The translations under genes were made by a program, and so were the position numbers. From assembly GCA_011800805.1 (NCBI GenBank), contig MPNW01000031.1, forward strand, positions 193,925-257,924: a stretch of DNA of 64,000 nt, given 5' to 3'. Source of the DNA: Hirudo medicinalis. Its lineage: Eukaryota > Annelida > Clitellata > Hirudinida > Hirudinidae. Below the pieces are notes generated by a model. That model made no database searches and was not told the DNA's origin. It saw only the letters and a program-made list of their open reading frames with translations. Of this stretch, positions 1 to 64,000 are shown one piece after another (the first letter of the stretch is position 1; every line of letters starts with the position of its first letter).

Positions 1-48
1 CTTTAGAAAATAACATTTAATGTTCATTTCAAACGCTTTTCGAAATAG

Positions 49-398
49 AGTCCCAGGAGAGTGAAGATCGCGAAAAATTCCCACCATTCACATTCAAATT
101 AGATGAACTGAGGACGAAATATGGTGACGGAAAGAGTCTCATGGCTTCAGAGAGGTCACTGAGCGCCACACGCTCCAGATTATTTCCTGAAAGGTCACCA
201 GAAAGGACTAACGGCAACCAATCTTCTGTTGACGGACGTTCTTCTCCTCTTAGAGAAAGAAGCATTTCTGAAATGGAAGGCAATAGAGCTGAGCCTGTTA
301 GTCTAAATCCTCCTGCGAGATCCACTGCCAGACAAACTAGTCGCTCCAGACCAAATTATAGAGTCGGAGATTCGTATCAAAGAACCGGGAAACACTAA
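49..398 (+). CDS. 3'-terminal exon of an unidentified gene (partial)
   Basis: An open frame runs on the + strand to a TAA at 396-398, preceded by a stop at 18-20 and by possible acceptors at 46-48 (tag) or 54-56 (cag). The encoded tail of about 115 residues starts with a hydrophobic/acidic stretch (KFPPFTFKLDELRTKYGDG) and then becomes rich in Ser, Arg, Glu and Pro (RSRLFPERSPERTNGN), typical of a disordered C-terminus. I do not recognise the family. Upstream exons would lie to the left of the window. The bias of the frame and its intact length favour a real exon, but an open minus-strand frame overlaps 29-325, so the strand is inferred rather than proven. Confidence 0.4.
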
Positions 399-627
399 AT
401 TCCGGCGCAGCTTTCGCTTTCGTAACTTCATTAATTTTCCTTCTAAAACCAAAATCGTATCAACTCATTTATGGTTTCGGTGTAGCAGTTTATAGTAATT
501 GTATCTTGTTGCCATTGAAATAGCAACTATTTTCTACGATCATTTACCTGTAAAATAGATGGAGTGACTCATTCTGCCTGGTAGGCCGATGCAATATATT
601 TTCCTTTGGGGGCGATGCTGTGAGAAG

Positions 628-3600
628 ATGTCGTCTTATTTGAAAGGAAATTATTTTGTGCTGATGTTATTAAGCTTGTTGGTCTTGATTGCTCTTTCAA
701 AAAGCGATCACCTTGGTAAAGTGAAGAGCCGATTTTTTTACTGATGATAATTCATTCATTCGTAATGAATAGCTCTTAATAAATACTGACAACAAAGGAT
801 AAGTCAGTTTGTATCACACAGAACGATATCCGGAAATAAATAATCTGATATCGTCAACTTCGTTACTGCGGCAACAAAAAGCAGTCGAAGAATTAATAGC
901 GAGAAAGCTTGGTAAACGGGCAAGAGATTTCTTAATTTTCTTGGATCCAAATGTTGGCCCAACCAATAAAAACACTTTCAAGGTAGACAAGTGTCATACT
1001 TAGTTTAAGTGGAATTTCTACAGTGATAAATTAGAAGTAAGCATTCAAAACTTTCTTCCAACCTATGCAGATCCAAACAAACACCTCTACATATGTATCA
1101 ATTGTTGGTAACAATGCCATTTCTGCATCTTGGGGGTTCCATTATTATTTAAAAAATGTTGTCGGAGCTCACATATCATGGGATGGGGAGTGGTTGGATG
1201 TGCCAGCTGAATGGCCATTTGTACCAGGGGGAGAAATATCAATTACCTCCAATGATAAGCAAGTATTATTTATTATTAGTTGTGAAGAAATGATGCATCT
1301 CAAAATTATAGAAAATTTGGTGATACCCTTAAGCACCTCGGATACCAGTGTGGTTCCAAATAGACCACTTTATAATGACAAGTAAATAAAATTTCAGATT
1401 TCGCTATATGGAAAACATGTGCACATTTAGTTATTCATATCAGTGGTATGACTGGCAATCCTGGGAAAAACACATAGACTGGATGGCTCTAAATGCAATC
1501 AACCTTCCTCTTGCATCCTCTGGACAGGAAGAAATTTGGAGGAGGGTAAATGGATTAACAACTTTATATAATTTGTACAGTGATTGCTATAAAAAGCATT
1601 TGTTGTATCTTTGTATATTATTTATTTATATACATTGAAATACATTGAAATATATTCACAGGTCTTCATGAAACTTGGCTTCAGTTTGGATGAAATTCAA
1701 GATTATTTCACAGGATCAGCTTTTCTAGCCTGGAATAGAATGGGAAACATAAAGAAGTGGGGAGGGCAAATATCAATAAAGTGGCTCAAGGATCAGGCAT
1801 CATTGCAGGCAAAGATCCTTGAAAGAATGAGGGATTTTTCAATGCTTCCAATCATTCCGGCTTTTGCAGGATTCGTTCCTGAGGGAATAACCAGACTTTA
1901 TCCTCATGCAAAAACATACAAACTTCCATCTTGGAATAAATTCAATAGCTCTTACAGGTGGACTACTAATAATTAAAATTTAATACTTTAATAATTATTA
2001 GAAAATGTATAATAAGTAGAAATTATAAGCAATTATGAATTGGAGCTCATATATCATGAGAAGGGGAGTTGAATTGGAGCATTATAACAGTCCATAAATG
2101 ACCTGGGGTGTCAGGTATTCACGTCAAAGTATGAAATGAATGCACCTCATGTTGAATCTTGAATTAAAAAGGATTTTAGAGTCAAAAAGCTTAACTTGGG
2201 AAATTTGTAATAAAATCATGGATAATCAAGTAATCAGTTGCGAGAAGGACCGATTGTATCATGGATTCAAAATAGCTAATATATCATTCCCAGAATCCGA
2301 GGAGGGTACCTTTGGGTCTCTGGTTTGTAGTAACTTTTGGGAAGAAGGTTAAAAAATTGGCAAGAAATGTAGCATCATTTATTGACAGTTCCTTCAGCAA
2401 TAAATAAAGTAATTAAAAAGGAAATAATTTTATTGCAGTAACCTTCTACTGGATAGTGAAGATCAGCTATTTCAACATATTGGAACTATGTTTTTAGAGG
2501 AGGTATTTTTGCATAAACATTAAGTAGCACTTTTACAAAATATGCAATACTGTGCTATTGCTACTGCTCTAGTAGTTTCTAATATTAGAGACAGTAAAAT
2601 AAAAAAAATTAACACCAGTACACAAAAGAATTCGGAACCGATCATGTTTATAGTTCTGACACGTTCAACGAAATGGCAGAGTTTGGGTTAGTTTTATATA
2701 TGTTCATATTAGTTATGCATATTGCTTATTTTCTAGTATTAGAAATGTTGCATTCTTCCTTTAGGGATGTAACATTCATAGCCTCTTATGGACGAGCTGT
2801 ATTTAATGCCATGGAAGCAGTGGACAAGGATGCCATTTGGTAAGGCTGGCGACAGAGTTACACTCCAAATAAGTAAAACATCACCTTTTTGAAGACCATT
2901 TTCCATAACCTTAATTATTTGGGTGACTTGCGACAATTCTGAATTCTCTCCAACAAATGCTTCACATCATCTCATCCTTATGCATTCATGTATCATAATA
3001 ATGTGCCTTATTAAAGATATATGGGTTTGCTTTATTTCATATTCCCAAGTCTCACAATGTGATTTTATTATGTTGTTAATTGTCAAAAGCTTTTTCTCTA
3101 GAGATTTGGGAAGATTAAAAAATATAAATTCACTTGCTTTTAGTTGATTTTAAATATTCTTAGGGTCATGCAAGGATGGATATTCCAAGATGTCTTATTC
3201 TGGACCCAAGCGAGAGCAAAAGCCTTACTTAAATCTGTTCCCCTGGTAAAATATGCAATTTTAAAATTGGTACCCCGAAATAAAAAATTGTGATGCAGAT
3301 ATGATTCAGTTTGATGTTATGTGGTGTCAAAAGCAACTAATAACAAATTTAACATTTTCATTTATCAATATCTAATAATTTATTGATGCAGTTCATAATA
3401 TCTGAACCTAAATATATGTGAAATAATTTGTCTAAGAAACCCAATGCACATATTACATCAATTACACCAACTTTTACTGACTGGCAATGCATTTTTCATT
3501 TTTTGTTGTTTATGTCCATATGCTGATTATTACGTTGATTTGAATTGACAGAGTGAAAGAATTGGAATAAATAGCATACAAATTAACTTTTTGTGATCAT

Positions 3601-6600
3601 AACTATGGTATTTTAGGGGAGGATGATCGTTCTTGATCTTTTTGCTGAAGAGCAGCCCAGGTTCTCTTTGTTTCAGTCATTCTATGGACAGCCATACATT
3701 TGGTGCATGCTACATAATTTTGGTGGAGCATCAACGTTCTATGGAGTAATAGATATGGTCAATGAGGTATGGAAAATAGATTTCTTATGTGATAATTTAC
3801 AGTGCAAAAGCACTTGCATGTTTAAAATCAAATTCAAGATCGTATTGAGTTTCTTTTTAAAATTTAAAGCTTTAAAAAAACTTTAAAACTGATTGAAAAC
3901 GTCAGTTGAAAATCAAACTGAAATTCTGTTAAAGGGCACTGTTCTGATCTTGACCCTTATCTAAAACTTTGAGAAGTAATTTCTCTAATAAACTTCTAAA
4001 TTTATAAAATTCTGTTAACTGACATAAGTACCTTAAAAATTGTTTCTTTCTAAAATGTTCAAAGGCAAATAATTGAGCAATAAGAGTAACACATTGCACA
4101 CATAGGCACATTTCCAAAAGCAAAACATCCATAAATTTTATCTCTAACAATAATGCAGTTGATATGATCAATAATGAAGTTAATAAAAAAAAATTCAACC
4201 TCCAGGGACCCTTAGGTGCCCGACATGCAAACGATAGCACCATGATCGGCATAGGCCTTGCACCAGAGGCGATAGATCAAAACTATGTGATCTATGAATT
4301 TATGTTGGAACATACCTGGATGAGGGAAAAGAGAGATATTGATAAGTGGTAAATATGTGTCTTAGTTCTTATGTTTTAGTTGGTGACATTAAGAAATAAT
4401 AATTTTTATTTTTTATTTATTAATAATTTTCTTTGTATTGTGGAAGCATATTTAATTTATAAAAAAAACATTTCAAACTAGAATAAGTATTTAATTAATA
4501 GCATGCTTTCAAAAATTGAAGGATTGCTGGGTATACTAGTAGACGTTACGGTGTAAAGAATGATAACTTGATTCAGGCCTGGAGAAAACTTATGGTTAAT
4601 ACCTTCCTTGTAAAATGTGTTCAATGAATCAATACCTATTTTAATACTTGTTATAGTGCATTTTAATTGTTTTAAATAGTGTTCAAATTTATTTTGATGT
4701 GTCTAAATCATTTAGAACATAAATTTAAGTATTTCAAAATTCAACTACCAATTACAGCACTCTGTGTACAACTTCACAATTGCCAATAGACTCAGAGGTC
4801 CTTCATTCACTCATCGACCCAATCTTCATATGAAACCTTCGGTGGATCTTTTTTCTATGTATATTCGAATGAGTATTTGTATTTTCTATGTATTTGAATA
4901 TGTATTTGCTTCAGGATTGCTGCCATTCACTTTTAATATAAATGGGCTGCTTTTAAGAATAAATAAATAAATAAATAAATGTATAATATTTGATTGGTTG
5001 TTAATATCCAGTCTAATTTGCCAATGAGCAGTACTGGTACCAGCCTTCAAGTGTATTCAAAGCCTGGGACTTGTTCATTGACTATGCTTTATCTTCAAAA
5101 TTAAAAAATCCACTTTATGAGTAAGTAATTTAAATGTTTTACTTTTCATTATGCATTCAGTATGCATTATGGGCATATGTTATAGGCATGATCTTGTGGA
5201 TCTCTCAAGACAAGCCATGGAGATAATAATAATGGATTCATACCATCTATTAATCATATCTTACAACAGTAACAAAAAGGCCAAATTTAGGTAATTTTAT
5301 TGTTTTACACGATACATGTCACCGAAGGGATTAGATAAATCTGAAAACCAAAAGATACTCCGGACCTTTATATTACTCTAAGGGAAAATTTACATAGTGA
5401 CAAAATTCTGTAAAGATGGCCATTTGAATTATTGTTTTGTTTAACCTTATTTCCTTTTGTAGGAGTCATTCACTAATAAATTTTTAATAATCATTTTTTG
5501 TTATTCCAACAGATGAACAAAATAACTACCACTTATATTTCATGTTTGTGACAGGCATTTCAATCATACCCTCATCTCAGCAATATCAGATCTTGACTGG
5601 TTATTGCAGACTAATCAAAAGTTTCTTCTTGGAAGTTGGATATCCAATGCCAGGAAATCTGCAGGAGAGTCAGAAGAAAAAGATCAATTTGAATTTAATG
5701 CCAGAAATCAATTAACACTCTGGGGACCAAATGGCAATGTATTGTTTTCTCGATCTTGTTAATCATCTGAAACTTAGTATGATAATACTGAAATGTTAAA
5801 AGCTCCAAGATGTAGTTTTTAAGTTTATTGTTATTGTATTTATCGGATCTTTTGAGTGCCTTGTGTATCCAAACTGGATGCGAAGGCTCTTTTTAATCGA
5901 TCTACCGTTTATATAGCTCCCCTACCTGAGGGCACTTCTTCACAGTGCAGGATGGGTTGCAAACACGACACATTGTGACCGTTGCTATCACCACTGCATT
6001 CGGGAACGCAACCCATTCATCCAGTCCGCATGCCCATTTCCTTTATAATTTTTATAACAAATTAAATAGGGTGAATCATTCATATCCAGGTTTTAGATTA
6101 TGCGGCTAAACATTGGTCAGGGCTAATTGAAAGGTTTTTATTAATGTTCCTATTCACTATCAATTTTATGCCATTTTTAATGAGTTTGCAATGTTTATCA
6201 CAGCTATTACTTGAAGAGATGGATACTGTTTACTGGTGAATTATCTGATCACTGGGTACTTCCTTATAAATTAAATTTCTTAAACCTCAAGCAACTTTTT
6301 ATTGAATTTTTATTAGATCTTTATTTAAATATTTAGTAAAATTTATATTTACATTCTAAAGGCACTTTTCAACCAAACACTTTACAATGAAAAGGTTATA
6401 AAAGAAGTTGAAATGCCTTTCTGCAATGATAAAACTGCATTTCCAGACAAGCCATCAGGCAAGAAAATATTTGTTATTGCACATGCTGAATAACACTATC
6501 ATTTTTAGCTCTTTTATAAACTTTTAAAAGTTAAAACTGTGTAACTGTTAAAACTTTGATTTAGTCTTGAAAGTCCTTTGCTGTTGTCATTATTATTATT

Positions 6601-6800
6601 ATTGTTTGTTATGTGTTCAATTTTAGCATAGTTCCCTCTGCAACCAATAAGTTCTTTGATTTCATTGTCATTTGTAATAATTCTTTGATAGTTTTCAAAA
6701 GTTTTTTTCTAATTTAAGTCCCATTTCAGGTGATCCGATTACAAGAAGTCTGAGACTCTATGAAAAATACAGATTTAACGCCAAGCTCACAAAAAACTGA
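628..6800 (+). CDS. NAGLU: Alpha-N-acetylglucosaminidase (lysosomal glycoside hydrolase family 89), 20 exons
   Basis: Removes terminal alpha-linked N-acetylglucosamine from heparan sulfate in the lysosome. Exons: 628-715, 822-982, 1071-1258, 1398-1545, 1662-1957, 2439-2502, 2619-2686, 2765-2839, 3164-3245, 3617-3766, 4206-4348, 4522-4594, 4758-4841, 5032-5120, 5186-5290, 5555-5738, 6090-6133, 6204-6255, 6362-6458, 6730-6800. All phases agree and give about 753 aa, close to the human 743. Exon 1 encodes a signal peptide ([20 protein letters not shown]). Family motifs appear in order: [66 protein letters not shown] (containing the family's catalytic Glu), [12 protein letters not shown] and LTLWGPNGN. 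Introns after 1258 and 6458 use GC donors. Intron 16 carries a SINE copy. Identification is very secure; the exact ends of the shortest exons are less so. Confidence 0.93.
5820..6050 (-). repeat. tRNA-derived SINE copy in NAGLU intron 16
   Basis: This segment is the reverse complement of a repeat also seen at 9497-9680, 55279-55460, 57805-58190 and 61625-61735. It carries the degenerate tRNA-like head (gcgttcccgaatgcag region) and the block ending in tatagctccc. It lies between NAGLU exons 16 and 17. The low-number side has an extra flank (gatcttttgagtgcct) shared only with the 61.6-kb copy, so these two copies may form a subfamily. Confidence 0.7.
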
Positions 6801-6864
6801 TGATATTTGCTGTCGCAGTCCACTATTCTAAAATTCCATTGTTCATGCATACATCATGATTACG

Positions 6865-6870
6865 AATAAA
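6865..6870 (+). promoter_or_regulatory. Polyadenylation signal of NAGLU
   Basis: Canonical AATAAA 65 bp after the NAGLU stop codon, on the coding strand, with no better candidate nearby. Confidence 0.6.
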
Positions 6871-7933
6871 CGATGCTTCATTAGAAGATTATTGAAACGA
6901 CTTGCCTGAGGTCACCACACACCTAAATTAATAAACCCTGACTATCTTGTCAGAGATATGATCTATTATACCCCTAAGGAGGTTTGGCAGATTTTTAATA
7001 TAATCCTCTTTTCAAAGATTACCATTCTATGGACTATATTCATATGATTTATTCTGCGGTCAAAATCATCATTCTCACAGCTTAAAGATACTAAAAACAC
7101 TTAGTCAAATCAGATTCATGGTTGTTATTGGAAGAAAGAAATTATGATTCCGTTCAAAACATCAGGAGGAGAATCACAATAAGTGGTCATCGGATTTTGT
7201 TCAGAGCCGACTAGATGCCAGACCGAGGACCACGCGCCAGAACATCAGGCGAGGATCCGCAGAGATCAATCCGAGATCCCACATCCAAATGACAATCGCT
7301 CTCCACATGCACCTCTGTTGTAACAACGAGCTTTCATTCGAATATTAGAATTTTCACCCAGGAGCTGAAACATGATTGCTTCTACAGCTGTATTATACAT
7401 ATTAACCTAACGAATCGGCAACGGCAATGACGACAGGCAAAATTGATGCATGCAGACAATCAACTTGCACTATTATTAAGCAAGTTACACTCCAACACAA
7501 ATTCATACTAACAAAGCAGAGCCCACTCTCAAACTTAAAATGGGGATGCTGATTGGCAGTCACAGATCACTTCAGAATGATGGCTGGTAAGCATATGGAA
7601 AAAGAATGGTAATCCAAACCTTCTCACCATGATTTCAATAGCTGAGGAATCTAAGCAACTATGATCTTGCAGATGAAGACAATCACAGTAAACAAACACG
7701 AGACACCATACACATTGACCAAACAACTATCCTTTCCAAATTCTGAAGATTGCTAACTCGAACAAGTTCCCTTTGATACATTTATAACACAAATTTTCAA
7801 AAATTTGGGAGAATCCTTTTAAAGAAACAATCTATGCCTGGGTCACATTGCAATGCAACTTGGAGATGAAGTTGGCAATTATGATGATCATGACAGCAAA
7901 CAGTCAACAGCTACTCTGATCCAAATGATCACA
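6871..7933. other. Intergenic / 3' UTR interval between convergent NAGLU and CTDNEP1
   Basis: No conserved coding frame was found. The two genes converge here, so most of the sequence is probably the 3' UTR of CTDNEP1 read leftward. Short open frames (for example the minus-strand frame at 7535-7726) show no family resemblance. Confidence 0.4.
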
Positions 7934-10512
7934 TCAGCTAGATGGGAGGTGCAGGTTCCGAGAGAGAATGGACCGGACGTCATTGACAAACCTAAGTGCA
8001 TCCAGCATTGGGAGTATGTTCAATAAAGCTGTATCGGTAGGATCCTGAAACCAAGATGAGATTGGGATGGCATTGTCTGCAAGGAAAGTGAAACCATTTA
8101 TGACCGATTATCGTGCGCATCACTTAAAACAAACTGCTTATCAAGGTCAATACAAACAAACACAATATCATAATATAGCACAATTAATTCGAAATAAATT
8201 AAGCCATCCACTTGGAAAAGACTTGTAGGCGCCGGGAGAGTTGTCTAAAATGAAGACGCTGGAAAGGTCCGAGCTGACTACCGAGAGATCTTTCGTGTAA
8301 CTGACAAACTCGAGTTGGCAATGCTGGGACAAAATGCAAACAAATGCTCCTCTTATTACATGCAAACGATGTAGTTCAATGTAATTAAAATTAGATTCAA
8401 TCAAACCTGTCTGAAAAACCTCCTTTTAAGGATGCCCCTGTTACAATCAAGCTTATCTGCTACAGCCGAGCCATAGATTTCCATGCTTGCTGTAAAGACA
8501 ACCAGGTCATACCACTGACTGACCTAGAGGAACGGGTATTTTCATCACTACCTCATTATCATAAATAATTCCCATCAATGAGATATATTGTTGCATTCCA
8601 GATCCCATTCATTGACATTAACTATGTTAATATTCACTGCTAATAATCTTAATGATTATCGTAAACAAACAATTTTATTAACTGGCGAGTTCAATTAGGC
8701 CCACGTAAAAGGTTAGAAAATCAAACATCAGCTCAAACAATTAGGAAGGACATGGATATATTCAAATAGATATCCATTGGTGTGCAAGTTAGCTCAGAGG
8801 GTTATGTAAATACACCTAATCATTATGATTATCATCATCAATCCATTCAAGAACATTTCAATCAGTACGATATTTTAATGAATGTGGTGCTCCATGTTGT
8901 CCAGTTATGACACCACAGGCCTTCGAGAAATCCGAATAAAGCCACTAACCACATCGAGAAAAAAATCAACATGAGGTCGTTTGTGGACGAAAAATCTGAC
9001 AGGGTGTCGGTCTATCACCACCTGAAGAAGGATCAATGGAATAACCAATGAATAACTAATTAATTTTTTGAATAACAAAGACATGAATTAATCATTTAAC
9101 AATGCATTATTTATCTCATTCAGGTTATTATCAGTTTTACTTTGAGTCATCCTTAAAATCTCAAGCATGTAAACACTCTGTTGACTTTAAGATAGTGGTC
9201 AAACATGTTGTTGTCTGATATTTTATGTTAATTGATGCAAATAATAATAATTAACTTATAATTAAGACCAAATACAATTCATCCCATATCCTGGAAAATC
9301 ATAACAACTTCACCTTTAGTATAAAATCGGGGGGAGTCCCTGGCTTGACAGTTGGTCGTAGTACCCCGTCATGGTGCGAGTGAATGAGTGTTTCATCAAG
9401 ATCCAGCACCAGCGTCTTCCTCTTCACCCTACCTGTTCATCAAAGGCAATAGTGAAATAGTAATTATAAGAATTAGTGCATTAATGTAAATGCAGTTCAT
9501 TTATCTAGAGCCATATGCTTAGCATCAGAGGTGCTTCTTGTTAATTTATATGGCGCTCTTTCCCAAGGGCGCTTGCGGCAGAGCGGGTTGGGTTTTGAAC
9601 ACGACACATTATTTCTGTTGCCATTACCACCATATGCAGGAACACAACCCATTCGGCCAACCTGCACTCGATGTTCGAATTTCAACCATAAATCTAGATG
9701 AAATCCAAATTGTAAGCAAATTGATACTAACTCAATCTGTTTCTATGGATGTAGGACATAGGCATGATTGGATACTTGACAGTCTGGTGCTGCATGGCCT
9801 GTCAAATGTTCTATTATTTACATTAATTTACATAAACAAACTAAATGGTTTACAAAGTGATATATTTTTTGTGTTAAACATGGCCAAAGTTTACCAAAAT
9901 CAACAGCAACTCTCACAATAAGGTATCATAAGGAAAAATAAATAATTACCCTACGCACGTGTTTAGTTAGTATTATTTTAGGGGACAATCTATCAATTAG
10001 GAGATCTTTTTATAAATTCATATATTTAACACTATTGATTAACACAAAACTAAAAGGATCTTGTTCGCAATAAAAACCTTTTTTTTTATTCTAGTGATCA
10101 TCTAAATGACAAACATCAAAACAGAACTATAAGCTAATTAATAAAGGAAAATAAGTGATAAAATGCTTTGACTTTAAAGAAGCAAATGCTTGTAAATGTT
10201 GCTTAGCAAAAGTCACTATAAATATAAAATATTTCAAATCGAAATTAAAATTAATGAGATCAAAACAAAAAGATTCAAGAATCAAGGGTTTCCAGGCTAC
10301 AAAAACACATACTTATGGTATTTCGCAAAATAAACCACTTGTTTCTAATTTTTAGACTAAACATGTTTTGTTAATAAATTTTAAAGATATAAATGATCAA
10401 AGCGATGTTGAACAGAATCAAATAAACCAACCGCCCTGACTTGCTGACGCATGCAGTAGCAGAGAAAACTCCACATTCTACAGATCGTAAGTATTAATCC
10501 ATCCAATCCCAT
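7934..10512 (-). CDS. CTDNEP1: CTD nuclear envelope phosphatase 1 (Dullard)
   Basis: A HAD-superfamily serine/threonine phosphatase of the nuclear envelope and ER. In other animals it dephosphorylates lipin and dampens BMP signalling. Exons read leftward: first exon about 10388-10512, then 9314-9432, 8950-9021, 8407-8523, 8212-8323 and 7934-8076. The catalytic DxDx(T/V) motif is in [19 protein letters not shown]. Also seen are [46 protein letters not shown] and the C-terminal [13 protein letters not shown]. Exon 1 encodes the membrane-anchoring N-terminus ([16 protein letters not shown]). A short exon for the usual LSPVSRxRL linker should lie between 9433 and 10388 but was not found. The first-exon donor is also unclear: no GT follows and an in-frame stop comes soon. 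Confidence 0.88.
9497..9680 (-). repeat. tRNA-derived SINE copy in CTDNEP1 intron 1
   Basis: Inverted copy of the same SINE as at 55279-55460. It keeps the tggcgctcttt tail block, the tRNA-like B-box region (ttttgaacacgacac on this strand) and the A-box complement near 9655. The open frames over this interval on both strands (9497-9685, 9538-9921) come from the repeat and are not genes. Confidence 0.75.
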
Positions 10513-12132
10513 GATATCCGTTAACCGATAAAAGATACCCCTGCCTGCCTGAGTATTGTTGCTAAACCTGCGGACGTTGTTGTATGATCTAAGCATGCAC
10601 CCGCTGATGAATCCCGGAGTGCCAAGAAAACCACTTTTTAATAAAAAACAGCCTCGAGTTTGAAGTTCTACTTCTAGAATTTAGTCGGTAAACGAAACAG
10701 ATTCCAATATTAATGACCAGCCCCAAATCAACAACGTATGCGCAAACCATACGCCGCCATTGAGCTTGCAATAAGAAAACACTGTCGAAGAATAAATTTC
10801 CATCAAAAATATTACAGAAAGCGTTTTTTATCATTTAATAATATTTATATAATCAGTTTACATCTTTTATAGATAAATTATTTAATAATAGTCTAGCATT
10901 AGACTTTTATTTTTTTTTAAATATTAATTTAAGAAATTCAAAAAATGAATTAAATTATCTTCAACAATTAATGAGTCTTACACATAATTATAAAAGAGCG
11001 GCGAATTAAAAAGTTACATTTTGAAAATCCTAAATTTGGGAGCCTTTCGTTTCGTTTTCATTGGCGATTTCATTCAATTACGATGCGCCATCAACACAAT
11101 GCTAATATAATTTATTAATTATACCACAATGCTTTTCTACCAAAATTTATTTTAAAAAAAAACAAACTAACAGGCCGAAAGTATTACATTTCTAAAGTTT
11201 AAAATCGTTTAACGTAGCACACAAATTTCTCAATTAGGAAAAAAGGGCGCCATTTTAACCCTTTTCCCAAGGGGGCGCTCGATCTGATTACCTTTTTGCT
11301 TCTCATCACCAAAAATCAGGAGATCAACAAGAACAAAAATGCTCCTGATTTTAACTTTCGCAAACAGCTGATTTCCCACTGCATTGCAAGCATAAGGAAC
11401 ACAATCACTTTACAGAGTAGCTATCAGTGCTTAAGATTGTCCTTGAGTGCAGGCACAAGCCAGGTCACTATGGCCACCACGTCCAGTGACCATCATTTTT
11501 GAATTTTGCTCTTTAGTATTATTATTACTATTATTTGAATAAAAATAAAACAACATACAATAAGGGGTACTTACCAGATCGTCCTAAATGTGTACTGAAA
11601 TGTGGTATACTCATATTGAATGGCAATACTCAAAATCCAGATCTTGAAACCACCACTCAAAATAGATACAAACATACATCAAACAAAATGCATACCTGAG
11701 CAAGAAAAAAAACTCACAAAAAAAAGCCTCCGTGGGCCAGATTCTGCTATCAAAATAAAACAATAGCAACTTCTGCAAATGCATTTAAGGCAAAATAAGA
11801 GCATGATGGACACAACCACATTTGAATCATGATTACCATAATAATTAAATAATAAAGTGGCAGTTGACTCGAATGTCGTCACAAAAGTCAGCTCGTTCAA
11901 AAACAAATTCCAGTAACGGTAGTCAACGTTCGCTACATCCCAGAAAAAAAAAAACATTTCTAATTGAAATATGATCGTTAACAAATTACTCTAACGAAAG
12001 CCATCGACACGATCGCTTTGCTTGAAAATTGCAAATGTCGACACGAACGCAATCCAGTCAAAAAATTCAAAATAAAATAAAGTGATGTTTTGAAATCCAT
12101 GAGCCAAAACTCCAGATCCTTCGTAATGACGT
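10513..12132. other. Interval between CTDNEP1 5' end and the CD151-like tetraspanin 3' end
   Basis: No recognisable coding exon. The minus-strand open frame at 10589-10834 sits just upstream of CTDNEP1 and may be 5' UTR or an alternative first exon. The plus-strand frame at 11296-11502 has no family resemblance. A GC-rich patch around 11240-11285 contains two ggcgc/gcgc blocks with a possible hairpin. Confidence 0.3.
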
Positions 12133-13852
12133 TCACTCCCAGTACGGAATCTCCCTTGATTTTGATTTCTTGACTTTTTTGGCCAGACAACAAGAAAATA
12201 TGATTCCAAATATCTAAAGTGGATAATCAATTGTGATAATAGTTACCATTACGAATAATATCGATAATTAATTAAAGTTAAACAAATAAATGACGTAACG
12301 AATTGCGGGCTTCAGCGCACGTTTCGACGAACACGACAAAGTTGGACGGTCGGATTTAACTTTTGAACGAGAGATTAATCCGCTCTAACCGTTAAAGTTA
12401 TCATCACCATCACCATCACCATCATCATCACCGACCTGCAAACAGCAGAGTCCGAGTCCAACTCCTCCAATAATAATCAGCTGTTCCTGTATGAGCACTT
12501 CAAAGATGGGCAGACATCCCTGAAAAGCAAAAGATCAGAGGCAATCGCATGAGTTCCGATAGGCGAGCGACAAAGAATCTAACGGCCGATAACATCGCAA
12601 AGCTTCTAATATTATTATAGTTGTTTATTATATTTGCATTAAAAATGATTGACAAGACGAGCTATCAGTTTCGATTATCTTAGGTAATTCCAAGCTCAAC
12701 GGTTCTAACTTGAGCAAAAATGCCGGAGGGATCGGCGCCAGCTCCGCAACCGGGCATTGGATTCCTACAACAAGATTCCGGGACCGAGCCATTGGATGGA
12801 TTTGAAGCAGATGAGTACCAGTTGCTGGCTTTCCAATCAGCATAAGAGGACAGTCCGCAACATTTGAACTAGGAAATTAACAACAATAATGTTGCTATTG
12901 GTGATGAAGTATAAATCGATAATGATAATAAATTCACATCAATTCTTACATTGTGCTGAAGATGATCTACGGACGTCCGGACATCTGCCAGCTCGTTGTA
13001 GGCCTGCAGCATGGCGTAGTTGAGCTTGGAAGCCAGCTTACTTTTCACCTGTTGAACGATACAAGCGACCTTGTAATCAATATTGCCATAAGGATAAACG
13101 GTACTTGTGATTATTTGATTTGGCATCCGTTTCATCATCATCCACGGGATGAAAACGATGGGAACCCGCTGCAACGAAACTCACCAGTGCCTCGTAAAGG
13201 TAGGCCACCACGCCCGCACAAGTTTCCAGCAGGAGGACCATCAGTAGCAGGATGGAGTACTACAAATGGAGTGAATGTGAGAATGCAACTTATGAAAGAA
13301 ATCATAAATATTGATCAATAATATTTCATGGCCATTCAATTTGTGTAAATACACCCTTGACTCAATCTGTTGATAATAATTTATTAGACATATTTCATCA
13401 TATTCACAATTTACGAGTAACACAATTAAAAGCCAATTAAAGTTACCAGCAATAGACAAGACTTATTCTTCTGGCAAGTGGCACAGCATCCGACCACAAA
13501 CACTACAAGTATGACGATCGCTCCGGTCCCTATGAGGATATAGATGGATACCAGAAAGTAGTCGAGTCTGCCCCCCAAAATAGGGGCATACCTGTGGCAG
13601 AGGAAGAAGGCCAACAGGCCAACTGTCAAAATGCCCAGGCCTGATAGCTGCAAAGGACAAGACAACATTATCAACATGGAGTTATTGTCTTCATTATGTC
13701 ATAATGAAAATAGCAAATTCACCTTAACAATCACCACTAACCAGCAATAGGGAGTTGAAGGCAAACAGGAGATGCCTGAGGAAGGACACTCCACAGCACC
13801 TGTTGTCAGACTTGGATTGTGTCCTTGTTACCTGTAGTGGCTTGTTCTGCAT
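12133..13852 (-). CDS. CD151-like tetraspanin, 7 exons
   Basis: A four-pass membrane organiser that in relatives binds integrins and other surface proteins. Exons read leftward: 13742-13852, 13447-13647, 13185-13259, 12950-13048, 12710-12868, 12436-12519, 12133-12213. All introns are phase 0 and the product is 269 aa. Seen: TM1 split by intron 1 (CCGVSFLRHLLFAFN, then LSGLGILTVGLLAFFLCHRY), TM2 with GCCATCQKN, TM3 LLLMVLLLETCAGVVAYLY, and a large extracellular loop with FKCCG, VPESCC and a third Cys pair (PGCG...GC). TM4 is ...IIIGGVGLGLCCLQ plus IFGIIFSCCLAKK. The WKASNWY and VPESCC spacing is closest to the CD151/TSPAN11 type, so the subfamily call is inference. The start ATG at 13850-13852 gives the usual short cytoplasmic N-terminus. 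Confidence 0.9.
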
Positions 13853-16800
13853 AGTTCCAGTTTAATTTTTGGAAAGGCAAATGTGAAGATCTGGAGAAAG
13901 AAGTAATAGCAGATTTAAAATAGCACGATTCAGGTATGTTTATTTATGTTTATACATCATTGACATGTTTATTGCAATACAGTTTCAAAGTTTTAAAGAA
14001 AGCAATGTGGCACAATCAAAATCGTTTTCGATCCTTCCGGAAAATACATTTAAATCCTTATTCTTAACTAATATTTTCACTACTAAACATTGAAAACCTT
14101 AACAAATTGAGACCTGCAGGTGCATGCAATTGTAGCTCGTATCTTTTATACATAGTATCACCATCACTATCACCATTTTGCAGGACAATTTAGCAATCTG
14201 TAAGCAGCCATTTCCTGCACTTTTAGTTATTTTATGTCTTTCTATTTAATCCATCCATCCATCCATCCAACCAACAAATGTACTTGAAAATCATCATCGA
14301 GATTTTTCAAAGTAACAATGACACTGAATATAAATTAAATCATAAAATTACATCCAACAGACAAATCACCATTATGAATGTATAGACAATCAAAGTTCCC
14401 CCCAAAGAAAAGACTTTTTGACTGTCGACCAGGGGCCGGGGACCCCAGCGGATTCCTAATCACCGTGTCGATGGCAGATACAAGAAGGTACAAATTTCTG
14501 GGTCTGATTAAGCATTCATGAGAATAGATTTTTCTTAAACCGGGCTATCGACGACTGCGGATTGCGGTAGCAACTCGTTCGATGCAACTGGTAGCAATTT
14601 ATTATAATAAAATATTTAATATAATTCGTTTGTCGACTCATTTTCGTTGGAAATAGCAAAAATATAAATAAACTCTTAACTCTTGCAGGAGAGGATCGCT
14701 GGACCCCATGAAGATATTTCCTCAGGCTAAGGTATTTCTAATAATGCACGCCATCCATTACAACCAATTACAGCAAACATACAAATAATAATGCTCACAG
14801 AGATCATCTAAAACAATTTATGAAGCAGAAATTGCATTAAAAGTTACTATCTAATGATTTTATCAATTGCAGACAATCCACAACATAGTTTCAACAACTT
14901 TGGCTGCAGATTAGCTATCCTGCAATGACAGTTGCCGCAGTAAACGACACGAAGCCACAAAGCTCGCACGGTCGCAGGGCTCATTCGGGTAGGTTCACAA
15001 ACCTTTGCCTTTGCATCCTATTCGAACACTTAAGGCACTCAAAAGATAGGCCAAATAAAAGCAAGAAACAAACAAACTTTATCAAAGAGGTTGTTAATGG
15101 TGTAAGAAATGCCTGGACAGACAATAATTAGAAGAAACCAATGACTCATATGTAAGCTTAACTCCAGTGTAGGCTCAAATAATTAAACATTCAGGTATCA
15201 CTACCAATACCAGATTGCTGTCATAGATAAAACAGTCTGCAACAAATACAAACTACATTTTTTGGCAAGAGAAGAATGAAAAATTAAGAGTACAAAAAAG
15301 AAAATCCAGGTCAAGTCTTAAAAATCTAGGTCAAGGGACAAGGACATTGTCAAAGACTGCAACTAGCACTGCATGTGGTTCAGCTAGAAGATTAACTAAG
15401 GAAATAGTCATCATCATCATCATCATCACCATCACCATCGCTATCATTTTTCGATGACTCACAGAGCAAGATGGGAGCTCTAGTTCAAGAATTCATGGTT
15501 AGTTTTGTGATGAGGATCATCATCAGCAGCAGGCACTTGTAGTCTATTTCCTGCCTTGTAATCAACTTATGCCCAATGCTTATCAGACTGCATGTTTCCT
15601 CAAATAATGTTGTTCTCACTCCTTATATCACCAAATAACATTGAAATATTAAATGTATATCGGTTAAAATACTCTAAATTAAATAAAACGAAGCTAACAA
15701 AAGAGCATCCCTCTTAAGCAGAGGATAGCAATGCAATTGGATGTAGACAAAGAGGCAAAAGTGTCCTAAAAATAATGTTCCTACTCCTACTAGATCGTAC
15801 TAGTAACGACAATTGGTCGTAAAAATAACTTAATGTCAATATTTGCAGAAATTAAATAACATCCCATTTAAATATGTCTTGTAAAAATCTTCACTTTTTA
15901 ATTAAAGATTCAGGTAACATTTCACGTCAATGAAATCCTCACAAATGAAAATATTGGCTCACAAATATGAAAGGTAAAAAACCTGCATGGAAAATATAAA
16001 ATAGGTGATGATGAAATGCAAAGAAATAATCAATCAGGCTTAAAGGATTTGTCAGGATTGTGCCTCCTGATAGATAAATGGAGCCTCGAACTCTGCTACC
16101 AACAAAAACGAACCACAAAGACAATGATGATGATGATGATGATAATAAAAGTGACCAACAAATCTCAACAATCATTCACAAATTATTCAGAGCGACAAAA
16201 TGCAACAAAAATCACGTGGATACCTCCTCCTTAACTCCAGACTATACTCATTTCAACAATGCAACAGTCCTCACTTTCATTAAAGATACAATCGAGTGGC
16301 CTAACAAACAATCCATTCAGGCAATGGAAGTTAATTAACACATCGTCGTCATTGTCACTCGTTAATGTCTCTATTAAGAGCTGATTGCGTTCATACTGAT
16401 TAAAAGCATCATCAAGTTTATATAATTTACATTCACAACAACTGAAAAACATCTGACTATAAGAAAGTGTTAAGATCACCGTGTTTTATAAAAATTCTTG
16501 TTTTATTAGCCAAATTTTATCAGGAAATTTCTAAAATACTGGAAATTCAACCAATTAGGGACAAATAATTCATGATAATTACTGATATCAAGGAACTTGT
16601 AGTCCATTAGATCATATTAGCCGTTGCATAATTGGTCATCGTTAAGCCGCTTTTGATGAGCAGCCTTGTTTATGCGGCTAGCAACTACAAATTACAAGTA
16701 ATCATGAGCTAGCCACCGATTTCTAGATTTGCTAGAATCTCCAATTGAGGACGTATATGAAACTCATTTCCACACTGAGATGATCTGGGCTGATCCAGGC

Positions 16801-17320
16801 TCACCCTGCTTGCTGTCTCAGTATTGCAATGAGGGAACACAATATTGAAATCAAGCAGGAAACCTGCCCTATCCAAATAATCTTATTGTGAAATGGATGC
16901 TAATAATAGCCTAATCAGCCTTCTGATTAGATGGAACATTATCAAGCATCAAAGCCAAAAACGTTGAAAAAGACCATGCAAAAAAATAAAAACAAATAAA
17001 AATAAACAAATGCAGTAAAATTGTATTGTTCTGTAAGGCGACGATACCTTCTGAGCTTTGTGAATGATTCAGTAAACTACTAAAAACCCATAAGAACCAG
17101 AATTAGGCCAGTAGAATGTATGGATTTGGATCCAGAACTCATCACATCATCACAAACTATTAAAACGAGCCTAACAAATCCCGATTCTAGAAGACTAATT
17201 TAAACTCATGAATATCATCGTACAGATAAATCCACGAACCTTTGAACAGAGTTTTGGTATCCGAAGTTAAATATCGCCCAATGGTCCAATATCCACTCGA
17301 GTAAGAGGTACAGAATCAAC
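13853..17320. other. Unresolved 3.5 kb interval upstream of the CD151-like tetraspanin
   Basis: No gene is confidently called. Three GC-richer islands with splice-like borders stand out (14390-14500, 14690-14735, 14905-14990) and have open frames on both strands. On the minus strand 14905-14980 reads MSPATVRALWLRVVYCGNCH, whose CxxC context resembles the SelW/MIEN1 redox fold. On the plus strand the same islands can be joined into a different short product. Simple repeats (atcc at 14252-14270, cat/atc around 15410-15440, gat around 16124-16145) lie between them. Confidence 0.25.
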
Positions 17321-17521
17321 TTAACTTCCAAGTACAGATCTTACCCGCCTGCGGACTGACAACGACTCAGTAAGGAGCTGAGTACCTGGCGCATAGTTCT
17401 GTAGCAACAAGCCAGTTCCAAAGAATAAAATTAGCTTCCTCTCCGTCTCCAATCGCAATTCAGCTCTTTTTCTTATATATTTACCTTTTAAAATGTCATG
17501 ATGACTGGCGCACTCTGACAT
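17321..17521 (-). CDS. Possible first coding exon of an unknown minus-strand gene
   Basis: A minus-strand frame starts with ATG at 17519-17521 (MSECASHHDILKGKYIRKR), passes through a short hydrophobic stretch (LILFFGTGLLLQ) and ends at a good donor (CGG|gtaaga) near 17345. It starts about 900 bp beyond the 3' end of RUFY3. I cannot name a family and could not follow it into further exons, so it may be a chance frame. Confidence 0.2.
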   Translation of the reverse strand: MSECASHHDILKGKYIRKRAELRLETERKLILFFGTGLLLQNYAPGTQLLTESLSVRRRVRSVLGS

Positions 17522-17680
17522 TTACTCAAATTTTTTGTAGAAATAGTTTCGTGATATTGCGATGCTCTCCAAGCTCCCCTACCGCAAAATGTCTAATGGA
17601 CCAGAACGCCGACGGAACAGATGTCACTAATTTTCACAAATAATTGTTCATTAGTGTCCGTTGCATAATTAACTAGGTGA

Positions 17681-17751
17681 TTAGGACGCGGGATTCGATT
17701 CCGCGCTGCCATCGTGGGAGGCGGAAGTCTTAACCATTAGACCATGCGGGA
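17681..17751 (-). pseudogene. Degenerate tRNA-like sequence (Glu-type body, CCC in anticodon position)
   Basis: Read on the minus strand, the 5' part TCCCGCATGGTCTAATGG has a complete D-stem, as in tRNA-Glu. The seven-base anticodon loop ctcccac places CCC at positions 34-36. The T-arm is recognisable, but its closing pair is lost, the anticodon stem has mismatches and the 3' acceptor strand does not pair with the 5' strand. This looks like a decayed tRNA gene or a tRNA-derived repeat head, not a working tRNA. Confidence 0.35.
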
Positions 17752-18428
17752 GCACGTCACTCCGTTCCTCCGGTAAAGAGAACAAAAATTGGCAGTTTTA
17801 TGGTCACCAGATGAAACAAAATTACAAAAAAAGGCAAAATAAACGCAAAGGACTAGATGTACGTAAAATGCTTCGCGTCCTTTACAGCAAGATGCGGTTG
17901 ATTTCTTGCAAGAAAAGTTAAATATTTGAACTATCCAAATGCAAAAACGCTCGGATAAATCTGATAAGTTTAATGTAAATGAATACATTTCGTAAACAAT
18001 GCAGGCGTCAAGATAAAAGCTACATGGAGAAAGATCACATTGACAAGAAGAACAAATGCAGGCAACCACTTGAGGTCAATGATACACTGAAGTCCTTTCT
18101 CCTTCTTTTGTGTGAACGATGTTTGTGTACACTGTAGCAAGAATTGAAGCATGCATTTGAGAAGACAAATTTCATTCTTCACTTCAGCTCAGGATATCTG
18201 AAAATGCAAGCAATAAAACCTCAAGGATTCATTGAACAAATGTGATTGTCCATTGACTGCCATTCTTTGAGTGTATTCAAAAAAAAGTAACTTAGCATTA
18301 CCACCCTCTATTTTTCCATCATCTCTAACAAGGAATTCATCAGAAAATAGTGACCATCACACATTTATCCATCAACAAAAGGACTGATGAAATGATTTGA
18401 AAAATCGCGATGGGACCGAACGCACAAA

Positions 18429-21400
18429 CTAAAAACAACACGGATACGACAATATATGTAATGCTTCCAAAAGAGACGTTATAACAAATTTCTTTGAGTT
18501 TACTAACAGTGCTTTGAACTTTGACATCTCCTCCTCTAATTTCTGTATTCTCAGACTTTTTTCAGTATTGACTTTTAGAGACTCCTGTGAAATAATGCAA
18601 GCATATCTATTGTTACTTATTAACTGACTAATTTTAATATTATTCATATTGCTTGCATTACAGTAACTCCAACAAATTAACAATAAAGTCTTAAATCATC
18701 CAACAAAAAATTGGAAGATGAATTAAAACAACGTTTGTGTTAGTGTGCAATCTCAAAGCAATATGAATCTTGCATTGACGTTACCCTGACGATAATTGCA
18801 CATGCTCAACAATGGAATATACTTGAAGATCAGCCTGGAGCTGTGCATTGGTCGATTTGAGGGCTTCGTTTTCCTTTTTCATTAGAACAAGACTAGATTG
18901 TCGGATTTTGAGGTCTTTCTCCATGATCTCCATAATCATTTCTAATTCCCTTCGCCTTATCATTTCCTGCTCCAGATCCTTTTCTGCTTTCTTAAATTTT
19001 CAATGGCTCATTAGTGATGTTAATATTATCGCCATATCATCATCAAAACTTGTTTAACAACGATCTCATCTTGCAACTTGTTCTGGAGATCCTGATACAA
19101 AGTGTCGAGCCCTTGACGTGAGGTGTTATAGGCCTCCCTCTCCGAATTTATGTCCTGCTGGGCAGTCTGCAGATAATGATAAAAATGATCATGATATCAT
19201 TATCATAAAATGATGGGAAAAAATTAAAGCTTATTTTCTTATTTATGCCACTTTAAAGATTTTATAAATATTCACTCATTTAGCCAAGATGAGTCAAACA
19301 CAGATGAAATAATATTACATTGAATTCTACTCTTCAATCATCTTTACATTGATCAGGACCCACCTGCATCTGCTTACTGTGTTCCTCCAACAAAGACTCC
19401 TTGTCACTTCTAAGCTGAGAATTCTCCCTCTGAAGTTGAAGCATGTTGTTCTGTGCTATGGTAATGTCTTCTTTCATGAGGGTGTTGGCAGTCTGCAATC
19501 CCTCAAGTTTCTGCTGAAGATTTGTCACAGTGGCACTGGTTGAAAAAAGCAACAAAAGTTTGACGTCTTTGTGAATCGAATTCGAGATAAAGTGATTAAA
19601 TATGAATTAACATGAAAAGAATCTATTTTCATTTAAGAGCAATCAATAGGCTCAAATAAGACCTGGCTTAAAAATTAAAGAATTGTATAAAATATAAAAG
19701 AAAGTGTAGACCAAACAAGGGATCATTAGACAACTATAGCAAGTCACGACCGTGCTTTTATTGTGGCATCTCTTACCTTAGATGACGATTAAGTTCTTCC
19801 AGGTAGTTCTTCTGGTCTAAGATGGCCGCCATCTGTTTGCTCCCTCGGCTTTTGTCGGGTATTTCAAACGCGTCGTTTTAAAATTAGCACAAGGTAAAAG
19901 TTAATCGGCAAGAATTGAATTTTAAAATGTATCGTTTAATAAATAAATAAAACAAGATTAACACATGCAAATTAAAAGGAACTCACTACAAAATGTATTA
20001 GATACAAACTTTATTGTTTTGCTGTAAACTTATTGATTAGCCAATAACTAATTAACTATTTTTTAAGTGGATCGAGCAATGACCTCATCTCCATTGGAGT
20101 GTGGATGCAGAATGATTGATTCTCTTTCAAGTAGAGACTGAAATCGATCATCCCCATCTAAATTACGTTAATAATTAAATTATTAATTAATATGTGACGG
20201 TAAATATTTCTGATGTATACATTGACGAATAAAAATGTTGACTGCTAGTAAATATTCAATCGAAAAATGTGAAAAAATAAAATTTAATTTTTTTTGCAAA
20301 AACAAATTTGCTAATCTATTTCATCATTTTTTGTAACAAATTCTTTCAAATTGATCTCACAGGCCTATCCAAATCTTCATCCTTGACCCCAATGGAACAA
20401 TCAATGACATTAAGGCCTACAAGAAGGCCAGAAATAATCACAGACTCTTCCTCCATCATCACCGCTCCACTGTCGTAGAATTCACTGCAAAGAATCGACT
20501 ATTCAATAAATTTAATAATAAATGCATAAATTTGACCATAAAGTTCAAATCACAGTAGTAATTAAAGTGCCAGAAAGCTGATTTCGGTCGACCGAAATAG
20601 TGAAGGTTAAAATAAGTTAGGCTACTATTATCACATTAGACCAATGGGCTAACCCCTTGCTTTTATGTGCGACATAAACAAGGCTTTGCCCAAAGGAAAA
20701 TTATAAAGAAAAACACTCAAAGTAATTTTTGTCCTCAAGTCACAAATATATTACTGGTACCTAGAAGCAAATAAATATTTTACAATTTACAAATCACCAT
20801 AGCAGCTCGTCTCTCCTATCTATGAGGACTTTGAAATAGTCAGCCATTTTCTTCTGCATAAGAGCCAGTCTGAGCCATGCCCTGGCTCTCCCCAAAGGAG
20901 ACCTATAAATGGGAATCAATGAATAATTCATGAGATTTGAGAAATATGTGTGCAATTTTGATTGAAATAATAAGCCATTAATATGAAACACTAAGAAAGA
21001 ATAGTAATAGACATAATAACAGTACCATTATGAAGTTTTCAAAGAAACAAAAATGAAAACAAATCTTCACTTGACATTTGGCAACTCTCGAACACTGGTA
21101 GTTATATCTTTGGCATCATTGGAGTACTTTTCAACCCTTTCAAGGACCTCCCAGAAGTCTCTTCTGTCCCTCAGGATGCCCTTCTTTGCTGACAAAACCA
21201 CAATACCACATTAATTAATTACTAAGAATATTTCTAATATTTTGTTATATTAACATGGTTCTATTCACAAATGAAAATGAAAAATTAAAAATCATTTTTG
21301 AGTCTGCATTGACAATGTTTCACCATTATTCACTATTGATCACAGTTAATCATAGTTATTAAGTCATAATTCCTTTCACAACATACTGACAAGATGACCT

Positions 21401-22128
21401 ACGTTTCAGCCCATGTCTCAATATGTGTTCAAGTACTAGGAAAAACTGCTGCAGGGCCGTATTATTGTCATCCAGCATTCGTCCATGAGAAAGAGAAGAA
21501 TCAAGGATCTCTTTGATGATCAGTTTGAGAACATTTAACAGGTTATTCCTCTCTAGCAGTACAGGGTCTTTGGCTGCATTAATATTAATGAGAAGTGATA
21601 ATCGACTGAATATAAAAAAACTGTATGTTTTCAATATTTTGAGAAAATGACATTAGTTAAAGCCCAATTTCTAACTAAAATTTATAATCTGTGTATATGC
21701 AAATGTACTCATGAGTCAGTCCATTTCTAAAATCAGCCTTTGCACAAATTTGTACACATATGGCTGGTAAATTTTAACTGCTACTTCAATAACTGTGATT
21801 CCGAAACTCAGTCTTGTTGGAACCACTGTTCTTGTTGGAAATACTTTATATAGTTTCTATTTTAGTACCATTATGAAAGTAAAATCGTCAACCTTAACAG
21901 ATGCTTTAAAGGATTATGCTTAACGTTACAAATTTCTTTGAGCTTAGACAAATAGAATGATTGTTTTATAGATCGCTTTTTTGTACCAACCTCGTTATCG
22001 TTTGCATTCTGACTAGTTACATCCAGTTCTATGTCATTCAGTTCTTCTAAGCAGAGCCAATCACCATCTACGGACACTCTAAAGTTACACAAATAAATCG
22101 TCTCCTTTGCCATATTCGGTAGCAACAT
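18429..22128 (-). CDS. RUFY3: RUN domain-containing protein, RUFY3-like without a FYVE finger, 11 exons
   Basis: In vertebrates RUFY3/singar acts in neuronal polarity and as an ARL8 effector in lysosome transport. Exons read leftward: 21987-22128, 21403-21573, 21071-21188, 20798-20902, 20361-20484, 20084-20157, 19777-19839, 19364-19535, 19050-19166, 18823-18990, 18429-18584. The phases are consistent and give about 469 aa, the length of the FYVE-less vertebrate isoform as I recall it. The N-terminus [20 protein letters not shown] is diagnostic. RUN domain: LHG-type [66 protein letters not shown] coiled coil follows ([14 protein letters not shown], then several Leu/Glu/Lys-rich exons). No FYVE cysteine cluster was found leftward, although the last exon's end is less certain because a gtaaac donor lies inside it. 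Confidence 0.9.
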
Positions 22129-22536
22129 TCAACACGAACACATTTCTCCAGCCTCCTTTATTGTGTTCTGCTTTATACCTATAATAAGTAATTAGCGAGT
22201 GTCGAGAGCGCAATTCGAAATATTTTTTTTACAAACTTTCCCATAACATTTAGACATATATTACATATGTTTTGTAGTGAGACACCTTATGTCTTTATTT
22301 AATAAAATAACAATTGGAAAGAGGACATAACCAATTAATGTCATTTAAAGTGCCATTATAGTTAATTACTTCGCAACCCTTATTGTAGCACATCACAATT
22401 AAAACATTACATCGCAATAGATTTGGCCCTTATTTTATTTATCAGTTTAGTTAGATAAAACTAATTTTTAAAGTGGTAAAGTTTAATATTACAAGCCAAA
22501 CTCAGTTTATAATTTGTTAGAACCTGTTCTGTGCGT

Positions 22537-22745
22537 CAGTGGCGTAGCCAGGATTTTAAAATTGGTCAAGATGGGGGGCAAATATTTTTTCCTAATTTAC
22601 TGAAGATGAATTGTTCAATAAATTATGTATGAATTATTATTAGTAACGAATTATACGGATTTAATAAAATATCAAGGGGCAAACTGACAGTTGACTGGTT
22701 AGAGTTAGGGTTAAAGTCAGGTTGCTCCCCGTGGCTACACCTATG
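22537..22745. mobile_element. hAT-like MITE (209 bp)
   Basis: The left end CAGTGGCGTAGCCAGG is matched in inverted form by the right end (cgtggctacacctatg). The element is flanked by eight-base sequences ctgtgcgt (22529-22536) and ctatgcat (22746-22753), which agree at six positions and differ only by G-to-A changes, as a decayed 8-bp target duplication would. There is no coding capacity. It sits between RUFY3 and SLC26A11. Confidence 0.5.
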
Positions 22746-23189
22746 CTATGCATTCAAAAATTATCTGATGATTTTTGGCCTCGTCATAAGTCGAAACAAA
22801 TTCGAAACCCTTTAGAAAGACGACAAAAATGATATTTTCTGTTAATTTCTATTAATAACCTTATGTTTTTAACAAAAGAAAGTCATAGAAATTTTTGATT
22901 TTTTACCATTTTATTAACAATTTTACATATTTAACCAAATTATCAGTAACACTAGAATAGTCGATTAAAATATTTTATGAATCAAACAGTTGCCTACGTT
23001 AAAGACGCTAAAGCTGCTCAAAATAACTCAAATTTAAATATAAATTGTTATTTCTAAAGTTAACCCATGCATATTTGGCGTCAATTACGAAATGTCCATC
23101 TACTCGTAAGGACAAGCGTCCTCTTCATCCTCCGGTAAATTACTATACAAATAAAAACGCATTGGCAAGGCTAATGTAATATCGCCTAT

Positions 23190-26100
23190 TTAAAATTTTT
23201 CGACATATTTTTCATCGGAAAAGTTTTTATTGTCAAATCCTTTTCTGTCTTCATCTGGAAAAAGAGGAGCCTTGCTGTTAGTGGTGCTCATATTCACAAC
23301 GCTAGATTGGCTTTCCAATTGGTTAGTATTTCTTAACTTGAGAGTACTTCCAGATTTCGTATTGGCTGTAAATTCAATCATAGAGAAAGTAATACTAGTA
23401 AATTGCAAGTTGATTATTATTGTTGCCGATATAATATTATTTAAACATTTTTGGAAACTGAACATAGCGCAACTTACGCACAACTACATAATTATTGCAG
23501 CCAACCTATTTTAAAGACTGCTTCTTCAATACTCGATGCTTTGTGGAAATATTTTGGCTTAGCTCTCCTGAACATAGTTATAGGTTGTTTCTGAAAAAAA
23601 AGAGTAACGGATATAAAATTACAATTATAAACCATAAAACGTACAAAACTGTTTCTTATAAAATATTTTTAATGAAAATTATTTAATGATCATTTGATTT
23701 ACTTGGAGATTGCAAGCAACCACCATGATGTTTTTCTTGTAAAGATCTTCCAATAGTTCCCTCATGCCCTGAATAATTGATATTTTGAAAATTATACTCT
23801 ATAGTCCAATTGACATGTCGGTGGAAATGACTGACTTGAATTGCTGTGGTGTCTATAATAGCAGCATGGGCCATATCAAGTACCAAACCCTCAATGTTAT
23901 TACCTGAAAAATTACTTTAAATAATTACACATTGTAAATTTCATTCAGAAATGCTATCTTAAATGCTCAGCTAAAACGTAGTCGTGCCCCAAATTGGAAG
24001 CGCCCTTGAAAAAGAAACTTTTAAAGGTTTGATCAAAATGTTAGTTCACTACTGAGTTTATTTTATAAAGAGGGGGGCCCGCAGTTAATTATAAATTCAA
24101 GTAAATTGTAAAGCTTTACGTGAATTGAATTGCACTACTACTACGATTTTAAGAACGCCTTACTGGCACTTTTGGCTGTGATCTTTTCCTTGATATAAGC
24201 CACGGCTGGATACATGAGGCCAACGTTAAGATGAGCAATCACGATATTCATCTTTTTGGACTTCCCGAACTTTTCAATTTATATTAACTTTGAGTGGAAA
24301 ATCTTACCAATTAAGCCACTATACAACCGCACCAGCCATCGTTGCCATCGTTTCGATATTGTTATAGTTGACACTATATCCTCAAGCATTATAAAATGAA
24401 AATAATTATAATCTATGCGATACATCTTAAAATAACTACTTAGATAACTAATTTAAGATAATAGAAAAGAAATAATCTATTTAAAAACTCACCAATTTCC
24501 TCCATAGAGCATCATCAACGTGAAAGACCTGTTAAGAAGTTATTAGTTGATAATCGGTAGGGTTTAACGATAATTGAACTGATAAGTACCTTAGAAAAAC
24601 TCTTAACTAAATTGAAGAAGAACAAATGCAATTGGCTGCCATTCCTCATCATCGTCATTTACTCGATTGGACCCGCTACTTAAACGCTTACCTTCACTTT
24701 TGGTCTTGCCATTGGATAAATGAGTATGAGAAAAGAGACTATCACACCGATTGCAATACCGAACTGTGACAATGACGAAAATAATGGCTTTAGATAATAG
24801 CGGTGATGGTGCTGATGATGACCATCTAATGATAAAATAGCATTTAACAAACCTCGACGCTCAGAACAAAAGACAAGATGAAAGTCACAATCCAAGGCAG
24901 AAGATCGATCCCTGAAAAAGTAAAGTCAGTCATCACACTCATCATATCCAACAATAATGGCCTTCACCAACTTCTTGTCCTCCAAATGACCCAGAACTTG
25001 TGGAAAGTCATCATGTCCAGTACCGCCATTATGATAACAACAGCCAGTGCAGCCTCAGGGATGTAGTAGAACAGGGGAGTCAGGAATTGTAGAGCCAGAA
25101 GGACCAGTACACCTGATGGTTAAATGGTTCATGGATGAGTTAGTAAATAGATGACTAGTTAGATGATTTGTTCACCTGTTACTATTCCACCAGCAGGTGT
25201 TTTTACTCCACTTGCGGCGTTTAGAGCAGTCCTGTAAAACCATATCGTGATAATCATCATAATTATACTATTACCGTTGTTATTATTCTAGGTCTCAGTT
25301 TGTATAACTATGTTTTGATTTATGAGAGAAAACCTTGAAAATGTTCCAGTGATAGGATAGCCCATGACGAAAGCACCGAGTAAGTTGCCAATTCCTTTCA
25401 AAATTAAGTTGAACGAATTATATAATTTGTAAACATACGATTTCATTCAATATTTTCGTAATTATTATAATAAATTCATAATACTGATTATTAACACTCG
25501 TGAGAGATTATTATTTAGCTCTTGAACAATGTTTACATTGTTATATAGAGAACACAATCATCGTAAACAACTTGAAGTAGGTAAAATAGATCTAACCATA
25601 ACTGAGGAATTCTTGATTTGGATCCATTCTATAGTTGAATTTACGTGCTGAATAAGTATGCCAAGCGAATATTTTCATTAAGTCAAGATCAATAAATGAA
25701 CAATTCGCTATTTAATGCATGATTACCTCAAAGAATATTTATGAATTACTAAAATATTACTCACCAAATACTCTTCCAATGGCCATTGCTTCAATAAGTC
25801 CAATCATTGGTAGGACTATAAAACCGATGCCCATCGACTGCAATCATAAAAATCAATGTATTTGTTAATAACAAGATTAATTTTACAATAAATAAAAGCA
25901 GAAATATTAATGTTACTATCTATTACTACTTTATTGTTTTTAATAATACTATAAATAGCATATAGAGAACATTAAAACATACTTATAAATCTTAAACTCG
26001 CTAGCGGTATTACACACATTATTATCACGGTATTATCATACATCCAAAGGTTGGTTTTGCTGCACTTTAAGAATAATAAAATAAAACAATAAAGAACGTT

Positions 26101-27391
26101 ATTTGCATTTTTATCTTATAAACTAATTCTGTAATTTCATTTCTTGACGTACTGAAGCCATATCGCTGACTGTGTAGGTCTTGTTGGTTTTTGAGTCATA
26201 AAGAGAAAATGGAGGAGATTGGAAAGACGGAATTCCAGGCGGAATCTTGCCAATCAGACTAAAGGGCATTGATCCACTTTCCAGGAATATGTAAGCTGCC
26301 ACAGAGGCTCCGACTATGATCATGATGTTACGTGCTAAAAATGGAGTTGATTATTAATAACCAGTGATAAACCGAGTTAGGTAGAGTGATTAATGTCAAT
26401 AAATGAACAAATGTGACGTCGATACATTTTGGACTCAATCTCATTTTGAGCTGCAACTCAACTCAGATTATTAAAAAGGGAATAGTTGCAGGCCTAGTTG
26501 GAGAAGTTGGAATAATGAAGATGAAAGGATTGTTAATTGTTTACGAACCTGTTCCCACAAGCCAAACTATCTGACTAAGGATTTTCATGGGAAGGGAGGT
26601 TGCTGGTTTAGACCACACCTTCAGTTCCTTGACTTTCTATGATGATGACGACGATACTGAAGATGATATTGATACTGATGATGGTTACAATGCCTTAAAC
26701 TTACCCTGAATAGGACTATGAAGAATATGCACACCACGCCCATCACGAAGTCCCACAACCTTGAACATGCGACAAGCAACACTCCGATCATCGAAGTCAA
26801 TATTGTAATCATTTTCTGCATCCTCATCGTTACTTACCGAGTCTCGGGTATTTTCTGAATGGTCTGAATGAGTTGCGGAATGAAATCTCTTGACACATTT
26901 TTCAGGCCCCACCATTTCTGTATGACAAAAGAAAATTTTGTTCTAATGCTCTCAATTATGATAAATCGAAAAGCTAACCTTGACTTGGGTCATGCCGATT
27001 GTGATGGCAGCAGCTGTGGTGAAGGCCTTCATGACAGGAAACGATATGAAATCACAGAATGCCCCTGATGAAGGAGACATCAAAAGCACTCATCTCTAAT
27101 TCTTATATCATTACAATTATCACCGCTCACCGAACCCAATGATATACATAATGAGCTGAACTATCCCAGTGAAAAACCCCAGGACGACAGCATAGGTCGG
27201 GTCGCCATCAACTGGATTCTTGCCGTAAGAGGCAGTCAAGATGGACATGATGGCCGATGGGCCTAGAGTAATGTCTTTGGATCCTCCGAAAACTGCGTAC
27301 ACGAAGCTCCAATGAAGGCGGAATAAAGTCCGTACTGTCAAACAAATGGTTTACATTATTATGTAATAATTCTAATGACGATTATAATAAT

Positions 27392-27424
<33 letters not shown>

Positions 27425-28261
27425 TGATTAGAATATTCAATTATTTGCATATTAGTGTTCATATTCTATAAACCAAAAGCGTCACAACAATTCCACCTGT
27501 ACAGGAACATTTGCAATTTTAGCATAGGCAATGGATTGGGGAAGGACTGTTAGACCCACAGTGAAGCCAGCAATGAGGTCACCTTGTAATTCTGCCAATC
27601 TAAACAAAATGTGAAACACAAATAAATTTTAAAAATATACAAATTATATACAAATAATTTATTGCCATAGGAAAATATTAAACGTTATTTAGCATATTGA
27701 AATAAATTGTCCTCAAATTACAGCGAATAATGAATGCAACTTTCATTATTGCCGATCTGACATTAATAAAATTCGAAAATTAAAATGCATGATCAAAAAA
27801 TGACTTGATGACATTTCAACAAGAACTCTTTTTAATAATGTACAAAAGTGGTCGAAAACTAGCTATCAGGACCAACCTATACTTCGGACCCCATTCGAGT
27901 ATTGGCATAATTCGTTTGAGTTTCTCGTAGCTGAAGCAGGAACGCAAAACTTTTTTGAGATCAATCTTCGACAGCGTATGGCTGATCTCCCTTCCTTCGT
28001 CACTCAATTCTTCTCCGAACTTGTGCAAATTCACCTTGGCTTCTCCGCAGCAACCGTTTCCAGCCACGGCTTCCTCGTCGTAGTCGTCGAGATCATCCAG
28101 CTGTTCTGTCAGAGTGTAGCCCTCATCAGCTGTTTCTTTCCTCGAAAACTCTTCCTCAACTCCGCTCTCGTATTCGTCATCGGTCTCATAATAGCCATAA
28201 TTTTCAAGGCTGATGGAAGTGGCTTGTCTTGGAGATTCGGAATGGAACCGGAGCTTGCATT
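23190..28261 (-). CDS. SLC26A11: SLC26A11-like sulfate/anion transporter with STAS domain (frameshift in one exon)
   Basis: A multi-pass anion exchanger or channel with a cytosolic STAS domain. Exons read leftward: 27877-28261, 27497-27599, 27131-27334, 26979-27064, 26838-26917, 26705-26759, 26549-26636, 26153-26334, 25765-25837, 25597-25647, 25334-25394, 25176-25231, 24972-25112, 24853-24911, 24692-24763, 24164-24269, 23836-23903, 23703-23768, 23506-23590, 23190-23365. Motifs: GLTVLPQSIAYAKIANVPVQ, SKDITLGPSAIMSIL, FCDFISFPVMKAFTTAAAIT, FYYIPEAALAVVIIMAVLD, and in STAS LVLDMAHAAIIDTTAIQ. The first listed exon encodes an unusually acidic cytosolic stretch (ETDDEYESGVEEEF) and lacks an ATG, so an upstream start exon is missing. 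Exon 27131-27334 is 204 nt, but its neighbours need 205. The conserved YGLYSAFIG and FVYAVFGG halves lie in different frames. Confidence 0.88.
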
Positions 28262-31200
28262 CTTAAGTGAGTGATGGCTGGATTTGTTGTAGTGAGTATG
28301 GGACATTGCTTGATAGGCTCGAAAATGATAAGTGTTAGGGGTAGGAACTTCACCTATTGTAATAAATACATTCCACCGATACTGACAACATAATCGCACA
28401 ACTGTTACCGCTTTACATTAAGTAAACATTGTTGTAATAAGATATTAAAATTAGCTCTTATCGAAATATATCGAAGGTCTTGATTCCATAAAATAAAACA
28501 GCAACTAAAACATTGAACAACCTACTCTTGGCGCCTTTTTTAAAAGCCAGATGAATGAAATTAAACTCTGGACTCGAAAAATTAATTTTTTGCTATGGGT
28601 ATCGTTAGATCGAAAAGCAACTTACCTCGGTATCAGTTACTTTCAGTCTAACATTAATTAATGACAAAATTTAAACTTACGAGTATCAAATATCAGAAAT
28701 AATTGCCAGTTGTCATCTTTTATATAGAGTTGGTAGTGAGTTTGTGAGCAGAACATGGACAAGCGCACCAATGATATCACATGCAAACATCTCTGCACAC
28801 ATCCATTAACACATACAGATATAAATTACAAGCTTGAACTTACAGAATGTTATATCATTCCATAAATGTGTTCACTCAATCGAGTTTATAATTTATGCTT
28901 ACGATTGGTTGAGCTCGGTCATCTAGTATCAAATTAATCTCTGCTTCGATGTGCACAAAACCCTAACTTCTGTCATAAACTGATTCTTTCGCGAAGATAT
29001 TTATGCAGAGTTTTTTTTTCCTATTTTTCTCTTGAAAAGTTCGTTCGAAACAGTGAGATGTTTTCTGCAATTCTCCATTTGCATTTTAAAATAATAGTCC
29101 ACAAAATCTACATATATTTTTTCGCTCTTTCTTTAACGTAACGAATTATTTAGGCACTTTTATTTCTAAAATCATGACACAATTAGATGAAAGGTTATTA
29201 CAGACGGAAAGAGGGCAAACAATGTCGAAGCTGAAAATCTGTCAATATGCCATAAACACCTCGAGGAGCCTAATTATGTTTTATTATGTTCTTCACATTT
29301 AAGAAGGCTCTTTCATGTCCGAAGTGAGATTTTTATTAGAAGGACCTTGAATACCACAAATATTCGTCTCATTTTATTGATATAGTGTCAAAAATTGTCA
29401 CTTTGTTTGTTGACCAGGTGAAAATAATTTGTAGGACTGCAAAATGTTTAAATTAACTAATCGGATATTAGGAGAGATTACTAAGAAAGAGATTTTATCA
29501 ATCTTATAAATCTTTAACATTTTATTGAGAGTAATCGGATGTAAGCCATTGTTTAATGCCAATAAGAATGCTAAAAACGCATCTTGACAAAACATATCAC
29601 AAATATTTGGTTTCAAATACTTGAAGATAATATTTTTAAAGATTCTCATTTTTAGTCTTAAGTAAGCCATAGCTTAAAAGATAATGTGCATTCAAAATCC
29701 AAACTCGAAATACTTTATTCTCTAGCAAAGCCGATTGGAACCAAAAAAAAAAGAGTAATTGGGATTAAGTAAGCAACAATGCGGCAAACCAATATTTGGA
29801 TCAGATACTTCATTTCTTTCCAAACCATTTCAATCAGTTGAAATGACCTTTTTTGCTTCTCACCGAAAGTCAAGGGGGCCACCTGCTACTTAGGGGGTAA
29901 AGGGACTCAAGGGGTGAGTTGGTTACAGACTACCCAAAAAAACAATTTTCGCCGCAAATGGAATTTTTCACTCAAGCTTAATATTTATTATATTAGCCTA
30001 AGAATTATTGTGCTCGATAATGCTGTTGTGCCAGTTTTCTCCACAACTAACGAAAACTAACAAACTAACGTTGTGCCTAAGGCTTATAATTTCAGCCTTG
30101 AATGATTGTTTAATTATATATTTAAGAAATGATTTGGGATTTGTGGGTTTGCTTCTTCGGTGAGAACATTAGTTAAAATTGTGGACAGAGAAAATCTACC
30201 ATTTGCTTTGGTTGGAATTCGTGGTTAAACAAATCAAAGCTGTCTGAATTCAAGTTTCGCTGGATGCTTGATCAAGCATGACTAGGAATAATTTGGAATT
30301 GGACGAACAATTCGCGACAATTTTCACGCCGTTATGGACAAAGGCAGTTAACTTCTACAATGAAACTTCTACATTTAGAATAGTTCATAAACAAATTTTA
30401 GATCATAAACGATTAATTAAGCATTTAAATCAATGTGTTAGCTTTCGACATGTCTGTGTCGATGAAATACTAAAAATATGCAAACTTTTATATTTATATT
30501 TCCAGTCTTTATAGATGATCTATCCAGCCAGGGACAATTTCATAATCAAGTGAATGCATGATCATTGACGCTTGAATGCTTGCGACTTCTAATGGTATGG
30601 ATTCAAAATTTGAATTTTACGCTTCGTTGGCTTGAATTAACTCTTGCATAACGTTAAATCTGAGTTTCTGCATCGGAAGATTGCTATGCAGAGATGCCTT
30701 TATGCATCGGGAAAAGTCCTTTGTTCCTAAACGTTCAAAATGTTCAGGAAGCGCTGGTGGGTAGCGAGGTCATTGCTAGTTTTAAGCTAATGTACCAACT
30801 TCGAGGCTGGTTAAACTTACGCATCGCAATAACTATCTTCAGAACACAAATTTTTTTGAACTAAGTTTGGTTATCTACTAGAGGCGCAAGTTCAATCAAC
30901 TAACATGCAGAACTTAGCAAAACAATAAAAAATAACATACAAAAACGTGCTTATGTTTTGTTTCCAAATCGGCGTCTAAAACAAGTGCAAAAATTTGGTA
31001 AGGCTGAAAAGGAATTAACAGTGAATCAAGCGTGAAAAGCTGAAAACCATATAAACAGTTATATGCTAATAATTTTTTGAGCGAAAAACTTATTGACAGC
31101 ACAACAAAGATGTTTATACCAGGTACAACATTGGAGTCCATTGATAGAAACAGCATATTGAAACAACCTAATCAATGAAATGAGTAAGCTGCTTAAGCTT

Positions 31201-31398
31201 GAATCTGGATTCTCCCCATTGTCACATTCGACTTAATGCCAAAGGCAAACGAAGTTCCTCAAGTGTCTGGGTACTGATTCTTGGACAGGATTGTAGGTTT
31301 CAACCAAGTAAAATTCAAAGTTGGTAACAATTCCAGCATTCCTCAAAGCCATCCAGTTCGTGGCAGAAATTTTGTGTTAAGGCCACATGTGCATTACT
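28262..31398. other. Gene-poor interval between SLC26A11 and MGAT4
   Basis: The first few hundred bases should hold the missing first exon and promoter of SLC26A11. One candidate start is the minus-strand ATG near 28386 followed by a gtgaag donor near 28350, but its phase does not fit. Open frames at 29398-29670 (-), 30278-30514 (+) and 30914-31156 (-) resemble no known family. Nothing else was identified. Confidence 0.35.
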
Positions 31399-34052
31399 TT
31401 AAAGAGGAAATATTAATAAGTTTGTAAGTATCACTTCGTCATCGGTTCCTCTCATCCATTTAAGAACAATACAAGAGATTCTGGTATCGTTCACCAACAT
31501 GGTCTCTGAACATCCCCCAAAAGTATCAATTTCCCTCGTGTCTAAGCATTGAACGTTGTTGTTTTCAATCGATTGTATCTTGTATTGATGACCTATGACT
31601 AAAGAAACCTCCTTCAAACAGTAATTTTTGTTGATACCAGTTTCTAAAGTTATGCTACTAATATTTTGTTCATCAGGGAACAAAAATATAATGGTGTGGT
31701 TGGTCTCTATACCCTTTATTTTGAAATGAAAGTAATGCCCAGGTATGTAGAACTGCCACAAATCGTCTGAGATGTTGCTGAAGATGGCAGCCAGGGGATT
31801 TACAGCATCTTGGATCTTAGATGTTTCATACTGAACCTTGACATTTTCGTGCTTATCAGCATCAAACATTCTGACAAAAACATAGAGCCAATTTTTAATT
31901 ACAAATGTATTTATCATTCTTTTAAAATTATAACTCCCCTACCTATCTTTGAGCTTGTTCTCCTGCAAAAAGTTGAAGGATGACTTAAGGCCAAAGTGTT
32001 GGAAGAGAGCAGGAATATGGAAATATTTTTCATCTTGCCCCATATTTTTGAGGAAGTAAACAATCAACCAATCAACAGGCTGTTCATCATAGTAAAATGC
32101 TAGAAATGCTGCCAACTTTTCAAGATCTTCTGATCGAAAAAGCTTTCCTATGAATCCAAGTTCTGAGAAATCAAGTATCGTCCATCTGGCTTTTATTTTC
32201 ATGTCTCGTGCTGGTCCTTTGCGATCGTTGATTCTCTTTAGCAAAAGATCTTTCGCAAATGAAATGCTGACATTTGAGGGCATTACCAAATAAATTTCTT
32301 GAAGAATCTGCCTGAAATCTCTGAGATTTTCCTTAAAATCCACTGCCTTGATGTACCGTTCAATGGATTCTGCAAACCCATATACTGTAAGAACATCATC
32401 TTCAAGCTGAAGGTGGTACTGACCCAAAGAGCTACAATATCTGAAAAGCATGGAACAAAATAGGTTAGTTAGTACTGTTTTGTATATTCTTAATACATCT
32501 GAAAGTAAATGACTTAAAAAACCATTTTACAAACATCAATTAGTCCAACAGAATAATTGTTTTTATAAACCATCCATGTCAAATAATCCAATAACTTTGA
32601 AAAATATTTGTTAAACTCATTCACCTGAACAAGAAGATGAAATCTGAAACCTGCTTGGCCCTCCAGCGAACTCTCTCGGGAGGATCGTTGAAATTTCGTT
32701 TGAGATCATCAAGGCTTGGATAAAAATCTGGTTTAACTCGAACAATATGGAAAAAACCACTCTCCAGAGAGTTTGGAAATGTTGAAATTAATTCTTTTTC
32801 CATGAGAAAGTTGTAGTTGTGGTCAACATCACAGAGGAAGACAACACAGATGATTTTTGTTTTGTCTATGGCTGATGATTTAGCTTCAAGCTCATGCAAG
32901 GTCTTTACCAAGTATGTTGAATTGATGACTCTCTTTATGGACGGTATACCGATCGTCAGGAATGCTAAAATCAAAGAAAGGAAACATTTCATTTTAGCTT
33001 CTCAACACCAACCTACGTAAATGCCAAAATTAAGTCATTCAAAACAGTAAAATGTGTGAGTTATTAAAGTCTGTATTAAAGTTATGGCTTCCAAGACTAA
33101 AGGCCAAGCATTTTTAAGAATCTTGGTTAAATGGTATAAAATTAAAAATTAATATTTCTATCTTTACACCTTATCAAAATATGAATCGGACAATGGTAAG
33201 CATAAGAAAAAAAGAAACCTTTGCCTTTTCTCCTGTTGCCAGTTTGAATTGCATATTTATGTACATCATTTCCAAATTGCCAGTTCAGGTCTGGACTTTC
33301 ATTGAAGTAATTCTGTACCACAAAAACATTGCTTAAAACTTACCCAATAGAAAATAGATTAATAATTGATTGCCAATCTAACAGTTGATTAAACATTAGC
33401 TCAGAGGACTGGCAAGTGTAATGGTCAGAAATATATTTAACAGGCCATCATAAAATTCGATTAAGTATGTAGTACTTGAAAAAGCTTTTCTTAAATAGAT
33501 GACAAAATAAATTTGGTTTCAGTTAGTTTGGTTCAAGAATATTTGAATCAACAAAAATCATCTCATTTTGGCCAGACATAACAAACTGGATATTTTCAAG
33601 ATGCATGGAACATCATTGTTAATTAATTCAATACTAACAACTACTGGTTCATTCTCAAGCTCTTTATAGGTTACATTGAGGCAGGCTTTTGGATAGAGTC
33701 TTGAACTACCTAATTTACACAAACACAACTATTCATCTACTAGCATTATTAATACATATTAAACAGTTTTATCAATAGATATAGTTTGAACACTCTGAAA
33801 TGTAATGAGCATATTGATCATTTGTGGATTGAGTAATATCGTCATTACACATTGTGCCTTTCGAGGTATTTGATTTTGATAAATTGTAAAATGATGATTA
33901 AAATGGTAACCTTTGTCAGTGTAAACTTTGTATTTGTGGCTATATCTATGTGACAGCGTAAGAAATACTACAGACCAAATCACACACTTTAAAATTTGCC
34001 ATCTTCTCTTAAAAGAAAATCGTACAAAATTAATTAACAGCCTAACTATCAT
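31399..34052 (-). CDS. MGAT4: Alpha-1,3-mannosyl-glycoprotein 4-beta-N-acetylglucosaminyltransferase (GnT-IV family), 5 exons
   Basis: A Golgi type II membrane enzyme that adds the beta-1,4 GlcNAc branch to the alpha-1,3 mannose arm of N-glycans. Exons read leftward: 33849-34052, 33219-33312, 32625-32964, 31943-32440, 31399-31870. The phases agree and give 535 aa, the usual family length. The chosen start (ATG at 34050-34052) gives a basic cytosolic segment followed by one membrane span (WQILKCVIWSVVFLTLSHRY). Catalytic-domain motifs: LTIGIPSIKR, NDPPERVRWRAKQVSDF, the metal-binding QLEDDVL, and ILDFSELGFIGKLF with PVDWLIVYFL. The paralogue (A, B, C or D) cannot be decided by eye. The gene is divergent from LIN7, with 304 bp between the two start codons. 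Confidence 0.92.
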
Positions 34053-34356
34053 TCGAGTACCTAGAACACCAGAAATAACTAAGCTATTCCAATTAGAAAA
34101 GATGTGAGTAGTTTCATTCAATTCGTCCAAAATCTTTCAGGTAAAACCAATTATGCCAATGCGAAAAATTCATTCCAAAAAATGACCTATGAAAACAAAT
34201 ATTAATTTTGATTATAAAAACTTTTTTAATATTTGATGTTACAATAAATAAAGAAATATTGTTAATATTTATGCAATAACAAATAACTAATACGGAACAT
34301 AGAATTAGTCAAAGTAAACTAATACAAGTGATTAGATTATATCCTTTGTTGTCGAC
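34053..34356. promoter_or_regulatory. Shared intergenic region of the MGAT4/LIN7 head-to-head pair
   Basis: Only 304 bp separate the two divergent start codons, so both promoters and 5' UTRs must lie here or overlap the first exons. The interval is very AT-rich. No conserved element was recognised. The arrangement is seen directly; that it is a bidirectional promoter is inference. Confidence 0.45.
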
Positions 34357-35899
34357 ATGTCTAATGCAGGTGAACCGTTGTCTCTCGCGAAAGGTTAGTT
34401 CAATTTTCTTTTGAGTTTATTGGGATATTGTCGAGAAGCATTTATTTATTTTTTAAAATAATTTTTGCCAAGATGTTCAGCGAGCGATCGAGCTTTTAGA
34501 TGTTCTTCAGAGGAGTAAGTCTCATTCTCATTTGGTAAAGACCCTTAACTAGTAACTAGAATTTTGAATTAAATAGTTTTAGAATTATTATATTTAATAT
34601 AATTGATATGTAACACTTTTTATAAACGAATTTGGACTGACGAACTATACTTACGTCAATTATATTTAAATATTGCTCATGCAGCTGGAAACTTTCAAAA
34701 TTCCAAACTAGCAGACCTACAGAGAGTGCTGCAAAGTGATTTCTTCAATGCTGTTCGTGAAGTTTATGAACACGTATATGAAACTGTTGAGATGCAAGGG
34801 AGTCCAGAAGTTAGAGCCAATGCCACAGCTAAAGTATGTAAAGTGATGCTATTGGAAATTTGCATTTTTTGTTTGTAAATTGACCGAATAACTGCCATGT
34901 TGTAAAAATATCTATTATTAACAATCATCTTGATTAGTAATCACTCTTTAAAGAAAATACTCTGAGCATATGAATGTGAAGATGATTAAGGAATTTTCCT
35001 TTCTTTGTTCCAATGTACAACACTAAACATTCATTGGGAAAGCAAATGTTCTAAATAGACCTATCAAATAAAGTAAAATTTTATTTTGTTTTCCTAATCA
35101 GGCCACAGTTGCTGCATTTGCAGCCAGTGAGGGCCATGCTCATCCAAGAGTAGTTGAACTGTTGAAGACAGAGGAAGGCCTTGGATTCAATGTGATGGGT
35201 GGAAAAGAACAGAACTCTCCAATATACATTTCCAGAATCATTCCAGGAGGTGTGGCTGAGCGGCAAGGCAACCTCAAAAGGGGTGATCAGTTGCTTTCGG
35301 TCAATGGAGTGGTGAGTCAACTACATGCATTATTACATGCAATTTTGACATTTTTAGTTTTGCATAAGAATGAAATAATTAAAGTATCAGTGTTATTAGA
35401 CACTACAACTTTTAGTTATTCAATGTTAAATAAACTGGCCCAATAGTCAACCATAACACATTCCACAGAGCTATTGAATGCTTTTTATGCACAACAAACG
35501 CATCGTATTAAACAAATATGACAAATTGCGAACCACACTAAAATAACAATAAATGATGCTCATATTTCAGAGCGTGGAAGGGGAACCTCACGAGAGGGCC
35601 GTCGAACTTTTGAAGGCTGCGCAAGGTCTGTTTGGAAACACGGTCGTTCAAATCGACCAACATTCACACTTTGTCAACGTTTTTGCCTTAGTTATTAGTG
35701 CCAACAACATATATAGTATTACTTCAAAATGTAAAATAATAATATATTAATCAAATAATTATATCATATATACTGTATCAGTACCATTGCAATGTCACTT
35801 ACAGGCACTGTAAAACTGGTAGTGAGGTACACACCAAGGGTCCTAGAAGACATTGAAGCAAGATTTGACAGGAAACATGCCAAGACGAGGTTGACGTAG
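34357..35899 (+). CDS. LIN7: LIN-7 / Veli / MALS scaffold protein (L27 + PDZ), 6 exons
   Basis: A small adaptor that joins CASK/LIN-2 and X11/LIN-10 through its L27 domain and binds channel or receptor C-termini through its PDZ domain at synapses and epithelial junctions. Exons: 34357-34393, 34473-34514, 34685-34833, 35102-35311, 35571-35625, 35805-35899, giving 195 aa against about 197 in vertebrate LIN7C. L27: [34 protein letters not shown]. The linker [20 protein letters not shown] is nearly invariant. The PDZ domain carries the carboxylate-binding loop GLGFNVMGG, then [32 protein letters not shown] and the end [13 protein letters not shown]. Conservation is very high, so the call is secure. 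Confidence 0.96.
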
Positions 35900-36100
35900 C
35901 CGTCGGGCACAAGAAATCGTTTTTATCAACAACCGCAGAAACATTTGCACTACTTCAATTTGTATTCATCATTTGTCAGCATTGCTAGAATAACTTGAAT
36001 GCTTCTGGGCAACTTTATTTTGCATTGTGGTCTTTGCATTTACCAAATTTTTATGCAAGGCCAAAGTTTGTATGCTATCAATTTCAAGACTTAAGTTTGG

Positions 36101-36106
36101 AATAAA
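36101..36106 (+). promoter_or_regulatory. Polyadenylation signal of LIN7
   Basis: Canonical AATAAA about 200 bp after the LIN7 stop. The rest of 35900-36954 is 3' UTR or spacer before the convergent DNAJC25 gene and holds no recognisable coding exon. Confidence 0.5.
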
Positions 36107-36954
36107 TGGACTTTTTACTGGATCTGTACCCATCTTTAGAAAGCGAGAATAGATCAGTAAGTGGTTCTTTAAGTTACATTTCGTGGATTTTCATCAAAGC
36201 TTGCAGAGTCGCCATAGTACAAGCTGAACTATTTTTTTTAACCCCGAACAGCACATGAGGAAATTTCATAACCAAATACAAATTGAACCGTCCTCGTAAA
36301 CAGCTGTTTAAAACTTTCAGTTATTCTGTTTGACAGAAGTATTTGTCGTCTGAATTCATTATCAGCTTATTCAATTAGAGAGCCTCTCTATCAAAGTAAA
36401 GGCTCCAATAAACTTGTAAAATCAAACAGAACCATCACAAACTCAAGATACTAGCACATTGTCGAGTCTTATGTTCTTGGTCTGCGAATTGTCGGGTAAA
36501 CTCAGATTTTATCATCGACGTGGCTTCAACATTGCAGAAATCTGCTTAAAATGCCACCAAGATGTGAACAAATGTTGGCGTTTAGCTGCCTGCAGACTAA
36601 TACGTAATTCTTATTTAAGGTGTTAGCATGATGAACAATTTTAGTAAAAGATGAGTTAGCTCAGCCTCTCGAAAACTGCTATGTTGAGCAAAGAGAAACA
36701 GCTCAGAAATGCTTTATAATTTAATCCTATGTGCCATCAATGTGGCAAACAAAACTTGGAAGTGCAGCTCCAGAGCCACACTGGGAGATAGGCAGCACTT
36801 AAGTCATTCTTTTATCATGATGAGGTCAGCAGATGAGAATCAATGGAAAATGAGACTAGGCATATCAACAAAATACTTGAACATATTTGTTGGAAATATT
36901 AATTGCTTTATGCCCTCTGAAGTGGCAAATCGTTCAGAGAATGGATGATTTTGA

Positions 36955-39575
<2,621 letters not shown>

Positions 39576-40780
39576 GGTTGCAAGCTAATAACAGTCTACG
39601 TGTACGGTCGGCACATCCAAATGAAAACAGACACGATTAAACGAGATTTACTTTTAAACTGTTCATGGACAAGGTAAGATATCATTACATGCTTCAGGTT
39701 TAAAAGACTATTGTAAATTTTGTTTAAAACATGTATGCACATCTAAATTAAATTATTAGTTTCAGAATAGAATAATTAAAGGAACCATCATTTCATAGGC
39801 TAAAACATGTCAAGTTCAGATTTAGAATGAATTCGCAATGTAAAACAATTTTAACATTATATTTAAATCCAAATCTCAAAAAAATAAAATTTTGCCTTTA
39901 TCGCTAAAATTAATTACTAATTTTAAAGTACACTTATTTAAAAAATACTTGGTAAAGTGGTCTTCTACTCTTATTATTTTAAGCTCTTGCCGGAAACTAT
40001 TGGAAATACTCGATTCGTACTTAGAATAATAGCAATGCTATTATTATTCGTTTTTTAACCACGGAAAACTATAATCGTTAAAGGCTGTTTCGAGTTCCAC
40101 AAAAAAAAGCTAATCCCAGTCGTTATGAACGAACGATATCAATCACGATAGTCGATCACACCGTTGAGAGATTAGAACGAGATACTAAATATTGATGCGA
40201 GAGGTTTATGCACATAATAACAAGCACAATATATTATTTTGCTTATAATAAGCATGACTACAATAACTTCGGTATTGGTATCTGAGAGCACATTTACTTC
40301 ATAAAATGTCCTCATGTAATTATCGGTTCCATTATGTCAAGCAAAAACTCCTCAGCATTGCTGACAGCATGCCACTAAAGCAATTAGAGTTGCATGATTG
40401 GCTCCTCCGCTTAGGATTGTCTCACGTTTATTAATTGTTGTTTTAGAAGTAAAATCATCCGAATGCCGAATCGGTTGCTCACTGTATTAAAATAACTTTC
40501 TCCATTTTGAACATCGTTAATACTATCTAGATCAATGCATCCGTGCATACTTCCCCCGAAGGTCCACTCTCCGTAATCGATCGGAGACCCTTCGACCTCT
40601 TACTAATTTAATAAGGATCCTTGATTATCATCGGTCGTCCTGTTAAGCCAGCAAAATAAGGCAGACATGCTTACTCGGAAAAATTCCAACTCATAATATT
40701 TATTTTAAATATATAAATAAATAAATAAGTATATAATATAATACATAATATATTAGAATTATAAACTATAAGTTGGAATA
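39576..40780. other. Upstream flank of DNAJC25 without recognised genes
   Basis: AT-rich sequence. The promoter of DNAJC25 should lie just right of 39575. No exon, RNA gene or repeat was identified. Confidence 0.35.
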
Positions 40781-41040
40781 TATAATATAATATAATATAA
40801 TATAATATAATATAATATAATATAATATAATATAATATAATATAATATAATATAATATAATATAATATAATATAATATAATATAATATAATATAATATAA
40901 TATAATGTGATGTGATGTGATGTGATGTGATGTGATGTGATGTGACGTGACGTGACGTGACGTGACGTGACGTGACGTGACGTAACGTAACGTAACGTAA
41001 CATAACATAACATAACATAACATAACATAATATAATATAA
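40781..41040. repeat. Pentanucleotide tandem array with six homogeneous blocks
   Basis: About 52 units of five bases. In order: TATAA x25 (40781-40905), TGTGA x8 (40906-40945), CGTGA x7 (40946-40980), CGTAA x4 (40981-41000), CATAA x6 (41001-41030), TATAA x2. Each block is internally perfect. The overlapping open frames on the minus strand are products of the repeat. Confidence 0.95.
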
Positions 41041-41213
41041 TACTTATATTAATCATTGAGACATTAGATTAATGAAACGCTTTGATAATACAATTTTGTC
41101 GGCCAATCCAAAGAATTTCATAAACATAAGATAAAATAATCTGTGTGTAAGATGTTTTTAAGCTTTATTATTTATTACCTTTTACATGAAAGACCTAGCG
41201 ATTTCATGTTGAA

Positions 41214-42170
41214 ATGATAACGAAAATTAGTGCAAAGGTGTGGACAATTCTATCATTAGGCCATAATTATTCCATTAATACGGACCATTGTGTACTCTGC
41301 GCAAAACAGTTCCTGCGTTGTCTTACAAGCAGTTCATTCTCAAAACTACGAGGCCATACAAGCGCCGAAGACCTGTTAAATTATACTTTATGGCAGGTTT
41401 TCTTTAAAATTAAAATATCTCTACAAAAGCAATATAAAATCATAATGAAAATTTTAGTTCTTATTAAATTTAACTGTCATATGAAAGTCAACAAAAAGCA
41501 GAGGTTTAAAAATTTTAATGTTATGCCAGAGTGATTTCAAATAATTAGTTCTAAATGAGCGGACAAAGTCTTTTTGATTTTGGGAAGAGGAGATTAGTGC
41601 TAAGTACTAGTGCATTCTTACGATCAGGAAACATAATTGCATTGTTAGGCTCAGTAAAACAAGTTGCATCTTGAGAAAATTAATTCGAACTTAACTTTAT
41701 CGACTACGATGGGATTAATATTTATGCATCATTTTCATAATAGATGCGTAATGTTACTGTAGCGATGCCCCTAATAAATTAATATTTTCAAAGTAGCAAA
41801 ACACATTTCCGAATAAAATCACATTTTATCATGAACTCTTGCAAGCAATCTGACAATTGTACAAACTGACAGTGTATCCCTTCCTCAACTCCGTAGCAGA
41901 TTTGCAGCCAAGGTCCTGCGAGCAGTGTTGGATTTAAGCAGCGCCGCCTGTCGCATGCTGGTGGAAAACAGTGATTTTGGTCTTCGTATCGTTGTATTTG
42001 CTACAAGAAAAATCGTAAACATTGTTTTAATATTAGCGATAAGTCAACGGAGAGCTCCAAGACTGTTTCGGAGCAAAGGCGTGCAAGACTTACTCCGAGC
42101 ACTTACGGCAACATATGATGGATACATATCTAAAGTTGAACTTAAAATATTAAAATACTTAAATATTTAA
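41214..42170 (+). CDS. Two candidate exons of an unknown gene
   Basis: Two open segments, 41214-41397 (ending TGGCAG|gttttc) and about 41896-42170, have splice-like borders and less AT bias than their surroundings. The second reads AKVLRAVLDLSSAACRMLVE, then RAPRLFRSKGVQDLLRALTA and a stop. The helical Leu/Ala pattern hints at an alpha-helical repeat protein, but I recognise no family. The frame joining the two segments is ambiguous, so coding status is uncertain. Confidence 0.2.
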
Positions 42171-43056
42171 GTATTCATATTTTTAATGGGTGACAGAAGC
42201 ACGTTCGATCGGCATTGAAAAATGAGACTTTACAAGTCATTCTTACCTCCTGGCGTTGGTTAGTAAAATATGCTTGCAAGTAACTTTGCTTTTGCACGTT
42301 ATTTATTATTACTAGTGTAACGATTTATCCATTTTACAAAAAAAGATTCTGCTAACAGTCTTCAGCTTAGTTTATTTTACATTAATTAAATGTCATTACG
42401 GTTACATAATTACATCAATCGATAATTTATTAGTATTCTGACTTTAGGGTATTTTCTCGACAGACGCTTAAGTAATATAAGAAACAGTAGGAGACCACAA
42501 GGAATTACTTATGGGAGCACTCAGACGATCAGTGATTTCTAATCGATTTCCGTTACTACAAAGTGAAAACTTGTTCAGCTTTATTAAATATCAACAAATT
42601 ATCTCTTTTTTTTAAAGCCTATATAATGTGAACAAAACACGCTAATTCTTTCCGACAGAATCGCAATTAGCCATTCCCGTCATTTCATCATCAATGAAAA
42701 AGGGTTTAAAAGTTAATTGAAATAAACATCGAAATAAGTGCTTTTTCGTCTTTTTAAATTCCCTACCGATACAAAAAAGAATTCTTTTATTATATTTAAT
42801 TCTGATATGTGTCCCAACTTAATTAAGTAAGCGAATAGATTCTTGTTTAGGCCCAAGTAACAGCAGTTTGGATCTTTTGGCATAGGCCTGGAGAAATGCG
42901 CTGTTCCATCTTTCAACTATCTCGACTATGTCGTGCTTGTTTAAAGTCTCAAACCACCATCACGTGCAGATGAAAGTCGCAAGTGAATGATTCAATCGTT
43001 TGAACAATCGTCGTGGAAAAACAACACAGCCCTTAATAGGAACCACATCCTTCGTC

Positions 43057-46000
43057 ATGCATCCAACTCTCTCGAAGTCGTCAACGTCCCTGGCGAGTCA
43101 AGGTCGCCATCATCACCATCACCAGCATATCACAAATCCTGCCCATCACCTCCATAGTCATCTTCCTCATCATTCCCAGCCTCATCTTCGTCATCATCCT
43201 CTTCAAATAGAACAGGATCGTCATCATTATCATCATCACCAGCAGCACCAGCGACACCAGCAGCTAAGGCAAGAAACGAGCGTAGATAGGTTGCATCACC
43301 ATTATCATCACCATCCTCCTCTTCATGCTCATCCTCCTCCGAGTAATGATTCCAGTAACAGCATAAGCAACAACAACAACAACAATAATAACAACAACAA
43401 CAGTCACCACCAACAAACTCCCGAAATGGCAGATAATCTATACAGCAACGTGGCCGTGTCTAACGATGGTTCTTTATACCTTCACCATCCCTGCCAACAT
43501 CATCACCACCATCATGCTGCCCATTATCAAACCCATCTTCAGACTCTTCCACATCGCACTTCTCACGACAATCCACTCCCTTCTCCGCCGCATCTTCCTC
43601 AACAACAACAACAAGAACCTCCTCCTCCTCCTCCTCATCCTCATCATCATCATCATCACTACGAATACAGTTCCTCGGACAACGACTTTCACGACATTAC
43701 CAGCGATGCCTTCCCCGAGCCCATTCACGTTCAAGGTGGCTATTGATGATGCTGCTCCTGATGATGGTGATGAAAAGATAAGTTATGGTCGATCTAAAAG
43801 TAAACATTACGATGTGTTTCCTTCGGTGATGCTAATTTTTGCCAATCTCGTATTTCGTGTCACATTCCTCCATTGAATAATGTCACTTGTAATAATTTCA
43901 ATCGTTCACAGCCCATGTGCACAGTTCGGCCTCAGAGACCACTCACCGCTCAGCTACTCCGGCTACTCAATCGCCGAAGGAAGTCGCGACTTCATCGGCG
44001 ATCATCGCTTCAACTACACCGGCGACCGAGGAGAGGAGAATAGAAAACGATGTGTACGATAACGTCGATTACGACCTCGTCTTGTCGAGTTGTTGCTGCA
44101 AGAGCTGCTGCTGTCGTTGTTGTAGCGAGTCGTGCAGGCGTCAGTGCGCCTACAGATGCAACAAAGGCATGACAAAGTTCACGCGTTTCTTCCTCATCAT
44201 ACCGAACCTCTTATTCATGGTAAGTTATCAATCAGGTGCTTGCTTGATTGATTGATTGAGCGAGCGAGCGATTGAAGAGAAGATCTCGCAATCGAATTCA
44301 AAATCCGAATGGATCACGTTATTGGTATCTTGAGCTCCATGGCAACGGAAAGTCAATTTGGAAAATCAAGATGAAAAGATAGATTGCTAGGTAGAATGAT
44401 CGATTGGAGATTCCGGTCGTTAAAAATCTGAGAAACTTCGAAATAAACTGAATTTACTGAGTTCAGATTTTGGTCGGCCCTATTCCACTATTACACCAAA
44501 AACGAAGCTGTGCTTTCTGGCAATCTAATAATATCCGTGATTCCTTCATTCATTGACACATTGACACCATTTAACAAGAGAGTTTCACATCCAACTTTCG
44601 TGACATTACAATGTGATCATAATTCAGAACTTTCTTCGAGAAATCACTGAAATCATAAATGATTTCGTTAAATCATTCCTTTAAATGATTTCTTTTAATG
44701 TAGAACAATTATAATTCGATATTGAATCATTCACATTTTGCAAATTTTTTCTGCCTTCAAGATTTTTGGCTCAGCCATGATTGGGATGGCAGCATGGATA
44801 AGGTCGGAGAGGGATTCGTATTTCTACGCTGAGATACTCAACAGGTTGCCTGTTGGACCCCTACTCACCTTCGACAAGCTCCCTGTCCTCATCATTGCAG
44901 TCGGGTCTTGTATACTTGTCCTCGGCTTTCTCGCCTGCTGTGGGGCATGCGCAGAGAGCATCTGTTTTCTCTACCTGGTGGGTAATGATTATTAAATGAA
45001 TAAAGATAATAATAAGACTGAATAATGGATAATTTCTTTGTAAACTTGCAGTACACTACCTTCCTCTTATTCATTATGGTAGCAGAAGTCACACTTGGGG
45101 TCATGATGTCTCTTATGAGAGAGCAGGTGAGGTGACGACGATGATGATGATGAACCCGACGGCAGAGATTATGATGGTGGTGATATTGATGACTATGGTA
45201 ATCAATACTAAAGATGGTGATGATGGAATTTAGGTCATCTTGAAACCCAATAAAGGACACAATGTAGTCAAACTAGAGGAAGTCATTTTTAGGAATAGTT
45301 TTAAATTGCACCAAATAAGCAGCCACTTTCGAGATCAACAGGAAAATTATTTCGATGTCATTTCAAAATATCAGGATGCAGTTCATCAAACGTTATGCTG
45401 CGGTGAATGCATTACTGACAGAATTTGTTGACCCCCTAGTGCAGATATTACAAATATTTTATTTTTTATTTTCAAATATTTTAATTAATTATCACTATTT
45501 TGATAAGATCCAAACGAAGCTGGAAGTGACTATGCAAAACCAAATAAAATACGATTACAACTCGACTGACACATCCCTATTCGTGACATCATCGTTGTCT
45601 GACCAATCAGGCGTTCAGGAGTCGGGTAATACGGCCTACGTGCAGCACATGACGATGGCCTGGGATCGGTTGCAAATACAGGTATTTCGAATCAGATTTG
45701 TTTACCCTAATTTATTATTTGAACTATTTGTTTAAAATTGAAACTAATAATTCTTGGTGCGCCCACCCTAATCACCTTCTGTACTCGAAAAAATGGATTT
45801 AAGACAGATGGGAAAATCTCGGAAAATTTTTGAAAAAGATTACGAAGTGAGAGATGATGGTCTTCGAACTTCCGGCAAAATAAGAGATCGATCACTTAAG
45901 ATGAAGAGCTCGAATGTTGGAAGAGAGGAGGTAGAAAGATTAATACATCCGTTTTTATTGGCTCGAAGGAAGATGCTCTCCAATTTCTTACTCGTAGGGG

Positions 46001-46902
46001 ATTCAACAATTGTAACTTATTATCATTTTCAGAAATTAATTTGTCTTGAAATAATTTTTTTTTTAAAGAGTTTAAAATATTTTCTGAAATGTTTCATATC
46101 CAGTTCGGTTGCTGCGGTGCCGTCGATCCCGGTGATTATTATTACAGTCTTTGGTACAACCGATCCAACCATGCCATCACCAAAGTGCCGCCATCTTGCT
46201 GTTTTCCGTTCGATGATAATAGTGACTCAACTTGGCCACCGGAACTTGGCCATTGGCTAAAAGAATTTCAAAGCTGTCAATCAGAAGCAGCTGCATATCA
46301 CAAAAATAGAGGGGAGGGGTTTCCTCGTAGCAAAGAAGGCCCATCATTTCTTAAAACTCAGGTTCATGCTTTGGGGGCATGGAATATAGCCCCTTACCCA
46401 TTCTGTCATTTTGTCGTTCTCTATGTATGTTATGTGAACGCTTGATTATATGGCCTTTAACGATGATAATAATGAATTGTCAGTATAAGGCAGACATACA
46501 TATACTAATGTAATTAATAATTGCAGCATCAACATCGCCATTAATATTTTTGACTTTTTATTTCCTTTAATCTGATTATTTAATTTATTTAATCTTTATT
46601 TTACATAAATTGATAATATTTGTGCAGGGATGCAAAGAGGCTTTGGTAACATTACTAGAGAAAAACGTCACGATCCTTATCGTGGCAGTAATCGTCATCG
46701 TTGTACTCCAGGCAAGTGGATTGAACAATTGAAAAATAAATAAATGAAAAATTTAATGAACGCCAGAATAATCCATGACATTGTTGTTCATTCTGAATCG
46801 CCGTTGTAGATATTAGATTTTATCCTCGCTTGTGCCCTCATGAAATATTTTCGAAGAAAGATGGAAAATTCCAACTGGTATGAAGACGACGATTTCGATT
46901 AA
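43057..46902 (+). CDS. Tetraspanin with a ~310-residue His/Gln/Pro-rich, Cys-cluster N-terminal extension, 8 exons
   Basis: Exons: 43057-43735, 43912-44219, 44762-44977, 45052-45126, 45508-45681, 46104-46361, 46628-46711, 46810-46902. The phases agree and give about 628 aa, over twice the normal tetraspanin length. Exon 1 is low-complexity (poly-His, poly-Asn, poly-Gln, poly-Pro). Exon 2 ends with a cysteine cluster (SSCCCKSCCCRCCSESCRRQ) directly before TM1 (FTRFFLIIPNLLFM). TM2: LIIAVGSCILVLGFLACCGA. TM3: TTFLLFIMVAEVTLGVMMS. The large loop holds FGCCG and PPSCC, and the TM4 exon begins GCKEAL. The start ATG is the first in frame after a stop at 42988, and no acceptor is needed upstream. 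Exon joins are well supported by phase. Intron 7 uses a GC donor. The Cys cluster could be palmitoylated (inference). Confidence 0.85.
45234..45430 (+). other. Extra EC2-like exon inside the tetraspanin intron 4
   Basis: After an acceptor (tttag) at 45229-45233, an open frame reads VILKPNKGHNVVKLEEVIF and ends with FDVISKYQDAVHQTLCCGE, then a stop at 45428-45430. The run of a helical segment into CCG is how tetraspanin large loops begin. The main gene model uses a different exon (45508-45681) for this part. This may be an alternative exon, a poison exon or a relic. Confidence 0.35.
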
Positions 46903-46992
46903 AGATTATATATTTCTAATCCTGGAAAAGTCAAATCTGATCCGGTTACAGCTAGCCTCTGTATTATCTTGGAATGTTTGTTTGTTTATTTT

Positions 46993-46998
46993 ATTAAA
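46993..46998 (+). promoter_or_regulatory. Probable polyadenylation signal (ATTAAA) of the long tetraspanin
   Basis: ATTAAA about 90 bp after the stop at 46902. The following sequence to 48456 has no firm coding exon, but it must contain the first exon of the next tetraspanin. Confidence 0.4.
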
Positions 46999-48456
46999 GT
47001 CCCTTGCATAGCCGAGATGATTTGCACTATTATTATCTTTGAACTTGGCAGTTAACTATTTATAGAATGGGCTAAATTTGTTGCGAAGATTTTCACGATG
47101 ATCCTAAATTGAATATTGTAGAAGCCTCCGTTTTATTTTTAAAGTTTCAGATTGGGAATGTACCAAATGTTTCCGCTGATTATTTTAATCGGCACAAAAA
47201 TAATTTCAACTTGTATTTTTTGTTTCTTGAACTTTCCATTACTTCTATTAGATGCTGTGTCATAATTCTCAATGTCCCTTCTTTCATATTCTAATTATAA
47301 TTCTTCACTTGTAATTGAGGTTGCTATTTCCTTTGTTCACAGAAGTTTTTCGATGATGGTTGTGACATTTCAGTGAGACTTTCCATGAGTGTAATAAGTT
47401 TTCGAATTCGTGACTGTTTTATTTTGGACGATACATTACGATACATTGTAATTATAAATATATACAGTTATTCTTTGAAATCAAAGTTGTACTTTTCCTA
47501 ATTCTTCAAGTCGTTTATATTTCATTTTGAAATGAGTTTTTAATCTCGTCATTTTTTGATAAACCTATTTTGACCAATCGAGGGAACAATATGTCTAGTT
47601 CCACGAAATTGTATTTTTAAAAATATATTTGTGAAATGACTCAACATACCAAACTATTATAAATCACAATATATTTTTGTCTGGCTCTAGCTGTTTCTGC
47701 AGACATTACTTATCGATTATTAGAAACACCCAGTTAGATTTTTTATTCTTAAAAATAAAATATTTTTAAAGAAAATTGTTGCCTTAACCTGATAAGCATA
47801 CTAAATAAGAATCATTCAATACTCAAAGTAATTCTTACCTTTTGAGAAATCAACCTGTATTTGTAAACACTTGGAATGATTACAGAGCGGCGCTGAAAAG
47901 AAATTAATGCCAGATCGTTGAACATTTCATTCCAATATCCAAAATGAATTTCATTTTTGGCATAGAACGGATCAAAGATTTGATTAGTGATGGGGTAGTA
48001 TTTTAAACATTTTTAACAGCATCGTGTTGTTAAACGCGTATTTCATAAGACCATCTCCAGCCATTCAATCATATTATTAGCGCAAAGCCTGGAGTTTTTA
48101 ATCTGCATTTCTTCCGCCAGTCCTCTTTCGATACAAGTTTGCTTAATTTTGTAGGTCTTTAAAGTGAAGGTGTTTGTTGACAACTTACTTAATGTCCGGA
48201 TCGAAATAATCTTAACATTAGTAAGTATTTTTGTCAACATGAATTGGACATAAAAGTCATTCAAAATTAAGCAAATTTTTTTTAGATGCCTTTACTTAAT
48301 ATTGCAAAATGATAAGCTATGCACATGTGGAACTTGTTAATATGCTCAAAATTTGTTTTATTACTATTGAATCTATAATGTATAATTACTTTATACTATA
48401 AATAATGGATCTTTCAATTCAAATACTTGTTGATGATTACCATCATTGGACAACAG

Positions 48457-50262
48457 TTTTCTGGTATCCTGTCGTTCTTAACTGCTGCCATGTGCTACAG
48501 GAGTGCCCACTTACACAGTGTCAGACTTGTCGCTATCGGCCAGAGCAGTACCGATGTCATCGCCTTCAGCTGCTTCTTATTCGTTATTCTGGGTCTAGCC
48601 GGCTTCTTCCTGGCCTTCGCCAAACTTAGCAGAAAGTTAAACTTCACTTTCAATAAAGTAATCCTTTGTTGTCATGCAGAATGACTTTGAATATGCCATG
48701 TTCAAGAGTTTAGCAAATGCTTAAAATACAATTTTTGTGTTGACTGGTTTTTGCTACCATTTTATTTCATTTTTTTCAGCTTCTGTTATATATTGTGCTG
48801 ATGCTGCTGGTGAATTTTTGTGCAGCCTTGATATTGTCAGAGTTTAAAGCAAAGGTGAGCAATTCCTCCAAATATTATAATTACAATTCGTAACTGTTTA
48901 TCATGTTGTCAAGAAACTTACAAGCTTTGAGCTTTTAGGAAATGTTTTAAGCATTCAACAATGAAGAGCAAATGACAATGCATTGTAATTATTTTTTATG
49001 TTCGAGCAGCAATTTATCAATCAGACTAATAAATTATATAATGGTTACTATTTTTGTTTTGCCAGGTTATAGAGGGTGTTGATACAGGAATGATGGAACA
49101 ACTCGAAAAATCTGTTTTGTGGAGGCGAAGAAACTTTTCGACATCTGCGCCAAAGTTGAAGTCGTCTTATCTTGAAGTGGTCAGTGCTTGGGATGCTATA
49201 CAGTACAAGGTAATATCTAATAATGACAACAACAATGTTATGATCACGAATTGGCAGATATAACTTTTGTTGCAAGCATATAGCATCTACACAAATATAC
49301 ATATAATGTATATAATGTAGGGTTATGAACTTTTATGTCGATTGATCGTCGGCATAAATTTGATTATTTTGTTATAAATTTTACCTTGCAGCTCTCCTGT
49401 TGTGGAGTTTACAGCTACAAAGATTACATACCCCTCTATCCTAAAGCAACTAAAGTAGATCGGGTAGTCTCACATTGATGGCAGTTACAAACCAGTAATG
49501 TATTTGTAAGAACCACTCATATTCACTTAGACAGACACTTATTTTTGTGGAACAAGCATGTGATAGCAAGAAATAATTTTGTCTTAAAGAATGTATCAAC
49601 AATGAAATCATGCAATAATAAAATTCTTTGTTAAACCTGCTATGTAGATCATCCCTGTTTCCTGTTGCTCTCTGAAGAATTTTGCTTCTCTTGCAAGTCT
49701 TGAGGGAGTCAAACAGTGTTACATAGATGTCACTATCGAAGCCATTAGCAGTCAGTTTCTACACACCCAGGTGAAAATATGATCTTCTTGTGGAAAGAGG
49801 CATGAATTTTGATTCCTTCAATTATGATTTCTTAATCCTTTATGTTGAAATGATCCAAACCAGTTTTATTAATGCAACATATTTATCAGAATCGTATCTG
49901 TCGGCATAAGCTTTTATAATAGCACAAGGGGCTATTAATCCAGAGAAATTTTATGCAAGCAGCTAAACATCTTTTTAAAAAGTGTATGTTCAATGAAATG
50001 GTCCAACAATTTAAGATATTTGCTATGAGTTGCTGATGTGCTTTTGTAACAGGGTTGCCAAGGTCCCATTCAGAGGTGGTTGGTGCACCTCATTAACAAG
50101 ATTACATATCTCATTTATATTACAAGCTGCTTTCAAGTAAGTTTACATGTTTGGAACAAAATATTTCATGGAACATCCATATTTTCATTTTCCTGTACAT
50201 TGCAGGGGTTCACCATATTTTATCTCAGCTATTTTGGTTACAAAGACATTTTAAGCAAGTAA
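48457..50262 (+). CDS. Tetraspanin (N-terminal exon not located), 7 exons seen
   Basis: Exons: 48457-48657, 48780-48854, 49066-49209, 49392-49463, 49648-49770, 50053-50136, 50206-50262, all phase 0, giving 251 residues without the N-terminal exon. Seen: the end of TM1 and small loop (FSGILSFLTAAMCYRS), TM2 FSCFLFVILGLAGFFLAF, TM3 LLLYIVLMLLVNFCAALIL, and a large loop with LSCCG and VSCC plus VKQCYI and GCQGPI. TM4: YLIYITSCFQ, GFTIFYLSYFGYKD. The 75-nt TM3 exon and 84-nt TM4 exon match the lengths in both other tetraspanins of the window. With the gene just upstream it forms a same-strand pair. The first coding exon should lie in 46903-48456, where I found no convincing candidate. Confidence 0.85.
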
Positions 50263-50748
50263 TAGCTCAACAGTCTGCTGAGTTTCAGTTTTGAACTTTT
50301 AGGAACAATCATATCTTTTTTATGGTTGTTGCAAATTAACTAAATAAAAATACCTTTTTCACAATTTACTATGTTCACAAATAGTATCCTAGAAGAGGGC
50401 ACACATTGAGTTATGGACAGATGACTCCAACTTTCCTTCCCTCCTCCAGTGATATTTTACTCAAAATAAGACACGATTTTAGCATTTATTTTTTTTTGTG
50501 CCAGAAATGATTACTATTAAAAATTCTTTTCTGCATTGCAACATTATTTCACTCGATTGAATATTGAAAGGCAATTTCTAGAATTTATTCTTGGGTGTGA
50601 AATGCTTCTCAAAAGAATATTCGTATTTATAATTTCAAAAGTTCAGATGAAAATCTACACCCCGTAAAAGCTTCGAAACGCGTTGTTACAATTATTTTCG
50701 CAAAGCTCAGTTACATCGGACTAAAAGTTAATTGATATTCGAAAGGAT
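50263..50748. other. 3' ends of convergent tetraspanin and FGF genes
   Basis: No coding exon. A minus-strand AATAAA (complement of tttatt, 50485-50490) about 260 bp beyond the FGF stop is a plausible polyadenylation signal for that gene. Confidence 0.4.
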
Positions 50749-53700
50749 TTAAGCGTGCTTGTCTTTAAATCGTTTCCTCCGCCGTTCTAAAGCGAATTTT
50801 AACTTTCCTATGGGATCCTTCCTAATTTTAACGAATTGGTAGCATTTTCTGCTATTGGAACGCCTGCGGATGGAGCGTGGAGTCGTCGATAGAACACGAA
50901 CATCAACGCGATCCACAAGTTCTGGTTCGTTGCGTTTTTTATCGTTTCTAGCAGTCTTATTCTGCTTTGCATGTCCATCTACAACATGAATTTTCTCCCA
51001 AGAATCTGGTGGCATTGCTGTTGTTTGAGTTGAATTATAACTGCCAGAACTGTCTGCGACTTCCTGATGCTTTCGATTCTTCTTGTCCTTTGGACTTGAA
51101 TTTAGATTGTTTGAATTTGTGTTCGATGTCGCTCGCGTTTCTCCTTTGGAACGATTTTTGCGTTTCTTTCCTTCCCATGCGTAACCACTTAGTGCTCGAC
51201 CATTCTTTTGAAAACCAATGAGCCACGACGGGTTGGACACTGATCTAAACTCTGTGTAATAATCAGAAGACAGCATTTCGTAAAAGTAGCAGTATTTGCT
51301 GCTGCCGTCCATCTGGAACAGAAAAAAAAAAAATCAAGTCATTTGATTGAATAATAACAGGATCTACCTAATTACAAGTCAATTTATTTCCAAATGTAAG
51401 GAAACTGGAAACAGCTTCGGCAACAAATTACATTAAGTTAGAAAAACCAGCTCTGATGTAATGAAAATTATCGGTTAATTTTATTGTATGTAAGTCACAA
51501 GTTGTCTTAATAAGAATAGTTATTTTATTAAACTAAACGTTTGCATCATCACAAGACAAGAGATACTCTCAGTCTAAATGCATATAGATTATTCCGCAAT
51601 AGAATATCAATAGTTTATCTCGCTTCCAGTTCATCCAGGCAAAGGTGCTTCCACTTGGCTAACTAGTCGACCACAGGTGTGGAAATGAACATTTATCTTT
51701 AACCGAGTACAAGGAACATGTCTTAACGTCTGTCAGCGGCTCGATTTTTCAGCGGTGATGCAAAGAATTTCAAACGTCTCTACATTAGTATTCCAGCGAT
51801 GCACTGAATGGAAACCATTCTACTTATGTAGGTTACAGACTAATGAGTGCATCATGCTCTCATAGTTTTGGCCACTTCCGTCACCTTCCTTCTACACGTT
51901 TGGACGTGTGCAACGGCTTTTTATTTTATAATTATCCAGTAAATTTTGAAGTTAAACTTGCCAATTCAGTTTATAAATGTTATTTATTTATCGCATTCCT
52001 TCCTAAAATTTACAAAAAAAAAAAAATGGTTGCTACCGCTAAGAATGATGTAAATGCAGATTAAAAGCAATAGTTGCAATTAACCTAATATCGAATTATA
52101 ATAATTAATAACAATTAACCTACTATTAAAATTTAATCGCAACCTAAGCTAGAAATCATCAGCTTATGTAGAAAAACATATGTTGGACAAAAAAACGCAA
52201 CAAAAAAACATTCCTTAATATCGCCACACTACTCGAGTGATGGGCGATGATCGGTTGGCTCTCCAGCCATCAACTTCCATGGCGACGACATGTAAACAAT
52301 TTCGAGGGCATCGAATGACAAATATGAGCGATTTTAGGGCGCTCGGAATTCTTCGAATAGCGTGATGAAAATAAGATAGTGAAAAAGTGGAGAGGTATGT
52401 GATAATAATAATTATTACTGTTATTACAATATTACTTATTATATTTCTGTAATAATATATTTCTGCATTATTATTGTTATTAAAAAATAATAATAAATTT
52501 TGGTATATAAATTTTTGTAGCTACTACGGTTGGTAAAGCGTGCATCTGTTGTCAATGTTTTATTTATCGTGGTTCAATTCGTTCGTGTGGTAATGTGATT
52601 TACAAGCTTAATAATGATTTATAATGTCATATTACATTGAAATTCATAGTCTAAGAATCTTTTATATGATTTCACATTAATTAGAAAATATGATCTGCTG
52701 GAAATTGGTTTTATTATAATATGAAATTTAATCAATAATTAATCCCTAATGTTTTAATTATGTGGCTAATTATTGCTTGGTAATTTATATAGATACCTTG
52801 ACAACCAGTCTGCCCTTGTCGTTGAAACAGACAAAGTCGTTGCTATGGACGCTCTGAAGTCTTACCCTGCTGTCAATGTTTTTGCTCTCTGCTCTCATGT
52901 GGACTGTCCAGAAAAACAAGAAATCATTATGATAATAATGATTATCATAATTCACATTCTTTATCACAAGTTTTCATTTAATCATCATCATAATCACAAT
53001 TTCCAACATTTTCTCAAAATTATTCTTCTCTTTCGATGGCATTGGTTAGCGAAGTCATTAGAGACTTGTTTCTGAGGCTCCAGAGTTGGGGTCAAACCAG
53101 TGAATATTCATCTTACATAAAGTCATTGCTAGCTTACCTGTCCGAGAATTGACCGTAATCGAAAATCTATTTGGGGCTTATGAGGCTACATAAACCGATA
53201 TTTTCACCAAGATTTTATTGTGCTTACCGAAAGGACTATCAAAATCTCCTAGAGCATCGATCGTCTTGCCTCTGACACGCACGTTGAACTGGGAGCATCT
53301 GTTGAAGATGATGTAATGATCGGTTATGGCTGGCGAATCGTCATCTTCCCTTTTTCCGTCAATTTCGGTGATGATTTCTGCCATTCTCGCCAGACGCTTT
53401 AACAGAAGGTCCGAATAAGATTGCGTCTGCACTTCCTTGCCGTCGAAGATTTTAGATATTATCACTTGGGGTGTCAAGAAAGATTGGACCTTAACCCGAG
53501 AAAGGGAATTAGCGGAGGTCTCTTCGGAACCCAGAGAGAGTTTTGTACTGCTTTCAGTTGGACGAACACTTCCCTTCCTCAGAGGATTGGAGGATCGGTT
53601 CTGAAGAGCGTTGGTGTTATGCAGGAAAGGCTGAACAATTATTAATAAAAATAATTAAAACTTTATAATATTATTACGTCTATTTGCCAAATATTCGAAA

Positions 53701-54198
53701 TTTAAGCTTAACGATCAGCTATTATAAATCAATTTCATTATTTAATAAATAAGCTTAACGTTAGACATCCACCCATGCATCCGAACTATCATCGCACATC
53801 TGCAGACTAACGAAAGTGTCACTTCATGAAAGACTCGAGAGAATAACAACAAGAATAACAATAATTCTGAAGAAAATTGAATGCAATCTTTAGCTGTTAA
53901 AAGTTACTTTTGCAACTGTTATTAAACAATCTTTCAATAATTCGAAACAAAGCAGACAAACCTTTGAATGAGACTCCACGACCAATAGCGTGGCGATCCT
54001 GTCGTAGAAAGCTGGTATAAGTGGTATGCAGGAATAATACTCTCAACCTCAATAATTTCCAGTTAAAAATATTAAAGCAATTAAACTGTTGGTAACCATT
54101 CACACGTAGCTCATGTTTTAAAACGATGGCAACAACTTCAAAGTATTCACTGGAAGCACTCACGCCAGCGAAAGCAGAGTTTTCAGGACTGCATCCAT
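50749..54198 (-). CDS. Fibroblast growth factor, FGF8/17/18-like, with long basic C-terminal tail, 4 exons
   Basis: A secreted ligand of FGF receptors and heparan sulfate. Exons read leftward: 54164-54198 (start, MDAVLKTLLSLA), about 53228-53577, 52797-52903 and 50749-51312, which is about 351 aa with consistent phases. The beta-trefoil core is spread over the last three exons: HYIIFNRCSQFNVRVRGKTI, then IDSRVRLQSVHSNDFVCFND with KGRLVVK, then DGSSKYCYFYEMLSSDYYTE and PSWLIGFQKNGRALSG. Intron positions and the motif order match FGF8/17/18. A propeptide-like, Ser/Thr-rich segment precedes the core. A basic tail of roughly 130 residues follows it, much longer than in vertebrate FGF8. The acceptor of the second exon is the least certain part: several in-frame choices exist and the reading frame stays open to 53630. 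Confidence 0.85.
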
Positions 54199-54941
54199 CT
54201 TCGGAATGATTTTAGGAGATAAAATCGCAGCTCTCCGCATTCAACGATCCACTCTTTGACATCGAATTGTAAGAACCCTAATTTGTCTAATTTGAGATCA
54301 ACTTATATTCTACGAACTTCTCAATGCTTTTCAGGAGGCGCCAATTTCTTGAAAGAGTACCGGAGAACCATCCGATCTCATCCAGAACTTCCTTCTAAAT
54401 ATATACCGAAGGTTTCTAATTATAGACCACCGACCTTTCCGTGTTTGTTTTGTAAATAAAAAAGAAAAAGTTTTGTGGTTTGCCGATCGCCTTTTTAAGC
54501 CGGGTCAACACTTGACGACCGCGGAGAACTAGCATCATTTATAACACATCGATGAGTGATGAAATGATGCCGAACAACGTGACAATCGCAGTGTGCATCT
54601 AGTGATCAATGTCATGCGTCAACCTGTAAAGGTACAGGAATGTAAAGTCTTATGTCATATGACAACGGAGCCATCCACATGGTGTAATTTCAATATTAAA
54701 AAGTGTCCTCTTCTCAACCAAACGAATTAAAGCGTTTTAAAAATAAGGAGACACACGGAGGTTCCAAACAAGAGAACAACAGTCTCAAACGAAGAACTCA
54801 ATGAAGTAAATAACACAATTTTAAAAGGTGAACAATTACAATCATCGTCGTCATCGTCATCATTGTTATCATTATTACTATTATTATTATTGTTGTTATT
54901 ATTATTATTATTATTATTGTTGTTGTTATTGTTATTATTAA

Positions 54942-55000
<59 letters not shown>

Positions 55001-55278
55001 CGAGGACGAAATTATTTGACGACCAGGTTGCAATAACACAGGAAAACGAGAAGCGACATCAATATTCCACTGGAGTGTCTTCGTGTCTCATCACCTTGAC
55101 GAAGAAAAGATTTTCAACTATGTCAACTTTCTGACAATATTTCGTCATGAAATGAATTATGCGTTAATATCTTATTTTATATAATGGCAAAAAACTCAAC
55201 TATACTCATGTTAGCTGTGACCATCCACTCGTCCATCCATCATCGGCTTGTACATTTATGTATTGTAAAAGCATTACT
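54199..55278. other. Spacer between FGF and the Ig cluster, with a (TTA)n tract
   Basis: No gene was recognised. A long run of ATT/TTA/GTT triplets fills about 54855-54998. The FGF promoter should be in the first few hundred bases. Confidence 0.45.
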
Positions 55279-55460
55279 TGTGCGGGTTGGCCGAATGGGT
55301 TACGTTCCTGCATACGGCGGTAATGGCAACAGTCGTAATGTGTCGTGTTCGAAACCCATCCTGCACTGCCACAAAGCGCCCTTGAGAAGGAGCGCTATAT
55401 AAATGGTTAACAAGAAGCGCCTCTGACGCTATGCATATGGCGCTATATAAATGAGCTACA
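55279..55460 (+). repeat. tRNA-derived SINE, best-preserved copy
   Basis: The head folds like a tRNA-Ser/Leu relative. GTGCGGG at 55280 pairs with cctgcac near 55360-55366. A perfect-looking A box (TGGCCGAATGG, 55288-55298) and B box (gttcgaaaccc, 55347-55357) are the internal RNA polymerase III promoter. The body ends in the block gcgctatataaat, which occurs twice. The copy ends about 14 bp from the terminal exon of the first Ig gene. Confidence 0.8.
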
Positions 55461-55473
55461 ACTACTTAGTCAT

Positions 55474-57179
55474 TCAACGATCGGACCCACCAGCGCCTCC
55501 AGTCGCATATTTAGTTGTGAGTTCCTCGACTTTATCTGTAGCAGCCTTTGTATTAACGTCTCCTCTATCATCGGGAGGGGGACCGGGTGCGTGCGGAGGA
55601 TCTGGGGTTGGCTCCTCATCTCTTCCTAAAACTGATCAGAGAAAAGTTTTAAATTTCTTGTCGATGTTCCTAAATTATAAGTTTCTGTCTATTGTGCAGT
55701 CGTGACGTTTATATTGATTGGTGGCGATCAAAATTAATCAATAACAAATCAAGATATCACTGAAGCATTCACGTCCGGCAGCTACTCGACGCCTGATATT
55801 TCCTGTGAACGATGCTACTTATTTTTAACGAAAAATTCTTAAACTAATGTTTCAAACTAAAAAAAAAGTAAAAAATAGAAAGAAAACTGAGCGACAAAAA
55901 ATAAAGTAACGCATAAACTCTTTAAAAAAATAAAAAATTTAAAACGACATTAAAATTGCACTGCTTTTGAAATGCCGGTTCACATTTAGCTCCATTTTGG
56001 AAATCTCGAGCAGGATCACGAAATCTCATTTTAAAATATTAACTAATATGATATAATAATGGATAACGGATTAAAAAATCTCGCATACCGTTTATGGCAA
56101 TAGTTTTCTTGTATTCTCTTGAGTATTCTCTACCTTTGATAGAAGTTTTAAGAGTCCACACGCATAAATAACTGGCTTCGCCTTGGTCGGGGGAATCTTT
56201 TGCCATTAAGGACAAGACATCTGAATCAGAAGTGCTTGTATCGGTTCTATCGTCTAATATTTGAAATGTGGCATCTGCGAGACTTAGGTAGCTCTCCATT
56301 TTTTCGAACGTACTCCAAAATTTGGCTGAACATTCCAGAACCACTTCGTCTCCGATATTTACTGTTGTTTTTTCGGCTTCCATTAACAGGTCAAATCCTA
56401 GGCGATAATTGTAAATTAATATCCTTACTGTCTCATTATTGAGTTGTAATTGGTTGTACTACATGACATCGCAGAAATTATATGTAAAAAAAAAGGTCAA
56501 ACATCAAAATAGCAAATTACAGAGCTTCTGTAACATCAGTATCATTAAATTGAGGAAATAAAAACAAATTCTATTGTTTCTTACCGCCCACAATGAGAGC
56601 GAGGTTAGAAGTTCCGCAATGGTAAGTGCCGCTACCACCAGATTTGCCATTACCCGGGCTTATTGTTATTGGCATAGTCACCTCGTTGTCGGCGAAAATC
56701 CATTTAGAGCAATTGAAGTATTTGTTAAGGTCGACTAACTCATTCGCATTTATTGGTATCAAAGTATCGTCTGCAAATTAAATGACTGCATAAACATTTT
56801 ATCTTCTAAACATGAATCCTCATTAAAAACTAAGCATAATGCACAATCTAACGTTATTTGAATATAACCTCCCATCAGTTTGGCATAGTGACTTTAACAA
56901 TTTTTAACCATGGTTTTAGAGGAATCTATAATTCTTCATAAGCATTCAAATCAATGACATAGGTATTCAACAGAATTTTATTAAACACTTCCACTAAATT
57001 TCCATTTCATACGCCTAGTAAAATTACGTCAGTCGAGACAATCTAAAAATCAATTTTTAGTCTCAGAAATTAGATTATTTCGCAAGTGCTTCAAAAGTTT
57101 AAAAACCTGTATTCTCCCCGATAAAGGTTACAAAAATACTCAAAAATTCAGCAAGAAGATTCGTTTGAGCAACTGACAT
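55474..57179 (-). CDS. Two-Ig-domain secreted protein, cluster member A, 4 exons
   Basis: Exons read leftward: 57107-57179, 56585-56770, 56089-56397, 55474-55625. The total is 720 nt, 239 aa, all introns phase 1. Exon 1 encodes a signal peptide (MSVAQTNLLAEFLSIFVTFI). Exon 2 is a short Ig-like unit: its first Cys is in FNCSKWIF and its second in GSGTYHCGTSNLALIVGG. Exon 3 is a longer Ig-like unit beginning TTVNIGDEVVLECSAKFW and closing SYLCVWTLKT. Exon 4 is an acidic, Pro-rich tail (DPPHAPGPPPDDRGD) with no hydrophobic end, so the protein should be soluble. Paralogous to the next two genes. The family is not recognised beyond the Ig fold; the role is unknown, and immune-type recognition is only a guess. 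Confidence 0.8.
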
Positions 57180-57610
57180 CGTGCCCAATAGTTTTAATTA
57201 TCATTCGCTTAATAGTTGAAGCCCCTCTCCAATTCCGACAGGCGCCCCACGCATTGTGACGGAAATCGTCTGGCATTCAAAAACAAGGGATGCACAAGCA
57301 ATATAAAATGACGATAAAAAAAAAGTTTTTTATTCGATTTTACTTGCATTTTGAATAAAAATTCTAAAAATAACCTTCAATATTTAAAAGTAATTTTATC
57401 TCTCTTTATTTATTCACATTGTAGAAAAGTTCGGCATTTAAAAGCAGATTTAACAAAATTACTTTATTGACTTTAATTATAAATAAAATTTCACGCCAAA
57501 TGAACCTAACATGTACATAACCTAACTTAATATCAAGACACATCCACTTCAACGGCTTCATTAGCAATTTTCAAATTTTAAATAATTATTAAATCATGTT
57601 GTTTTCTTCA

Positions 57611-57616
57611 TTTATT
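57611..57616 (-). promoter_or_regulatory. Polyadenylation signal of Ig cluster member B
   Basis: AATAAA on the minus strand only about 10 bp after the stop codon at 57626, implying a very short 3' UTR. The rest of 57180-57610 is the upstream region of member A, with no other feature seen. Confidence 0.5.
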
Positions 57617-57625
57617 CAAGTTAAG

Positions 57626-60600
57626 TCATTGACTGAAGCTGACAATCATTCCTATCACTGCAAGAATTTCATGAACTTGAAGGGTGTCAACAGATTCTTT
57701 GGCTCCTGTATGTTTAAAAAATCTATTATTAAATATAGGTTAGGGGCCGTCCTTAAATGACATCACTCTGTCTTGCTTTCATCTCTGCTCCCTCGTCATA
57801 AAATGTAAATGTAAAATACAGTACATTTATATAGCGCCATAAGCATAGCGTCAGAGACGCTTCTTGATAGCTATTTATGTAGAGCTTCTTCCAAAGGGCG
57901 CTTGTTGCAGTGTAAGCTGGGTTTCGAACATGATACTGTAGGATCGCTCATCCCTAAGCGGACGAGTGGGTTGCATAGGTCCATAGGCGGACGATAAGCA
58001 GCTATCGGAACATTGTAGTTCGTGTTGTAAATAAAGCTTGTAACACAGTCGCTACAAAATTGATGACCCCGACGGAAAAGTACAAATCTCTCGGCGGACC
58101 TCATCGACCTAGTGTTCGTCATCATTTGTCGTTGCCGCTACAATACATTACATTGCGACAGTTGCCATTTCCGCTGCATGCGGTTTTTAATTACTAATAA
58201 TTATTTATATTTATTTTATTTTTAATAATTATTTTAATTGTAGTAATTTTAATAATCTGGTAGCTCTTAATCAAATTTACCTCTTCTAAAAAATTAGCTT
58301 CAAATGATTATATGACCTCATTATTAAACTTACATAATGTTACATCGGTTTGCAATAAAACTAATTATATTTTACCATTACTTCAAACACGTCCTACTAC
58401 CCTAAGAAGGTATTTTGAAGTAATTGTAATCGTCGGACTAGGTTATATTTTAATTACTCTAACCTGATGCGGGCGCTGGAAAAATATTTTGATAAAATCA
58501 TTGATGTAATCAAAATCTAGGATAAAATCCAAATTAAAGGTTTATAGCTAATCTTTTAAACAGTTTACATTGTGTTCCATTTCGTTTATTTATTTATTAA
58601 TATATTTACACAGACTGAAGGTCGTCAAGAGTGTCTGGAAAGCAAGTAGGGTAGACCGGGGTTAAATGCAACAGGGGTCGGTTGCAACATATACATACAA
58701 GCGCTACACAATTTTAGCGTAAAATAAACTAGCCTAACTAATTGTTTTTATGTCTTTATAAACTAATTTGTTTTGTGAAAGATTAAAATATATTTTTGGC
58801 AGAAGGTTTTTTTGTATTCAATATTTTGAAGTAATAAAAAGTAATTTTTTGTGTTTTGATAACTTTTTTAATTTAGCGAACTATTTTGATTTAATTTAAT
58901 ATTTATTGCTGGCATAAATTGGATATGAAATTTAACTTGAAAATGCATCTATTTGTTTTGATGGAAATCAACGTGATCAAAGGAATTTGGCATCAAAAAG
59001 TCAATTGATGGCTCTGGGGTTGAAAGACCCCATTTGAACAAGCTACTGTTGATGCATTTTCTGAGATAGAGAATTTTACAAAAGCTTAAGTATGGGCTAC
59101 AATAATTTTGATTGAATCCATAAGTACAAATATGCGGCAACAAAACATGAATTTGTTTGCAACCAATCCCGGTCTCCCCTACAAATAAGCAAGAACAAGA
59201 ATGCATAAACAAAGTCGGTTTCAAAGCAGACAGTTAACTTATAGAATGGCAGATCCATTTCGTTAATAAATTAAGCTTTTAAATTATATGTGACTGGTCA
59301 GACTACATTACCAGTCTTCCAATTTGTGCTGTTGAATTTCTATATCTGATATGTTAGCAAACCTCTTTCTCCTTTTCCTGTCGTCTTTCCGGGGGCTGGA
59401 CCGGGTGCTAGTAATTCAGGGGAAAAATGTTAATTTTAATTAGTGTTGCAATAACTAACATACATTAGGATAAAATTAGATCGTGTTGAAGTTGTATATA
59501 TTTTTGTACGCATTGCTTTGATCTTCATTTAAATATGTCAAGAAATAAGGCCACGCGTAAAGATTTTCATTTAATTTCTATTAAAAAGTTGAGTTGCAAC
59601 ATAGTGTTTTATTTTATGAAGTGAGATTTCGTAATTTTAGTTTGATATTTATTTTAATTTTAGTTTGATATTTATTTTAATTTTAGTTTGATATTTATCC
59701 GTTTTTATTAATAGTTTTAAATTAAGCAATCAGTGATTTATCATATCATCTACAGCTTCTACTATATGCTTCGGGTAGATTCTTGCGAATTAGACTGCAG
59801 ATATGAAACAATTCAGAATATTAAATTACGTACCTTCGCCTTTAGGCTCTGTTAAATTAATAAAAAGTTAATTCATTGGGCAATTGTCCAAAAGAGAAAA
59901 ATTCCGTACTTACTCGGTTCGCTATCTTTATCTTTATCTTTACCTTTACCTTCATCTTTATCTTTTGGTTCTTCCGTTTTGTCAACTGGCAAATGGAAAA
60001 TAACTTGTCAAAATTAAACGTAATTTTTTATATCTTAAAAAAGGCCAACCTTTGACATGCATGGAAATGATTACTGCAAAATTCCTCTTGAAATCCTCAT
60101 CTCCGATGAAAACACTCAAGTTCCATTTGCAGTAATAAAAATCAGATCCGAAAGTCTGCGTCGTTCGATTCGAAATTACGTTTAACATCTCATCTTCGCC
60201 GATGTTTGTGTAATCGTTCCTCTGAGCAGTAAGCTTGTTGATCGTGTCTGACATGCTCATGTTGCTCTGAGTTTCTCCTTGTTTTTTCCACAGCGTCAGA
60301 GAACAATTCAGGGTCAGCGTTTCACCTTCGAGGGCTTCTTCAGTCCAATTTGATGACGTGGCAGTCTCGTATACTGCAAAGTGAGGCAATAATTTTTTAT
60401 GCTTGCAACAGTCGGGAGAAACGTTTAGCAATGTATTTATAACTATTATGAAATAATAAAACTGATTATAGTGCTTCAAAAGGTTCTCTTCCGCCATTGT
60501 TTTCCCAAATGGCTCCGTGCGACGAAATCCCTCCTAAATTGTGGCAACCTCTTTCGATTTTTTAAATTCCTTCCATTTGTTAATTGTTTTGAAGCTGGAA

Positions 60601-61061
60601 ATTTCTTTCCAAGGCTTGATTTCAACAAGAGCTTACAAACTTCTACAGTGGCCTTATAAAATTCCAGAACAATTAACGAATTCAGAATCTAACACTAGAT
60701 TAAAATGTGCTCGCGAGAATCGGCTGATGAATTCTCACCAGTCACCAGGATGGAAATGGTTGCAGCCCCGCATTTATAAGAGCCACTTTTAGGTCCAAAC
60801 ACAGAAGGCTCCAGAGCTAAAGGAATATCAACTGTGATTTCGTCACGAATCCAGTCGCCTTCACATTTGAAGTCATCGCGTACGCTCACTTCGTCCGATG
60901 TTATTTTTGGAAGAGAAGACGAACCTGGCAACACAATACCGTTTAAGAAAATCAGAAACTTCAAATTTCGTTGCCAGATTTGTATAACCTGTAAGATTTG
61001 TTAGTAAACCGAGGAAAAGATTAAAAACTTGATCCATGTCTTGGTTTGCTACCGCAGCCAT
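57626..61061 (-). CDS. Two-Ig-domain protein with Lys/Asp-rich linker and hydrophobic tail, cluster member B, 7 exons
   Basis: Exons read leftward: 60989-61061 (signal, MDQVFNLFLGLLTNLTG), 60739-60924 (short Ig unit: FKCEGDWIRDE, then KSGSYKCGAATISILVTG), 60050-60373 (long Ig unit: EGETLTLNCSLTLWKK, then SDFYYCKWNLSVF, several NxS/T sites), 59914-59985, 59834-59848, 59363-59407 and 57626-57705. All introns are phase 1; 795 nt, 264 aa. The linker exons encode repeats of Lys/Asp (KGKDKDKDKDSEP), a 15-nt microexon (PKGEG) and APGPAPGKTTGK. The last exon ends VHEILAVIGMIVSFSQ, a short hydrophobic terminus like a GPI-attachment signal (inference). Exon 1 and exon 2 have exactly the lengths of member A (73 and 186 nt). 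The last intron holds a SINE, an LTR-like insert and an inverted-repeat element. Confidence 0.8.
57805..58190 (-). repeat. SINE copy split by an LTR-like insertion
   Basis: SINE sequence on the minus strand occupies 57805-57936 and resumes at 58143-58190. The tail block (tttatatagcgccat) is at the low end, and the A-box side is beyond the insertion. It lies in the last intron of Ig member B. Confidence 0.7.
57937..58142. mobile_element. Small LTR-retrotransposon-like insertion (solo LTR or TRIM)
   Basis: The 206-bp insert begins TGTAGG and ends gctaca, and is flanked by the direct repeat ATAC (57933-57936, 58143-58146). It contains AATAAA at 58030-58035. A first gctaca at 58051-58056 is followed by aaattgatgaccccgacgg, which resembles the primer-site region after the left LTR of Ty3/gypsy elements. 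It is non-coding. Confidence 0.5.
58646..59181. mobile_element. 536-bp inverted-repeat (MITE-like) element
   Basis: The left end gtagggtagaccggggtt is repeated in inverted, slightly diverged form at the right end (gggattggttgc and ccggtctcccctac read on the other strand). Both ends continue into a shared ggttgcaac motif. No transposase is present. It sits in the last intron of Ig member B. The target duplication is unclear. Confidence 0.5.
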
Positions 61062-61624
61062 CTTAGCGTGCTATGGAATCCAACCTTCAACTAATGATAT
61101 CAATCTGACTAAAGACAAAATCGTAATCTTAAAATCTCCGGATTCCTCATCAGGAATTTGAAAAGTTTTGAAAAATAAGTTTGGATGACGATTAAGTGAT
61201 ACAGTTGTGACGTTCAGAAAAAAAATTTCTTTCATCTTTAAAAACTTTTTTCAAATATTAAATTACGGTGCAAAATAAAGTAAATTGAGAACAAACCTAT
61301 AAATTATAAATTCAGCCTCCAGAAAGTTAGGAGACATTTCGTAAGAATCTTACGAACACAATGAAGCTGATTTTTTTAAAAGTTTAACTCTGCTCTCTGA
61401 GATATATATAAGTATGTAAGTCAAGTCTTTTATTACAGAAGGCAAGAAGTATCAAATGATTTGAAGAAAATCATAATCAAATCACTTAACATAACATAAT
61501 AACATCAACTTAATTCTAATGAAAATTCTAATGAAAATGCAAGAAACCACTGGATCTGATTATTTTTATTTATTTGGTCATTTGATTCTCCTACGAAGCT
61601 TACGAACATCACCTCATTGTGTTC

Positions 61625-61735
61625 ACGCAGCATCTGTATTTGTATTTGTATTTAGCCGATCTTTTGAGTGCCTTTTGTATCCCCTACCCGAGGGCGCTCC
61701 CTGGCGGTGCAGGCTGGATTGCGAACACCGAAAAT
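61625..61735 (-). repeat. Truncated SINE copy between Ig members B and C
   Basis: Shares the gatcttttgagtgcct block and the gcgaacac B-box complement with the copy at 5820-6050, then stops. The remainder of 61062-62145 has no recognised coding exon apart from an unassigned open frame around 61920-62130. Confidence 0.6.
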
Positions 61736-62145
61736 GTATACGTGTGTTGTTCGTAATAAACTTTAGGATAAAAATGTCAGTTTAATTTTTGAGGTAACGT
61801 GTTTATTATCCAACTTAAATAAGTGCTTAACAAGCCATTATGTTTTAAAAATTAGAATATAAATTGAAATAAATGTTAATGGTTTGTCATTACGTAATAA
61901 GTTGGTGGAGCCGTTTGCAAAACGAAATAATATCAAATTTACAAGCATCGATTTTCATCTTTTGAAGATATTCGGAAACAATGGCAAGATGAACTTGTGG
62001 CATTGATATCCGCTATTCTTCAGGTAAAACCTTTGAAGATTAACAACCTGCACAACAACAACAATATTCGAAGCATCTTCACCTCATTAGAATTTGAATA
62101 TCATTGGCTTGTCGAGAAATTGACAACAAAATTTCACTAACTTTC

Positions 62146-63959
62146 TCAAAAGAGTCTGCTTTTAATGGTAAATGCCACCATCAAGATGTCAAACAAAGTT
62201 AGCAAAAAGTCAGGGGAGATTCCGGGATTCCCACTTAATGGATCTTGTGTTCCTATTCCGTTGTTGGATTAAGACTATATTAATTGCTTTATTAGCGAAA
62301 TAAACATTTATTCAAATATGTAGTTGGCTGATGATTAGCAAGGGTCACTTATTTTAGTTTATGGAAAGACTTTGGCTTCCTCCCAAAAGCTACGTATCTG
62401 CTATTAATTGAAAGCTAAATACTCCAGTCTAAATAAGTATACCAAAATAAATAATGAATTAGGTGATCATCAGGTTGAAGAATGAAATAATTTGAGTTAC
62501 GATTCTAAAATAATATTCACTTAATGCTACAATATTATAGTATTGTGTTAGGTTGTTGTCTAAAAATGCCATAAAAACTGAATAAATTGCTTTCATTGAG
62601 TTTACCTGGCTTAGGTGCACTTTCCACTGTAGGCTTTGGTTTTGGAACCTCTACCAAATTTTATTAAAATTTGAAATTTATTAAAATTGAAACTATTAGT
62701 TAATAACTAATATATTGAAATAGTTAATTTTTGTTAGGGAACAAATTCACCCTTAGCCGGCTTCTTTGCCTTGATATTGGTGGTGGTGGTGGTGGTGCTG
62801 CTGCTGGTTGTTGTGGCTGTTTCTGTCGTTGTTGCTCCTAGGATGGTTTGCGGCTTGGTAATTCCAGTAGTTAAGTCGAAATTTTCCGTTGCTCCGGTTT
62901 CATCCATATCTGAGAATAAGTTGCGTATATTTAAACATACGTATATACTACATATATATTATTTATATATACTTATTATAATAAGTATATTAGTATTATA
63001 TTATAGTATTAGTATATATAAGTATTATCATTGTAATATACTTATTATAATTATCATAATTATTAATAATTAAGCATCCACGCAATAACAACAGTTTTAT
63101 AATGGCATCCTTTTTAAACTGATCAAATTCGAGGTTGTGTTTCAGACACTCACTCTCAACGAGGAGCTTAATAGTCCGCGAAACGATCCAAGAGAACGTG
63201 AAATTCTCGAGGTGGGCATCTAATATTAACCGGCAAATAAATTTTTGATGCCCTTCTTTGTCAAGAATGTGTGAAGCTTCCAAAATTAAGTCGACTTGGC
63301 GGGGACTGGGGATGAGTTCTTCTCGTTCTTGTAAAATATAATTTGAAGAGTCCACAATACTCATGTTCGCTAACATAGTTAGGTTTCCGCTCCAAAAGGT
63401 CACAAAACATTTCAGGGTGACACTATCTCCTACCGTGACACCATCAATCCTGCTGGCTGTAAACGACAGATCTTGTTCTGAAAAGTTAGGTACATTAAAA
63501 ATAAAAGACTCGATCATGCTATTATTGTTTTATTGTTTGTTCTCTGGAGAATGTAAGAAGCACTTACTCGTAACGAGTACGTAAAGGAGGGAATTTTCGC
63601 ATTTATAATAGCCTGTTCCACCTGGTTCTTCTATCGATGATTTGCCAGTCATTGGCATTTTTTCTTCAATTAGACCGTTGTATTTCCATTCTTCAGCGCA
63701 TTCAACGTAGTTATGCAAATTGACTCTCTCACCTAGCCTTACCGGTATTATATCCTTGCCTTTAGACAAAATTAACTAGATAAAATTTGTTGTTTATTAT
63801 CTCAAATTTTTATTAGAATTCAGTTATATCGAAATATTAAATGATAAGATAATTGTTTCAGAATAGGAAAGTTATGTTCTAACCAGTGTAGTTTCCGGCA
63901 AGCGATATGAGAACGCTGAGCAAGTCCAACAGAGTGTCCGCGTAAGATTTGGTCACCAT
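62146..63959 (-). CDS. Two-Ig-domain protein with Thr-rich stalk and C-terminal hydrophobic segment, cluster member C, 6 exons
   Basis: Exons read leftward: 63884-63959 (signal, TLLDLLSVLISLAGNYTG), 63568-63759 (short Ig unit: VECAEEWKYN, then TGYYKCENSLLYVLVTS), 63154-63477 (long Ig unit: TVGDSVTLKCFVTFWSG, then KFICRLILDA), 62751-62909, 62606-62650 and 62146-62252. All introns are phase 1; 903 nt, 300 aa. Exon 4 is a mucin-like stalk with runs of Thr and Ser (TETATTTSSSTTTTTT). Exon 5 is Pro/Lys-rich (VPKPKPTVESAPKP). The last exon ends DFLLTLFDILMVAFTIKSRL, a membrane-spanning length with a basic end, so the protein is likely anchored. The long Ig exon is 324 nt, identical to member B. More copies could lie beyond 64000. 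Confidence 0.8.
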
Positions 63960-64000
63960 ATTTGACTTTTTGAATATTCAATAAATCAAAAATTAATGAA

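What the first reader, a model, noticed from the sequence alone, without database searches (positions are those of the whole stretch)
55474..63959. Tandem cluster of three fast-diverging two-Ig-domain genes built from symmetric phase-1 exons
Three same-strand genes share one plan: signal exon, 186-192 nt short Ig-like exon, 309-324 nt long Ig-like exon, then linker or tail exons. Every one of the 15 introns is phase 1, so any exon can be duplicated, lost or swapped without breaking frame. Residues are poorly conserved apart from Cys, Trp and a few Gly/Tyr, although exon lengths match to the base (73/186 in A and B, 324 in B and C). That combination suits a lineage-specific recognition family such as allorecognition, immune or gamete proteins. 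The architecture is seen; the role is inference.
Basis: partly seen in the sequence, partly recalled or inferred. Interest (0 to 1): 0.8.

Follow-up and report, generated by a model that had tools for sequence, protein, structure and literature searches.

The report
Secreted two-Ig genes in an annelid
Three neighbouring genes in an annelid worm genome (probably a leech) encode small secreted-looking immunoglobulin-like proteins; they look like shortened relatives of a larger family of cell-surface Ig proteins whose job is not known.

Summary
The anatomy holds. Three minus-strand genes (A, B, C) each have a signal-like exon, a short Ig-like exon (186/186/192 nt), a long Ig-like exon (309/324/324 nt) and charged or Thr/Pro-rich tail exons. 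I placed 12 introns, not 15; all are phase 1 and GT-AG. Phase-1 Ig exons are usual in animals.

All 15 other genes read, and the partial one, have a third Ig exon; four show a membrane-type hydrophobic end. I found neither in A-C. Best reading: A-C are soluble, derived members of a membrane Ig family. One intronless member carries signal, short Ig, long Ig, third Ig and membrane segment in a row, as a copied spliced mRNA would.

The genome is an annelid's, probably a leech's. Database searches gave only near-identical counterparts (89-100%) from unnamed close relatives or another assembly. Recognition (immune, self, neural) is plausible but unproved: expression, polymorphism and selection could not be tested.

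The parts
57107..57179 (-). Gene A exon 1, signal-like, 73 nt, ends phase 1
   Evidence: best mean hydropathy over 10 residues 2.35
56585..56770 (-). Gene A exon 2, short Ig-like domain, 186 nt
   Evidence: E 2.2e-8 with a profile lacking A-C; fold model pLDDT 83
56089..56397 (-). Gene A exon 3, long Ig-like domain, 309 nt
   Evidence: E 2.5e-13; counterpart P0002, 105 of 114 residues identical, 16 of the 114 being intron-coded
55474..55625 (-). Gene A exon 4, acidic/proline-rich tail to TGA, 152 nt, no hydrophobic segment
60989..61061 (-). Gene B exon 1, signal-like, 73 nt
   Evidence: 2.04
60739..60924 (-). Gene B exon 2, short Ig-like domain, 186 nt
   Evidence: E 0.0035, the weakest of the three
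60050..60373 (-). Gene B exon 3, long Ig-like domain, 324 nt
   Evidence: E 2.9e-12; counterpart P0005, 104 of 114 identical
59914..59985 (-). Gene B exon 4, Lys/Asp-rich linker, 72 nt
59834..59848 (-). Gene B exon 5, 15-nt micro-exon (tentative)
   Evidence: splice sites and frame only
59340..59407 (-). Gene B exon 6, terminal exon to TAG, 68 nt (tentative)
63884..63959 (-). Gene C exon 1, signal-like, 76 nt
   Evidence: 2.37
63568..63759 (-). Gene C exon 2, short Ig-like domain, 192 nt
   Evidence: E 2.4e-7
63154..63477 (-). Gene C exon 3, long Ig-like domain, 324 nt
   Evidence: E 3.2e-16
62751..62909 (-). Gene C exon 4, Thr-rich linker, 159 nt
62535..62650 (-). Gene C exon 5 read through to a stop (45 nt if the splice site at 62606 is used instead; then the last exon is unknown)

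Best explanation
A, B and C are three tandem members of an Ig-superfamily gene family of this annelid. The other members have a signal peptide, short Ig, long Ig and a third Ig with extra cysteines; at least four of them also show a membrane helix or a hydrophobic C-terminus of the GPI-signal kind. A-C lack the third Ig and any such end that I could find, and so would be secreted two-Ig proteins. Shown: gene anatomy, family membership, no third Ig exon in the window. Inferred: secretion, loss rather than ancestral absence, and that they act outside the cell by binding a partner through the two most diverged domains, either as soluble binders or as competitors (decoys) of the membrane-bound members.
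Confidence: 0.6

Rival explanations
1. The family is an annelid immune or self/non-self recognition system; the membrane members are receptors and A-C are soluble recognition molecules or decoys.
For: Clustered and diverged, no distant homologue found; the first two domains are less alike than the third; A differs at 8 of 98 exon residues from its counterpart while D2 and D4, whose counterparts lie on contigs of the same length, differ at 0 of 71 and 0 of 50 (counted by eye).
Against: pN is below pS in all 40 pair-by-domain comparisons listed, so no sign of positive selection at that distance, where synonymous sites are near saturation. P0001 has only a few residues after its membrane segment, so no signalling motif there. 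D2 and D4 are almost unchanged. No polymorphism or expression data.
Confidence: 0.25
2. The family is an adhesion code, for instance neural, working like IgLON/DIP proteins (three Ig domains on a GPI anchor), with A-C as secreted modulators.
For: Three-Ig plan and GPI-like ends of some paralogues; the family profile matches IgLON5, neurotrimin, OPCML and NEGR1 over one stretch at E 6.3e-7 to 1.4e-6.
Against: The same profile matches CEA (1.7e-10), contactin-1 (2.4e-7) and CD166 (2.8e-7) better, so this is superfamily likeness. A-C have two Ig domains and no anchor found. Change in A (8 of 98) looks high for a wiring molecule (inference).
Confidence: 0.25
3. A-C are reproductive or gland proteins (sperm, cocoon, saliva) that diverge under sexual or host-related selection.
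For: Secreted-looking, short, charged or Thr-rich tails; counterparts of A and B at 92.1% and 91.2%.
Against: No tissue data; no match to a known protein in the searches run.
Confidence: 0.15
4. A-C are decaying remnants: partial duplicates of three-Ig genes that lost exons and are no longer used.
For: No third Ig or anchor; the exon of A differs at 8 of 98 residues and the adjoining intron, read in the same frame, at 1 of 16, similar rates on small numbers.
Against: Exons open, splice sites in place, pN below pS between A, B and C in 6 of 6 comparisons, open frames kept in the counterparts of A and B.
Confidence: 0.1

Closest known systems
IgLON / DIP / Dpr family
   Same: Paralogues here have three Ig domains and some a GPI-like C-terminus; Dprs have two and DIPs and IgLONs three Ig domains, and they are GPI-anchored (PMC10863630, passages read).
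   Different: A-C have no anchor found; the first domain is only about 60 residues; no specific similarity beyond the superfamily; about 20 strongly diverged clustered genes against five conserved mammalian IgLONs.
Hydractinia Alr (allorecognition complex) family
   Same: Clustered Ig family of tens of genes (41 members; PMC11999971, passages read).
   Different: Alr1 and Alr2 have a known self-recognition role; here no polymorphism or function is known, and A-C show no membrane part.
Molluscan FREPs
   Same: Diversified defence proteins of a lophotrochozoan (variability: PMC11999971 passages; secretion and one or two Ig domains are recalled).
   Different: No fibrinogen match in A-C (Pfam at E 1).
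CEACAM / CEA family
   Same: Best PDB profile match of the family (1e07, E 1.7e-10); a vertebrate family with anchored and secreted members (recalled).
   Different: The best stretch lies in the third Ig (query 182-231), which A-C lack; a different animal lineage.

Membership tests
Immunoglobulin superfamily | A conserved cysteine pair per domain, the second after an aromatic residue (Y-x-C) | tested here: met
   Short domain: C, W, Y and C invariant in the 13 of 18 read members that were aligned; E1, not among them, has His for Tyr. Long domain: both Cys invariant in 17 of 17 aligned, the residue two before the second Cys being aromatic in many, not all
Immunoglobulin superfamily | Ig fold of the short domain | tested here: inconclusive
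Immunoglobulin superfamily | Ig fold of the long domain | tested here: inconclusive
   Model pLDDT 44; PDB profile hits: T-cell receptor beta at E 0.0039 and 0.0078, but a zinc-finger protein scores better (0.0024), so near chance; Pfam Ig below cut-off for A and B, none for C
IgLON/DIP (Wirin) family | Three Ig domains and GPI anchor | tested here: not met
   For A-C: two Ig exons, no third among 1030 ORFs, tails not hydrophobic. Some paralogues may meet it
IgLON/DIP (Wirin) family | Orthology by sequence | tested here: inconclusive
   Profile hits at about E 1e-6, weaker than to CEA, contactin-1 and CD166; no tree made
Hydractinia-type allorecognition family | Allelic polymorphism that decides fusion or rejection | not testable with these tools
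   One genome at hand
Hydractinia-type allorecognition family | Transmembrane receptor | tested here: not met
   For A-C (hydropathy); met by hydropathy for C19/P0001 and D1
FREP | C-terminal fibrinogen domain | tested here: not met
   Pfam scan of A-C at E 1 lists no fibrinogen match

The most novel reading that the evidence does not exclude
The clusters form an annelid self/non-self or immune recognition complex of about 20 Ig genes, with membrane-bound three-Ig receptors and a local set of soluble two-Ig decoys (A-C), largely linked in one region of about a megabase, comparable in kind to the Hydractinia allorecognition complex.
Probability: 0.12. Interest if true: 0.8.

Novelty: new member of a known kind. 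Interest (0 to 1): 0.42.

Why it matters
The listings of my paper searches showed no description of such a family; these searches cover only open papers and were few. If it is a recognition system, it would give annelids a germline Ig receptor family with both anchored and soluble members, in a group that can be kept and bred. Even if it is adhesive or reproductive, it would show how a membrane Ig protein becomes a secreted one by losing symmetric exons.

Tried and rejected
Tunicate, arthropod, flatworm or cnidarian origin: rejected, as the mitochondrial COX1 piece reads best with AGA as Ser, AAA as Lys and TGA as Trp (which residues are conserved is recalled), the arthropod cuticle family PF00379 gave no hit (the tool warns that nothing rang anywhere, so this is weak), and the annelid erythrocruorin linker PF16915 gave six matches on two contigs. 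A test for tunicate cellulose synthase did not complete.

A membrane or third-Ig exon hidden in A-C: searched, none convincing; one search lists 17 hydrophobic runs on that strand between 54000 and 63150, for none of which I have support as an exon.

dN/dS: synonymous sites are saturated or near it between paralogues, so no selection test was possible.

Long-Ig structure: model unusable, not searched. Short against long domain profiles: no significant match.

RNA families in the window: none at gathering scores; tRNAs: none. The C690 hit (E 0.0136) was not counted. C344 and the second C135 member rest on search hits only.

Splice sites of the paralogues were sought in phase 1 only, so their phase is assumed, not shown; a third-Ig donor was not found for E1 and is doubtful for E2 and D6.

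Full report
What was checked. The window lies on contig C31 of a 133-Mb, 1557-contig genome. I rebuilt the three genes on the minus strand by hand from splice sites and open frames. A: 73/186/309/152 nt. B: 73/186/324/72/15/68 nt. C: 76/192/324/159 nt and a last exon read through to a stop ending at 62535, or a 45-nt exon with an unknown end. The exon-length matches it gave are right.

Phase 1 is ordinary. [quoted passage not shown] So symmetry alone does not point to recognition.

Family. Single-protein searches of the genome gave marginal hits among A, B, C and further places, the best A to D6 at E 2.7e-5. I fetched those regions and iterated profiles: 16 long-Ig and 15 short-Ig exons with E under 1e-5, none in shuffled or reversed ORFs. 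Because the iteration included A-C, I repeated it with A-C left out: they still rank first of 1030 window minus-strand ORFs. Members read: A-C; D1-D6 on C31:336-358k; E1-E3 on C841; F1-F3 on C1102; G1 on C1412 (no short exon found); one on C135; one on C19: 18 in all. Partial: a neighbour of G1 (G0). By search hits only: a second on C135 and one on C344. Seven contigs, 21 candidates.

Third Ig. Downstream of the long exon the others have a third exon type, 243-279 nt where a donor was found apart from E2 (327 nt, doubtful), sought in phase 1 only. The profile finds 14 such exons in the first set: one for each of the 13 genes D1-D6, E1-E3, F1-F3 and G1 (that of E1 in two pieces) and one for G0. 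C135 and C19 add one each. So 15 of 15 read genes outside the trio, and the partial one, have it; A-C have not: the best match in the window is E 1. Hydrophobic ends: P0001, the counterpart of C19, ends in a helix in one run with its Ig domains; D1, E3 and F2 have such ORFs downstream, not modelled by splicing. For the other ten first-set genes outside the window I did not settle the end.

Intronless copy. C19:49840-50860 holds signal, short Ig, long Ig, third Ig and membrane helix without introns, with two frame breaks in the third Ig. P0001 (341 residues, unnamed source) is unbroken; 251 of 281 residues are identical over the stretch before the breaks. The simplest origin is a copy of a spliced mRNA, so exons of this kind were once joined in this order; an old intronless state is not excluded. 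It says nothing direct about A-C transcripts.

Distribution. A profile of A-C alone found none of 5204 candidates at E 0.01. Wider profiles found 3 of 3730 candidates at E 0.01 and 4 of 218 at E 0.1, each the counterpart of one gene here: C19 89.3% (251 of 281), A 92.1% (105 of 114), E3 95.3% (82 of 86), F3 95.7% (110 of 115), B 91.2% (104 of 114), D2 100% (77 of 77), D4 98.3% (58 of 59). They come from unnamed close relatives or, in part, another assembly of the same species. Counterparts of A, F3, D2 and D4 lie on contigs of the same length (1,104,517), probably one contig, so several clusters may be linked. How many annelid genomes that database holds is unknown, so absence elsewhere is weak.

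Rates. Within the exons A differs at 8 of 98 residues from its counterpart, D2 at 0 of 71, D4 at 0 of 50 (by eye). A thus seems to change faster than these two. The intron beside A's exon, read in the same frame, differs at 1 of 16. Between paralogues pN is below pS in all 40 comparisons listed, but synonymous sites are near saturation. The first two domains are less alike (means 26.9% and 23.6%) than the third (34.6%) over 45 pairs of 10 genes; A-C, E1 and F2 were left out of these means and G1, C135 and C19 were not in the set, and the third exon of D6 was cut with a partial last codon.

Tree. Short plus long domains of 16 genes: A, B, C and D6 form a group with support 80; inside it the supports are 45 and 42. 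D6 has the third Ig. As all others have it, loss in the A-C line is the simplest account; with D6 inside the group, more than one loss is possible.

Organism. Mitochondrial code, no arthropod cuticle hit and six annelid erythrocruorin-linker matches make it an annelid. Leech is likely, not shown.

Function. I prefer secreted binders or decoys of a membrane Ig family. Immune or self recognition, neural adhesion and reproductive or gland roles are all open; none was tested.

Noticed in passing
window 5904-6049, 9573-9667, 55262-55453, 57824-57903: A dispersed repeat with a tRNA-like stretch (SINE-like, my reading), 74-88% complementary between copies on opposite strands; a likely further copy near C19:51385-51480 (by eye). 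No tRNA or Rfam match.
   Followed up: partly
L050 (G000:C19:49840-50860): Intronless family member with two frame breaks, while the counterpart P0001 is unbroken.
   Followed up: yes
G000:C459:20763-22199: COX1 with a 639-residue open frame and no stops, unlike the mitochondrial one; probably a bacterial contig in the assembly.
   Followed up: no
L049 (G000:C456:12202-13068): Mitochondrial COX1 fragment in a 112-kb scaffold, with one N followed by a repeated stretch of about 120 nt; looks like a misjoin.
   Followed up: no
window 50752-51333 (-), 34603-34875 (+), 1041-1382 (+), 31942-32526 (-), 27123-27350 (-), 46050-46442 (+): Ordinary neighbours by Pfam: FGF, L27 (lin-7-like), NAGLU, MGAT4, sulfate transporter; tetraspanin match below its cut-off.
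   Followed up: no
L036-L039, L042, L045: Third Ig exons share an extra W-x-C and C-x-C in 9 of the 10 rows that have this domain (C19, cut short there, lacks W-x-C; G1 and G0, lack it too); they may form a second disulphide.
   Followed up: no
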